This document shows positions 1 through 64,000 of a DNA stretch of 64,000 nt, piece after piece. The DNA is taken from positions 4,569,662-4,633,661 of the forward strand of contig OZ037770.1 in NCBI GenBank assembly GCA_964035545.1, read 5' to 3'. The stretch's first letter is position 1. Each line of letters starts with the position of its first letter. Origin of the DNA: Bugula neritina. Its lineage: Eukaryota > Bryozoa > Gymnolaemata > Cheilostomatida > Bugulidae. The notes under the pieces are model-generated. The model saw nothing but the letters and a program-made list of their open reading frames with translations. It did not search any database and was not told where the DNA came from. The position numbers and the translations under genes were made by a program.

Positions 1-3000
1 ATACTTAAAACCATCCTTTACGCTATTAACTTAGAATTGTTGCCAGGATTATTTGTAGTTATCAATTTATTTATATTCATACTATCACTAGGACTGGAGT
101 ATGTCTATTCTTATTCTATACTACTACTAGATACTATTTAAATGACTCTCACTATGACTCACAGTTTGAGGTACGGTTACTCATAATGATAATCATAATG
201 AATATTATTCATGATTTACTGATGCAGGTATTTGGCAGTAAAACTAAATGTAGCTCATTAATATTAATAGTATAAGTAATAATTAATAATTATAAATTCA
301 CTATTTCAATTTGAGTCTGACTCTGAGTTTCACCTTCGGTCTTAAAACTTGATACTTATACTGATAGTATTATATTTATTAATTTATTCTATAGTTGATA
401 TTTAAATTTACTTTGGACTTATTCTTAGTAACTTTTAGCCTCTGTCTTAGATTTTGTGAATACAGTTACTGATTACTATTACTATTACTATTACTATTAG
501 TATTAACGTTAGGCCTACTAGTCAAGCTACCGTTTCCTTTTGTGATTTTCAAATTAGCTCAAAGTTTGATTTAAAATATAATGATAAAATCTTTATCACA
601 TTATGCAGGCTTACAGTTACTGTCAAAACTCAATTGGTAATCCTATTTATATTGATAAAAGCATCACCTATAACCAAATTGAAATGGTAAATGTGATTAA
701 ATGTAAATGAGTATAATGATGAAATATTAATGTGAGTTCATATTGATTCTATAGTTGACTGACTTAGTTCTTCAATAAGTTACTTTTAGTCTTATTTAGT
801 GAGTAGTAACACTAAATGAATGCATAAATAGTCTAAACTTTTTAATTTTATTATAAAGGATGAGCAAAAGTTTATTCATATTTTAAAGTAATTTATTGAA
901 TTCAAATTGATTTCATAGTAAATGTCTTTAATATATTCAGTTGCATTTAGCTAGCTTTTTTACTCAATTAAATGCCTGAGTGGTTAATAGTTATCGAAAG
1001 ACATTGCTTCAAAATTGCCAATTGCAGATATGCTAGATATTCAAGTGCATAATGTGTAATTTTACTGATAATACTATGTTAATGTAGAATAATACTATAT
1101 TTTGTACATTTTAGAAAGTGGGCTTATGAGAGCATTCGAGTGAAGACTTATACCTACACAACTCTACTACCTATCAATCTAACACTCCTAATGTAGACAC
1201 TCTGAATTTTGGCTTGCAAGGTTATGGCTTGTGCTTATTTCATTCATAAAAAGGTTTGCAGTCTTTTAATGATGTGCTTAAAAATTTTCAACAATTTTTT
1301 TAATTTAAATTGTTCTGTTTAAATGCTGATAAAATGCAGGATGACAATTAACTGCTGCCATAATAGTACCACAAGACTGTTTAACCAACTAATTTTTTAT
1401 AATATAACTGCGTATATATAGTTTCTAATCAAGCTACCGTTTTCTTTTGTTATTTAAAAAAGTCAACATTGTACTTGCAGCTCTGAAATAGACAATAGAT
1501 GGGTAGATTGGCAGAATAGATGTCAAGTAGCGGCATCTATAATTGCTAGAAAATCAGCTGATGATAGTGATGAAGCTTTTGCCACATACATGATGTTATG
1601 TGTCCATACTCTGTAAACTCATATTATGAAGACCAAGGAAGTAGAAAGATGAAAAGTGCCTTTTTTGCAAAAACCGTAGAAGCTACCTAATTTTCTTTTC
1701 TTGATAAGAGTTAATTCAAGCATAATGGTTGTATCCAAGCTCGATTTGTTACTGCATTTAATTAGTTTTTTTAAAATAATGTATTTGATGTTTTAAATGT
1801 GAATATTAATGCCTAATAAAACTCAAAAGTTCTAATCGCTGATTTTATGTTCATATTTTCAACATCAATTGCTAAATTTAATTGCCGTTAGAGATTATAA
1901 AGATATTTATGAATGAATCTCGAATGATCTCATAATAGTCAAATGATTTTCTCATAAGTGTTCTACTCATTAAGCAATAACTATGAAACAGCACAGCTCA
2001 ATAGCTGCAGTTCGATATATTGTAGTAATTTGTGCAATTACTGAGCGTGAGTTATTTACTTGCGTGAGTTATTTACTTGCGTATAGTTAGCTGGTTATTC
2101 TGCTATCAATTACTAGGGTAGCTGTCGAGTAATTATATTTATTATCCACAATAAAGCATAAAACAAACATCACATCAAATTATCCTATACAAGAGTCAAC
2201 TACTAACACATGTTACTACTACAAGCCTCCGCTTACAACAACGTGATATAATGTTAATAACCCGGGAAGTGTCACGTGAATCGGAAGCATATCTTCCGGA
2301 GCTGCTAATTGGTTGCTACATAAGGGTCTAAGTATTCCAAGAGTAGGGAGAGGGCGATTCCCGTATTTGTACTTTGCACTACTCACTACAATATTACACA
2401 ATATATTAGAGGAGAGGAAGATATTCAATGTTTAACAGGAAGCAGCTGCCATTTTGTTTTATATGACTTCCTGCTAACTTGGATGCCTAATTTAAATATC
2501 TCAACACACAAATTTGCTGAAACATCCTCCTCTTTGCTGGAATTGTTGAACCTTTCAATCATTAAACAAAGTAAAAAGCAAATTGACAAATAAATTAGAC
2601 AAAAAGTTTGGCGGCCATATTTGACCTAATTTTATGTTGAGGCAGCATTTAAATTTAGTTTAACAGAAAGCCCAAACTTTCACAATTATTTTGATACCAA
2701 ATTTGTCACTATTCCTATTATACAAAGACCCGTTGCTAAGGCTTGTAAATTGTAAACAAATAATTCTCAATTTATTCTAGAGTTGCCAACTTTAAACGCG
2801 ATTTTCTCGAAACAGTAATTTAGAAATTCTAATAACGTTAAAGTTTTTAAATACTGATATCTCGAGTTTTATTTATGCTAGAGACTTCAAATAAAGTGCA
2901 AAATGTTCAAAAAAGTCTGCTCTATCACTCTATAGCAATAACTCAGTTTTCAACATTTTATATACATCCCTCGCTTTGTGGTGCCAGGTCACATATATAT

Positions 3001-4355
3001 ATATAAATACGTATGATCAGGCATAGAAGTAGCAAGTTCAATAAATAATGCAAACATGCAGAAGGTGTAACAGCTGTGTACTTTTGTGAAGGAATAAGTC
3101 AGGGCTTTTTTATAGCAATACATCCTATAAGTATCTTATAAACACGGGAAATAATATGTTAGTTCTCTAATTACTTTTCTTAAACATACATTACAATATT
3201 GAACGTCAAAACCGATTTTGTAAAAAAGTAGAATCTATAAAAATTCAAGCTGCAAAGCCTAACTAAAAGGCACATTGCAGGGGTGATTAGTCCTGTCAAT
3301 TATTAATAATTTTAGTTTTTATATCCGTTGATAAAAGTCCTATTTTTGCAGGTAGAGTCTTGATATATAGGTGTCAGTTGTAGAGTATTATGTTTTTTAA
3401 ACATAAAAATATACCGTCTTGCAAGAGTAGAGAATCTAAAGATCCTAAGAGCTGATGCTGACATAGAAAGGATGTCCTGAGTACACATGCTATAGCATTT
3501 CTTTGACAAAACCTAATCATCTAGTAGCTCACTTGTTTTTGGAACTCAATCTAAAAATATAAATAGCAGTTTTCTCAATACACTGAAAAGTAATTTGCAA
3601 CTTTTTGAATTTGAATTAAATTGTTCATACACCACAGTTAGTACTAGAGTACTGTAAAATCTACCTATACTGTAATCAGATCAAAGCTGCCAGCTGATAA
3701 CTTTTTAAAAAACACAGCTCATAATTACAATTACTATTAGGTTGGATGCTCCCTTGAAATTGTAATTTTTAAATAATTTTTTAGTAGATATGATTGCCGT
3801 GATGACTCCAATTCTTTTGAAACATATGCTTATAATGTATTTTAAGTTGGTCACTCACAGTAAATGTAGTTTGGTATGCAAGTAGTAGTACAATGAGAGT
3901 TACTAAACAGAAGATTTTTAGTGCCAAACTATATTTTCTATGTGCCCACTCAACTACAGTACTCTAAATAATTGGAGAAAAAAGTGAGTCAATAATAAAT
4001 TTGGCCATTTTTCTTACATAATGATGAAATGAACTCTGACAATTTTGATCTAGTCTTACAGTTTTAATAATAGTTCTACCATCAATGCATTCTTATTATA
4101 CTATGCCTTTTTTATGAATATAAAACTCAATTTTGAAGTTTAGTTATACTGTGCAATGCTATAATAATAATAACAATATGAATATGAATATAATATTAAT
4201 AATATATATACTACGCAGTATAGGTCTACTGTAATACTAATAGTAATAGTACAACTATACAAATCCTATAAAATTAATTAAAAATAAATATATTATTGCT
4301 TGAAAGCAATATGAAATATGCAAATTTGCTGAAGGAAGCAGTGGTACTCACTTAC
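1..4355. other. AT-rich intergenic DNA without recognised genes
   Basis: Stops are dense in all frames and I recognise no coding exon. The stretch holds short simple repeats (ATT/ACT triplets near 470-510, a TA run near 2994-3004) and a tandem duplication of a 17-bp phrase near 2045-2082. A more GC-balanced patch at about 2260-2480 includes a CACGTG and a CTTCCGG motif and could be regulatory, but nothing decides this. Confidence 0.5.
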
Positions 4356-4475
4356 CCTTGAAGTTAAACTCTTAAAGTTAATCAAAGTACACTCTTTCAT
4401 CCTAGGTTTGAGAGGTAAAAGACGTTTTTCACTCCATTTTGAAATCATATTCCCACCGCCAGTTGGCAAGTTCAC
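4356..4475 (-). CDS. Possible first coding exon of an unrecognised gene
   Basis: Read on the minus strand, an open stretch starts with ATG at 4475 (or an internal ATG at 4448, which begins MISKWSEKRLLPLKP) and runs 40 codons. It ends at a consensus splice donor, AAGG|GTAAGTGAG, with the exon boundary at 4356. The peptide is basic and I do not recognise it. No matching downstream exon was identified further left, so the gene would be incomplete here. The good donor and tidy start are the only evidence; a chance ORF remains quite possible. Confidence 0.3.
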
Positions 4476-6146
4476 TTCACAGATTGCGTTTTAACATCGA
4501 ATTTTTTATTTACCGGGCTAGCTTTTACTAGTAACATATCCAATCGGGCAAGATAAGTAACCCTTACAGCTGCGTATGATATTATGCAGAGCAGTTTGTT
4601 TGAGGACAGTGCACTGCAGCTGCGGAATTACTAGGGTAGGTTTTGGGGGGGTGAATGTGAATTATAAACGTTCTATGTGCTTTTTTGAAAGCATTATGAT
4701 AGCATACGCTTTAGTCATTTACATGTAAAATAAAACTTATTGTTTTATAAATTATAATTTACTTATTTATTTATTTTACTATTGATTTAAAAACTTGATA
4801 AAACGTTGAGCACCCCCTCATAATACCACAACCGCACTCCACTCCTTTAGTTATAACCTAATTAGATTAGAAGTCACATCTTCGATACAAACAAGCTATT
4901 CCGATGTCTGCTGCTGGCATTAGCTTGAAACTGCAGTGAAGCTTTTATAACTGAGCTAGTAGACTGAAAGTGCACTACCTATAGTTAGCTACCAATGTTA
5001 TGAATTGGTGTAAGCAGTAAAGGAAATGAGTAGTATATGTGTACAGAAACTTGTACTCAAATGCTTATAGAACCCCATTATAGTTACGGTTATTTGAGAT
5101 TCAGTCAGGTCCAACAGAAATTGTGAAATTAAATACCCATTTATATTACATCATGCTGAATCTGGTCACAGAATTGGCTATTTAAAGCTAATTGTAATTA
5201 AAACCATATTGCAATATAAAATAACCTGCCTAAGTTGCTCCTTATTGACGAGTAGTCTAGTTGGGCATTTAAGTTCAAACCATGAGCTCATTTCAGCTAA
5301 AAATAGCAACACCTTGTCACTGCCTATGAATGGCTTGCATGCATGGTTACTGCCAGAGCCATTAGCAAAATGGCTTACTGCTATTGCAAGTCTGCTACAT
5401 ACAAGCCTCCTACTTGCAAGCACTATTTATCAATCAGAAACTACTTATGTAATTGTAAGCTACCAGAATTTTAATACCATAATATTATAAAAAACGTTGT
5501 CTGGTAGGTGCGATATAAGCAGAAAAGCTAAAACAGCCTAAATTCTTAAATTTTTTAAAGAAATTCTAATTTGGTAACATGGCGGAATTCTCTCTAAACT
5601 TTTTAAGCTGCGTCTCACCGCCTGTAATAGGCCCAATAATACGAAATGCAGGGTTTAATTTCTCAATACCCTCATCACTGCACATACCTCATACTTATTA
5701 TACTTAGCTGATAACACTTTACTACTATTGTTGAAAAATAGTTATGCAATTACTATTCAATTGACTAAAAATTCTCTCCAACAATTTTGTAGATTCTGAA
5801 AACAAAGTTAATGTTTTAAAATAACAATACAGTAAGTTTGGTTACAGATATATTATTAGTATAATTTAGATTACTCTACAGAACAACAAATTTGCATTGA
5901 AATCACACACAAAAAGCATAAAATTTAGTGGCCCAAACTCTCACTAGCATCCTTAGATGTCTGGGTTATCATACAGGCTGTATTACTAAACTGCTTTGCA
6001 CTAGAAAGAAACAAGTCAAAGCAAGAAATGTACGCAGGCTTCAGAAACCGCTTTATATAAATACAACTGAAATCTAGATTCAGGGTAGAATGCGCATTGT
6101 ACAGCCTCGCGTCTATAGGCAGTACAACAATATTGCAACCACCAAG
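4476..6146. other. Spacer left of the copia element
   Basis: AT-rich. Two overlapping frames near 5178-5490 are open on opposite strands with no recognisable domain. Nothing else stands out up to the target-site duplication of the copia insertion. Confidence 0.4.
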
Positions 6147-6151
6147 AATCC

Positions 6152-6423
6152 TGTTGAATGTGTTGCCATTGTGTTTAGTATTTATTATGAAATACGTTAT
6201 TGATTGCTGATTTAACTTATCGAGCAAACTGACTGACTGATTTAATTAATTGATAATAAAATATTTATTAGAATGAAAAACAGCGTGATGGTTTTGTATA
6301 ATATAAAACGGAAGAGAGAGTAAACAAGTATACAGCGATTCTAGTAAAGCAATTAGTTAGCATATTATCACGTGATTGTCATGAATGTGATTAGCGATAG
6401 GATCGCATGATTGTTTCTCAACA
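6152..6423 (-). repeat. Copia 3' LTR
   Basis: 272 bp. On the plus strand it starts TGTTGAATGTG and ends TTTCTCAACA. It is the downstream LTR of the minus-strand element, next to the polypurine tract, and differs from the other LTR at one position by eye. Confidence 0.93.
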
Positions 6424-6433
6424 CGCCCCCTCA
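6424..6433 (-). promoter_or_regulatory. Copia polypurine tract overlapping the pol stop codon
   Basis: On the minus strand TGAGGGGGCG abuts the 3' LTR. This is the expected place of the plus-strand DNA primer. Its first three bases are the TGA stop of the gag-pol frame, so no untranslated spacer separates coding sequence from the priming signal. Confidence 0.75.
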
Positions 6434-9400
6434 AGCATGTGATTCGATAGCTAGTAACTCCAGTGCAATTCTGTGATTGGTTTTAGGCAAGCTCTTAGTC
6501 ATGACATCGGCAGGGTTCTCTGCTCCTCTGATGTGTTGGTACGCTATGGTGGTTTGCTCTCTGACAAAGTGGAATCTAATGTCAATGTGTTTGCTCCTCT
6601 GATGTGAGTATGGTTGTCCCTTGGTGAGGGCAATGGCTCCAAGGTTGTCAGTGAAAAGTGTGTTAAGGTTAGGCTGTTTCATCTTGAATGTTTTGCACAA
6701 AGTCTGTAGGAATAGCATCTCCTTTGTGGCTTCGGCTAATGCCATGTATTCGGCCTCGCATGATGATAAGGCCACTGTGGGTTGTCGTCGGCTGTTCCAA
6801 CTTATAGGGGCTCCACCCAGTGTGAATACATATCCTGTAGTTGATCTTCGTGTAGAGGTTTCTCCGCCCCAATCTGCATCCACATAGCCCACTAGTTCTT
6901 GTTGATTGGGAGTGAATCTCAGATTGAATCCTTTTGTACCTTTAAGGTATCGTAGCAGCCGCTTCAAGGCAGCAATATGTGCAGGTCCAGGTCTTTCTAG
7001 GTGTTGGGAGAGCTTCCCAATGATCCATGCTAGGTCTGGACGTGTGGCGGTCATTAGGTATATGAGAGAACCTATAACTTGTCTGTAGGGGTAGTCCTTT
7101 GAACGCTCATATTCGTCGTCTGTTGCTTTTTCTAGTTGTAAGTCCTTTTCAGCAGGGGTATATACAGGGTTGCAATCTGCCATATTGTAGGTGTTCAGCA
7201 GCGTGTCTATGTAGCGCTCCTGTGACATAGTGTACTGGTCCTCATGTCTCCTGAAGTCTATCCCCAGGAACCAGCTTAATTCTCCTCTATCATCCATGTT
7301 AAATTTTTGTTGCATCATAGATTTGGTTTGTGTGATTCTGTTGTCGTCTCGGCAGCAGAGAAGGATGTCATCGACCCAGAAAAGAATTATGATGTTGGCT
7401 GATTTATCTGAAGGGTCCTCTTTTGAGTATAGACAAGGGTCTCCAGCACCAGGTGTGAAGCCTTGCTCCTTGAGGAAAGTGGTCAGTGTTTGGTGCCAAT
7501 TGCGTCCGCTTTGTTTGAGGCCATAAATGGATTTGTTGAGACGACAAGAAAGCTTCCCTTGTTTGTTGGTTTCTTCGTACCCTTCAGGCTGTTGTAGATA
7601 AATTTCCTTATCGATTGGTGCGTTTAGGTACGCTCCTTTAACATCTAGTTGATGTATTTTCATGTTTTCATTTGCTGCTTTCTGTAACAGCAATCTGATA
7701 GATGTGAATCTGGTGGTTGGACTGTAAGTTTCGTCATAGTCAACTCCTTGTATTTGTGAAAATCCTTTTGCTACATATCTAGCTTTATGTTGAGTTTCAC
7801 CTGGCGTTTTTCCCTGTTTGAGGGTATAAACCCATCTGCCCTTGGTCTCTGTCCTGTCTTCAGGTAGCGGCTGGATAGACCAGGTGTTTGAATCACGTAG
7901 GGTGTTTATTTCCTTGTCCATGGCTTTCTTCCAGGCTTCTTTATCTTTTGAATTTACAGCTTCTTGGTAGGACTGTGGTATGTTTGCCATCAGTGAGCAA
8001 GCATAGTCAGTGTCTTCTATGTCATAGTCCTGTAGGTATGTAGGAGGCTTTCGTTTCCGTTCCGATTTACGTGGTTCAGGTTGGTTGGTGGCCTTTGCCG
8101 GATCTGGTGCAGGTTCTTGTGGTATGGTATTCTGAGTACCATTTCTGCTGTTTAGTGCGGGTCCTTGTGGCATGACGTTCATTGCGTCATTTCCGCATGT
8201 TTGTGCAGGTTCTTGTGGCATGGTATTCTGGGTACCATTTCTGCTGTTTTGTGCGGGTCCTTGTGGTATGACGTTCATTGCGTCATTTCCGCATATTTGT
8301 GCAGGTTCTTGTGGCATGGTATTCTGAGTACCATTTCTGCTGTTTTGTGCGGGTCCTTGTGGTATGACGTTCATTGCGTCATTTCCGCATATTTGTGGTA
8401 TGACATTTCTGGATGTAACAATTTTCTGATTAGGGGTAAGTATAAGGTAGCCTTGGGCCTTTGTGTTGACACCAAGATATATGCCGCTTTGTCCGCGGTC
8501 ACTGAGTTTTAACTTATTTCCCTCTGAAAAGAATGTGCATTGGGATCCAAAATTGTGAATTTTCCTCATGTCGGGTAGCGTGCCTGTGAATAACTCATAA
8601 GCTGTCTTTCCCGTCCGTCTCTGGTAGCTTCGGTTTCTTAGGTACTTAGCATGGTCAGCGGCAAAACTCCAGAAAGTCTTGGGGAGATTTGAATCTTTAA
8701 GTAGGCATCGTGCTGTGTCCATTATGGTGCGCCAAGTCCTCTCTGATTTACCATTCTGGTAGGATGAGTAGGGTGCTGTAGTGGTGTGTTTGATTCCCCT
8801 CTCGCGTAGCACGACTTCAAATGGCTGTCCAAGGTACTCCATGCCGTTGTCAGTATGGATCTCCTTCACATTTCCTATAGGTGCCACATCTGCAATGAAT
8901 TGCTTAAGTGCAGTGGTGGCATCACTTTTGTGGCGTATATTGTAGGTGAACAACATACTGGAAAATTCATCTATGAAGTTTATTATGTAGTTTTCTCCTC
9001 CTCTAGCAGTTGGTGTGATGGGTCCGCATAAGTCAGAGTGTACACGTTGTAGAGGTTGTGTAGCTAGTTCAGGTTTATCGTCTTGTTTGTGAGGTTGTTT
9101 GGTGATTTTACTTTCGTCACATGTCTTGCATGCAATTTTTAATTTTGCTCCAGTTATGGTCATACCTGTTGTCACTTTCTCCAGCTCAATTATGTCATTG
9201 GTGTTCATATGACCCAGTGCCCTGTGCCAATCGGGCAGCAATTTTGCGGTGTTTATTGAGTCACCTGTATGGGTTGTCTTGAGGAAGTACAATCTGCCTT
9301 TGGGCATAATTGGAAAAGTTGTCCTGTCGACTGTCAGTATATTTTTCTCTCTAGAGAAATGTACTTTTGCCCCTTTTTGTGTGGCGGCGTGGACTGAAAA

Positions 9401-10537
9401 TAGGCTTGTTGGTATTGTTGGTGCTAGCAAAGCGTCTTTTAGGTGAATCTGCTGCTCCATGTTGTTGTCATCAGTAATAGTAAACTGTGCTGTGCCTTTG
9501 GCTACAGCCAGCTTGTTTGTTTTGCGACCATCTGCCATCTCTATGTAGTGGTTCTCAGGCGTGAAGCTCTTATCAAAACTAATGAAGTTGTTCTCATTGT
9601 TCACCAGATGACTTGTAGCTCCGCAGTCCACCATAAGCAACTGTCCTTCTTGAGATTTATCTTGTGTGGCTATGTTGCATTGGTTTGATGTATTCACAGT
9701 GAAGGCATATGTGGCATTTGCAGATGAAATTTCAGTTTTACTTGTCCTTTTCTTTGTCCTGCAAACTGATTCGATATGTCCAGCTTTCTTGCAGTAGTTA
9801 CAAAATAGTTTGTGCTTTGAGTAACAATCTTTTGTAGAATGATTGCTTTTACCACAAGCAGTGCACTGTTTATCACGTTTGCTAGTGGGTTTGAAATTGT
9901 CTTTTCCTTTAAATACCATGGCTGTAGATTGAGAGCACCTTGCCGACTCAGTAAGGTCAAAGTTGGTTAGAGCTGCTTTGAACTCTGATAGGGTTTGGTT
10001 TTTGTCAAGTTGCGTATGTACTACAACAAAAGGCTGGTAGGATGTTGGTAATCCTTTCATAATCATTGCGATCACCAAATTGTCATTAATATTTTCCCCA
10101 GCAGACTTGAGGCCTGCTGAGTAGTTCTCAGCACGAATCAGGTAATCTGTAATGTCTTCTGTATCATTCATTTTTACAGTTGTAAGTTGTTCATAAAGAG
10201 TTAATACTCTAGGCTTTTGTGTACTTGCATAGTGTTCTTTTAGAATTTTGAATGCTTTCCGTCCATCGTCTTTGGCATCTCTCATCACAAGTTGAAGAGA
10301 CTTTTCGTCTAAAACTTGTACAAGCTCAGCGTAAGCTCGCTTATTCTTTTTGTTGAAGTCAGCAGCGTTATCTTCTCCTTCTTCTTTGGGTAGAAGTGCG
10401 GTGTGTACTCCTTCATCTTGTGTGTACAAGTATGAAGTGAATCTTGTTTCCCAAATTGAGAAATTGTTTGAATCACCATCAAAGAGAAGCCTGTGTTTGA
10501 AGCCACTGGGCCCATAACCTGTTGAATGTGTTGCCAT
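6431..10537 (-). CDS. Copia gag-pol polyprotein, 1368 aa, intact
   Basis: A single open frame carries the copia order. The N-terminal gag domain (FDGDSNNFSIWETRF) comes first, then two CCHC-like knuckles near residues 225-260 (CTACGKSNHSTKDC, CNYCKKAGHIESVC). Protease follows (DCGATSH, near 303), then the pre-integrase WHRALGH motif near 440. Integrase has its acidic motifs (HSDLCGP, HTDNGMEYL, NGKSE). The RVT_2 reverse transcriptase has DVKGAYLNAPI and FWVDD, and RNase H has YVDADWGG and SSCEAEYMALAEATKE. The usual YVDD box reads WVDD. A proline/glutamine-rich linker with 32-residue repeats sits between integrase and RT. The only usable ATG lies inside the 5' LTR, and translation must run through the primer binding site. 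Length and motif order fit a complete polyprotein. Confidence 0.95.
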   Translation of the reverse strand: MATHSTGYGPSGFKHRLLFDGDSNNFSIWETRFTSYLYTQDEGVHTALLPKEEGEDNAADFNKKNKRAYAELVQVLDEKSLQLVMRDAKDDGRKAFKILKEHYASTQKPRVLTLYEQLTTVKMNDTEDITDYLIRAENYSAGLKSAGENINDNLVIAMIMKGLPTSYQPFVVVHTQLDKNQTLSEFKAALTNFDLTESARCSQSTAMVFKGKDNFKPTSKRDKQCTACGKSNHSTKDCYSKHKLFCNYCKKAGHIESVCRTKKRTSKTEISSANATYAFTVNTSNQCNIATQDKSQEGQLLMVDCGATSHLVNNENNFISFDKSFTPENHYIEMADGRKTNKLAVAKGTAQFTITDDNNMEQQIHLKDALLAPTIPTSLFSVHAATQKGAKVHFSREKNILTVDRTTFPIMPKGRLYFLKTTHTGDSINTAKLLPDWHRALGHMNTNDIIELEKVTTGMTITGAKLKIACKTCDESKITKQPHKQDDKPELATQPLQRVHSDLCGPITPTARGGENYIINFIDEFSSMLFTYNIRHKSDATTALKQFIADVAPIGNVKEIHTDNGMEYLGQPFEVVLRERGIKHTTTAPYSSYQNGKSERTWRTIMDTARCLLKDSNLPKTFWSFAADHAKYLRNRSYQRRTGKTAYELFTGTLPDMRKIHNFGSQCTFFSEGNKLKLSDRGQSGIYLGVNTKAQGYLILTPNQKIVTSRNVIPQICGNDAMNVIPQGPAQNSRNGTQNTMPQEPAQICGNDAMNVIPQGPAQNSRNGTQNTMPQEPAQTCGNDAMNVMPQGPALNSRNGTQNTIPQEPAPDPAKATNQPEPRKSERKRKPPTYLQDYDIEDTDYACSLMANIPQSYQEAVNSKDKEAWKKAMDKEINTLRDSNTWSIQPLPEDRTETKGRWVYTLKQGKTPGETQHKARYVAKGFSQIQGVDYDETYSPTTRFTSIRLLLQKAANENMKIHQLDVKGAYLNAPIDKEIYLQQPEGYEETNKQGKLSCRLNKSIYGLKQSGRNWHQTLTTFLKEQGFTPGAGDPCLYSKEDPSDKSANIIILFWVDDILLCCRDDNRITQTKSMMQQKFNMDDRGELSWFLGIDFRRHEDQYTMSQERYIDTLLNTYNMADCNPVYTPAEKDLQLEKATDDEYERSKDYPYRQVIGSLIYLMTATRPDLAWIIGKLSQHLERPGPAHIAALKRLLRYLKGTKGFNLRFTPNQQELVGYVDADWGGETSTRRSTTGYVFTLGGAPISWNSRRQPTVALSSCEAEYMALAEATKEMLFLQTLCKTFKMKQPNLNTLFTDNLGAIALTKGQPYSHQRSKHIDIRFHFVREQTTIAYQHIRGAENPADVMTKSLPKTNHRIALELLAIESHA
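8098..8402 (-). repeat. Three tandem 96-bp repeats inside copia pol
   Basis: The phrase around ATTGCGTCATTTCCGCAT recurs at 8181, 8277 and 8373, exactly 96 bp apart. It encodes about three near-identical 32-residue units (CGNDAMNVIPQGPAQNSRNG...) in the linker between integrase and reverse transcriptase. Because the period is a multiple of three, the frame is kept. Confidence 0.9.
10506..10519 (-). promoter_or_regulatory. Copia primer binding site for a tRNA-iMet internal fragment
   Basis: Directly after the 5' LTR the minus strand reads GGTTATGGGCCCAG. This is complementary to the anticodon stem-loop of eukaryotic initiator tRNA-Met (CTGGGCCCATAACC), not to its 3' end. Drosophila copia uses the same kind of site, priming from the 5' half of tRNA-iMet. 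Here the site is also translated as part of gag. Confidence 0.85.
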
Positions 10538-10791
10538 TGTGTTTAGTATTTATTATGAAATACGTTATTGATTGCTGATTTAACTTATCGAGCAAACTGA
10601 CTGACTGATGTAATTAATTGATAATAAAATATTTATTAGAATGAAAAACAGCGTGATGGTTTTGTATAATATAAAACGGAAGAGAGAGTAAACAAGTATA
10701 CAGCGATTCTAGTAAAGCAATTAGTTAGCATATTATCACGTGATTGTCATGAATGTGATTAGCGATAGGATCGCATGATTGTTTCTCAACA
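10520..10791 (-). repeat. Copia 5' LTR (contains the gag-pol start codon)
   Basis: 272 bp, the upstream LTR of the minus-strand element. The ATG of the polyprotein is at 10537-10535, 18 nt before the LTR end, so the first six residues (MATHST) are encoded by LTR sequence. Confidence 0.93.
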
Positions 10792-10796
10792 AATCC

Positions 10797-11579
10797 AACT
10801 ACTAGCTACTAAAATAATATAATAACCAGCCTCATACCGCCTTTTACCCATACCGCAGTTTACTGCAGGGATGAACTTTAACCCTTTGGTTTAGCGCGCA
10901 CAACATGAATCGTAGGCCGCATGAGCTCCCTGTAATCATTATGATGGCTACAATGCAGCGCAGCTCTACCGTGTTCAGCCAAGCGTGCAGACTGAGCGAT
11001 ATGTAAAATTTTTATTAAAATCAGTGTATAAATTACACGTTTACACCAATTCTATTGAGGTTATCTAAAAACTTTGAAAAGCCTCTAATACACAAATATC
11101 TTATAACACTATATTCCAATTTTTGCAGAGATATGTTGCTTGGGAATTGAATAATTCGTGGGGCACTGAGACCATGTTTTTTCATGCGAAAATGAGCAAA
11201 TTTTTGACAGTTTTTGGAGCATAAAAATGCAACGGGTTGGGTAGGTGAAAATTTTAAAAAAGCCTCTAATAGAGCAGCAAAATATTTACAAGATGGTTTT
11301 TGAATTTTGATTCTAGCCTCAAAATTAGTCGAGTTATGAGTGGGGCACTGTTTCATATATAATTATAAAGGAGCAATGAAATTACTGATTCAGTAGAAGG
11401 ATGACCTTAATCAAGCTGTGGACCTAGCTTTGAGTTAGTTAAATTATATTGCCAGAATGATTTAACTTGCAAGTCCGATAAAAATCACCTTGACCTAGTC
11501 TCTATATTCACAATATTGTTATTGAGGGCCGTCAACTTGACGCAACGTGTACTGCTCGATGGCTCTAATAATATTTTTT
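10797..11579. other. Spacer with one unrecognised 107-codon frame
   Basis: Between the copia target duplication and the LINE remnant. A minus-strand frame at 11033-11356 is open for 107 codons (starts MKQCPTHNSTNFEARIK) with no domain I recognise. It may belong to an older repeat or be chance. Confidence 0.3.
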
Positions 11580-11837
11580 ACTACAAATTATTCCTACTGG
11601 AGGATTCCAATGCCAAAGTAAGTGCTGATCACGACTCATCTCTCCTGCTTAAGACGCTTTGGTGTCAGAAGATTGAATGATAATGGTCAGATATTGCTTG
11701 AACTCAGTGCCCTCTACAACTTGTGCATTACCAACACTTATTTCAAAGCCAAGCCACAAAATTTCCACGTTGCAACCAATCCCTATTAGACATAATGCCA
11801 TCAGGAATGTTTTCCACACTCGCTCCTGTGAACAGTG
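11580..11837 (+). pseudogene. LINE-A remnant, endonuclease part
   Basis: A decayed frame on the plus strand resembles the APE-type endonuclease of a widespread invertebrate LINE family. It contains LLEDSNAKVSADHD, corresponding to the LLGDFNARVG motif, and then LLELSALYNLCITNTYFKAKP. The remnant stops abruptly at AACAGTG (11831-11837), where LINE-B inserted, and resumes at 23224. Stops and frame changes show it is dead. Confidence 0.6.
11831..11837. repeat. Possible LINE-B target duplication, left copy
   Basis: AACAGTG here is repeated at 23217-23223, at the far end of LINE-B after its AAAC-rich tail. The right copy partly overlaps the tail repeat, so the true duplication may be shorter. Confidence 0.5.
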
Positions 11838-11912
11838 GATTATATATTGCCTTCATACTACATAACTAGCTGGATAGGGACAGTGATATCTATATAATTG
11901 TTATCTTGAATC

Positions 11913-12620
11913 ATGGTTCGTAGAGCTAAATCAGCCACTAGTTCAACTAGTGAATCTACACCCGATTCATCTATCCATGGAAAGTTAGATCAGATCTTAG
12001 CAAGACTAAATGACTTTGATAGTAGGTTGAAGAAAGTAGAAATTGAACAGGCTGAAGTAATTAAAACCTGCAAATTTTTGAGCAAAGAATTTGATGATAT
12101 CAAGTTACTAAGAAATGAAATGAAGTGTTTGCTAAAAGATTTTCCAGATGTGAAAGACCGTGTGGATCAACTAGAATTCCAAGACCGTAAAAAACAGTTG
12201 ACATTAAATGGAATACCACAAAAATCTGGAGAGAACTTACTACATGCCATGAAAGTTATGAGTGAAAAACTAAAATGCGAACTTTAACCCTACCATGACA
12301 TAGACTCAATTTTTAGAGTCAAGACATCTGACAAAGTTATATTTAAATTTATTCACGCTCATAAACGTGACAAGTTCTTTGGATCATTTAGAAAAAACCC
12401 TCTAAATGCAACAGACTTAGGTTTTAAAGACAACTCTAAGCTCTACATAGATGAAGTGCTGAGCAAACCTCAAGCTGCTCTTTTTCATGAGACTCACATG
12501 TTCAAAAAAGAACATAAATACCGTTTTGCATGGACATCAAACCAAAGAATCTTCCTAAGGAAAGACAGTGATAGTAATGCAATACAGATCAATTCGACAG
12601 ATGATTTAGATGACCTCACT
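11913..12620 (+). pseudogene. LINE-B ORF1: coiled coil plus FP-like domain, one nonsense
   Basis: The frame opens with MVRRAKSATSSTSES and a heptad-rich segment (KLDQILARLNDFDSRLKKVE). It meets an in-frame TAA at 12285-12287, then continues in the same frame to 12620. The second half (SDKVIFKFIHAHKRDKFFGS, YIDEVLS, YRFAWTSNQRIFLRKDSDS) looks like the C-terminal domain of baculovirus FP-like proteins, which is common in LINE ORF1 proteins of this type. The protein would be an RNA-binding nucleoprotein. The single stop makes this copy a pseudogene unless read through. Confidence 0.7.
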
Positions 12621-13947
12621 TAAACACATGATTACTCCATATCCTCTGATTTTTAATTTCTGTAACTATATTTTTTTCAAATTCATGGAAGCACACCTAA
12701 ACTGTGATCAATACACGCCAGAACAGTTTAGAAATAATATAAAAAATAATTCCAATTCTCTTACTATTTTAAATGTTAATGTACAAAGCCTTCGTAAAAA
12801 TTTTGATTCCCTAGAAACATTTATGTTTAGTGTCCCTAAACCTTTTAATGTTGTTTGTATTACTGAAAGTTTTCTTTATGATAATGAAGTACATAATTTT
12901 CCCATAAATGATTATGTTTTTATAGGTAAGCAGAGACAGAGTAAATGAGGTGGTGTCGGGCCTATGTACGCAGTAGTGATGTGGCTGAAGTCAAGGAAAG
13001 TCGAGCACTTTTTGCAGGCAGCGAATCTTTACATTTGGAGTTAAAGGGTGGTCTCTTTGGGTGCTTTGGGAGTGGTCTTCACCTCACAATCATTTACAGG
13101 CAACCGTCGGCGGACATTGGAGCTTTTCTCTCTGACCTGGAGCAGTACATCAGTTCTTCTAATTTTCCACATCATGTCATACTAGGTGATATCAATATCG
13201 ACACTCTTAAATCTGATCCTGTGAGTACATCTTACCTCAACATCCTATCCTGCTCTCATTTTATAAATTCAATTCAGATTCCTACACGATACGATTCTTG
13301 CTTAGATCATATAAATGTTAATTTTTATGATAAATTCCTAACATCTGGAACAATAACAACAAGCATAGCAGATCACTTGCCTACTTTTATCAAAATAGAA
13401 AATTTAACTGACTATTTTAATATAACTAAATCTACAAATATTAGAAATTATAAGAAAATAAATGAAGAACTATTTTTGAAAGATCTTTCTAAAGTAGACT
13501 GGAACTCCGAAGTATATGCCAAGAAAGATGTGAATTCTAGGTATGACAGTTTCTTTAAAATATTTATGGATTTATGCAATAAACATGCTCCATTAGTAAA
13601 ATTCTCAACAAATTGTCCACGCAAACTTAAAACAAATAAAAGACCCTGGATTAGTGTTGAATTAATTAAGTTGATGAACAAAAGGGATTATGTTTATAGA
13701 CAATCCTTAAATTCCCCTCTAAACTTGAAACTTAAATTTAAACATAAAACTTTAAAAAATTTAGTTACGAAGAATTTGCGTAGATCCAAGACTTCATATT
13801 TTGAATCTTTTTTTGAAAATAATTTAGATTCTAGTAAATGTTGGAAAGTCATAAACGAACATCTAGGAAAAAATCGATCAAAAGGATTAAATGCTCCTAA
13901 AAGTTTAACATCTGAAAATATTACACTAACTGAAGATAAGGACATAG
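12610..13947 (+). pseudogene. LINE-B ORF2, endonuclease half
   Basis: APE-type endonuclease motifs are visible: LNVNVQSLRKNFDSLE, CITES, IIYRQPS, ILGDINIDTLK and a final IADH in place of the usual SDH. A TGA plus a one-base shift near 12946-12965 break the frame; a possible start is ATG at 12685. The open frame then continues through the linker and is cut at 13947 by the gypsy LTR. The residues that appear to follow, up to 14087, are LTR-derived and not part of this protein. Confidence 0.8.
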
Positions 13948-14253
13948 TGTGGTGGCTCGTAGAGCTACCAGCAGCACAATACGCAAGGTTGCGCATTGAC
14001 CCGGAACGATGTATTAGCCAATTAGCTAAGCTGCTTATGAGTAACAGTAGCAGCTTCGCGCTACTAGCCCAGTTGAAGTTAGTGTAGTGAACTAAATAGA
14101 TGCGTGTATTTTTAACTGTTGTATAACAAACTTTATTATGTATCTTTGTACCTAAATATAACAATACCTACTCGACTTATCACGGTGAAGTCTCTCTAGC
14201 AGTAAACAGACTCTCTTGGTTGCACATCGACCCTAATTCTGGAAATTATAACA
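13948..14253 (+). repeat. Gypsy-1 5' LTR
   Basis: 306 bp. Two short hairpins are visible: one around ACGCAAGGTTGCG, and one where AGTAGC pairs with GCTACT across a CTTCGC-containing loop. The second is also present in the diverged LTR of Gypsy-2. Confidence 0.93.
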
Positions 14254-14254
14254 G

Positions 14255-14272
14255 TGGTGGCAGCGGTGGGAT
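14255..14272 (+). promoter_or_regulatory. Gypsy-1 primer binding site, tRNA-Leu
   Basis: One base after the LTR, TGGTGGCAGCGGTGGGAT is complementary to the 3' end of tRNA-Leu of the AAG/UAG type (ATCCCACCGCTGCCA plus CCA). The match covers 18 nt against the tRNA sequence as I recall it. Confidence 0.8.
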
Positions 14273-14286
14273 AGTGTACATCAAAG

Positions 14287-15155
14287 ATGGAGACTGAAAA
14301 TGCTAGAATGCAACCACCCCCAGTAGAAGGTGAGCGTAGAAATGATGTTAATCCTGTGAATCTTGAGGGAGAAGAAGCTTACAGATATTGCTTGAAAGCT
14401 CCCACCTTTACTGGGTCAGAAGATGTCGAACAGTTTATACAAGAATTTAGAGAGGTAATGGAGATTGCTCAATGGCCGCATAGAGTGGCCCTTATCCAAT
14501 TGTGGAGAGCGTTGACGGAGCAAGCCAAGCCGTACGGAGTGGGAACGGACATAAACGGGATACTGGCTGCGCTGCGGGCCCGTTTTGGCATCTCCGCAAT
14601 AGACGCTAGGACCAAGCTACAGAGATTGTGCCGCACCCCGCGGACCTCGCTGCAAGAACATGCCACAACGATGAAGAAGCTGGCACAGATTGCGTATGGT
14701 GATCTACCAGCACAACATCAAGAGCGTTACACATACGACGCCTTTGTCCAGTCACTAAACGACCTGGGCCTACACCATCAACTTCGAGCTAAAGGGATAA
14801 CCAGAATAGAGGATGCCCTGAAGGCTGGAGAAGCTTACCTGTTGGCTACCCAAATGCATCGAGCGCAACGGAACCCACCAGTAGTTGGAGTCAGTGCTGC
14901 CTGGGCTACGACAGGCCCCGAAGCCCCCCCCCGCTGGAAGCCGATGTGGACCGTATGGTAGAGATGCTGGGACAGCTGGTAACAATTCTGGCCGGCGTTG
15001 GCCCCGGTCAGGCCCTGCGATTGCCACCAACACCTGTGGGGCCGGGCTGGAGTAGTGCTGGTCAAGACCATGGACAGCAAGGACGACCCCAATACCAGGG
15101 GGCGTTAAACTGTCACGGCCCGCGGACGCTCTCCCTCCCCGCGGGCCGCAACTGA
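14287..15155 (+). pseudogene. Gypsy-1 gag, broken by a homopolymer frameshift
   Basis: The frame starts METENARMQPPPVEGERR, 14 nt after the primer site. It contains a retrotransposon gag domain (APTFTGSEDVEQFIQEFREV, then a helical region to about residue 200). A run of nine C near 14924-14932 shifts the frame, so this reading ends at 14961. The original frame resumes as DRMVEMLGQLVTILAG and ends with TGA at 15153-15155. No clear CCHC zinc knuckle is present; the expected place holds ALNCHGPRTLSLP, encoded by a strong stem-loop. Capsid/nucleocapsid role inferred from position and gag fold. Confidence 0.75.
15117..15147 (+). other. GC-rich stem-loop before the gag stop (Gypsy-1)
   Basis: GGCCCGCGG (15117-15125) pairs perfectly with CCGCGGGCC (15139-15147) around a 13-nt loop. 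An in-frame TGA follows at 15153. The same structure is at 43031-43061 in Gypsy-2. It could act in recoding or packaging; that is inference. Confidence 0.6.
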
Positions 15156-15453
15156 AGGGGTATGGTGGGACACGCCGTCATCTGTCCGTACGGACACGAC
15201 GGAACACTCCCCCCGAGTGGCAGGTACCACGCAGGACTAGTAGGCCCGCACAACGGCCCAGTACCTTCTCCCTGCCACTCGCCAACCGGTTTCACCGGTT
15301 ACCTCGGGAGGAAGAGCCCCCCACTGAAATGGAGCCGGAAGGCCCAGTGGAAAGCCCCAAACCCCGCCGGCACCAACCTCGCCGCCATAAACCCTGTAAA
15401 CCACGGGTGAAACCCCCGCCGTCCTACCAATCTAGGACAGCACATGCGGGGGG
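15156..15453 (+). other. Gag-pol linker of Gypsy-1 with shared stops
   Basis: The gag frame continues after the TGA (82 codons from the ATG at 15162, MVGHAVICPYGH...) to a second TGA at 15408-15410. A G-run before pol is seven bases long here and nine in Gypsy-2, which puts pol one frame off in this copy. The linker is proline- and glycine-rich with no domain I recognise. It could be translated by readthrough, or be partly intronic. Confidence 0.5.
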
Positions 15454-18400
15454 GTGAAAGTACAACCACATGGAGAGAGCTATTTCCTACCCGGAAAGGT
15501 GGCCGGCAACGCCGTCACTTTCCTGCTCGACTCCGGTTGTACTACCAACCTTCTCAGTCGTAAAGTCTTTGAGGCACTGCCCCGCCGGGACAAGGATAGA
15601 GTACGACCGTATACGGGGGAACATGGCACCCTGGCAGACGGGTCACGTATTCCTTTCTACGGTATTATCGAGCTCCCTGGGCGTGTCCGAGACCAGGCTG
15701 TACAGGAGACCTTTGTCATAAGCCAACTGAAGGAAGATGCTATCCTCAGAATGCCCTTCTTGAAGCAACACCAGTGCCGAATAGACTTTAGCAAATTGGT
15801 GGTGCTGATGGGCGGGCGAGAACTTGCCTGTATGGATAAGTTTGGGCGTCCTCTGGTGGGCGGTGTTCAGGTAGTTCGAAACTGCACCGTGCCCGGACGC
15901 TCCAGAGCTACTATCCACTGCCGAGTGAACAGCAACCGGATAGCCAGGCTCAGGGTTGTTGAAGGCGCGCACGAAAGGATCCAACTTGCCAGTAGTTTAA
16001 ACCGACTAACTGAGCGAGGGGAGATCTTAGTGCAGTGTGTCAACCCCTTTACCGAGCCCATTGAGCTCCCAGCTGGGTCAATGGTGGGCTGGTTTCACTC
16101 CATCCAGGAAGAGGATGTGGGCCCGTCGCTGGGTGACGCGACGGAGGCACCCCTTCGACACCCTATTCAGGGACGAGGGGCGGTCCCAACACATCTCCGG
16201 GAGTTATATGAAACAGCCTGTGGCGGCTGCGCGAGTAACAAGGAACACCAAGCTATGGCGAAGTTGCTACGCGACTACGGTGATGTGTTCAGCAGCGGAG
16301 ATCATGACGTGGGGCTGACTGGAGTTGTCAGACACGAAATACCGCTGACTGCAGGGACAGTCCCTGTCCGGCAACCCACACGCAGACTGGGGCCGAAAAA
16401 AGAGAAGGAGGTTAGCCGACAAGTACGGGATGTTCTGGACCGCGGCCTCATAGAGCCCGCCCATAGTGCGTGGAGGTCACCGGTCGTACTGGTCCGGAAG
16501 AAAGACGGCAGTTGGCGGTTCTGTGTGGATTACCGCAAACTCAATAACGTAACCATACAGGACGCCTACCCTCTACCTCGTATTGACGAGTCATTGGACG
16601 CCCTAGTCGGCAGCAAGTACTTCAGTACGTTAGACTTGCTGAGTGGTTATTGGCAAGTCCCTCTGAGTCCCGACGCCCAGGAGAAAGCGGCGTTTATCAC
16701 ACGGGACGGGTTGTGGAAGTGGAAAGTGCTGCCCTTCGGGTTAACCTCCGCCCCAGCCACCTTCCAGAGGCTGATGGAGCAAGTCCTTAGCGGGCTCCAT
16801 TGGAAGACACTGCTGGTCTACCTCGATGATGTCATCGTGATCTCCCCAGACTTCGAGACGCATGTCAGTCGTCTGCAGGAGGTCTTTGAGAGACTCCGAG
16901 GTGCCGGTCTCAAGCTCAAACCTTCCAAGTGCGCTCTATTGCAGCCAGAGGTTAAGTACCTGGGGCATGTTGTCGGTCGAAACGGCGTGGCAACGGATCC
17001 CGAGAAGGTACGGGCAATAGAAGACTGGGTCACCCCCCAAGACTTGACCGGACTCCGGGCTTTCTTGGGGCTGGTAGGGTATTACAGGCAATACATACCA
17101 GACTTTGCGGGCATAGCACAGCCGTTAAATCGGCTCACCGCAAAGGGAGTGACGTGGCAGTGGACCCCAGTCGAACAAGGAGCGTTCGACCGCCTCAAGG
17201 TCTGCCTACTAACGGCGCCCATCTTGGCCTACCCAGACCCCACTCTAGCGTACATCCTCGACACTGATGCCAGTGACCAAAATGTTGGCGCTGTGCTGTC
17301 ACAATTGCAGGCATGCTGAGAGGTAGTAGTAGCCTACTACAGTAAGTCTCTCTCACCCGCTGAACGAAATTACTGCACTACCCGCAAGGAGTTGCTGGCA
17401 GTAATCAAGTCAGTGAAGCACTTCAGACCATACTTATACGGCAGGAAGTTCCGGCTGCGTACGGATCATGCCTCGCTGATCTGGTTGTGCAAGAGAGCAG
17501 AGCCCTCCAGTCAGGTCGCCCGGTGGCTCAAAATCCTAGCTGAATTCTCGTACCAGATCGAACACCGACCGGGCAAGAGACACAGCAATGCGGATGGTTT
17601 GAGCCGCCGACCTGATGGAGGTTGCAAACAGTGTCTCAACATCGAGAGGAGGGATGGAGGTCCCCCGCGATGCGAGTTGGAGACGCTGGTTCATCACGGA
17701 GCACCGTTTGACTGGGACCAGGGTCAACTCAGACAGGAGGTTGACGAGTTCCCCGAGGTTGTACAAAACCTCCGCGCCAACCCTGTACTGGCCGATAATG
17801 TCCGAGAGCTGAAGAAGCTCCAAGAAGAGCTGCCTGGAGTCGTGGCAGACATATATCGGGCCAAAAGGGAAGGGCGACGACCCAGCATGGAACGCATACG
17901 ACAGGGATGCGCCGAGTTCCGGCTATACTGTCAGCGTTGGGACTCGCTGCGGATCGGGCAGGATGGTTTACTGACCATCTCTCTAGCCGCCAACAGCAGA
18001 CATCCAGAGAGGAAGAGGGTAGTCTGCCCCACGGCCATCCGCCGTGAGTTGATTTGGGATACTCACAAACAGGCCCACGCAGGGGTCAAGAGAGTGATCT
18101 CCAATTTATGACTCCGGTGGTATTGGCCACAAATGGAGCGGGACGTCCGACTCAGAGTCAAACAGTGTGAGATCTGCCAGGCCAGTAAGCATGGCCGTCT
18201 CCCTGGTGAAGCGGGACGGCGGAGGCTATATGCTGGAAGGCCCTGGCAAGTAGTCGCTGTAGACCTGGTCGGACCCATGCCCCTGACCCCCAGAGGCAAT
18301 AGTTGGATCTTAGTACTGACCGACCACTTTACTAGGTAGGCGGATGCTCTGGCTATCCCAGATGCGTCAGCCCCAACAGTGGCCAGGGTACTAGACCAAC

Positions 18401-19731
18401 ATGTATTCTGTTATTTCGGTCTCCCCGAACAGATACACTCTGATCAAGGCGCTCAGTTCCAGTCTCAACTGATGAGCGACCTTCGCCACCTCTGGGGAGT
18501 AAATCAGAGCCGGACCACCCCCTACCACCCTCAAGGTAACGGGGTGGTGAAGCGCAATAACCGGATGCTAGGTGATGCGCTCCGGAGTCTCCTCCTTGGA
18601 CGCGGCCAAGGGGAATGGGATACGGTGTTGTCGCAAGTCATGCGTGCATACCCTAGCACCCCACACACCAGTACTGGTGAGACCCCAAACCTCTTGATGC
18701 TCGGGAGAGAGACCTGGGTTCCTGACCATCTTACCTACCACGTTCCAGAGCAAGACAACTCGGTTCATGAGTATGCCAGTGAACTAGTGGAACGGATGAA
18801 GGCCGCACACGATATACTGCGCGAACAGCAGTGGAAGGTGCGACATGAAGATTCCGAGGAACTACCTCTCTACCAAACGACAGATAAGGTGTGGATGGTC
18901 AATTACCGTAGGCGTCGCGGGCAGGCTGACAAATTAAAACCTAAGTTCGTGGGACCCTACGTGATTGTCGAGGCTATGCCCAACCATACGTACAAGATTG
19001 AGCGCTCAGGACAGGTGTCTATCCAGAATGAGTCTTGCTTGAAGCCGTATTGGGCTAGCCCCGACGCAGTGGAAGAAGCCCCCCCGTTGTTGGAGCCCAG
19101 GAGGCAGACAACAACATGCGGGCGACGGCGGCATGGACCTGAATATGAAGTGGTCATACCGCGGGAAGAAAACTTGGTGAGAGAAGAAAGACAGCTTTTA
19201 CCAACAGAAGCATGTCCGCCGCCGCCAAGACTAATTCCATCACTTCCAGAAACCGAGCCGGTTCCGGAAGTGCAAGCCCCCACGGAGGGAGGGGCTCCAT
19301 CCGGAGAACAAGAAGAAGTGACCGCTAACGGTGAAGTAGAGACGCCATTAGAGGCCCCTACTAATAAACCAGGAAGCGTGTCACCCCCCCCCCTAGAACG
19401 GGGACAACGTACGAGGAAACCCCCACCATATTTAAAAGACTTCGTATGTGACTGCATTAAAAGCGGCACGCATGAAAGTCTAGGGGAAAACCGTACGATA
19501 AAATGTTGGAGTTGTGAACCCCACGCAAATATCAACTTTTGCGAGGGCAGAATAGTGGGAGGAATTAATGCGCGTAAAGCAAATAGTTCCGACCTCGTGC
19601 CTCAGAAACGATGCTCAGCCTTTTCTTACGCTGACATCGCCAAAGGCAGACGTATCTCACAACCAGCTCCAATCTTACCAAGAACGTTGAGTATGGACAT
19701 TAATACCGAGTTCACAGGTAAGCCAGTATAA
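15454..19731 (+). pseudogene. Gypsy-1 pol (PR-RT-RH-IN) with three nonsense codons
   Basis: Domains in order are protease (FLLDSGCTTN), reverse transcriptase (LVYLDDVIV), RNase H (intact DTDAS at 17260-17274) and integrase. Integrase has the HHCC zinc region, VDLVGP and HSDQGAQF. Stops interrupt the frame at 17317-17319 (TGA), 18109-18111 (TGA) and 18337-18339 (TAG). The third catalytic residue of integrase is Lys (AAG, 18550-18552), where Gypsy-2 has Glu. The C-terminal tail has a proline-rich segment, a cysteine-rich patch (CDC, CWSC, NFC) and the AFSYADIAKGRR motif, ending near INTEF. ORF3 begins 17 nt after its stop. Confidence 0.9.
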
Positions 19732-19770
19732 GTCTTGTATTCCTATCCATGGAAACGGGCTCGATGCCAG
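19718..19770 (+). other. Candidate 53-nt mini-intron at the pol/ORF3 junction (Gypsy-1)
   Basis: The segment starts GTAAGCC after ...TTCACAG and ends GATGCCAG. Removing it deletes the pol stop (19729-19731) and the ORF3 ATG. It would join pol (codons ...ATT AAT ACC GAG TTC ACA G) in frame to TA AAT TCT GAA of ORF3. Gypsy-2 has the same 53-nt segment, and the distant Gypsy-3 a 52-nt one with the same donor start and phase. Confidence 0.55.
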
Positions 19771-20822
19771 TAAATTCTGAACTAATTCATCAGATTGAAT
19801 CAGAATTACTGGGAACCACGTTTCACGTGAATGACGACGAGGACACTGTAATGGCTGACGGTCTGTTAGACCTGGAGCTAGACACTATTCTTGGTCAGTC
19901 CACACATGATTCACTGGTTCCTCGAGTGCATTCTAAAAGTTGTAACTCTCAGGCTAGTAACAGTCGACAGTCACTAGAATTATGTTGTAAAGATCCACCG
20001 CGATCTAACAATAATTCTACTTTTGTAGACACACTCACGCCCGTCTCTCCGGGCATGCCTTCTTTAGAGATGGCGTGGGACCCAGAGCCGGCCCCACCAA
20101 CTTCCACAACCAGACAACTGCCACCCCAGTTAGAAGCAACCTCTAACTGGACCATCCCTGCCACAGAGAAAGAGATTAAGACTCATAGAGGAGATGACAG
20201 TAACCGCGAATGCCGCCTATGTCAGCAGCGGTTTACAACCCATCGTAGGCTGAGAGTCCACCTGCCACAGCATTACATCACAACGTTCTGCCCCTGCGGG
20301 GAATATAGTTACAATCGTGATTATCTACTGCGTCACCAACGCACTATGCAGTGTTTTCAAGGACACGTCTATGAAGTAGACGAATCATCATATCCCGCAT
20401 TCCTTAACGCCATCAGACCCCTCATCACCGACCCAGCTCGACTGTCTCGCCTGGAGCAAGGCTTTCCCTCCCCTCGACCCATCATCTCGGAAACCATGGA
20501 TAAGCCTACAAAGTCAGCTAACTCCCCACCTCTCAGTCCTATACGCCAACCGCATGCACTTCCCCGTGTCGTACTACAGAGGGTAGACACGAAGGCGTAT
20601 ACACTCCCTCCCCCACTTCCATCTTCAGAACGGAAAAGGCACAGGCAGCAGACTTTCTCTCGCTCATCCCCTCTGGCCCGCAACTTACGAGAAATAGAAG
20701 CTAGGGCACACGACCTGGAGCAAGAAGTATATAGACTGGCCCCACGCGTGCATGCTGCATCCAGTGAACTCAGGTATCTACAGGAGTCTATCAAACGCAT
20801 GGGGCGGGCGGCCCACGGTTAA
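19749..20822 (+). CDS. Gypsy-1 ORF3: zinc-finger/coiled-coil accessory protein, 357 aa
   Basis: Intact frame between pol and the 3' LTR. An acidic N-terminal segment is at about residues 25-45 (HVNDDEDTVMADGLLDLELD), followed by LELCCKDPPRSNNNS. A canonical C2H2 finger (C-X2-C-X12-H-X3-H, CRLCQQRF...VHLPQH) lies near residues 154-175. It is followed directly by a C-X-C-X12-H-X5-C finger (FCPCGEYSYNRDYLLRH) near 180-205. A proline-rich region leads to a C-terminal coiled coil (NLREIEARAHDLEQEVYRL). There is no signal peptide or membrane segment, so it is not an envelope protein despite its position. Function unknown; nucleic-acid binding is an inference. Its own ATG (METGSMP) lies inside the candidate intron, so spliced RNA would instead fuse the core to pol. 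Confidence 0.85.
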   Translation: METGSMPVNSELIHQIESELLGTTFHVNDDEDTVMADGLLDLELDTILGQSTHDSLVPRVHSKSCNSQASNSRQSLELCCKDPPRSNNNSTFVDTLTPVSPGMPSLEMAWDPEPAPPTSTTRQLPPQLEATSNWTIPATEKEIKTHRGDDSNRECRLCQQRFTTHRRLRVHLPQHYITTFCPCGEYSYNRDYLLRHQRTMQCFQGHVYEVDESSYPAFLNAIRPLITDPARLSRLEQGFPSPRPIISETMDKPTKSANSPPLSPIRQPHALPRVVLQRVDTKAYTLPPPLPSSERKRHRQQTFSRSSPLARNLREIEARAHDLEQEVYRLAPRVHAASSELRYLQESIKRMGRAAHG

Positions 20823-21091
20823 CATGAGTCCATCTCCAACTCCATACCACTCCTCCTCTACCTCTCTGTGGCATTCCCTACCAGTACGGTGGCACGTACT
20901 CTACATGTAAATAGGACTTATTACATACCTTGTATCATCCATTGTGCATATTTTTTTATATACATGTATATCTAATCAATTGGCTCTTGTATATACTTTT
21001 ATATTGTTCTCTCTCAGCCCACCGATGTATAAGTTTTTTTTATGTGAATTATATTTTTATCAGAAAGAGGGCTTTCTGCTGGAGGGGGCAG
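20823..21091 (+). other. Gypsy-1 3' untranslated region and polypurine tract
   Basis: AT-rich leader to the 3' LTR. It ends CTTTCTGCTGGAGGGGGCAG at 21072-21091; the GGAGGGGGCAG part is the polypurine tract directly before the LTR. The same tract ends at 48997 in Gypsy-2. Confidence 0.75.
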
Positions 21092-21397
21092 TGTGGTGGC
21101 TCGTAGAGCTACCAGCAGCACAATACGCAAGGTTGCGCATTGACCCGGAACGATGTATTAGCCAATTAGCTAGGCTGCTTATGAGTAACAGTAGCAGCTT
21201 CGCGCTACTAGCCCAGTTGAAGTTAGTGTAGTGAACTAAATAGATGCGTGTATTTTTAACTGTTGTATAACAAACTTTATTATGTATCTTTGTATCTAAA
21301 TATAACAATACCTACTCGACTTATCACGGTGAAGTCTCTCTAGCAGTAAACAGACTCTCTTGGTTGCACATCGACCCTAATTCTGGAAATTATAACA
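21092..21397 (+). repeat. Gypsy-1 3' LTR
   Basis: 306 bp. It differs from the 5' LTR at two positions by eye (CTAAG/CTAGG and TACC/TATC). Followed by the ATAG target duplication. Confidence 0.93.
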
Positions 21398-21401
21398 ATA
21401 G

Positions 21402-23036
21402 CAAATAAATACTTTACTTCCATAGGAACAACGTTATTAAAGAAATTTACTGACGACAATTTTGATTTTACAGAAGTCAGATAAAAAACTTGATGAACAG
21501 TTTAGCTTCACAAATATTGAAAGCACAGTCATTGAAAGCTTACTTAAAAATGTAAACCCAGCCAAAGCTGCAGGATTAGATTTAGCTCCCACCAACCTAA
21601 TAAAAATATCTGCATCTCATCTTTCAAAACCTTTAGCTTACATTATAAACACAATTATCAATGATGGCGCTTTTCCAAATGAACTAAAAAAAGCTAAAGT
21701 TGTTCCTCTACACAAAACAGGCATAGCTACTGATGTAAGTAATTACCGCCCAATTTCTATATTACCTGCTTTCAGTAAGATAGCTGAAAATATTTTAAAT
21801 AGTAAGCAAATAGTAGATTTTCTAGAAAGCAAAAATTATTTAACTGATAAGCAGTACGGCTTTAGACGAAATAGAAACACAAATATTGCCTTAATTAATC
21901 TAACAAATAAGGTTTTAAATGCCATGAACAATGGTAATTCTGTAGCGGGAATTTTCCTCGATTTTAGTAAGGCCTTTGACACAATAAATCATGAAATCTT
22001 ATTAGCTAAATTAAAAATGCTCCACTTTTCAAGTCACAGTGTGAAGCTAATTAAAAATTATCTGTCCAATCGTCAACAGTCTACTATTATTAACAACACA
22101 TATTCTGACTTTATTCATATCACATGTGGAGTACCACAAGGATCCATACTTGGTCCCACACTATTCCTAATTTATATAAATGATCTTCCAGATGTAACTA
22201 TGCATTTAGACCCTATATTATTTGCCGACGATACGAACCTCTTCTTTGAATCAAAAAATCTATTAAACAATATGGACATCATAAACTGTGAATTAAAGAA
22301 AATAGAAAATTTGTGCAATAAAAATAAATTAACTGTAAACATGAGTAAAACAAACTATATGATAATCAAAACAGCGCAAAATAAACAAGATTTAAATGGC
22401 TTTGCCTTAGAAATGTTTAACAAAAAATTAGTGGAGGTAAAATCAACTACCTTCTTAGGTATTATAATAGATTCACATCTTTCTTGGCAACAACATTGCA
22501 GCAAACTTTGTCAAAACCTAAAGCCCTTAGTAGGCTTGATAAGTAAATGTTCCAATCACCTACCTAGAACAATTCTAATACAAATATATAACTCTTTTGT
22601 AAATTCTAAACTAACATATTGCCTAGAATCGTGGGGTAATGCAGCAAACATTTATCTTGAACCACTACATTTACTACACAAAAAAATACTGAGAATTATA
22701 TATAAAAAGCATCACCTTTCCCCATCTAAACCACTGTTTCTTAGTTCTTCAATCATGCCTATTCACCCTCTACACAAATTCAAACTAATACTGCTCTCAC
22801 ATAAACTTTACTGCTCTCAACTATTACATATCACACATAACTATCCCACAAGATTTTCAGAGTTCAGCCTACAAACTCCTCCATCATCAACTGCTGCAGG
22901 TCAACAAAGAGTGGAATTCCAATGTTCGTCGCTTTGGAATAAATTGCTTAGTTCTATTCGTGCTGTGGGGAGGGAGGCTGGTTTCAAACTTGCCTTGAGA
23001 GACCATCTAATGACAAATTTCCAGATAAAAAAATAA
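21402..23036 (+). pseudogene. LINE-B ORF2, reverse transcriptase half
   Basis: Sequence right of the gypsy insertion continues the interrupted ORF2 linker. One base shift near 21475 precedes a long open stretch (21462-23036, 524 codons). Reverse transcriptase blocks are clear: SNYRPISILP, KQYGFRRNRNT, FLDFSKAFDTI, CGVPQGSILGP and the catalytic FADDTN. The C-terminal region (TYCLESWG..., YPTRFSEF, FQCSSLWNKL) is typical of jockey/CR1-like LINEs. The RT part itself has no stop, so the insertion and the small upstream lesions are what disable it. Confidence 0.85.
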
Positions 23037-23216
23037 TACTTTTTGAGTTGCTAAAACTTCCAAAAACCTAAACAAAAATCTTATATAACTGTCAACCATT
23101 CATGGCTCGGTGCCTCGACTAGCTACAGTGCTATTGCGCCATAGGCCCTGTCATTTTGTTTATTTTTTTTTCAATTAATTTTTTTCTGACTACGACAAAA
23201 TAAAAACAAACAAACA
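23037..23216 (+). other. LINE-B 3' UTR and AAAC tail
   Basis: About 180 nt after the ORF2 stop, ending in a T-rich tract and AAAACAAACAAACAAAC. A short microsatellite-like 3' tail instead of poly(A) is usual for several CR1/jockey-related LINE families. Confidence 0.65.
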
Positions 23217-23223
23217 AACAGTG

Positions 23224-24720
23224 CAGACTGTGACACTGGCCACTTTTTTGCATGCTGCAAAATTAGGCTTCTACCAAAGCCGTTTTACCATACAAAAAAC
23301 TGGGCACTCTCGCATACATATTACTAACAAGCCATAACCTGACCTTGTGGATTAATTTTCTGATGTTTTTTCAAAAATAATTCTTTCCCTCACAGCCTGG
23401 AAAATCTGCCACAGAAAAGTGATAGGCTCTGTAAAACTCAATGCGCATTGCAGCCTTGACCACTTTTGGTAAAAAGACTTCAAAGTCGCATGATTGGTTT
23501 GATGCAAGGTCAACCGAGATGACACCGATCATTGAAGCTTACCATGCTACCTTGACAGAATACAAACGATCACCTAGTGACCAAAAACCTTCGTGTTCTG
23601 AGGGCTGCCAGGAGTAAAACTAGACAGAGCGCTAGGCGCTATGCCAATGAGTACTGGTCTGAGCTTGGAGAGGGTATCCAAAATGCACCGCAACAGTTAA
23701 CGTCAGAGCAATGTATGATGGCATCATGCAAGAAGGTAATAAGACCAATCTAAAGCAAGACAGCTCCTTTCAAACCTTCCACTAGAGAAGTTATCACTGA
23801 CAAAAGAAAGCAGATGGAGCAATGTTGACGAAACCACTGTGGATTACCTAATTATTATTGCCATTGATAGTTTGTCTTAGAGCAAGACACCTGGCAGTAA
23901 CACGCTATCTTTTGCTTACATCAAGTGCTGCAAAACTGATCTTTTGCACCCCCTGCATGAAGTTCTTTGTCAATGCTGGGAAGAAGTGCTGTGCCACAAG
24001 ACATGAGAGATGCAAACTTTACAAGAATGAGGGAGACAAAAAAGGTTTCAACAAATAAAAAGGCATTCTATCATACTACTCAGCATTATTGGCAAAGCAT
24101 TTGCCAAAGTCATTTTGGCTCGCCTACAGATACTACTAAACGGGTCTACCCGAGTGGCAGTGTGGTTTCCGTGCCGCACGCAATTGACATGATCTTCTCT
24201 TTGCGACAGCTCCAAGAGAGGTGTAAAAAGCAAAGGATGCCTTTTCATGTTGCCTTTGTCAAATTGACAAAGGCTTTTGTCCTGGTCAAGAGAAAGGGTT
24301 GCTAAAAATCCTTCCAAAGATCGGCCGCCCTTTAAAGCTGCAAAGCATGATAGACTCTTTTTGCAATAAAAGCCAAGGAGACAGCATTGTTTGACAGCAA
24401 CCTTTCGGAACTCTCCGACATATGAAGTGGCGTCAAACAAGGCTGCATTCTTGCACCAACACTCTTTGATGTCTACTTTGCCACGCTCTTAAAGCACGCT
24501 TTCGATAATACATCAGAAGGTATTTACCTACAAACTATATTGAATAATAAAACTTTTTAACTTTGCCTGACTCAGAGCCTCCAAAAAGGTTTTTCAAGTT
24601 GTCATCAAAAACATGCTGGTTGCTCATGATGCTGCTTTGATTTGAATCATTGCTTGCAATATAAGATTCAATGACTGTTGACATATGCCATGTGTTTTGT
24701 CGGTGAAACTTCAGGTTTAG
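23224..24720 (+). pseudogene. LINE-A remnant, linker and reverse transcriptase
   Basis: This continues the LINE-A frame broken at 11837. Visible pieces are SQPGKSATEK, EYKRSPS, the RT phrase AVPQDMRDANF with a KNEGDK-like element in another frame, IDMIFSLRQLQERCKKQRMPFHVAFVKLTKAF and, in yet another frame, GVKQGCILAPTLFDVYFATLLKHAF. A degraded counterpart of the FADD-box region (NMLVAHDAAL) lies near 24610-24640. Many stops and shifts show long decay. Family assignment is from recollection of common cnidarian and sponge LINE proteins. Confidence 0.65.
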
Positions 24721-25617
24721 GAGTTGTTTTCTCTCATAGCCCTATAATTATACTATATCAACTAACAAGGCAAAACTCTGTGGACATAAAATCGAATGAA
24801 CAACTAATTGAGAATCATTCAACACTCTTTGTTTAAAATATTATAATGCTGCTCACTAACACAGACTAACATGCATGATTGAATAACTTTTTAACAGACA
24901 TTGAGTATTTTTTTAAACAATAAAAATCCTAGGTGGTATAAATTAGCAAATTGTTAAACCCCTTAAGGTATTCTGCAGTTATGATCAACTATGACGAAGC
25001 CTACAGTTGAACTTAATTCTATTTCCTGTATTGCTCATCTAGAACCGGAACAGGCACATATGACAAGCTATGAGACTGTGTTTGAGGTAGGCAAGTGACC
25101 CCATGTCAATTGATACAACTTACACCATCTTTAGACTCAATATAAAATTATCTAGATATAAGAATGTGTGATGAACAAACCAATGTCACAAACATTACCA
25201 GATATGAATCAAAACCAGATAGTTTATCTCTCCAGGTCTGTTAGTTTACCTTGTCTTCATGTTTGTAATGATTAGCTAAAGCATCACTTCCAATATATAA
25301 CTTTTTTATTTATCAAAAATTATTAAACTTGCTTTGATGTCGATGAAATTATATATATATATATATATATATTTCAATGTATAATAATGTTTGTGAGAAT
25401 CGGTGAGAAAATACATAACGCACAACTTTCTTGCAAAAACATAAATAGTCATTACAGACAACAAATGGATCCTAGTGCATATAAAAAATATATATATAGA
25501 TCTTGTATATGCTTCGTATTTTTACAAATGATAATATTCTACACTATGTTTTCAATACCAAAATATGAACGTGGTCAAACAGTAATAGAGTATTCTAAGA
25601 AAAACATTCTTAACTTT
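24721..25617. other. Spacer downstream of PRODH
   Basis: AT-rich with a (TA)n microsatellite at about 25350-25373. It probably contains the PRODH 3' UTR (minus strand). A plus-strand 84-codon frame at 25387-25641 overlaps the PRODH stop and is not supported. Confidence 0.5.
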
Positions 25618-28600
25618 TCACCCCATAATCCTGTATTTTAATTCAGAGTTGAGGAGTTGTCGTTCTTGTCTAGAGTTGGCTATCAGAGAGGAATTTTCAT
25701 GAGAACGTCTAGACAGATATGGCAAAGACTCACTGATTGTACCAACAGCCACTGATTTATACACAGGATATCCCTTTTGACCTAAATACAACAGAATATT
25801 GAGAATAAATATTTATTGACAAGCTTCTCGTATAGTTCGATGGAAGTTGTCTTCTTTTTAAAGAATATTTTTCCTGAAATAGGTATATATAGGTGGCTGA
25901 GTATTATAGGTTTAGATAGCTTGAAGGAATTACTAACTACAGAGGAAGGTATATTTTAACCGGTCAGGTTCCGTTGGGTTTTGAATTTTTACTGAGTTTA
26001 AAACGGTGCGACTTTGAATTTTATTGCATGATTCTCATCTGCATTGAAGAGTTTAAAGTTGATTTGTAACTTGACAAATTTTCCGGGTTTATAGTCGCTA
26101 ACCCTACAACAGTCCCAGATAGAAAAAGTAAACTACAATTTTCTCTTTTATGTTGTAAAAGAAATTTATGACTGAGTACCCTTCTTCAACTCACCAGTGG
26201 CCTTTGTATAAGATAGAACTGCTGTCTATATGCTTAATAAGCCTGTGCTTTAACCACTAGATCATGCTGCAATAGTTACACTTACCTAGAGTATATGTTA
26301 TGTGGTCACACATCCCATAAACCTGAGCAAGTATCACTTTCCTGTCTTCACTTGAAATACCATAACTTCTCATTCTACATGAGAATATTAATACTATAGC
26401 TATTTTAAGTTTATATAATACATTATGCATGCACATAGATATAATGTATATGGGCATTGCATCCGAGAGGAATGGATTATGTAAAGTTGTTAGTAATAAA
26501 ACATTTGATCAGTTTCCACCATAGCATGGACCAGCTACAATTAAACAGGTAAAACTATATCTACCTTTCTACAGCCTGTTTGATGGAATCTTGGTTATGA
26601 GAAGCGAGAACAAATCTGATTTGTCTCCCCTGGTTGCTGTTATCACGGATCTTCTGCAGTAGCCAGTTGGCTGTAGAGTTGTATGAGTTGTGTGTAGCTT
26701 GTATTCCATCGTGTACAGGACAAGGATGACCTTGACTTTTAGCTTCATTTTCCTCAGCTACCATGTATGCCCCCCTTACCAACTTAGCTGAAATATCAAA
26801 CACACAGTTTTTAGAACCTCAGCCTTCTGTTATATAGACAGCATGAAATTAAACAATTCTACATAATATACGTGTGAATCAGTCAAAAGGAAATAAATAA
26901 ACATTCCTAAGTAATTAAACAAATATAATATTGAACTATACTCATCTGTTGATAAAAGTTTTAAATTAGCTGCATTTTGTCAAAGTTTATATTATGAACA
27001 ATCTCATTTTAATATAAGTTAAGTGTTTTGTTTTTTACTTGAACCCAACATTGTAGAATCATAAGAGTACAATTGGATGCGTCAATAACTTTTAAAATTA
27101 AGGACATTGGAAGGTCACATGGATCCACAAAATAGAGTATAAACTGTAATAGATTATCTCAAATCAATCTTTAATCTAATATACAATATGTTTGTGATTG
27201 TGAAGCAGAATTTTCTATCAATTATTTATGTGTTTGCTAATTCAACCTATTGGGAATTTTAATTATTATTGATATACTTGGGAGTTGCCCTCTTAAATTC
27301 TGGTGAAGGCCAGAGTATAGACAACTCTAAGTATGCTAATTAGGTAATCAACTGGAAAACTGACTGACTCACCCCCATAGTGAAGGTTATTCTTCTCGGC
27401 AAAATTGAATTCCCACTGCAAGGCCTCAAATGACTTCTACAATGTGCAGGGAACAACCAACATAGTGTGCACACATGAAGAAATCTTTGTAGAATAGGTT
27501 ATACAATTACCAAAAATATATTTACATGGAGAAACAAAAACACATCTTCTGCACCTTGACAACCAATTTGGATCAAGTTTAAATGTTTAATAGAAAAAAT
27601 AATGAAAGAAAGACAACTTTTGTTTGGTCTGTAAATCCACATTCTGAAACTTACTATCTGTAGCTAACAGCAGTCTAACCTTGAGATAGCATTGTGTTGT
27701 GTTCCAAACAACAGCCTTAGTCCTATTACACACTAGACTGAGAGCCATGGCCAAAGCTGTGAGAGCCGGGTTCGTGTTGGTATACTCAGCGTCTACCATC
27801 AACACGGTATCCGTGGCAACAGCTTTCTGTCCCACTTCACTGAGCAGAATCAGCCCCGACAGCATTTCTGGGACGATGCCAGAAGCCCCAGGTGTCTCCG
27901 CTAGCCACCTCAAGGTGTCTACAGGTACAGCCTATGTGCTGTATAATGCAGTAGAAGTAGTTATGAATATCAGGACAGTTCTTGGTTAATATTTGGATTA
28001 TTTGAAATGAGTCAACAAACTTATCTAATATGACAAAACCCACAGAAGTTTAAAGTCACTATCCTTGATGGTAAAGAACATTTTAAAAGCTGGCTGAAGA
28101 CTTAAATTATTATGTGGTACACTAGTAAAATCACACATGACCTTTACTGGAAATTGACCCCATCACCTTGGTGTTACTAAATCAGCAAAATAACCCATAA
28201 GCTACTGCTGCTTCCTAACATATTTATATGATAAGCAGAAGGTATAATAATATGCAGATTTGGTGAAGTCTATAAGTTTTTTAAACTGATATCTTTGAGT
28301 TTTACAATTGGAACGTAGACTCTGCACTCCAAACCAAGACACATGATCACGGTATAGGAACTTGAGCTATGCTCATACAAGGCATAGACCTAAAGGACAT
28401 CTCAGATTACAGTTTATCACTACCTCTCAGTACTACAGCTAGGACTATCAGGACTATCAAGAGAAAAGATTTAATGTAAACCAGTTACAACTGGCTTCAA
28501 CCAAAACATTGTTATGTGTAAATTCTTTCCCAATGAAAGCTGTCACTGAGACATGAAAATATAATAGCTCATGATAAGCTGACTGACAGCACAATACTAT

Positions 28601-31600
28601 GGAAACTGAAAAACCCATTTGCTATGAATTATAATATTTATTTTGTAACGAATCTAAAATCTGCCAGCCTACACTGCAAATGCTCTTATATAATTGAGAG
28701 CTCCTCCCCCTCCCCCTACACTATGCTTTTATTGTATAACCCCCTTTTCCCCTTCCTACACCACTTACGCTCACTGCATGTCCATCATTGCATTATGTGA
28801 ATGAATTGTTCGTTTGGTCAACATGCAGAAACAACTACTTTGAATGAAACCACAACCATAAGTTAATACAAACTACAAGCACAATTTAATCTGTTATCAT
28901 AATGGCAGCCAAGCTCTTTGGTGTAGAATGTTCTAGAAATATAATGAATTAACTATGGGGTTGTTTAAATACACAATGGCGTTGTTTCCATGACAACAAA
29001 GTCCATCTACATTCACACTAAATATTACATTATCTTGATTGTTATTCTTAAACTTGTGTAAGTCTTGTAAGTCTATGTAAACTCATGTAATTTTTGATTG
29101 TTTTTTTTCAAGTTCTCAAATATAATTCACATTTCCTATAAAGTGTATAAAGTGTATATATATATATATTTGCAGTTGAAGTTGAATTTTATGATTTCTA
29201 GTTCAAAGTTTAGGTGCATAGCGAAATTAGGTTACCGTTATAGTAATATATAGGTAAAAACCAAAACATTATATAAAAAGAACTACAGCCTTAAAAATGA
29301 ATCAAAACCTAAATTATAGCCCAAGTCCTAACAGACTAAAAGAAATATCAGATGTTATACCAGGGTTGTGGGTGCGCATGTACTCAGCTGAACTATAAAT
29401 AACTTTCTCTCTCACTTCATCAGACAGTAGGGACAGGGACTTCTGTTCAAATACAATAATAATATATCTTATAAGTATATCAAGACATTTCTTTGAACAG
29501 ATGTCTTAAATTATAATTAGACAATTGAAATTTTTAATGCTTTCACAAACGTAACATACATATATTTTCTCAGGATAAATCTAATTCCGTTGAACTAAAT
29601 GCCAAGTTTTACCAATTAAAATACCGAAACCAGAACTCGTAGCTGAAACACCAAAGCAAGCAGTGAACTCACCAACAGGTGTGAAGTGAACATAGCAGAA
29701 ATACGAATTTGCATGTAGGAGCCGTACGGAGTTATCTTTTCAGTAATACCTTCCATCATTTTGATTATGTTTTTAGCATTGCCATTAGCTTCCTCCACCC
29801 TTTAAAGCAATATATTTCTATTGCAAAACTTGAATAGAGCCAATAATAAACAACTGAAAATGAAGTCATTTTTTATTCTTAGTTTGCAGTCACAGTTGTC
29901 GTTTTGATATAAAGATACAAAATATTGTTATTAAAAACTTTTGTAATAAAAAGACGCTGATGTATCACTGATGATAAAGTACATCATATGACGTGTGTAG
30001 ATCCCAAAAGTAACAGTTATATAAGATAAAAGTCAAACATGTTATATAAATTTGAATTGAATACGTTATATAACATTTGCTGATACCTTATGACACATTG
30101 TCAAGCATACAGTATAATTGGGCTGCATGCACTGCAAAAAGCTTTAATGTGAAGCTTGCTATGTTAATTATAATCAGCAAAGTACTGAATCAGATCACAT
30201 CTCAGATCAAGTCACAGTTCAAGTCAATTATGGCAATGCATGACTTTATAGTGTTTATTGAATTGAAAATACAGTGTAACCAATGAATTGCTCTAACCGA
30301 ATTTATCACAGTTTCTATAAAAGTTTTTTTTGTAATCATAGTACCAAAAACTCAAGCAACAGATAGTTCAAGTGCTTGCTATAAAGTTATTAAATACAAG
30401 TTTATCGATTCTATACTTTATAAAACTTTATAAAACATATTACACCACATTACACCAAGAGGTCTAGTCGATAATTGCAATAATACGCACTTGCTCAAAA
30501 CTTAACTCATTCCAGAACATTTTTGAAGTCAAGTTGCATATAGTCAACACTCTAACTAAGTCCACAGGTGAGTTGAATAAAATTAGCTTAAATAAACTCT
30601 GAGAATTAGTAAGTCATTTAGCTGTCCCATGCATAAAGAAGGCAGACAACTTAAAAATAGTTCTTAGGTATTTCATGAACTACACATTGCTACGCTTCGG
30701 GCCGTCATATACCAACCCTCTAATCTACTTGAAAGAGAAAAGAAACTTACTCGTCTATGGCCTCCAATACCATTAGAACAAATGTGCCACAGTTGGCTTT
30801 AGCCAGTTTATCAATATTATACCTAACATCGGCTATAGTCACACCCCCAACAAACTGGTCATAGAACAAAGGTTTTACAACGGCAGAAGACAGTCTTTTA
30901 CCCAGAATTCTCTGTGTCCTTTCAAATATCTGTAACAAAACAATTGCTGCTCAATACTCTACAAATATTTCCCAACTGAGACATAATAATATATGTACAG
31001 AACTAACAACATTCTATAACATTGTTCCACCTTTATATTATATCTGTTTAAATTACTGAGTGAAGCGCATCACCAATTGATGTGATGGTAAAGGTAACTG
31101 ATATTATTGACTTCGATAATATTGCTAAAGAATATTTTATTCATTTTTTTATTTACTTTGCTTTCTATAAAATTGCATAATAATTGGCGAATTTTCAAGT
31201 TTTACTTGTTAAGAGTTGTATGCTCCTGCCACTTACCACAATATTATATTGAGTTATCAGAAGCACAATGAGATGTAAATTATATTAAACTGTCATATCA
31301 CATTGTGCAATTTTACAACTTCACTATAATAAGATAATGATGTGCAATATTATATAAAGTTGTGGTGTTTTGTAATACAATACCCTATATAATTTACAAA
31401 ATAAGTTTCAAAAGTAACGTAAAGCGAGACTTAGTATGTAACACATAACCTCTGCTGATCTGCTCACAACTGTCCTGTTGGAACAAACTCTGAAGACTGT
31501 CAGAGCTCTCACAATCTCCCACAATGACTTCTCTTTGAAAGCTTGCTTGTGATCAGTGAAATCCAAATCTGCAACTGGAGATGTCGCTGTATCTTCTGCA

Positions 31601-31704
31601 GCTGTTTCTTGATTGATTAAAACTGCCTTTTGCTGACGGGGCAAGACAGTTGATAGATATTTCTGCTGCCGAAAATGTCGGGCAGAGAGCTTGAGAAAAG
31701 ACAT
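25618..31704 (-). CDS. PRODH: Proline dehydrogenase, complete nine-exon gene
   Basis: Minus-strand exons: 31704-31450, 30929-30751, 29799-29673, 29442-29361, 27918-27680, 27436-27373, 26787-26565, 26374-26286, 25781-25618. All introns are GT-AG, the phases agree, and the CDS is 1422 bp (473 aa plus TGA). The enzyme oxidises proline to pyrroline-5-carboxylate with FAD, passing electrons to the respiratory chain at the mitochondrial inner membrane. The N-terminus is basic and Ser/Arg-rich (MSFLKLSARHFRQQKYLS), fitting a mitochondrial presequence; an upstream in-frame ATG at 31755 is an alternative start. Family landmarks are MVDAEYT, CYLK, AKLVRGAYM, VLASHN, GMCDHIT, GYPVYKSVAVG and YLSRRSHENSS with the substrate-binding Arg pair. 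The usual NTYQ reads NTTQ here. It could equally be a PRODH2-type hydroxyproline dehydrogenase; the two are close. Confidence 0.93.
26215..26275 (-). repeat. tRNA-derived SINE-like piece in the last PRODH intron
   Basis: On the minus strand GCAGCATGATCTAGTGGTTA followed by AAGCACAGG resembles a tRNA 5' half with an A box. A weak B-box-like GCAGTTCTATC follows. It lies in the intron between exons 8 and 9, in the gene's own orientation. A real tRNA is unlikely because the stems do not close. Confidence 0.4.
28150..28215 (-). repeat. tRNA-derived SINE-like piece in PRODH intron 4
   Basis: The minus strand reads GCAGTAGCTTATGGGTTATT, then AACACCAAGGTGATGGGGTC and AATTTCC. This is an A-box-like start and a degenerate B box (GGGTCAATTTCC) about 45 nt apart, as in tRNA-headed SINEs. 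It sits in the long intron between exons 4 and 5. Confidence 0.4.
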
Positions 31705-33125
31705 TACTGGACAAGTCAAAATCTGAGTGCAAATTAAACTTGTTTTACAAAACAATGTTGTGGGAGAATCTAATGTCAGCTGTCAAGTGTGGTTACTGCA
31801 GAGTGTGTTGTACTGTGGACAGTAAACTTCTAACACTCAGTTTGATTGGCTTAACAGGAGTGTCTGGTCAGTTACTTACAACAAACCGGACACTGTGTAA
31901 CATATTAATATAACACTGAAGTAAAGATTTACACTATAATCTAATTATAATATTATTTGCCTACATCAGTCTTGGTATATTTAGCTCCCTTCCAAGGACT
32001 GCATTGTGCAAACGATTTTCTCATTGATGCATGGGGACAAATCCATTCAAACGGTTCTATCAAATGAAAATGATGCGAAGCTGATTTATGTATCGATGCC
32101 CTTTAACCTTTTGGTGCGAAGCCTTTCAATCAAGTCGGATAAACTCTTTTGTCGCAGAGGCAGAGATCGGTAATCGTACTGGCTCTAGTTACATAGTTAC
32201 AAGATGTAAGCAATAAAATTCTCCAACTACGACTAAAAACTAAAATGTTATTTCACAACCAATTTGAACAAATTATTTCATGTATTTTAGCTGCCATTAT
32301 TTTAAATAATTATTTATTACTGTAAATCTTTGTTATTTTTCTGTAATGTAAAGAATTAAACTTCCAATGACTAAAACAAGCCAACGGCTAGTTTCAAAGT
32401 AAGCTTCATTCTGAAAACTGTTAGTAAGCCTTCATAATTTTATGCACCATGAAAAGTAAGGCATTCATCTGTTAAAACCTCTATAGTTTAAAAAAAAGTT
32501 TGACGCAATGAATTTAATTTGGCAAAAACCAAGATAGAGTGAGTGGCGTAAAGTACCATGAAGTAGTAGCACTGACTCGATATTAGCCATATTATCTATC
32601 GGCAATATGCCGCCGCAGGAGTGCGTGTTTTGCTGGCAAAATTATTGGGCTGAATAGTCTTAGAGCACATCATTTCAAGAAAAGACAACTTCATACGGAT
32701 TACCCGCAGTATTGTGCTCCTTTTATTCTGTTTAACCCGGGCAGGAATATTTGTGAAAAGGTAGTTAGTCTGCTGTAAAAGCTTAATATAAATTAAAAAT
32801 AAAATTTCATTGCAGCAACTTGGATATATGACTATGAAGTTATATGCACCTACATGTCAACTGAAAGTTTTATTTTTGTGTTTAATAACAACTTTTGGAA
32901 ATTCATGGTGTCTTTAAAATAATTACAACATAAATTTTGTGCATCAGTTTGAAATTGCTTGTTTTTAATCCTAAATGTTAGCTATATTCTAAAATCAGTG
33001 TCAAGAATGGTGGTGTCATCACTGCATGCAAGAAATGCTGTTTCATTGATTTCTGTTTAATTTTGATATTTTATGCTATTATGTGATGAAGCCTCAGAGT
33101 TTAACTGTTAGTGCACCAACTGTGA
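31705..33125. other. Spacer between PRODH and RPF1
   Basis: Presumed PRODH upstream region (to its left on the minus strand). A GC-richer patch near 32585-32650 includes ATGCCGCCGCAGGAGTG, but no sizable frame follows. No gene recognised. Confidence 0.45.
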
Positions 33126-33254
33126 GTACTACTACTACTACTACTACTACTACTACCACTACTACTACTACTGCTACTACTACCACTACCACTACTACTA
33201 CTACTACTGCTACTGCTGCTACTACTACTACTACTACTATTACTGCTACTGCTG

Positions 33255-33324
<70 letters not shown>

Positions 33325-33425
33325 CACTACCACTACTACTACTACTACTACTACTAATAGTACTAGTACTACTGCTTCTACTACTACTCTGATTACAGCC
33401 ACTATGACTACTGCTACTACCACCA
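33126..33425. repeat. ACT trinucleotide microsatellite, about 300 bp
   Basis: Nearly uninterrupted ACT units with sparse GCT, ACC and ATT variants. Both strands are open through it (poly-Thr on plus, poly-Val on minus) only because the repeat lacks stops in those frames. It lies just downstream of the RPF1 stop. Confidence 0.95.
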
Positions 33426-33551
33426 GATCAAAATTGTCATTGACACATTGTTCAATACAAGACTAAAGAAATGAATTACTCAAATTTATGAAATAATATT
33501 TTATTTTGGTTCACTTTGCATAGAGAAAATATAAATACTAATGAAATGGGT

Positions 33552-35637
33552 TCAGAGATTAAACTTCCGACGGCTGGTATCCATTTCATGTCTCTTGTGC
33601 ATCCATTCATATTCACCGAACTTGGAGTCAAACGTCCCCTTCTGAATGGAACGCAGTTTGAGTGTGAATCTTGGGCCAAGCTCGTGCAAACCACACTTCT
33701 TCTCATTGCGGAACTGAAAATGATATACAGTAGTAGTAGTAGAGCAGTGTTTGAACTATACATTATAATATATAATATAATTTATACAATAATACAGCAG
33801 CTTTAGCTAACATAATAATGATAATTTGAAGTAAAATATTTTATATAATACACAGATATCTATTCAACAAGAAAATACTGATCTCCAATGGTATCTGGAT
33901 TATTGAGTACAAACTTGATATCTCTAGTGTTTAGCTAGTTTCACAATTTAGTAGCTAATGTATATTTTTTTTGTCCCCTTCTAAGAAAATTTTAATAAAT
34001 ACAATGAAAGTATGAGGGTTTTATCAAATTTTGCTTGAATTCCCATGTTTGAACCTAACTTTTTAATAAATTGGGAGATGAGGACCACAAGGAAAAAACC
34101 ATCTCCCAACTCCAAATCCGAGAATCCCTCACTACTGCACTCAGTTACACGCATCACGGAACTGCTTGCAGAATGATTCAACTAAAACCACCATTAGCAC
34201 AAGTTCTAATTCATTATTTTTTGAAATGGCTGGGGTGCTTGCTACATTTTATTCAATCTAAAGCTGCATGTACACTGGTTGATTTTTTCAGCCGATTTTG
34301 TATTTTTATTCCCCCTCCCCCCCTTATCTCCCTGCTTGCGTTTTATTGGCTGACGGCTCTCCGTCTATATAACTTTCTTCTAGGTTCATGCGCAGAGGTC
34401 AAGATGCTAACACTGGTTGCATGAATATAAAAAGTAAAACTACAAGTTATAAATTATGTTATAAATGAGTAAAAGTTAAGAATAATACCACATGTTTGTT
34501 CGGATGTTCTAATAAATAAAAACTGAATAAAATAAACTGGCTGCGTATAATTTGTTGACAGCTTGCTGCCTTTGAAAGCTGCGTAAAAATGTATCACTAA
34601 TTGTAGTATTAAATTAAAAATCAAATAGCTGGCTTGGTAGCTATTTATTTAACAATATTTACTAACTATAATTATCCATAAATTACTAAGCTACACTATT
34701 AACATCTCTCACCAATTTTTTTAAGCTAATTAGTTTAAAACTAGAAGTTCAACTCAAGCGTTATTTTTTAAAGAGTTGATGAAAACTTCTGATTGCAGCA
34801 AATCTGTTCTCCAAGAAAATATCTAAATTATAAAGTTGAGATACTCATACTAATACTGGTTACATGAATATAAAATTAGCAAAATTTAAACTACAAGTTT
34901 GAAGTTATAAATTATAATTTACATTAGTAAAAGTTAAGAATAATAATAATTTTCTATTTAGAAAAAGAGCAATGTTTAAGGAATTTCCACGAAAGTGAAA
35001 CTAACTTTCAAAGTTACACAACAACCAATGCGTTGTTATTACTACTATTGCTATTGATAGTTATTGTAATTAATTTTATTTTGTAAATGATGTATCGTAG
35101 TGATAGCAACGTATTAGTTACTTCCTGGTTGTATTTCAACAATGGTGCTAATTTCACTCGCTGTCATGATTTTCTGCCACCTTTTGATTGGCTGGCTTAA
35201 CAGAAAATCGGCGAAAAATTGATCATGTTCAATTCTGAAAATCGCTTCAAAAATCGGGCAAAAGCAAAAATCGCCGATTAATTTAGAAATCCTAAAAAGT
35301 CGAGAACAGTAAATCGCTGTGTACATGCAGCTTAAAGGAAAGATGCTGCCATTTTCCATTATTTCTAAACTAATGGGGTTTCTCTACTTTAATTCAACAA
35401 CTCTAACCCACAACTAATCTAAAAACAACTGTCCCTCACCTGATATCTGTGATGTCTAAAGAAGATGAAGTCTCTTTGATTGTGAAACGTGATGACCCTG
35501 CGACCATTGAACTGAGGGTCATGAGGGAACAACGAGGCAAACATCCTTCCCACGGTCAGCCCTAGCCTTGTGTTGAAGTTGTTGAGTATTACCTCTGGAA
35601 GATGGGACGTCGTCTCCCCAGCCTTCTTTATTTCAGT
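33552..35637 (-). CDS. RPF1: RPF1, last two exons (C-terminal Brix region)
   Basis: Exon 35637-35440 (66 codons) and exon 33713-33552 (53 codons plus TGA) join in phase 0 at GT-AG sites. The peptide carries [45 protein letters not shown] and then [39 protein letters not shown]. These match the C-terminal part of ribosome production factor 1, a nucleolar Brix-domain protein needed for 60S subunit assembly with the 5S RNP. The N-terminal 200 or so residues are not visible between 35638 and 41500. They may lie beyond a very long intron, or this may be a partial copy. The C-terminus itself is undamaged. Confidence 0.85.
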
Positions 35638-37700
35638 CTGAAACGAGAAACATCATAGCAAATAGCTGTGGAGATGCTGGATTACTTATTGTTTATGTGT
35701 ACCCTTAATATAGCTATAGGTAGTCCACCAGTATGTCTCCGTGTTAGTTGAAACATATCTTTACATGGATAAGTCCATACTATACAGTGTGATAACATTG
35801 TATTGGCCATGCCCATTCCCTTATATTATCAATACGCAGTCAGCTACATACTATGACCTTGTTACGTAATAGAATACAAGTATGTCAGGCATCATACCAA
35901 CTAAGCAACAGGAAGTAACAAGAGAGGACAACATCAAATTGAATCGAAATCAATGTCAACATCCAATATTCCTCTAAAAAGATGGAATTAAACTAAATTG
36001 TGCGCTTTTATTTTCACGACTTTCAATCAAAAATTTGATTTTGTCGACTTGAAAATTTCACCGAGTTGAATTGCATTGGAAAAGCCACTCATCAAATCTT
36101 TTCACTTGCGACAACTTAATTAGCCGAATTTAGAATAACAATCAGTGGGGAAGATAACTCCTTGTAGAAATCGATATTCAATGATGACTTTAGAGACTGG
36201 ATGACATACTTATAGTATGTTTATAATTATATTGTCTAAGTTTTCTCAATTATTGCATTAATGATGTCAACTTGACAAATTCACTACAGTTTCAAATGGC
36301 ATCAACTAACTAACTTAGAAAGGGAGTTTCCACATCAATATGATTTCAATGGGTTTCAGTTTTTAACTATAAAGGGGTACTCAGCCGAGTGAAATTGACT
36401 GAAACTCAGTAATTTAATATATTAAAAAAATTAAAGAACTTAGGCTATCTCCATTTCTCTACTACTGCTCCTAAATGCTTTATAAGTTTAGGTTTAGAAG
36501 TAAAAGGTTAAGTCCTTCAAAGAAAGTGACTTATTTAACTATACGACTTATTAGAACACAGGTTATTCTGAATTTCCAAATGACTGCCCCTACTTTGAGA
36601 TGAAACCCCAGGTACTGGTCACCTTAGCCTACTTTTCAAACATGTCTCACTACAAGAGGGGGCCCAGGTAAGAGCCCAGAGTGAAACTGATAAACTGAGT
36701 TGTGGGAAACAAGGAAGTTTCATTCTCTCAGACTGGGAGAGTAGCAGCTCAAACTCACATGAAAACTGACCAATGGAAAACCAGAAATCAAAGAGTATTA
36801 GCCTGTGAATGTAACTGAGTGTAATTTACTGGGTTGGAGCTAAGGCTAACAAATATATTCCAACTACAAACAATTATTGCTGAAACCACTGAAGTGATGC
36901 TACAGCATAGAAAGTGTAATCAACTATGTGAAATATCAACAGAGAAATAATACATCGTAATTAAATTTAAATAAGTTTGTGCCATCCACTACTTTTACTG
37001 TCATTACAGAGCTTGGTAACCTTGCATTAATCAAGAAATAGCGTATTATGTACGTTTTATCTATATTGTTCTCTACTAGAAAAGATAAAAACCTATGACT
37101 TAAGCATAGAATTCTTTTAAGAGAAAACAAGAGTCAATATCTGGTTAGTATCAAGGAAACAAGGACTATGATATTGTAGACTTTTGTTTAGTGGTTTGTG
37201 CAGTGCTACATGATAGAATGAATAATTAGTCCATGATAGTGTTACTTTAGTACTTATATAAAGGCTACTAGCATTGGGAGTGATCAGTCAGTGAGCGACT
37301 CAGATACTCAGTGAGTGAGTTTATTAAATAGTAATTCAAACAACCTGCAGGACCCATTCACTGATTAAACTAATGGATATCCAAGCCAGTTAATGAATTA
37401 CAGAATGAATATACAAATATCTCATTTAAATCAAAACTCAAATCAGTGTAGGCCTGTCAGAACAAGTCAACAAGTGAAAACCTCACAGCTAGAAATCTAC
37501 AGAATAATTCTGAAGGGTATAAAATGTCTCACTGTGAGAGGAAAGTAACAGGAAATGAAATAAACTCATGTCACGGAATATCAATATAATGCACTTTCCT
37601 TTGCAAGGGAAATGAAGCCCTGACTTTGATATTCATAAAAGCAACATTTCTAACATAAATACAATGAGTATACAAGAGTGTAAAGATACAAATATTTTAC
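35638..37700. other. Spacer or long intron upstream of the RPF1 exons
   Basis: AT-rich, with no exon recognised on either strand. A pyrimidine tract plus AG near 36650 on the minus strand could precede a ten-codon last exon for the membrane-protein exons to the right, but this is too short to judge. Confidence 0.35.
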
Positions 37701-38376
37701 CTCCTGAAACAAAAGAGGCAGGTGAGCAGCACTACCACAATGATAATAACACACAGTGCTACAGTCAGTCCAGTGATTATCATATCCCTCTGAGTTAGAC
37801 CTCCATCACTACCTCCTTTGTCAGTTGTTGACGTAACTACATCTGGAGTCACTGCAAACAGAAATATCAAAATACTGTAGGTTCCGTGGAATCATTCAGA
37901 TATATAGAAAACCATATGGGCAAATCACTAATAAATTATTAATATCTGATATTAAACAATCACTGCCAATTGTGAGTATTAAGGTTCAAGTCAATCATTA
38001 AATGGAATAGGAGCATCAAATATGCACAGTGCTCCCCCATATTTCACAAAATCTCACAGGTCAGGAGAAGAGCTTGGACTCTCACCAAATGTATGAGTTC
38101 TGTTCAGTGATAACTAGTAAGTATCATCTGGGGGTGAGTCAACCCAACCAGTCTGACCAGCTGGTTGATAATAGAAATAATCTTCATTGAAAAAATGAGC
38201 CATTCTCTGTCTAATAAGAGTTATGTTTTGTGTAAACAACTGCTGATTGGCTGGTTTGAAGTCACATGTACAAGATGCCTTTCCTGCTGCTGTGTCAGGT
38301 GAAGGAGTGGTTAGAAATACAGACTGAGTGGAAGGTATAGTTTCATATCTGTCTTCACAAATATCCAAGGTGTAAT
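37701..38376 (-). CDS. Two exons of a putative single-pass membrane protein
   Basis: Exon 38376 to about 38158 follows a clear acceptor (TTTTTTTAG). It encodes an extracellular-looking stretch: DICEDRYETIPSTQ, FLTTPSPDTAAGKASCTCDF, then QNITLIRQRMAHFFNEDY. Exon 37851-37701 has a good acceptor and the donor AGGAG|GTAAAAT. It encodes a Ser/Thr/Gly linker and one hydrophobic helix (MIITGLTVALCVIIIVVVLL) with a following LTCLFCFRR stop-transfer. Phase 1 at the junction fits extracellular modules, but the donor of the first exon is weak (GTCAGA); without splicing the frame stops at DDTY. Family unknown; a degenerate CUB-like fold is possible. Neither 5' nor 3' exons were found. Confidence 0.4.
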
Positions 38377-40147
38377 CTAAAAAAAACAAAATTATTTAAT
38401 ATGCAATAGTACATTTGATGATTTCTGGGAGGATTAAACTTATAATATATTCATCAAACAAAAATAAATACAACATATGCATATATAAACCATTTGACAC
38501 ACTCAGCTATAAAACTGAATAAAACACCATCATAAATGGTTACAGTTTGCTGAACAGACTATTTACATTGATAAAATAGAAACAATATCTTGGCATTTTA
38601 ATAGTAAGTCATCACCTAGGGGGAGGGTGTTGGTAGCCCCCCTCCTCCAGAGGAAAACAACATAACTGTCACAAAAAACTGGAGAACCTTATTAAAACAT
38701 ATTAAATCCAACTTAGTTTTTAATCATTGATGGTGACTTTTCATGGTGACTTTGAAACAAGCAAAATTGAGAGACTTTTTCTGATTATTTCTTCAATTTT
38801 AATCTAAAGAAAATCTGAGAAAATTTATTTTTTTAAACTAATTCTACTTGCAGCCTATACTTGATACTTTACTTTAACATAAATAAATAAATATGCCTGA
38901 GCAAAGTTCAAATCTACGTTTAAATTTATTATCACCTCCACTTATTAGGCAGAAGACAGGAAGCAGGGGTTTGCATTGTTCAGTGACTAGTCAATATTTC
39001 AAAGGCTCATTTGACATTTCCACTTGAACATTTTCTTTCTAGTGCTTTAATTCTGTTTTTGAGCAGTTCATATTTTGCATTACAGCCCAGAACAATTTGC
39101 TTAACCTAAAGCTAAATGCCTGCATAGATTCCACATTGCATTAGGCTCAGTATATATGCATCCAATTATGTTAGCAAAGAAAGCTTGATTTATAAATCCC
39201 CATTAAAAGTAAAGCCTAGTTACAGAAAATTATTTTAAAATTTATTCTATTTCTATAACTTATTATTGCAACATCTAACTTAATTTAAATAACAACTTGT
39301 TTTAGAACTTCCATTTTCAAAGCAACAGAAATTCAGAATATTGTTTTGAGATACCTACACAATAGTTTATCTATCAATTTATTCACTAGAACAAATTAAA
39401 TACAAAATCACAATCAGCAGAGCTAATCACAGCTAATAGCATACTATGCTTTATAACGCTGACTATGTTTTCAACAGTAGCAGAAGATACTTATATTGAT
39501 ATTTACAATGAGCAAAAATTTAAATTATGCCCTAAAAATCAAAAGACCAGGCTAGACCTAACTATCACTTGTAGTCAATTATTATAATTATAATGATAAT
39601 TATGTCAATGCTACAATTCAAGCTGTTAATATTATTATTATCATTATCATACTAATACTCATTATAATAATCAACTATAAAGAAAGGTATAGTCATTGGG
39701 ATTGTAACACTAACAGCCATACTTATACTCCTAATAACAATGGCAATGATATTCATATTAAATTTGATAAGATACATAACTTTGTGAACACTAAAAATTA
39801 ATAGTAAGAGAGAATAATTTAAACTTCAAATTATATATAACAATTAACATGAAAACTTACTGATACTAAAACTAATACTAATATTACAATCATAATGATA
39901 ATCATAATACCAATATTATTAAGAAAGTCATTATTAATTTGGAGATCATTATTGATTATTCAATATGAATATGAATATCACTATGAACACCGGAATACGT
40001 TGACAATCACAATGACACTGATACGTAATTTTGAAGAGCAGAATGAATATGTTGTCAAAATCAAACTCAATGTGTTTTAGTATGAGTTTCATTCCTAGTT
40101 CTACTTTAATATTAGTAACCTTAAAACTAAAAGAGAGTGAGTTCAGG
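38377..40147. other. AT-rich spacer
   Basis: No exons recognised. It contains ATT/ATA-rich low-complexity stretches, especially 39570-40010. Confidence 0.45.
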
Positions 40148-40220
40148 AACAAATAACGCGTAATAATCACACATAATTATTATGTGTTATTATATTTAAT
40201 TTTATTACGCGTTATTTGTT
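40148..40220. repeat. Composite inverted repeat (hairpin)
   Basis: AACAAATAACGCGTAATAA (40148-40166) is repeated inverted at 40202-40220. The 35-nt spacer contains a second, internal inverted repeat (ACACATAAT/ATTATGTGT). This could be a small hairpin element or a structured RNA; no target duplication is obvious. Confidence 0.8.
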
Positions 40221-40455
40221 ACTATTACTATTAGTATTACTATTAGTATAAGTATTAGTATTATGATAATAGTAATAGTAATACCATTGGCAATAGTGAG
40301 TAACACTAGTAATAGTAATACTAAGAGTAGGAGTGTAGTACAACTACTACTAGACCTAGTAGTACTAGGTTTAGTAGTACTAGTACTACTAGTAGTACCA
40401 GTACTAGTAGTAGTACTAGTAGTACTAGTACTAGTAGTAGAGTACAGGTACTGAG
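40221..40455. repeat. ATT/TAG triplet low-complexity tract
   Basis: Degenerate ATT/ACT then TAG/CTA/TAC units, including many CTAG and GTAC palindromes (for example AGTAGTACTAGTACTAG). No gene. Confidence 0.85.
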
Positions 40456-41499
40456 TAGTACTACATCGATACTGAGCAGTGAAAACTGATGGTGATATGT
40501 ACATATTAAAATATAAACTTATCCAAGTGATTAAATTACTTTGGTCAAATATTAATAAAATTATTAGCGACGCTAACCATTTATTTTTAACTTTAGAGTG
40601 CAACACTAACTCACCCACTGCCACTGTGACACTGACTGGAAGCAGCTACATTCTGTTGCAAAATGAGAAATGAATTAAATATTGTCGGTTTCAGCGGCTA
40701 GAGCGGCAAGAGTCAGCAATCAAAATGTATTGGATGCAGTGGGGGAGGGGGTGAGGTGCCGCTTAGTACACAACAATATTTTATGGATTTACTACTACGT
40801 CTGAGGCCTATTTTAATAATCGATTGAAAATTACGACTTTGCTACAATACCATAAAACTAGGTGATCGATGGAAGCACAACTCTTATTTTAACAAACGGC
40901 AATTTCGTGTACGTCGTAAATTACCCTGTTCCCTGTAATCTGAAAATATTATAACAATATTATTATAGAGAGATCTGAATAATTTATAGACCCAAAAGTT
41001 GTAATTTTTTATTTTTTCAATTATATTTTTTTTTCAAATATTTTTTTTATAATTGTCACTATTCCAATTAGAAAACTTAAAACTTGTTTTCGAAACAGAG
41101 TAGAGACGACTCTGAACATAATTGCTATGATACTAGACAGCAGTAGATGCCATCATATGCAATTTGTATAACTTCCCCGATAATATCGAAAAAAACATAT
41201 TGCAATCTAAATATTGTTTTTATTATGACCATAAATATTATTAGACGTCAAAATAGAATAATTACGCACTATAATTTAAAAAAACTGTTTGTAGCTGTAG
41301 TGCTTTTATCACAATAACTTTCTCACATTCAGCTCTTTCCAGCCTTAGTTTATTAGGTCTCAGATGACTTATTCGATGGCGATAGTAATGTGGTTACTAG
41401 TTAATCACTAACTCTAAGTCTATAATAGTTATTTATTATGCTACATTTTACTCTATAACACAGGCTGTTTCATTTTCTTAATTACTGCACCTACCTTAG
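40456..41499. other. Spacer left of the GC-rich patch
   Basis: AT-rich, no recognised exon. A G-rich run occurs at 40740-40758. Confidence 0.4.
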
Positions 41500-41864
41500 G
41501 CGAGCCATAACATGACAATGCTACCAAAATAGAGAGGTTAGCCCAGATTCCCTACAGAAACCTGGATACAGCCGGCAGATGCTGGCCTTTGAGGCACACT
41601 CTTGACAAGTAGATGCTGAAGAGGGAGAGCTGTCTCGAATACATCAAAGGATCCACCAGTCGCAATCACTGCAGCTGCACCGGCCTCCACAGAAATCTCC
41701 ATATTGCTAGAATTGGTGCGAGGTCTGCAGGCTGGAAGGCCAGTGCATCCCATCAGCAAGTCAAGGTGCTGAAAGACTGGTTCAGCATTCTAACTCGGGA
41801 CCTAAAGCATTGTATGGAGAATTTAGACGACTCTGATGGCAGTCCCTGCATCTGGAGCAAGAAG
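41500..41864. other. GC-balanced patch of unknown origin at the Gypsy-2 target
   Basis: About 360 bp is clearly less AT-rich than its surroundings. It is open on plus (LEYIKGSTSRNHCSCTGLHR...) and on minus (MLMGCTGLPACRPRTNSSNM...), with neither recognisable. It may be an exon or an old transposon end. Gypsy-2 inserted at its right edge, duplicating GAAG (41861-41864 and 49303-49306). Confidence 0.4.
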
Positions 41865-42169
41865 TGTGGTGGCTCGTGGAGCTACCAGCAACACAATACG
41901 CGAGGTTGCGTATTGACCCGGAACAATGTGTTAGCCAATTAGCTAAGCTGTTTTATTAGTAATAGTAGCCGCTTCGCGCTACTAGCTCAGTTGAGGATAG
42001 TGTTGTAAACTAAATAGACGTGCGTATCATTACTGTTGTACATTGGATTTTTATTATGTATTCTTGTATTAAATATAACGATATCTACTCGACTTAACTG
42101 GTGAAGTTTCTCTAGTGTTAAATAGACTCTCTTGGTGGCACATCAACCCTAAATCTGAAAACTATAACA
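41865..42169 (+). repeat. Gypsy-2 5' LTR
   Basis: 305 bp, TGTGGTGG...TATAACA. It retains the AGTAGC/GCTACT hairpin of Gypsy-1. The first hairpin has a slightly different pairing (AATACGC/GCGTATT). Confidence 0.93.
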
Positions 42170-42170
42170 G

Positions 42171-42188
42171 TGGTGGCAGCGGTGGGAT
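42171..42188 (+). promoter_or_regulatory. Gypsy-2 primer binding site, tRNA-Leu
   Basis: Identical 18-nt site to Gypsy-1, one base after the LTR, complementary to the 3' end of tRNA-Leu (AAG/UAG type). Confidence 0.8.
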
Positions 42189-42202
42189 AGTGTATATCAA
42201 AG

Positions 42203-43069
42203 ATGGAGACTGAAAACGCTAGAATGCAACCACCCCCAGTAGAAGGTCAGCGTAGAAATGCTGTTAATCCTGTGAATCATGAAGGAGAAGAAGCTTATAG
42301 ACATTGCTTGAAAGCTCCCACCTTTACTGGGTCGGAAGATGTCGAACAATTTATACAAGAATTTAGAGAGGTAATGGAAGTTGCTCAATGGCCGCATAGA
42401 GTGGCCCTCATTCAATTGCGGAGAGCGGTGACGGAGCAAGCCAAGCCGTACGGAGTGGGAACGGACGTAGACGGCATACTGGCTGCGCTGCGGGCCCGTT
42501 TTGGCACCTCCGTCATAGACGCTAGGACCAAGCTGGAGAGATTGTGCCGCACCCCGCGGACCTCGCTGCAAGAACATGCCGCGACGGTGAAGAAGCTGGC
42601 GCAGATTGCATATAGCGATCTGCCAGCACAACACCAAGAGCGTTACACCTATGACGCCTTTGTCCAGTCCCTAAACGACCTGGGCCTAGACCATCACCTA
42701 CGAGCTAAAGGGATAACCAGAATAGAGGATGCCCTGAAGGCTGGAGAAGCTTACCTGTTGGCTACCCAAATGCATCGAGCACAACGGAACCCACCAGTAG
42801 TTGGAGTCAGCGCTGCTCGGGCTACGACAGGCTCCGAAGCCCTCCCGCTGTAAGCCGAAGTGGACCGTATGGTAGAGATGCTGGGACAATTGGTAACCAT
42901 TCTGGCCGGTGCTGGCCCCGGTCAGGCCTTGCGGATGCCCCCAACACCTGTGGGGCAAGGCTGGAGTAGCGCTGATCGGGACCAGGGACAGAAAGGACGA
43001 CTCCAATACCAGGGGGCGTTAAACTGTCACGGCCCGCGGACACTCTCCCTCCCCGCGGGCCGCAACTAA
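42203..43069 (+). pseudogene. Gypsy-2 gag, one private nonsense codon
   Basis: Same gag as Gypsy-1 (METENARMQPPPVEGQRR start, TFTGSEDVEQFIQEFREV domain). The frame is not shifted, but TAA at 42851-42853 replaces a Glu codon found in Gypsy-1. Without it the frame runs to TAA at 43067-43069, just after the conserved stem-loop. No zinc knuckle was recognised. Confidence 0.75.
43031..43061 (+). other. GC-rich stem-loop before the gag stop (Gypsy-2)
   Basis: Same perfect 9-bp stem as Gypsy-1 (GGCCCGCGG with CCGCGGGCC). The following stop is TAA here and TGA in Gypsy-1. Confidence 0.6.
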
Positions 43070-43357
43070 AGGAGTATGGTGGAACACGCCGTCGTCTGTC
43101 CGTACGGACACGGCGGAACATTCTACCCGAGTGGCAGGTACCACGCAGGACTACTAGGCCCGCACAACGGCCCAGTACCTTTTCCCTGCCACTCGCTAAC
43201 CGGTTTCAACGGTTACCTCGGGAGGAGGAGCCCGCCACTGAAATGGAGCCAGAAGGCCCAGTGGAGAGGCCCAAACCCCGCCGGCACCAACCTCGCTGCC
43301 GGAAGCCCCGTAAACCACGGGTGAAACCCCCGCCGTCCTGTCAAACCAGGACAGCAC
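43070..43357 (+). other. Gag-pol linker of Gypsy-2, in frame with gag and pol
   Basis: The frame continues from the gag stop to TGA at 43322-43324, then directly into pol, whose first ATG (MRGGVKVQPHG) follows at 43358. The nine-G run keeps gag and pol in one frame in this copy. Confidence 0.5.
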
Positions 43358-46300
43358 ATGCGGGGGGGGGTGAAAGTACAACCACATGGAGAGAGCTATT
43401 TACTACCCGGAAAGGTGGCCGGCAACGCCGTCACTTTCCTGCTCGACTCCGGTTGTACTACCAACCTTCTCAGCCGTAGAGTCTTTGAGGCACTGCCCCG
43501 CCGGGACAGGGATAGAGTACGACCGTATACTGGAGAACATGGCACCCTGGCAGACGGGTCATGTATCCCCTTTTATGGTATTATCGAGCTCCCTGGGCGT
43601 GTCCGAGATCAGGCTGTACAGGAGACCTTTATCATAGGTCAACTGGAGGAAGATGCTATCCTCGGCATGCCCTTCTTGAAGCAACACCAGTGTCGAATAG
43701 ATTTTAGTAAGTCGGTGGTGCTGATGGGCGGGCGAGAACTCGCCTGTGTGGATAAGTTTGGGCGTCCTCTGGTGGGCAGTGTTCAGGTAGTTCGGAACTG
43801 CACCGTACCCGGACGCTCCAGAGCAACTATCCACTGCCGAGTGAACAGCAACCGGATAGCCAGGCTCGGGGTCGTTGAAAGCGCGCACGAAAAGATCCAA
43901 CTCGCCAGTAGTTTAAACAGACTAACTGAGCGAGGGGAGGTCTTAGTGCAGTGCGTCAACCCCTTTACCGAGCCCATTGAGCTCCCAGCTGGGTCAATGC
44001 TGGGCCGGTTCCATTCCGTCCAGGAAGAGGACGTGGGCCCGTCGCTGGGTGACGCGACGGAGGCACCCCCTCGACACCCTATTCAGGGACGAGGGGCAGT
44101 CCCGACACATCTCCGGGAGTTATACGAAACAGCCAGTGGCGGCTGCGCGAGTAACAGAGAACGCCAAGCTATGGCCAAGTTACTACGCGACTACGGTGAT
44201 GTGTTCAGCAGCGGGGAGAATGACGTGGGACTGACTGGAATTGTCAGACACGAAATACCGCTGACTGCAGGGACAGTCCCTGTCCGGCAGCCCACGCGCA
44301 GGCTGGGGCCGGAGAAGGAGAAGGAGGTTAGCCGACAAGTACGGGATCTTCTGGACCGGGGACTGATAGAGCCCGCCCATAGTGCGTGGAGCTCGCCAGT
44401 CGTACTGGTCCGGAAGAAAGACGGCAGTTGGCGGTTCTGTGTGGACTACCGCAAACTCAATAGCGTAACCATACAGGACGCCTACCCTCTACCTCGTATT
44501 GACGAGTCATTGGACGCCCTAGCCGGCAGCAAGTACTTCAGTACGTTAGACTTGCTAAGCGGCTATTGGCAGGTTCCTCTGAGTCCCGACGCCCAAGAGA
44601 AAGCGGCGTTTATTACACGGGACGGTTTGTGGAAGTGGAAGGTGCTGCCCTTCGGGTTAACCTCCGCCCCAGCCACCTTCCAGAGGCTGATGGAACAAGT
44701 CCATAGCGGACTCCATTGGAAGACACTGCTGGTCTACCTCGATGATGTCATCGTAATCTCTCCAGACTTCGAAACACATGTCAGTCGTCTGCAGGAGGTT
44801 TTCGAGAGACTCCGAGGTGCCGGTCTTAAGCTCAAACCTTCCAAGTGCGCTCTGTTGCAGCCGGAGGTCAAGTACCTGGGGCACGTTGTCGGTCGAAACG
44901 GCGTGGCAACGGATCCCGAAAAGGTACGGGCAGTAGAAGACTGGGTCACCCCTCAAGACTTGACCGGACTCCGGGCTTTCTTGGGGCTGGTAGGGTATTA
45001 CAGGCAATACATACCAGACTTTGCGGGCATAGCCCAGCCGTTAAACCGGCTTACCGCAAAGGGAGTGACGTGGCAGTGGACTCCAGTCGAACAAGAAGCG
45101 TTCGACCGCCTCAAGGGCTGCCTCCTAACGGCGCCCATCTTGGCCTACCCAGACCCCACTCTGGAGTACATCCTAGACACAGGTGCCAGTGACCAGAATG
45201 TTGGCGCTGTGCTGTCGCAAGTGCAGGAAGGCCGAGAAGTAGTAGTAGCCTACTACAGCAAGTCTCTCTCTCCCGCTGAACGAAATTACTGCACTACCCG
45301 CAAGGAGCTGCTGGCAGTAATCAAGTCAGTGAAGCACTTCAGACCATACCTATATGGCAGGAAGTTCCGGCTGCGTACGGATCATGCCTCGCTGATCTGG
45401 TTGTGCAGGAGAGCAGAGCCCTCCAGTCAGGTCGCCCGGTGGCTCGAAATCCTAGCTGAATTCTCGTACCGGATCGAACACCGACCGGGCAAGAGACACA
45501 GCAATGCGGATGGGTTGAGTCGCCGACCTGACGGAGGTTGCAAACAGTGTCTCAACATCGAGAGGAGGGATGGAGGTCCCCCACGATGCGAGTTGGAGAC
45601 GCTGGCTCCTCACGGAGCACCGTTTGACTGGGATCAAGGTCAACTCAGGCAAAGAGTTGATGAGTCCCCGGAGGATGTACAAAACCTCCGCGCCAACCCT
45701 GTACTGGCCGGTAATGTTCGAGAGCTGAAGAAGCTCCAAGAAGAGCTGCCGGGAGTCGTGGCAGACATCTACCGGGCCAAAAGGGAAGGGCGACGACCCA
45801 GCGAGGAACGCATATGACAGGGATGCGCCGAGTTCCGGCTATACTGTCAGCGTTGGGACTCGCTGCGGATCGGGCAGGATGGGTTGCTAACCATCTCTCT
45901 AGCTGCCAGTGGCAGACACCCGGAAAGGAAGAGGGTAGTCTGCTCCACAGCCATCCGCCGTGAGTTGATTTGGGATACTCACAAGCAGGCCCACGCAGGG
46001 GTCAAGCGAGTGATATCCAAATTACGACTCCGGTGGTATTGGCCGCAGATGGAGCGTGACGTCCGGCTCAGAGTCAAACAGTGTGAGATCTGCCAGGCCA
46101 GTAAGCATAGCCGCCCCCCTGGTGAACCAGGAAGGCGGAGGCTATATGCTGGTAGGCCCTGGCAAGTAGTCGCTGTAGACCTGGTCGGACCCATGCCCCT
46201 GACCCCCAGAGGCAATAATTGGATCCTAGTACTAACCGACCACTTTACTAGGTGGGCGGATGCTCTGGCTATCCCAGATGCATCAGCCCCAACAGTGGCC

Positions 46301-47644
46301 AGGGCACTAGACCAACATGTATTCTGTTATTTTGGGCTTCCCGAACAGATACACTCTGATCAAGGCGCTCAATTCCAGTCTCAACTGATGAGCGACCTTT
46401 GCCACCTCTGGGGAGTAAATCAGAGCAGGACCACCCCCTACCACCCTCAAGGTAACGGGGTGGTGGAGCGCAACAACCGGATGCTAGGTGATGCGCTCCG
46501 GAGTCTCCTCCTTGGACGAGGTCAAGAGGAATGGGATACGGTGTTGCCGCAAGTCATGCGTGCATACCGTAGCACCCCACACACCAGTACTGGTGAGACC
46601 CCAAACCTCTTGATGCTCGGGAGAGAGACTCGTGTCCCTGACCATCTCACCTATCACGTTCCAGAGCAGGATAACTCAGTCCATGAGTATGCCAGTGAAC
46701 TAGTGGAACGGATGAAGGCCGCACACGAGATACTGCGTCAACAGCAGTGGAAGGTGCGGCACGAAGATTCCGATGAACCACCCCTCTATCAAAGAGGAGA
46801 TAAGGTGTGGATGGTCAATTACCGTAGGCGCCGCGGACAGGCTGATAAGCTGAAGCCTAAGTTCGTAGGCCCCTACGTGGTCGTCGAGGCTATGTCCAAT
46901 CATACGTACAAGATTGAGCGCTCAGGACAGGTGTCTATCCAGAATGAGTCTCGCTTAAAACCGTATTGGGCTAGCCCTGACGGAGTGGGAGAAGCCCCCC
47001 CGTTGTTAGAGCCCAGGAGGCAAACAACGACGCGCGGGCGACGGCGGCATGGACCTGAATACGAAGTGGTCATACCGCGGGAGGAAAACTTGGTGAGAGA
47101 GGAGCGGCAGCTTTTGTTAACAGAAGCGTGTCCGCCACCGCCAAGTCTAATTCCATCACTTCCAGAAACCGAGCCGGTTCCGGAAGTGCAAACCCCCACG
47201 GAGGGAGGGGCTCCATCCGGAGAACAAGAAGAGGTGACCACTAACGGTGAAGTAGAGACACCATTAGAGGCCCCTACTAACGAACCGGCAAGCGTGTCAC
47301 CCCCCCTAGAAAGGGGACAGCGTACGAGGAAGCCCCCACCGTATTTGAAAGACTTCATATGTGACTGCATTAGAAGCGGCGCACATGAAAGTCTAGGGGA
47401 AAACCGTACGATAAAATGTTGGAGTTGTGAACCCCACGCAAATATCAACTTTTGCGAGGGCGGAATAGTGGGAGGAATTAATGCGCGTAAAGCAAATAGT
47501 TCCGACCTCGTGCCTCAGAAACGATGCTCAGCCTTTTCTTATGCTGACATCGCCAAAGGCAGACGTATCTCACAACCAGCTCCAACCTTACCAAGAACGT
47601 TGAGTATGGACATTAATACCGAGTTCCCAGGTAAGCCAGTATAA
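43358..47644 (+). pseudogene. Gypsy-2 pol (PR-RT-RH-IN) with one nonsense codon
   Basis: Protease DSG is at residue 30, and reverse transcriptase YLDD near residue 460. RNase H has its first catalytic motif changed from DTDAS to DTGAS (45182-45184). The frame breaks at TGA 45815-45817, where Gypsy-1 has CGA, then continues to 47644. Integrase has its zinc region, VDLVGP, HSDQGAQF and an intact catalytic Glu (GAG 46466-46468). The C-terminal tail matches Gypsy-1 (CWSCEPHANINFC, AFSYADIAKGRR, MDINTEFP). With one stop and a mutated RNase H, this copy is probably not autonomous. Confidence 0.9.
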
Positions 47645-47683
47645 GTCTTGTATTCCTATTCATGGAAACGGGCTCGATGCCAG
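47631..47683 (+). other. Candidate 53-nt mini-intron at the pol/ORF3 junction (Gypsy-2)
   Basis: GTAAGCC...GATGCCAG follows GAGTTCCCAG. Removal joins CCA G to TA AAT, fusing pol to ORF3 in frame and skipping the pol TAA at 47642-47644 and the ORF3 ATG at 47662. Confidence 0.55.
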
Positions 47684-48735
47684 TAAATTCTGAACTAATT
47701 CAGCAGATTGAATCAGAATTACTGGGAACCACGTTTCATGTGAATGACGATGAAGACACTGTAATGGCCGACGGTCTGTTAGACCTGGAGCTAGACACTG
47801 TTCTTGGTCAGTCCACACATGATTCATCAGTTCCTCGAGTGCATTCCAAAAGCTGTGACTCTCAGGCTAGCAACGGTCGACAGTCACTAGAATTATGTTG
47901 TAAAGATCCACCGCGATCTAACAATAATTCTACTTTTGTAGACACACTCGCGCCCGTCTCTACGGACATGCCTTCTCTAGAGATGGCATGGGACCCAGAG
48001 CCGGCCCCAACAACTCCTACCACCAGGCAACTGCCACCCCAGTTGGAAGCAACCTCCAACTGGATTACCCCTGCCACAGAGAGAGAAATCAGGACCCATC
48101 AAGGAGGTGAGAGTAATCGTGAATGCAACCTCTGCCAGCAGCGATTCACAACCCACCGCAGACTAAAGGTGCACTTGCCGCAGCACTACATCACCACTTT
48201 CCGCCTTTGCGGAGAATATAGCTATAATCGTGATTACCTACTGCGGCACCAACGTACTATGCAGTGCTATCAAGGACATGTCTATGAAGTAGACGAATCA
48301 TCATATCCTGCCTTTCTCAACGCCATCAAACCACTCATCACTGACTCAGCTCGGCTATCTCGCCTGGAGCAAGGCTTCCCTTCCCCGCGACCCATCATCT
48401 CTGGAGCCGCAGATAAACCTACACAGTCTGCTAACTCTCCACCTCACAGTCCTATACGCATGCCGCATACCTTTCCTCGTGTCGTACTACAGAGAGTAGA
48501 CACAAATGCGTATACACTCCCTCCTCCTCTTCCATCCTCAGAGCGGAAACGACACAGGCAGCCAACTTCCTCTCGCTCGTCCCCCTGGGCCCGTAACCTA
48601 CGTGAGGTAGAAGCTAGGGCGCATGACTTGGAGCAAGAAGTGTACAGGCTGGCCCCACGGATACAGGCAGCCTCCAGTGAACTCAAATATTTACAGGAGT
48701 CGATTAAACGCATGAAGCGTGCGGCCCGCAGTTAA
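47662..48735 (+). CDS. Gypsy-2 ORF3: zinc-finger/coiled-coil accessory protein, 357 aa
   Basis: Same length and layout as the Gypsy-1 ORF3, with roughly one residue in ten changed by eye and no indel. The first C2H2 finger is intact (CNLCQQRFTTHRRLKVHLPQH). The second has lost its first Cys (FRLCGEY instead of FCPCGEY). The acidic segment, LELCCKDPPRSNNNS block and C-terminal coiled coil (NLREVEARAHDLEQEVYRL) are kept. An open frame of equal length in two copies whose pol genes carry stops suggests coding constraint. Confidence 0.85.
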   Translation: METGSMPVNSELIQQIESELLGTTFHVNDDEDTVMADGLLDLELDTVLGQSTHDSSVPRVHSKSCDSQASNGRQSLELCCKDPPRSNNNSTFVDTLAPVSTDMPSLEMAWDPEPAPTTPTTRQLPPQLEATSNWITPATEREIRTHQGGESNRECNLCQQRFTTHRRLKVHLPQHYITTFRLCGEYSYNRDYLLRHQRTMQCYQGHVYEVDESSYPAFLNAIKPLITDSARLSRLEQGFPSPRPIISGAADKPTQSANSPPHSPIRMPHTFPRVVLQRVDTNAYTLPPPLPSSERKRHRQPTSSRSSPWARNLREVEARAHDLEQEVYRLAPRIQAASSELKYLQESIKRMKRAARS

Positions 48736-48997
48736 CTCGAGTCTACCTACAACTCCCTACTACTCATTCCCCTACCTCTCTGTGGCATTCCCTACCGTAA
48801 TGGTGGCACGTACTCTATATGTAGATAGGACCTTCTCTTGCTTATTACTTAGTGCACGTTATATATACCTGTATATTTTTACCAGTTGTTGTTTTTTTTA
48901 TATACTTTTATACTGTTCTCTTACCCCCCACAACGAAGTATACGTTTTATGTGAATCTTATTTTATAAGAAAGTGGGCTTTCTGCTGGAGGGGGCAG
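48736..48997 (+). other. Gypsy-2 3' untranslated region and polypurine tract
   Basis: Ends GGAGGGGGCAG directly before the 3' LTR, as in Gypsy-1. The rest is AT-rich. Confidence 0.75.
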
Positions 48998-49302
48998 TGT
49001 GGTGGCTCGTGGAGCTACCAGCAACACAATACGCGAGGTTGCGTATTGACCCGGAACAATGTGTTAGCCAATTAGCTAAGCTGTTTTATTAGTAATAGTA
49101 GCCGCTTCGCGCTACTAGCTCAGTTGAGGATAGTGTTGTAAACTAAATAGACGTGCGTATCATTACTGTTGTACATTGGATTTTTATTATGTATTCTTGT
49201 ATTAAATATAACGATATCTACTCGACTTAACTGGTGAAGTTTCTCTCGTGTTAAATAGACTCTCTTGGTGGCACATCAACCCTAAATCTGAAAACTATAA
49301 CA
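48998..49302 (+). repeat. Gypsy-2 3' LTR
   Basis: 305 bp, one difference from the 5' LTR by eye. Followed by the GAAG target duplication (49303-49306). Confidence 0.93.
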
Positions 49303-49306
49303 GAAG

Positions 49307-51293
49307 TACTGCAGAGGCCGCACTCATTTTTATACACACAAGCATGATGTTGTAATACTGTTAGATTCTATTGGTTATCTTTTGTTAATGCAGGTGGCTG
49401 GCTATATTATGTAGCCAGCTACTCTCTTTGTCTAGTTTCTTCTCCTGTTATATAATTAGAGGGCCTGATTGTGACCTTTCTTATTCAGTTGTGTTTTTTA
49501 ATACCGTGTTTATACTGTAGCGCAAAAAAACAAAAATAGCTTAAATTAAAGATATATATATATAGTGTACTAACTTAAGTAAAATAACCCACATGTTCAA
49601 AGGTTTATCAGCCTAACTCAACCCGCACGTAATTCTTGCGTATTACTAAGACGCCAAATTACTACAATATCTCACAAAAATTTCGATATTTTAGTGAATT
49701 TGCTAATTAATACTGTTGTAGTTTTGTGCACTATTCTTTAGGGTGTTATTGCGTGCTCAATAAATACTGCATATCACTGTGAGGTTATGTGAAGAACCGA
49801 ACCAGTTGATTATTTGACGAGAGAACTGTATTAGTATTTCAAGTACGCACTTGCAATAAAAAGTCATATATATATATAAGTATAAAAAAGAAAAGAGTAC
49901 AATTAGTAAAATGTTGCACAAGGTTAACCTGTCTACTTAACTACCATCGTCTAGACTGGTGTAGATACTGGACGGCATTGTTTATATATGAGGGGTTGAT
50001 CTTGATTGGATTAATAAGGTTCTGGTGTTGTCACCATAAAGGGTGATACAGTGCCACACAGGGAAGCGCTATAACTAGCGGAGTTGTCCTCCTTAAGACA
50101 ATAGTTGCACCATAATATATTGTAAGTCTGTAGCAGGGGCACTGAAGGGTGTGCTTCCCTAAACCACTGCAACATACTATTAATATTAGCTAGTGTTCTA
50201 TTTCTTACATTATCTTTTTTAACCTATATATAATTTACTTGTAGTTATAGTTTATTTCCACTTAGATCTATAGTTTTGTCTTAGACCTCAACTGTCTAGC
50301 TTCTGCACTGCATTCATGCAGCTGGATGAAGTCATACAAGTATTTTGTACCAACATGACTCTGGAGTAGGTTTATTCATAGCAACTGTATTATTTCTTCT
50401 TATAAACAGCATATAATTATACTTTATTATTATATTATTTAGTTGTCATGTTGTACTATTATATATAGCATCATTATAATGGTATAGTATTATTGCATAA
50501 TGTATAGCATCCTTATATCATAGCATTGTTATATATAGTATCATCTTATAGTTTTGTTATATATGTATAGTAATATTGTATTGCATTATTGTGTAGTATT
50601 ATTATATAGTACATATAGTTGTAGTAACTCTTTATTGAGTACAGCTGCATGCATATGCATGGTAATAATATAGATATTTTATATATTATTATAGGATATT
50701 ATAATAGGCTACAGGGTGTCATTATGCAGTAGTCTGGTAAACTTTGTTTTGGTTTGATATTATATTATATTATATTAGTCTTCATAAGTATTTCACTAAG
50801 TCTGCCCTTCTTTTTCACATAAAAACATGTGTGATGAGTTTAAAATATTTAAAATTATATAGTACTTTTCTATAAGACAACATTATGGTTAAAGTTCTGT
50901 TGATTAGTAAAAGTATTATACAGTTAGTTGAACAAAATATTATTATATAATATGTTGCATGCTTTTGAGCACTCATACATAACCTTAAATGTTAAATTAA
51001 GTACAAATGCATAGTGTATGATTATATACAGTAATCATATATTTGTGTGTATTAGTATTGCATTCATTTAATACTATACTCTATTTTATTTCAAAATATG
51101 TAGAAATTTATTGCAACTAAAACGTAATTCCACATGCAAGTGTTATGATATCATAATATATTTAGTACTGAAAAATTTCATTCGGTATTAAAGACCTATA
51201 TTTGCTATCATTACATGTTTAGTATTAAGAATTAACATGGTAAATCACTTACCTCTCGTTTGTACTGACAATAGAACTATAATATGTTTTTAG
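49307..51293. other. AT-rich spacer right of Gypsy-2
   Basis: No exons recognised. The stretch at 50400-50720 is dominated by TATAGTATTATTATA-type units. Confidence 0.5.
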
Positions 51294-51440
51294 GTTATGG
51301 AATCTACAGGAGTTACAGATACTAGACATATCAGAGAATAACTTCACCAGTCTATACCATCTTCAGTGTGCAGACTGAAAAAATCTGCTAGAACTCAAGT
51401 TAATCTTCAATGACTGCATGACATCGTTGAATCAGCTGAG
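51294..51440 (+). pseudogene. Leucine-rich-repeat exon remnant
   Basis: After a TTTTTAG acceptor, the frame reads LWNLQELQILDISENNFTSL and then stops (TGA 51376-51378). LRR-like residues continue (KNLLELKLIFNDCMTSLNQL) without a donor. It begins in the same phase as the LRR exons at 59479-60729, so it may be a decayed relative, or the last exon of another LRR gene. Confidence 0.5.
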
Positions 51441-52647
51441 ATACTATACTGCTAACACATCTTAGTTCTTTATACTAGGTGGTTGTAATGCTCTTACAGC
51501 TCCTCCACTATAAACCTGTAAGAAAGAGGGTTAAATGCTGTGAGACAATACTACACACATTTGGCTAAAGGAGCAGGTAGAAATATTCCATTCGCTACAA
51601 TAACTGTATTGTGAAAGACCAGCTTGCAGAGCACTAATAGCAAGTGGTGTCTGCAGGCTGACAATGTTTGCACATATTAGGCTTATTTTACCATTGTATA
51701 AGTATATGATTTCACCTGTGAAATTTGCCTGGTTTACCTAGCTTATGATGTCATTTCCTGTCACTTTACACTCTTGCAGTGTTTCATTTCACTGTATATC
51801 ATATAATGATTATTTTAATTGATTTGTTTGTTTTGTTTGTTTGATTTGTTTTGATTATTTCAATTATATATAATTGTTATCTATTAATTCAACGTTATTT
51901 ACTAGTTATTTATACCTCACCTACAATCTCAGCGCTAGTTTACTAAATTTTGCTTATATTATTACGGTTCAATTATTTCTGACCAATATATAATGCAAAC
52001 ACCTGTTCTTTCTTTTGAAGGTAATTAGTTGTAATGCTTTTTCTCCGTTAGTCATCAGCATTATTGCCTTTTTCAATTTTTTCATCTAAAATTCAATTTT
52101 ATACTCTATGAATAAATTGTATGTGTTTATTATGAACCAAGTCATTTATGAGTTCTAATAATTACACTCAAACGTAGAACTTTGTTTAGTTTTGAAAGAC
52201 AAATTTATTGTCTAAAAGTTTGAAGCTAAAGAAACTAGTAAAAAGTTTCGATCTTTCATGGCAGCTGGTTGATAGAACATTTCAGCTGTAAAACGTACAT
52301 TTAGGTTGGATAATAAACTTATTATAATTGGCGTGTTTACAATTCTACAAGAAATGGTAAAAGTGTGGCTATACGTTGTGTGACAGCTATAGTTAATGCC
52401 TAATACTTGAATAAATAAAATTCAGTTAGTTTGCACAATTTTTTTAACTATGCTTATTTCTCCCTAAAACTTTGTTAATTTAGTGGTAAACAATTTTCTA
52501 TAGCAGCATATTTTATTGAATGCATAGAAAGGCAAAATATTCTATTGATCTAAAGAACATAATTATACTCCGATATGTGATACAGTATAAATATTATACT
52601 TATTTATATAATTGACAAATGAATACAGCTGCGTAGTGAAAAATAAT

Positions 52648-52710
52648 TGCCTGGCTGGGATTCGAACCCGTGACCTCTGGCTAACAAGTACACCACTGGA
52701 CTTCTATAGG
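52648..52710 (-). repeat. tRNA-derived SINE-like piece with a perfect B box
   Basis: The minus strand has GTCCAGTGGTGTACTTGTTA, then GCCAGAGGTCACGGGTTCGA and ATCCCAGCCAGGCA. This gives an A-box-like start and a consensus B box (GGTTCGAATCC). The 5' acceptor strand does not pair with CAGCCAGGCA, so it is a tRNA-derived element or pseudo-tRNA rather than a working tRNA. Confidence 0.55.
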
Positions 52711-53839
52711 TATATTCACATGCAACACTACACATAGATGTGGTTTAAAAGTTTTTGAAAGTATTGTTGATATCCATTATAATAATGAGTATTGACATAG
52801 TTTAGTAAAAGCAGTATTCAGTGACCAATTTTGATAATGTCTCTCTATGTGTTCAAAGTTGCATTTTATGTAACCGTTTCAGAATGAAATTTTGTTCAGT
52901 AGATGCACAGATTTTCAAATTTTACTAGTGGTTATACTTTTACATATTTCATTGTCCTAAATATTATAATATGGATATACAATATATGTATCATTTACTA
53001 AAGAAATATTACTTTGAGACCTACAAATATTATTGATATAATGGTGACTTAACGTCATATATATCAGAATTCACTCTTAATTGCCTGCCACCAGATTTGT
53101 TGGAAAAACAATTAGCATGAAGTTCAGCATAAAATTATTTGAGGCTATAATATGGATTATGTATTTCATTAGGGAGAAAGGATAGGCTGAGTCAAACGCT
53201 GCAGTTGTGTTCTGTACTATGTATTTGTTATCACAAGGGGATCATCAGGTGAGCAGAAACTCTGCATATTTCAAGTTGATAAATTTTTGTGTGTAGTAAT
53301 ACCTATGTCAGATCAACAGCTATATTTGAATGTTTGACATTTTCGAACATGTAGAATGCTACATTGTAGTATAATATCATAATAAAATAGTATATTGAAT
53401 ATCATAGACAGTGACTAGTGAGAAAGTTGTCTCCCCTAATGCATTCCAATACACTCACCAGCTTGCAAAGTTAGAACAAATCACACATAAATCCTCAATT
53501 ATTAATTAATACAATAATATAAATATAATAAACTAGTATATTATTGATTATTGGCGCAGATAGATGAAAACAATGAAAGCTGTATTTAGCCGCGAGAAGA
53601 AAACTCTACAGTGAAAATAATAGATAGCGCATCGTTTCTAACCAACGTGAGTATTTGCTTTTCTTTGCCGTTTCCGACTTACTTCCTAGCTGACCAAGAG
53701 TCACGAAATTCCCAACTCGTTAATTTTTAATCCACCATTCCCTGTTATGGTAGTTTCATTTATTTTTTCTTGTTTTCAAATTGCTGTATTAAAATAATTA
53801 GGTGCATAAATGTGAATTATGATCATCTCTACATTGGCA

Positions 53840-54790
53840 CGTAATCGTTTTGATTATCAGGTTATACATATAGTTATACTGATACTTATAGTTATATTAT
53901 TTATAACTTATAAGTTATTAGTTATAACTATAACTATAAGTTACAGTTATACCTATTGGTTATACTTATACTAATAATTATACTTATACTTATAGTTACA
54001 GCAATAACTTATTAGTTATCATTAATATTATGATTGTGATATCATTATCACCATTATGATAAATTGATTATCATTATGGTTTAGAAAACCATAATCATAA
54101 TGATAATTACTCTAATTTATCAATATTATTATGATTATTGTTATCATTATCATCATTATGGCGTTAATATTACTACTACTATTAGGCTAAATATAATGAT
54201 AATCATAACGATTAAGTTAAGCTGATTATGCCTGGTATTCATATTGATATAGTGATATACTCACAGTCATACCGTATATAGTAATACTGATAGTAACAGT
54301 GAATAACAGAATAAGCGATAATATTAGTAATGCTGATTATAGTTTTGTTTACAATCACAATAATGTAATATGAGTAACATAAGCATTAATGGTTGTCAGC
54401 ATAGTCTATTACTCTATAGCAATAGTATTGCTATAACTATTAGTATTAGTTATCATTAATAATTCTAATGATACTGTTAGTATTATGCAACTTGTAATAC
54501 GAATATAGATATATGATAATTTGATATTAACCATATATCCATGACCAGAATGATAATGTAATGCTAATACTAATAATAATACTGAAAATAAGTAAGACTC
54601 TGGATATCAGTATCAATATAAATATGATTGTTTATAATATTGTTATGTACTATTTGTATTAGTATGCATCTTAGTGATATTTATTGATATTTATGATAAT
54701 TATTGACCATTACTATGCCAACACTTAGCTTTATTGTTTATATTAAGCCTAATGACTATGCTGATTATTATATATTTTATCTGCAGTACC
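53840..54790. repeat. Long low-complexity ATA/TTA/GATAAT tract
   Basis: About 950 bp of degenerate ATT, TTATCA and TATACT units. It includes an imperfect hairpin near 54060-54110 (TTATCATTATGGTTT against AAACCATAATCATAATGATAA). No coding signal. Confidence 0.8.
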
Positions 54791-55869
54791 CACGGCAACA
54801 CCCGTAGGCAATTTTGTTTAATAGTTAGGATTGAACTATATCATGATATTATTTTAAATTGATTTGATATTTTTTTGGCAATAACCAAATGCACAAACAA
54901 AGCCACATGTTGATAGTGTAATTGTTGATTGTTTCTTAAACTTCAAATTGATTCTTCTTACAGTGTTTCTTCGAAGTTTTTACTCCAATATATGTCAGAA
55001 AGTTTGCCATCTGCGTCTGCATGTAAAATTGCATAGTTTTTAACATGATTGAAATAGTTTTGTAATCTTTTAGTGCATTAGTGAGCTCTTGTACTTGGTT
55101 TTCACAAATTGCGTTATTCTAGATACACTCTAACATTTGTCAGATTGTATTTCAGTCATTAAATAAATCAAGCTGTTCAAGTATATACAGCTATAGAAGT
55201 ATCATCACTGCTGCTTAGGCTGGTTTTAGTTATTGAACTTTGTTAGAGGTTGTTGCGTAGTATTCCTTGTTGGTTTGAGTTATGTTTATGTGTGTTCTAG
55301 CTACATTGCTTGTCTCAATACGATATAGTATGTCATTGTTTAACAACTATATGGTAATATTTGAAGAAACTTGTGTGACAAAGCAAACTAAATCATCTCA
55401 AGGTGTGTTCTTAGCTTCATGAGTGTTTTCATGTTTGCTAAAATTTAGTTTTGAGGCTATTGTTATAGCCATAGGTTAAGTTGTTTTTATGTAAAGGTTT
55501 TCATCACTTTAGTATCTGTAATTGTTTTATATAATTTATTTTAGTGATCTCCTAATATTTATTATAAGTTAATTTAATGAACACCATCCATTAGTATTTC
55601 CAGTTCATCTGCCTTGAGATCCGCAGCTTCTTTAGGATTTTCTGTTTCCAACATATAAATTATTTCACAGACAACAAAATAGCTTTATATTACTGAGAAT
55701 GGTGGATAGATTTTTTGCAATAGGAAATATGTGAAATATGTGTTTAACAAACCACTTAATCAAAGTGTATGTGTTAACCAAATAAGATATTTGATTTAAG
55801 GATGTTGTATTTGCATAAATCAATTTATAAGTTAGCTATATATAGCTATGGTTCTGCTCTAACCCCTAA
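54791..55869. other. AT-rich spacer
   Basis: No exons or repeats recognised beyond scattered A/T runs. A second copy of the GCTCTAACCCCTA phrase at 55854-55867 precedes the palindrome. Confidence 0.45.
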
Positions 55870-55937
55870 TTTGTGTTTACTATAGACAACTGCTCTAACC
55901 CCTAGGGGTTAGAGCAGTTGTCTATAGTAAACACAAA
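55870..55937. repeat. Perfect 68-bp palindrome, no spacer
   Basis: Arms of 34 bp (55870-55903 and 55904-55937) are exact reverse complements, centred on CCCCTAGGGG. The left arm starts TTTGTGTTTACTATAG. It could form a cruciform or a long RNA hairpin. Confidence 0.95.
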
Positions 55938-56255
55938 CTTCGGGGTGGGAGTTTAATAAACGCCATTGGTGATGTTAGAAAGAGCATCCAGTCATAATTG
56001 CTCCTGTGCCCACCTAAATAGGTCTTTAACCCAATCTAACAAAAGCCCTTCCATCATGGTTTTCCCCAAAGATGATGACTATAAACTTGTGGTAGTTTTT
56101 CTATATGACTATGGCTATGCCATAGTCATAATGATATGCTATACTAGTTGGCTCATCCATTACTTGTTTTGACTGCCTTTGTTTTTATGGTTTGCTTCTC
56201 ACAGAGATAAATATTCTTTTTATAGATGACTGTATGTGTTTGAGTGTAAGAAGAA

Positions 56256-59200
56256 ATGTCGAATCTGCTGGTTCAGCCTCCAACTGGTGGATCTCTGGGT
56301 ATGTGTATTTAAACTATTTATTCAACTCCTGACTTGGCGGATTGTCACTGTGAATAGTTGGCACTAATATTCTACCTTACACTAATAGTCTACCTTACAC
56401 TAATATTCTACCTTACACTAACAATCTACCTTACACTAATATTCTACCTTACACTAATATTCTACCTTGCACTAATATTCTACCTTACACTAATAGTCTA
56501 GCTTACACTAATAGTCTAGCTTACACTAATAGTCTAGCTTACACTGGTTTAGGTGACTGGAAAACACATGTATCCCGGTAGTTGTATAGGAATCTTCCCC
56601 TTACTGTACTGTCTCACTCTCATCATTCTAAACCCTCTTCTAGTAATCGTCTCTTCCCAGCATTAAATATATATTAAGGGTAGAAATAGTAAAACTATAG
56701 CCAAGTCTCTAATCAGTCATTCAAATCAGGAGATAATACTAAGTGTCTCTGTGTTTGTAACCTATTTTATTAAATTATGCAATTAGGTATAGCAGTGCAT
56801 AGGTATGCTGAAGGGTATCATCTTTTATAGTTGGTTCAGAATGGAACAATGGCAGATCAACTGTGATTTTTTAATAGCTATTCTATTTTCATCATCAGTA
56901 TAATTATATGAGAGGGTATCAAATTCCAAGCTATAAGGATTGTCTTTATTTATCATTCTACCGAATTTCTAATAGCTAATTCATGTTTGGTCTCATTACA
57001 CATTATTTGCTATGCTAACTTGACTAAATGGAAATTAATACTTATATATGGAAACAATTAAGAGTGTAGCTATAAGTTGTATGTTTTATTCAGTTTAAAT
57101 AACTACAAAATACTTAATTTGACAAAAGGTGAACATAGCTACTAGACCACATGTTTCAATAGCACTGCAGCTAGTAGAGATCAGTAATCTTGTAGAGTTA
57201 GTCATGAATTGTGGAATTTCCACTTCTCCTTAGACTGCATAGCACCGTGTTTAGATATAGTCATGTTATAGTACTTGGTCTATTTATATAAGAGGTTATA
57301 AATTACTGGGTGATGATTATTCGATACAGCTTCGTTCAGAAGAAAAATATTATCTAATACTTCTGCCTTTGAGGAATTTCTGAATGCAGTTTAGGATTCT
57401 GCTGTTACACTGTTTTAACTATCTTGTAGCTTGTGTATTAAACCACTACTATTGGATGCTGTCACATTGTTATATTTAATTACCTTTTTGTATAAGAATA
57501 TAGATGTTACTGTATCTAGCTTTGTTTATCCCACTATATAAGTGATTGAAATATTCCAAAAATTCCTGCGATATGAGTTCTTTGCATTTTCCGTAAACTG
57601 TGTTAAGTCAAATAAGAACTATCACTTTGAGCCGCAACTTATTCAACTTGTTTGATGCAAAGGAATATTAGTAATGATTATTTATTTATATATAATAAAT
57701 TATATAAGTGTTTAAGAAAGTTGTCAAAGCCCCTGAATTAAGTTTGTTGACCTGATGTTTTGTTCAGCCCTTTCTGGGAAAATTTATGTACTAAAATACT
57801 GAAAACAGCAGGTGACCGTATTTTATTACTTCATGTATAATAAATGTTTTAGATGGAGTTGTTACACCTTAGCTGATACTTATTACCAAGAAAGATAATC
57901 TACTATTTGGTAGCCATGGCAACAGCTGGTGAGTGAGTTTAAATACTCTTTTATTCACATATTTCTTGGAAAATAGAAATATATAAACTCTGAAGATATG
58001 TTGATGTTGTGCCACCAGAATTTAATATAAATCTATAAAACTATTTTATTATCATGCACTACTCTCTATAGTACTGTTTTATGTCACCAATTATCGTATT
58101 GCTTTGAGAATAGTAGAATAGATAAAACTATGCAAGCATTTGGGTTAGGGTTGTCTAATCTCAACACAATAAACACTGAACTATAAACTATACATAAAGT
58201 GATTATTTAGAAAGAATATAAAGCTATGCAATAAAATATATGTTACGTTAGTCATTGTCATAATTACTGAAATCCACCACAATATATGACAGGTGTCAGA
58301 ACGACATACATCACCTGCTAGCACTGTGTAATAATCACACTGCCACTGTATGATGTTACAGAGAAGATGAAAATTTGGTTCAGACATTCTGGACAGCCTC
58401 CTGTAGACTGGTCAGATGTACTGTGTGCTGATACCAAGTCATATACTACTGCTGAGGTGAAACGTGAAGTTGGGAGTTATCATATCACAGATCTGAAAGT
58501 GGAAGGGGAAATTCCAAGTAACATTGGAGAGATTGCTGGTAGAGCCCTGTGTCTATATGTTTTTAAACTGAGTGACGGAGCAAGTCTAGACAAGTGAGTG
58601 TCTATTAAAATAGCTGTGGAAATGATAAATGAATTCAGTTGTGTTATTTATTAAATGATAACGGATAATAGATGCTGAAGTTAAAGCATCTTTTTGCTCA
58701 TAATATATTCATACAATATAATATATATCAATATAGTAATATGTGCAACATTAAGCTTATAGTTGTAGAAACTAAGAAATGTAAAACTGCCTCTACTGCT
58801 ACTTCATAGTATTGATTAAATCATGTTTTATGTATATATAGCTAAAAGCTGGAGTAATGTACAGTTCATAATATATTATACAAAAGACTATGTTATGTCA
58901 TCAACTGCAAATTTACAATCTTAAACATTAGTTAATATATTAATTTACAGAGCATTGTAGAGTGAGGCCTCATGTACTATAAACTAACAGCTAACCTTCC
59001 TCTCCTCACCTACAACATAATATAACTGAAACTCTTTGGTGTTTTTTGCAACAATATATCTGTTTCCTGCATCTTTTATGTTGAATACACAAGTAGTCTG
59101 ATATAATGGTATATATTATTTTGATATATGACACACTTTATATCATGTTAAAAAACCTAAATATGCATATTTTTTGAAGTTATCTAATAGCTTGTCCTAA

Positions 59201-60729
59201 CGTGTAAATAATACAGTTTAATGGCATGCCATTGTATATCCTTATATCACAGAACTTTTCATAATCAATAATAAAACAGCCATCTGTAGTTTACTGGCAA
59301 TCATGGTAATAATTGAATCTTTCTTAGCTTCTTGCATCAATCACTTTGATTATCCATTACTCGAATGAATTTATTTTCTGCATTTTTTACCTGGTTGACT
59401 GTGCTTAGCAATATTATATGTACAGTGTCTATTTTTATGACACAGTAGACTACATATATCATACACTTTATATTACAGTCTGTGTCAGCTGACTCAGTTA
59501 GAGAAACTAGACATAGGAGAGAATCCTCTCAACACAGTACCTGAAGTTGTTTCATCACTCACATCACTTAAAAAGTTGAATATGAAGAGATGTAAATTAT
59601 CTACTTTACCTGAGAGGTTTGTGTGTTGCACTATTTCTTCTGTCTTAAACATTCAATATTTAACATATTTAATGCTTATTAAGTAGTGTTATGCAATGTC
59701 ATCATGTATTGCAAACATATGTTGAAAAACCTAAATATGCATTTCTGAAGTTATTTAATAGCTTGTCCTAACGTAGAAATAATACCGTTTAATGGTATGC
59801 CATTGTATATATCCTTGTATATCACAGAATTTTTTATAATTAATTAATAATTAATAATAAAACAGCCATCTGCAGTTTACTGGCAATCATAGCAATAATT
59901 GAATCTGTCTTAGCTTCTTGCATCAATCACTTCGACTATCCATTACTGCAATGAATTTGTTTTCTGCATTTTTCCCTGGTTGACAGCGCCTTAAGCAATA
60001 TAGTCTATACAGTGTATATCATTATCACACAGTAGACTACATATATCTTACCCTTTATGATTATTGCAGTCTATGTCAGCTGACTCAGTTAGAGAAACTA
60101 GACATAAGAGATAATCCTCTCAACACAGTACCTGAAGTTGTGTCATCACTCACATCACTTCAGGAGTTGGATTTGGAGAGCTGTGAATTATCTAATCTAC
60201 CTGAGAGGTTTGTGGAGTTTTTTAATATTTCAAACATTCAATAATTCACATTTTGATATAATGCTTACCAAGTATTGTTGGTTAGTATACCATTATGTAC
60301 CATTAAAAGGGTAAAGCTATAGATTGTAATTTGCTTGAGATTATATTGTATTATGGTTTCTCGTAACTTGCAAATGAACATGTTTTATTCATTTGGCATT
60401 ACATACTCTAATGGTATAAACCTTCGTTTACAAATAATATAGCATCCACTCGTAATTTACTAGTATCTATTTCCCATTAAATGCTTATTAGCTTTCTGTA
60501 TTTTACTTTGAATATACCTTGTCGGAATAAATTTGTATATAATATTATCCTGAACGAGTTGATTACATATATCATGTACTTTTTATTACAGTCTATGTCA
60601 GCTGACTCAGCTAGAGAAACTAAACATAGGATTGAATTCTCTCAACACAGTACCAGAAGTTGTGTCATCATTCACATCACTTAAAGAGTTGCATATGATG
60701 GGCTGTAAAATATCTAATCTACCTGAGAG
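56256..60729 (+). CDS. Leucine-rich-repeat gene, 5' part with tandem LRR exons
   Basis: Candidate first exons 56256-56298 (MSNLLVQPPTGGSL) and 57916-57928 (MATA) both end in phase 1. Both could splice to exon 58362-58593, which encodes KMKIWFRHSGQPPVDWSDVL... and a domain I do not recognise. Three 138-bp exons follow (59479-59616, 60070-60207, 60592-60729), all phase 2 to 2. Each carries two 23-residue LRRs (LCQLTQLEKLDIGENPLNTV, then PEVVSSLTSLKKLNMKRCKL and similar). The style resembles sponge LRR proteins related to MFHAS1/Roco or NLR-like receptors. All splice sites are GT-AG and no stops are present. The 3' part is missing because Gypsy-3 lies just downstream and the window ends. The cytoplasmic LRR receptor role is only a family guess. 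Confidence 0.7.
56363..56544. repeat. 18-bp minisatellite, about ten copies
   Basis: The unit ACTAATATTCTACCTTAC repeats in tandem with small variants (TAGTCTACC, CAATCTACC, TAGTCTAGC). The last three copies share the TAGTCTAGC variant, showing local spread. It lies just downstream of the first candidate exon of the LRR gene. Confidence 0.95.
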
Positions 60730-60976
60730 GTTTGTTCGTCACAATACTCTTTCTGTTTCAAAAAGTCAATCACTCACATCTTTACATGCTTGTCAATTAT
60801 TGCTAGAGTATATAATCCTACATTGTTATATTCAACGGCCTTTCGATTTTTTTCTAGTAGTTTTTCACATCCTGTGAATAACCCAGTTTCATGGCATGAG
60901 ATTGTATGTTATTATGCCACAAGAACTTTTTGTAATTTATGACAAAACAGCCATCTATAGTTTACTGGCAATCATG
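59140..60976 (+). repeat. Triplicated exon-intron unit of the LRR gene
   Basis: The LRR exons and parts of their introns repeat. Phrases such as AACCTAAATATGCAT, AATAGCTTGTCCTAACGT and CAGCCATCTGTAGTTTACTG recur at about 59150-59310, 59730-59890 and, in part, 60890-60976, with a spacing of roughly 520-590 bp. The array arose by tandem duplication of an exon plus its flanking intron. The last unit is cut at 60976 by Gypsy-3. Confidence 0.85.
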
Positions 60977-61223
60977 TGTTGTGCGAAGCACAATATTTAT
61001 GTGGGCTTTCTAGTGAGCAATCAGCATTTAGTCACAAGCAATTCACTGGTCATCTCGTTTTATAAACTTTATTATAAACTATAAATATGGCGTAAAAATC
61101 TCTATAAGTATTATCACAATGCTACTTTACATCACGGCAAGTATACGCTAACTAACTAATAAATTGTTCTGCTTGGCTTCATCCAATAGTTGCCAATCAC
61201 TCTCTGAACCACGCCCTATTACA
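60977..61223 (-). repeat. Gypsy-3 3' LTR
   Basis: 247 bp, beginning TGTTGTGCG and ending CTATTACA on the plus strand (TGTAATAGG...CACAACA on its own strand). It is bounded on one side by LRR intron sequence and on the other by a G-rich tract. Assigned without a second LTR for comparison. Confidence 0.7.
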
Positions 61224-61565
61224 CCGCCCCCCCCAACAGGAAGCATGCCTTCCTGATATGCACCCATAACAAAAAAAAATATAAAACAATTTATTACATA
61301 AAAAAAACCAAAAAAAAATATAAGATCTGAACATCACGTAAGGTGGACATCTCCAAAAGAGTTTACACACTATTGAGCAAATTTATGTATTGGCACAAGA
61401 AAAATATAATGATAAAAGAAAACAGAATAATACAATCACATATACGGAGATCGTGAAGCAAGGAGATTAGAGACGGCCAGAGGAGGGGAGAACGGAGAGA
61501 GAGAGATCGTCACCATCTGCAGGTGCGCATAGTCAGAGAAGTGAAGAGGGGGGATACTGCTATCA
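61224..61565 (-). other. Gypsy-3 polypurine tract and 3' untranslated region
   Basis: On the minus strand the tract GGGGGGGGCGG (61234-61224) abuts the LTR. The remainder is A-rich with short homopolymers. Confidence 0.65.
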
Positions 61566-62685
61566 TCAGTCTTGGTCGCCCCGTTTGAGGAGGGCCACCG
61601 AAGCTTTGAGAGTCTTCATCTCGGAGGCGGCTGCGGCAACTCTGGGGGTTAACCGTTGAATCTCAGCTTCTAAGTCATACATACGGAGCTCGACTTCTTT
61701 TATATTGCGAGCTGTGGGAGCCTGCCGTTTTGGGGAGGAGGGATGCCAGCAGCGTTTTTGAAGAGGGTTGTATAGAAGTGGGAGTGGGGGAACGTCATTT
61801 CCGAGGTATCTCGACTCTGTGGAGTAGGAGTCGAGGTAGGGTGGAGGGACGAGGTATAGTCTGTGCTGGAGGAGAGTGAGGTGACTTGGTAGGTTTCTTG
61901 TGTCTAGGGGGTCTTGGGCACGGTCCATGAGTGATGATGCGAGGGGAGGGGAATCCTTGTTTGAGTCGTTCAAAGCGGGGGAGATCCTTAATGAAAGGCT
62001 TGATCAGATTGAGAAAGGTGGGGAAGTTGTACTGGTCAACATCATACAGATGTCCCACATGGCAGTCCATAGTGCGCTGATGTTTGAGGATGTAGTCCCT
62101 GTGGTAACTACATTCACCACAGGGACAGAGAGTAGTTAGGAAGTGTTGCGGTACGTGGACGCGCAAACGGCGATGGGTGGAGAAGTGCTGCTGACACAGC
62201 CTGCAGGTGGTGCATTCGTCATGGCCGCGGTGTAGTTGAATCTGTTTTTCTGTGTCTGGTGCGACCCAGCTATGTTGTTGAAGTAGCACGTCTGGTAGGG
62301 ATGTAGGAGGTGTCTCACCGTTCCAGGCCAGTTCTAATGGTGGCATGTCTCCGTAGTTAGGAGAGCGAGTGGCGTCTAAAAGAGCAGAATTATTGTTAGA
62401 TCGAGTTTGATCTTTACAGCATAATTCTGATGACAATCGACTGTTAATAGTCTGAGAGTCATGCATCTTTTTATACGGCACTCGAGAGACTGTGTCAGAA
62501 CGTGTAAACTGACTGAGAGACATAGTATCAAGCTCCAGATCTAGTAGATCGTCCGCCATTACTATGTCCTCGTCGTCATTCACGTGTGACTCTGTCTCCA
62601 GTAACTGTGATTCAATCAGATCGATTAAATCAGAGTTGACTGAGGTGAGATCTATTTCCATTAGTGGAGTGTTAGATCTAAGCAA
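61566..62685 (-). pseudogene. Gypsy-3 ORF3 with one frameshift
   Basis: Homologue of the ORF3 of the other two copies. It has VNSDLIDLIESQLLETESHV, NDDEDIVMADDLLDLELDT, an SELCCKD...RSNNNS block and an intact C2H2 finger (CRLCQQHFSTHRRLRVHVPQH). The C2HC-like finger (LCPCGECSYHRDYILKH) is also intact. A shift near 61800-61815 separates this from the coiled-coil end (NIKEVELRMYDLEAEIQRLT), which stops at 61566. Both fingers and the acidic segment are kept across the subfamily split, marking them as the functional core. Confidence 0.8.
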
Positions 62686-62691
62686 GCTTAC
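62640..62691 (-). other. Candidate 52-nt mini-intron at the pol/ORF3 junction (Gypsy-3)
   Basis: On the minus strand GAGTTCCCAG|GTAAGC opens the segment and CTCACCTCAG|TCAACTCTG closes it. The interior differs from that of Gypsy-1/-2, but the first six bases and the splice phase are the same. The flanking peptides MSINTEFP and VNSDLI correspond to MDINTEFP and VNSELI. Confidence 0.55.
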
Positions 62692-64000
62692 CTGGGAACT
62701 CGGTATTTATACTCATACTCGACGTTCAAGATTGGATGTGGATGGATTAAAAAGCACGTCTACTCTTGACCGCGTCGGCGTAGGAAAAGGCTGGGCAGAG
62801 TGTTTGTTGTGCGAGACCGGAACTATGTGCCCGGAGAGTGGTAATTCCACTCGCTATTCCGTTTTCGCAAAACTTGGTTTTTCCGTTGTGTTCATAACTC
62901 CCACGCTTTGCTGCCAGTCTTTCCGTACGGCGCCCAGCTGGACTTTCATACCTGCCGCTTGTAATGCGGTCGCGTACAAAGTCTTGGAGATAAGCTGGGG
63001 GTCTTCTAGTACGTTGTCCCCTTTCAAGGAGGGGGGAGATGTACTAGTGGTAGACACCGGGGAAGGTGGTGTAGCTGGTGAGGGAGGTGGTGTAGCTGGT
63101 GAGGGAGGTGGTGTACTCACCAGTGGGTTGTTATTTTCCACTGGTGGTGTTTCCTGCCTCCCGTCAGCCGTTATTCTTTCTTCCCCTCTGTTTTCTCCGG
63201 ATGGAGCCCCTCCCGTGTGGAGTTTTGCACTTCCGGAAGTATACTCATTTCCGGAAGTGGTGGTGGTAGCCCTGGGGTCAGACGGCTTGGTTCTGGAGGC
63301 AGAGGGTGTGGCCCCGTTGGGGGAGGTGGCCTCTCTTGCCTTGCCAAGTCTTCCGTCCGTGGCATGACCCACTCATCATTGGGTTTATGCCGCCGCCGCC
63401 CGCGCATCGTTGTCTGCCTCCTGGGCTCTAACAATGGGGGGCACCCCCGGCCGCACCTGGGCTAGCCCAATAGGGTTTCAAGCGGGCTTCATTCTGGACA
63501 GATATTTGTCCAGACCGCTCCAACTTGTAAGTGTGATTGGGCATCACCTCAACTACCACGTAGAGCTCTACAAACTTAGGCTGTAGTTTAGCCGCCTGTC
63601 CTCGACGCCTACGGTAGTTGATCATCCAAACCCAGTCTCCGGTCTGGTAGAGGGGTGGCTCATCAGCGTCTTCCTGTCACACCTGCCACTGCTTATCCCG
63701 CAGTATTTCGTGTGCGACTTTCAGACGCTCTATCAATTCCCCAGCCTACTCGTGGACAGAGTATTCTGGCTCTGGAATATGATAGGCGAGGTGGTCGGGC
63801 ACTCGTGTCTCACGACCGAGTGTCAAGAGGTTGGGGGTCTCGCCGGTGCTGGTATGTGGCGTGCTGCGGTAGGCCCGCATGACCTGCGGCAACACGAGAT
63901 TCCACTCCTCCTGGCCTCGGCCGAGTAGTAGACTGCGGAGTGCATGCCCTGCATCCGGTTGTTGCGTTCGACCACTCCGTTACCCTGAGGGTGGTATGGA
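62692..64000 (-). pseudogene. Gypsy-3 pol, integrase and C-terminal tail, decayed
   Basis: From the window end leftwards: PYHPQGNGVVERNNRM (catalytic Glu present), then shifts and stops. Next come DEPPLYQTGDWVWMINYRRR, PNHTYKLERSGQISVQNEAR, LEPRRQTTMRGRRRH and a proline-rich stretch with a short tandem repeat (PPPSPAT). A diverged version of the AFSYAD..KSRR tail runs up to MSINTEFP. At least three frameshifts and several stop codons are visible. Confidence 0.8.

Follow-up and report, generated by a model that had tools for sequence, protein, structure and literature searches.

A conserved GT-AG segment in the start region of the third open reading frame of a Ty3/Gypsy retrotransposon family in Bugula neritina

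The window analysed here is the whole 64,000-nt stretch of Bugula neritina contig OZ037770.1 from 4,569,662 to 4,633,661 (forward strand), in which three Gypsy copies were considered. Gypsy-1 and Gypsy-2 are Ty3/Gypsy LTR retrotransposons by their terminal repeats and the order of their pol domains. The LTRs lie about 7.1 kb apart, as 300-nt direct repeats at 13946 and 21090 in Gypsy-1 (99% alike) and at 41852 and 48985 in Gypsy-2 (98% alike), and Pfam placed protease, reverse transcriptase (RT), RNase H and integrase in that order on frames P0003 and P0002. The Gypsy-2 pol has its protease-RT-RNase H part at 43358..45817 (+) and its integrase part at 45884..47644 (+). An in-frame stop separates these two parts of the 43358-47644 region, while the pol of Gypsy-1 is broken elsewhere.

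Downstream of pol lies a third frame, ORF3, which occupies 47662..48735 (+) in Gypsy-2 and 19749..20822 (+) in Gypsy-1, and encodes 357 aa in each. In Gypsy-3, on the minus strand, ORF3 counted from the corresponding start codon spans 61795..62661 and ends earlier than in the other two (the mechanically called frame is 61795-62685). The protein has a weak C2H2-like region and a C-terminal helix. Its zf-C2H2 match reached 16.1 bits, below the Pfam cut-off of 25.2, and the long helix was predicted in a structural model of modest confidence (pLDDT 61). A Foldseek search with this model returned nothing at E < 0.001, the ZBTB7A and Kaiso finger matches being non-significant (best E 1.9). No Env family was found in ORF3 by Pfam at E values up to 1, where only the weak C2H2-like match and unrelated ones appeared.

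Across the start of ORF3 lies a segment that begins with GTAAGC and ends with CAG, at 47631..47683 (+, 53 nt) in Gypsy-2, 19718..19770 (+, 53 nt) in Gypsy-1 and 62640..62691 (-, 52 nt) in Gypsy-3. It is preceded by a 25-nt stretch headed by its own start codon, here called ATG1. This stretch lies at 47606..47630 (+) in Gypsy-2, where it encodes MDINTEFP plus one base, at 19693..19717 (+) in Gypsy-1, and at 62692..62716 (-) in Gypsy-3, where it encodes MSINTEFP plus one base. The single codon base left ahead of GT in all three copies means that removal of the segment keeps phase. An earlier, sequence-only reading had placed these three segments and had proposed that their excision joins INTEF(P/T) to VNS(E/D)LI in frame; both statements held for all three copies. 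The same reading had put an upstream-frame stop and the ORF3 start codon (here ATG2) inside the segment in Gypsy-1 and Gypsy-2; both are there, and Gypsy-3 turned out to have both as well. Its description of INTEF as the end of Pol failed in Gypsy-3, where the Pol frame is already stopped at 62749-62747 and INTEF is headed by an ATG of its own (62716-62714).

The family is large, with well over a hundred copies in the 216-Mb genome and 126 places that match one junction pattern. Of the 100 junctions that we collected, two DNA searches supplied 60, and the other 40 were chosen from the matches of an ORF3 search in which 107 of 1120 candidates were scored. This sample is skewed to near-identical young copies, and contains 47 distinct forms of the stretch from ATG1 to AG. 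Junctions were parsed by requiring AGTATG, followed by GTRAG no more than 40 nt on and then by a loosely specified exon start whose last base is G; the parser failed on none of the 100, and free alignments agreed with it. All 100 showed the same order of ATG1, eight stop-free codons, GT, 52-56 nt and an acceptor. The donor GTRAG was present in every copy, L050 and L088 having the variant GTGAGC. The acceptor was YAG in all but L090, a copy with several stops (99 of 100), and phase across the segment was kept in all 100. Among the 100 matches listed of the 126, for which the pattern itself fixes the base ahead of GT and the G of AG, GT and AG were seen by eye in all; one had GTAAC for GTAAG, one segment measured 54 nt and another 41 nt, and the ATG was lost in three. 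The earlier claim of a diverging interior between persistent ends was thus borne out, since 99 of the 100 fetched copies retain GT, AG and phase, with an interior that differs among copies in both sequence and length (52, 53 or 56 nt).

To gauge the strength of this conservation, changes were counted along a tree built from 90 distinct sequences. The six donor columns (+1 to +6) underwent 2 changes, both A/G at +3, so that the consensus was kept, and GAGTATG around ATG1 underwent none; the mean number of changes per column was 2.2 in the segment interior and 2.5 in the Pol tail. Only 6 of 334 six-column windows nearby were as quiet as the donor, and these comprised the donor itself, three on ATG1 and two in ORF3. 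Two-column windows as quiet as the GT pair numbered 25 of 337. For the AG pair the count was 54 of 337, making the acceptor alone unremarkable. The surroundings also evolve slowly. Four-fold sites over ORF3 as a whole were 0.32-0.44 identical between L001 and six diverged copies, and identity at such sites was 0.54-0.68 on both sides of the junction versus 0.20-0.31 deeper in ORF3. The block from -36 to +5 is comparable in invariance to integrase-coding DNA (0.67 versus 0.60). This slowness of the whole neighbourhood weakens any claim based on conservation.

The Pol frame was followed through the 50 codons ahead of GT in each copy. In Gypsy-2 of the window it runs on through ATG1 into the segment, and it is open in Gypsy-1 too, whose nearest relatives have no member in the sample of 100. 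In 65 of the 100 copies, Gypsy-3 of the window included, it is stopped ahead of ATG1. The remaining 35 comprise 33 close Gypsy-2 copies (L001-L030, L094, L098 and L099) and L078, in all of which it is open, and L100, whose fetched sequence is too short to judge. Gypsy-3 has a further stop beyond the one given above. The first is common to the fetched Gypsy-3 subfamily and the second to most of the other fetched subfamilies, indicating that the stops mostly do not reflect the decay of single copies. Frames are shifted in L050-L053 and L091-L093. A Pol-ORF3 fusion as the design of the family, as the sequence-only reading had it, was rejected on these counts and is largely refuted. The upstream stops make the donor exon an ATG-headed stretch, with the overlap with Pol incidental in one lineage. 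The stretch between GT and AG is real and old, and it is the start region of ORF3, not a general joiner of Pol and ORF3.

ATG1, which the parser required as part of AGTATG, starts 25 nt ahead of GT in all 100 junctions, has an A at -3, and lies 55-56 nt upstream of ATG2 in nearly all copies. The short frame that it opens ends 11-17 nt ahead of ATG2 in 97 of 100 copies; ATG2 is lost in two of the exceptions (L040 and L090) and the stop lies beyond ATG2 in the third (L093). The position of the stop is not fixed among copies. ATG2 itself is in frame with ORF3 in 98, being absent from L040 and L090. Among 41 metagenome relatives the N-terminus could be matched in 20, of which 19 start with M-E; predicted proteins begin at a start codon anyway, so that the weight of this observation rests on the E and the residues that follow. 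In L091:48-139:- and L092:243-334:+ both start sites read ATGGAAAC, and both N-termini would open M-E-T, by local copying or by chance.

Inside the segment the RNA could fold into a hairpin (47644..47674, + strand, in Gypsy-2) whose outer stem has five pairs and whose inner stem, UUCC/GGAA, adjoins ATG2. It appeared in alignment folding as well as in single folds, with one arm where the short frame ends and its partner in ORF3 codons 4-5. Over 49 distinct sequences 84.9% of cells were paired, versus a mean of 81.9% after shuffling, and shifting the partners lowered the paired fraction to 58% or less. Changes on both sides of a pair occurred in 30 cells at 3 outer pairs (shuffled mean 3.7 cells; none of 500 shuffles reached 30), and were of the types GC to AU, AU to GC and UA to CG. 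Shuffles matched the number of pairs with such changes (3) in 228 of 500 cases and the count of pair types (11) in 380 of 500. In an abundant clade (L057, L059, L061, L062 and kin) the outer stem is disrupted. The structure was derived from the same sequences as were used to test it, and the changes trace to few lineage splits. The covariation evidence is therefore mixed and only suggestive.

Conserved at the junction are ATG1, the short frame, ATG2 and the hairpin pairing, and Pol stops lie upstream in most copies. We tentatively read the segment as a two-start translation leader of ORF3 and not as a device for fusing Pol to it, at a likelihood a little short of even. We infer that translation begins at ATG2 under the control of ATG1 and the hairpin. 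ORF3 would normally be translated from unspliced RNA at ATG2, ATG1 would open a short frame that closes at or within the left arm of the hairpin, ahead of ATG2, and this frame together with the hairpin would set the access of ribosomes to ATG2 by leaky scanning or reinitiation. A stop 11-17 nt ahead of a start codon is close for ordinary reinitiation. The leader model is also favoured by the greater length of host introns, by the absence of a polypyrimidine tract in the sequences checked and by the failure to find an exactly intron-less copy. It leaves unexplained why AG|GTRAGC is kept and why an in-phase YAG follows 53 nt on.

These kept sites are better explained by an ultra-short spliceosomal intron in the 5' end of ORF3, with no Pol fusion intended, which we consider somewhat unlikely overall. 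Spliced RNA would then be translated from ATG1 (M-x-x-N-T-x-F-x-VNS...) and unspliced RNA from ATG2 (MET...VNS...), giving ORF3 two N-termini. Such an intron would account for the donor in all copies and the acceptor in all but one, for the phase, for the lack of any stop between ATG1 and GT in 100 of 100 copies, for the freedom of the interior and its length, and for A/G at +3 being the sole change at +1 to +6. The changes seen at -3 to -1 resemble those that a U1 site tolerates. Of the 41 metagenome relatives 20 could be matched here, and in all 20 the residue pair at the junction fits NYA|G; these relatives are kin to one another, which makes the agreement weak evidence. None of the same 20 proteins, all of them predicted from contigs, has the spliced N-terminus. 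A search for relatives of the pol tail among metagenome proteins gave 12 candidates, none of them significant, and 6 pattern matches in viral contigs yielded no confirmed one.

The size of the segment stands against splicing. Exon positions in genes for chaperonin, myosin and dynein yielded 76 estimates of host introns plus 69 more from dynein (145 in total), with a median of 308 nt. Eight were below 100 nt and one below 70 nt; the latter (59) proved, when read in the DNA, to be 110 nt long and to have a good pyrimidine tract. The smallest credible estimate is thus about 77 nt, compared with 52-56 nt for the segment. Three more chaperonin introns read from DNA measured 81, 83 and 109 nt, near the estimates where these were available, and neither they nor the 69 dynein estimates came near 53 nt. 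Matches that spanned an intron were excluded from the 145; their excess lengths were 54 (part of the 110-nt intron just described), 78 (the intron of 81 nt), 132, 180 and 213. Two dynein matches of this kind had an excess of 24 nt, in both cases probably an alignment insertion. PMC4463651 describes human introns of 37-65 nt, some of which have inefficient splice or branch sites, so that size alone does not decide against an intron here. The human introns chosen in PMC4463651 are backed by transcripts, whereas the GT-AG segment was read from DNA only.

On several of the small contigs of this assembly (G000: C35, C71, C90, C113, C114, C115, C139, C149, C176, C186, C195 and C211), chaperonin, myosin and dynein genes are read through many TAA and TAG codons and hardly any TGA. 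These contigs have the appearance of contamination by a ciliate in which TAA and TAG encode glutamine.

The splicing signals inside the segment are poor. Pyrimidines make up 35-47% of the sequence ahead of AG in all 11 sequences checked, so that a polypyrimidine tract is absent. By eye, a branch-like CTAAC is present in many subfamilies, and no CTAAY was found in Gypsy-1, Gypsy-2, L058, L072 or L095. ATG2, which an intron would remove, is strongly kept, and the hairpin lies inside the segment. Searches for genomic copies that lack exactly the segment found none, versus 126 with it, by no-mismatch patterns that cover copies with unaltered flanks (one of the searches lacked a positive control of its own). 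The single place recovered, C2:7212969, has a 7-nt gap and is not an exact splice. The full-length RNA is the one that is reverse-transcribed, and splicing of even a few percent of it should leave intron-less copies; an intron of this kind must therefore escape splicing in the reverse-transcribed RNA. A 52-56-nt intron carrying an alternative start and a hairpin, whose retention or removal picks one of two ORF3 N-termini, is rated as rather unlikely. If it were real, it would be shorter than every sampled host intron, yet held while the four-fold identity of ORF3 fell to 0.32-0.44 between deep lineages. From the earlier proposal of a selected mini-intron, the kept GT, AG and phase survive; the long host introns, the missing polypyrimidine tract, the kept ATG2 and the failure to find an exactly intron-less copy make splicing of the segment doubtful.

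An improbable variant keeps the donor and moves the acceptor, with splicing from the short ATG1 exon into or past ORF3. The donor is indeed better conserved than the acceptor of the segment, and pyrimidine-rich YAGs occur in ORF3 or 3' of it (for example at about +911 and about +1300 in Gypsy-1). However, no distal acceptor was common to all 11 sequences scanned, and many of the candidates fall in Pro/Ser-rich coding sequence, which is pyrimidine-rich regardless. About equally hard to credit is coincidence, that is, an ordinary junction of two ORFs whose conservation has nothing to do with splicing or ATG1. The fairly high four-fold identity flanking the junction and the integrase-like invariance of the block around it speak for coincidence, but the donor and ATG1 are among the least changed local windows and most of the interior is not. 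Least credible, and very improbable, is a Pol-ORF3 fusion regulated by splicing, for which the Pol frame enters the donor exon with a fitting phase in the close Gypsy-2 lineage and in Gypsy-1 of the window, but which faces a stopped Pol in every other fetched copy save L078 and the unjudged L100, and concerns the very RNA that is reverse-transcribed, of which 0 exactly spliced copies were found versus 126 unspliced.

Known systems offer partial parallels. Upstream ORFs combined with hairpins occur in the leaders of retroelements or pararetroviruses. There, as here, a short ORF ends beside a hairpin ahead of the main start, but those leaders are at the 5' end of the RNA, and here pol precedes the short ORF and a third ORF follows it. 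Insect errantiviruses such as gypsy and ZAM express env from a spliced RNA with a distant donor. They too have a third ORF after pol, whereas ORF3 matched no Env family in the Pfam search. The closest in position and in expression problem, within the available text of PMC10309623, is CERV of the Caenorhabditis elegans Ty3/Gypsy element Cer1, a non-env protein made from the env position via a spliced RNA. According to that text the CERV mRNA has 5 exons, and CERV is needed for export of the unspliced Cer1 RNA, the genomic RNA having to stay unspliced for packaging (PMC10309623). Compared with this 5-exon mRNA, as described in the same text, ORF3 is known from sequence alone and has a sole candidate intron of 53 nt. 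No Gypsy element with the arrangement seen here was found in the literature as judged by titles and abstract openings, which says little.

How a third gene is expressed without splicing the RNA to be packaged has been worked out in few LTR elements, Cer1 among them. With more than 100 copies and numerous diverged subfamilies within a single genome, this family is good ground for telling a two-start leader from a tiny intron. The alignment of the junction across genomic copies, which the sequence-only reading had called for, also carries a general lesson: a frame-compatible GT-AG should be compared with relatives before a fusion protein is inferred from it.

Several other elements were seen in the window. 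A complete-looking Copia element on the minus strand (6150-10791) has one 1368-aa gag-pol frame between 274-nt direct repeats that are 100% alike, so that it is probably a recent insertion. At 11910-23036, Gypsy-1 is seemingly nested in a non-LTR retrotransposon, with a weakly endonuclease-like frame before it (12945-14087, below the Pfam cut-off) and an RT frame after it (21462-23036). Direct repeats with steps of 9, 12 and 15 nt fill 33050-33466 and leave open frames on both strands; 33059-33457 had no Pfam match. Finally, 59258-60736 holds diverged direct repeats of 130-153 nt, spaced about 520-590 nt apart.
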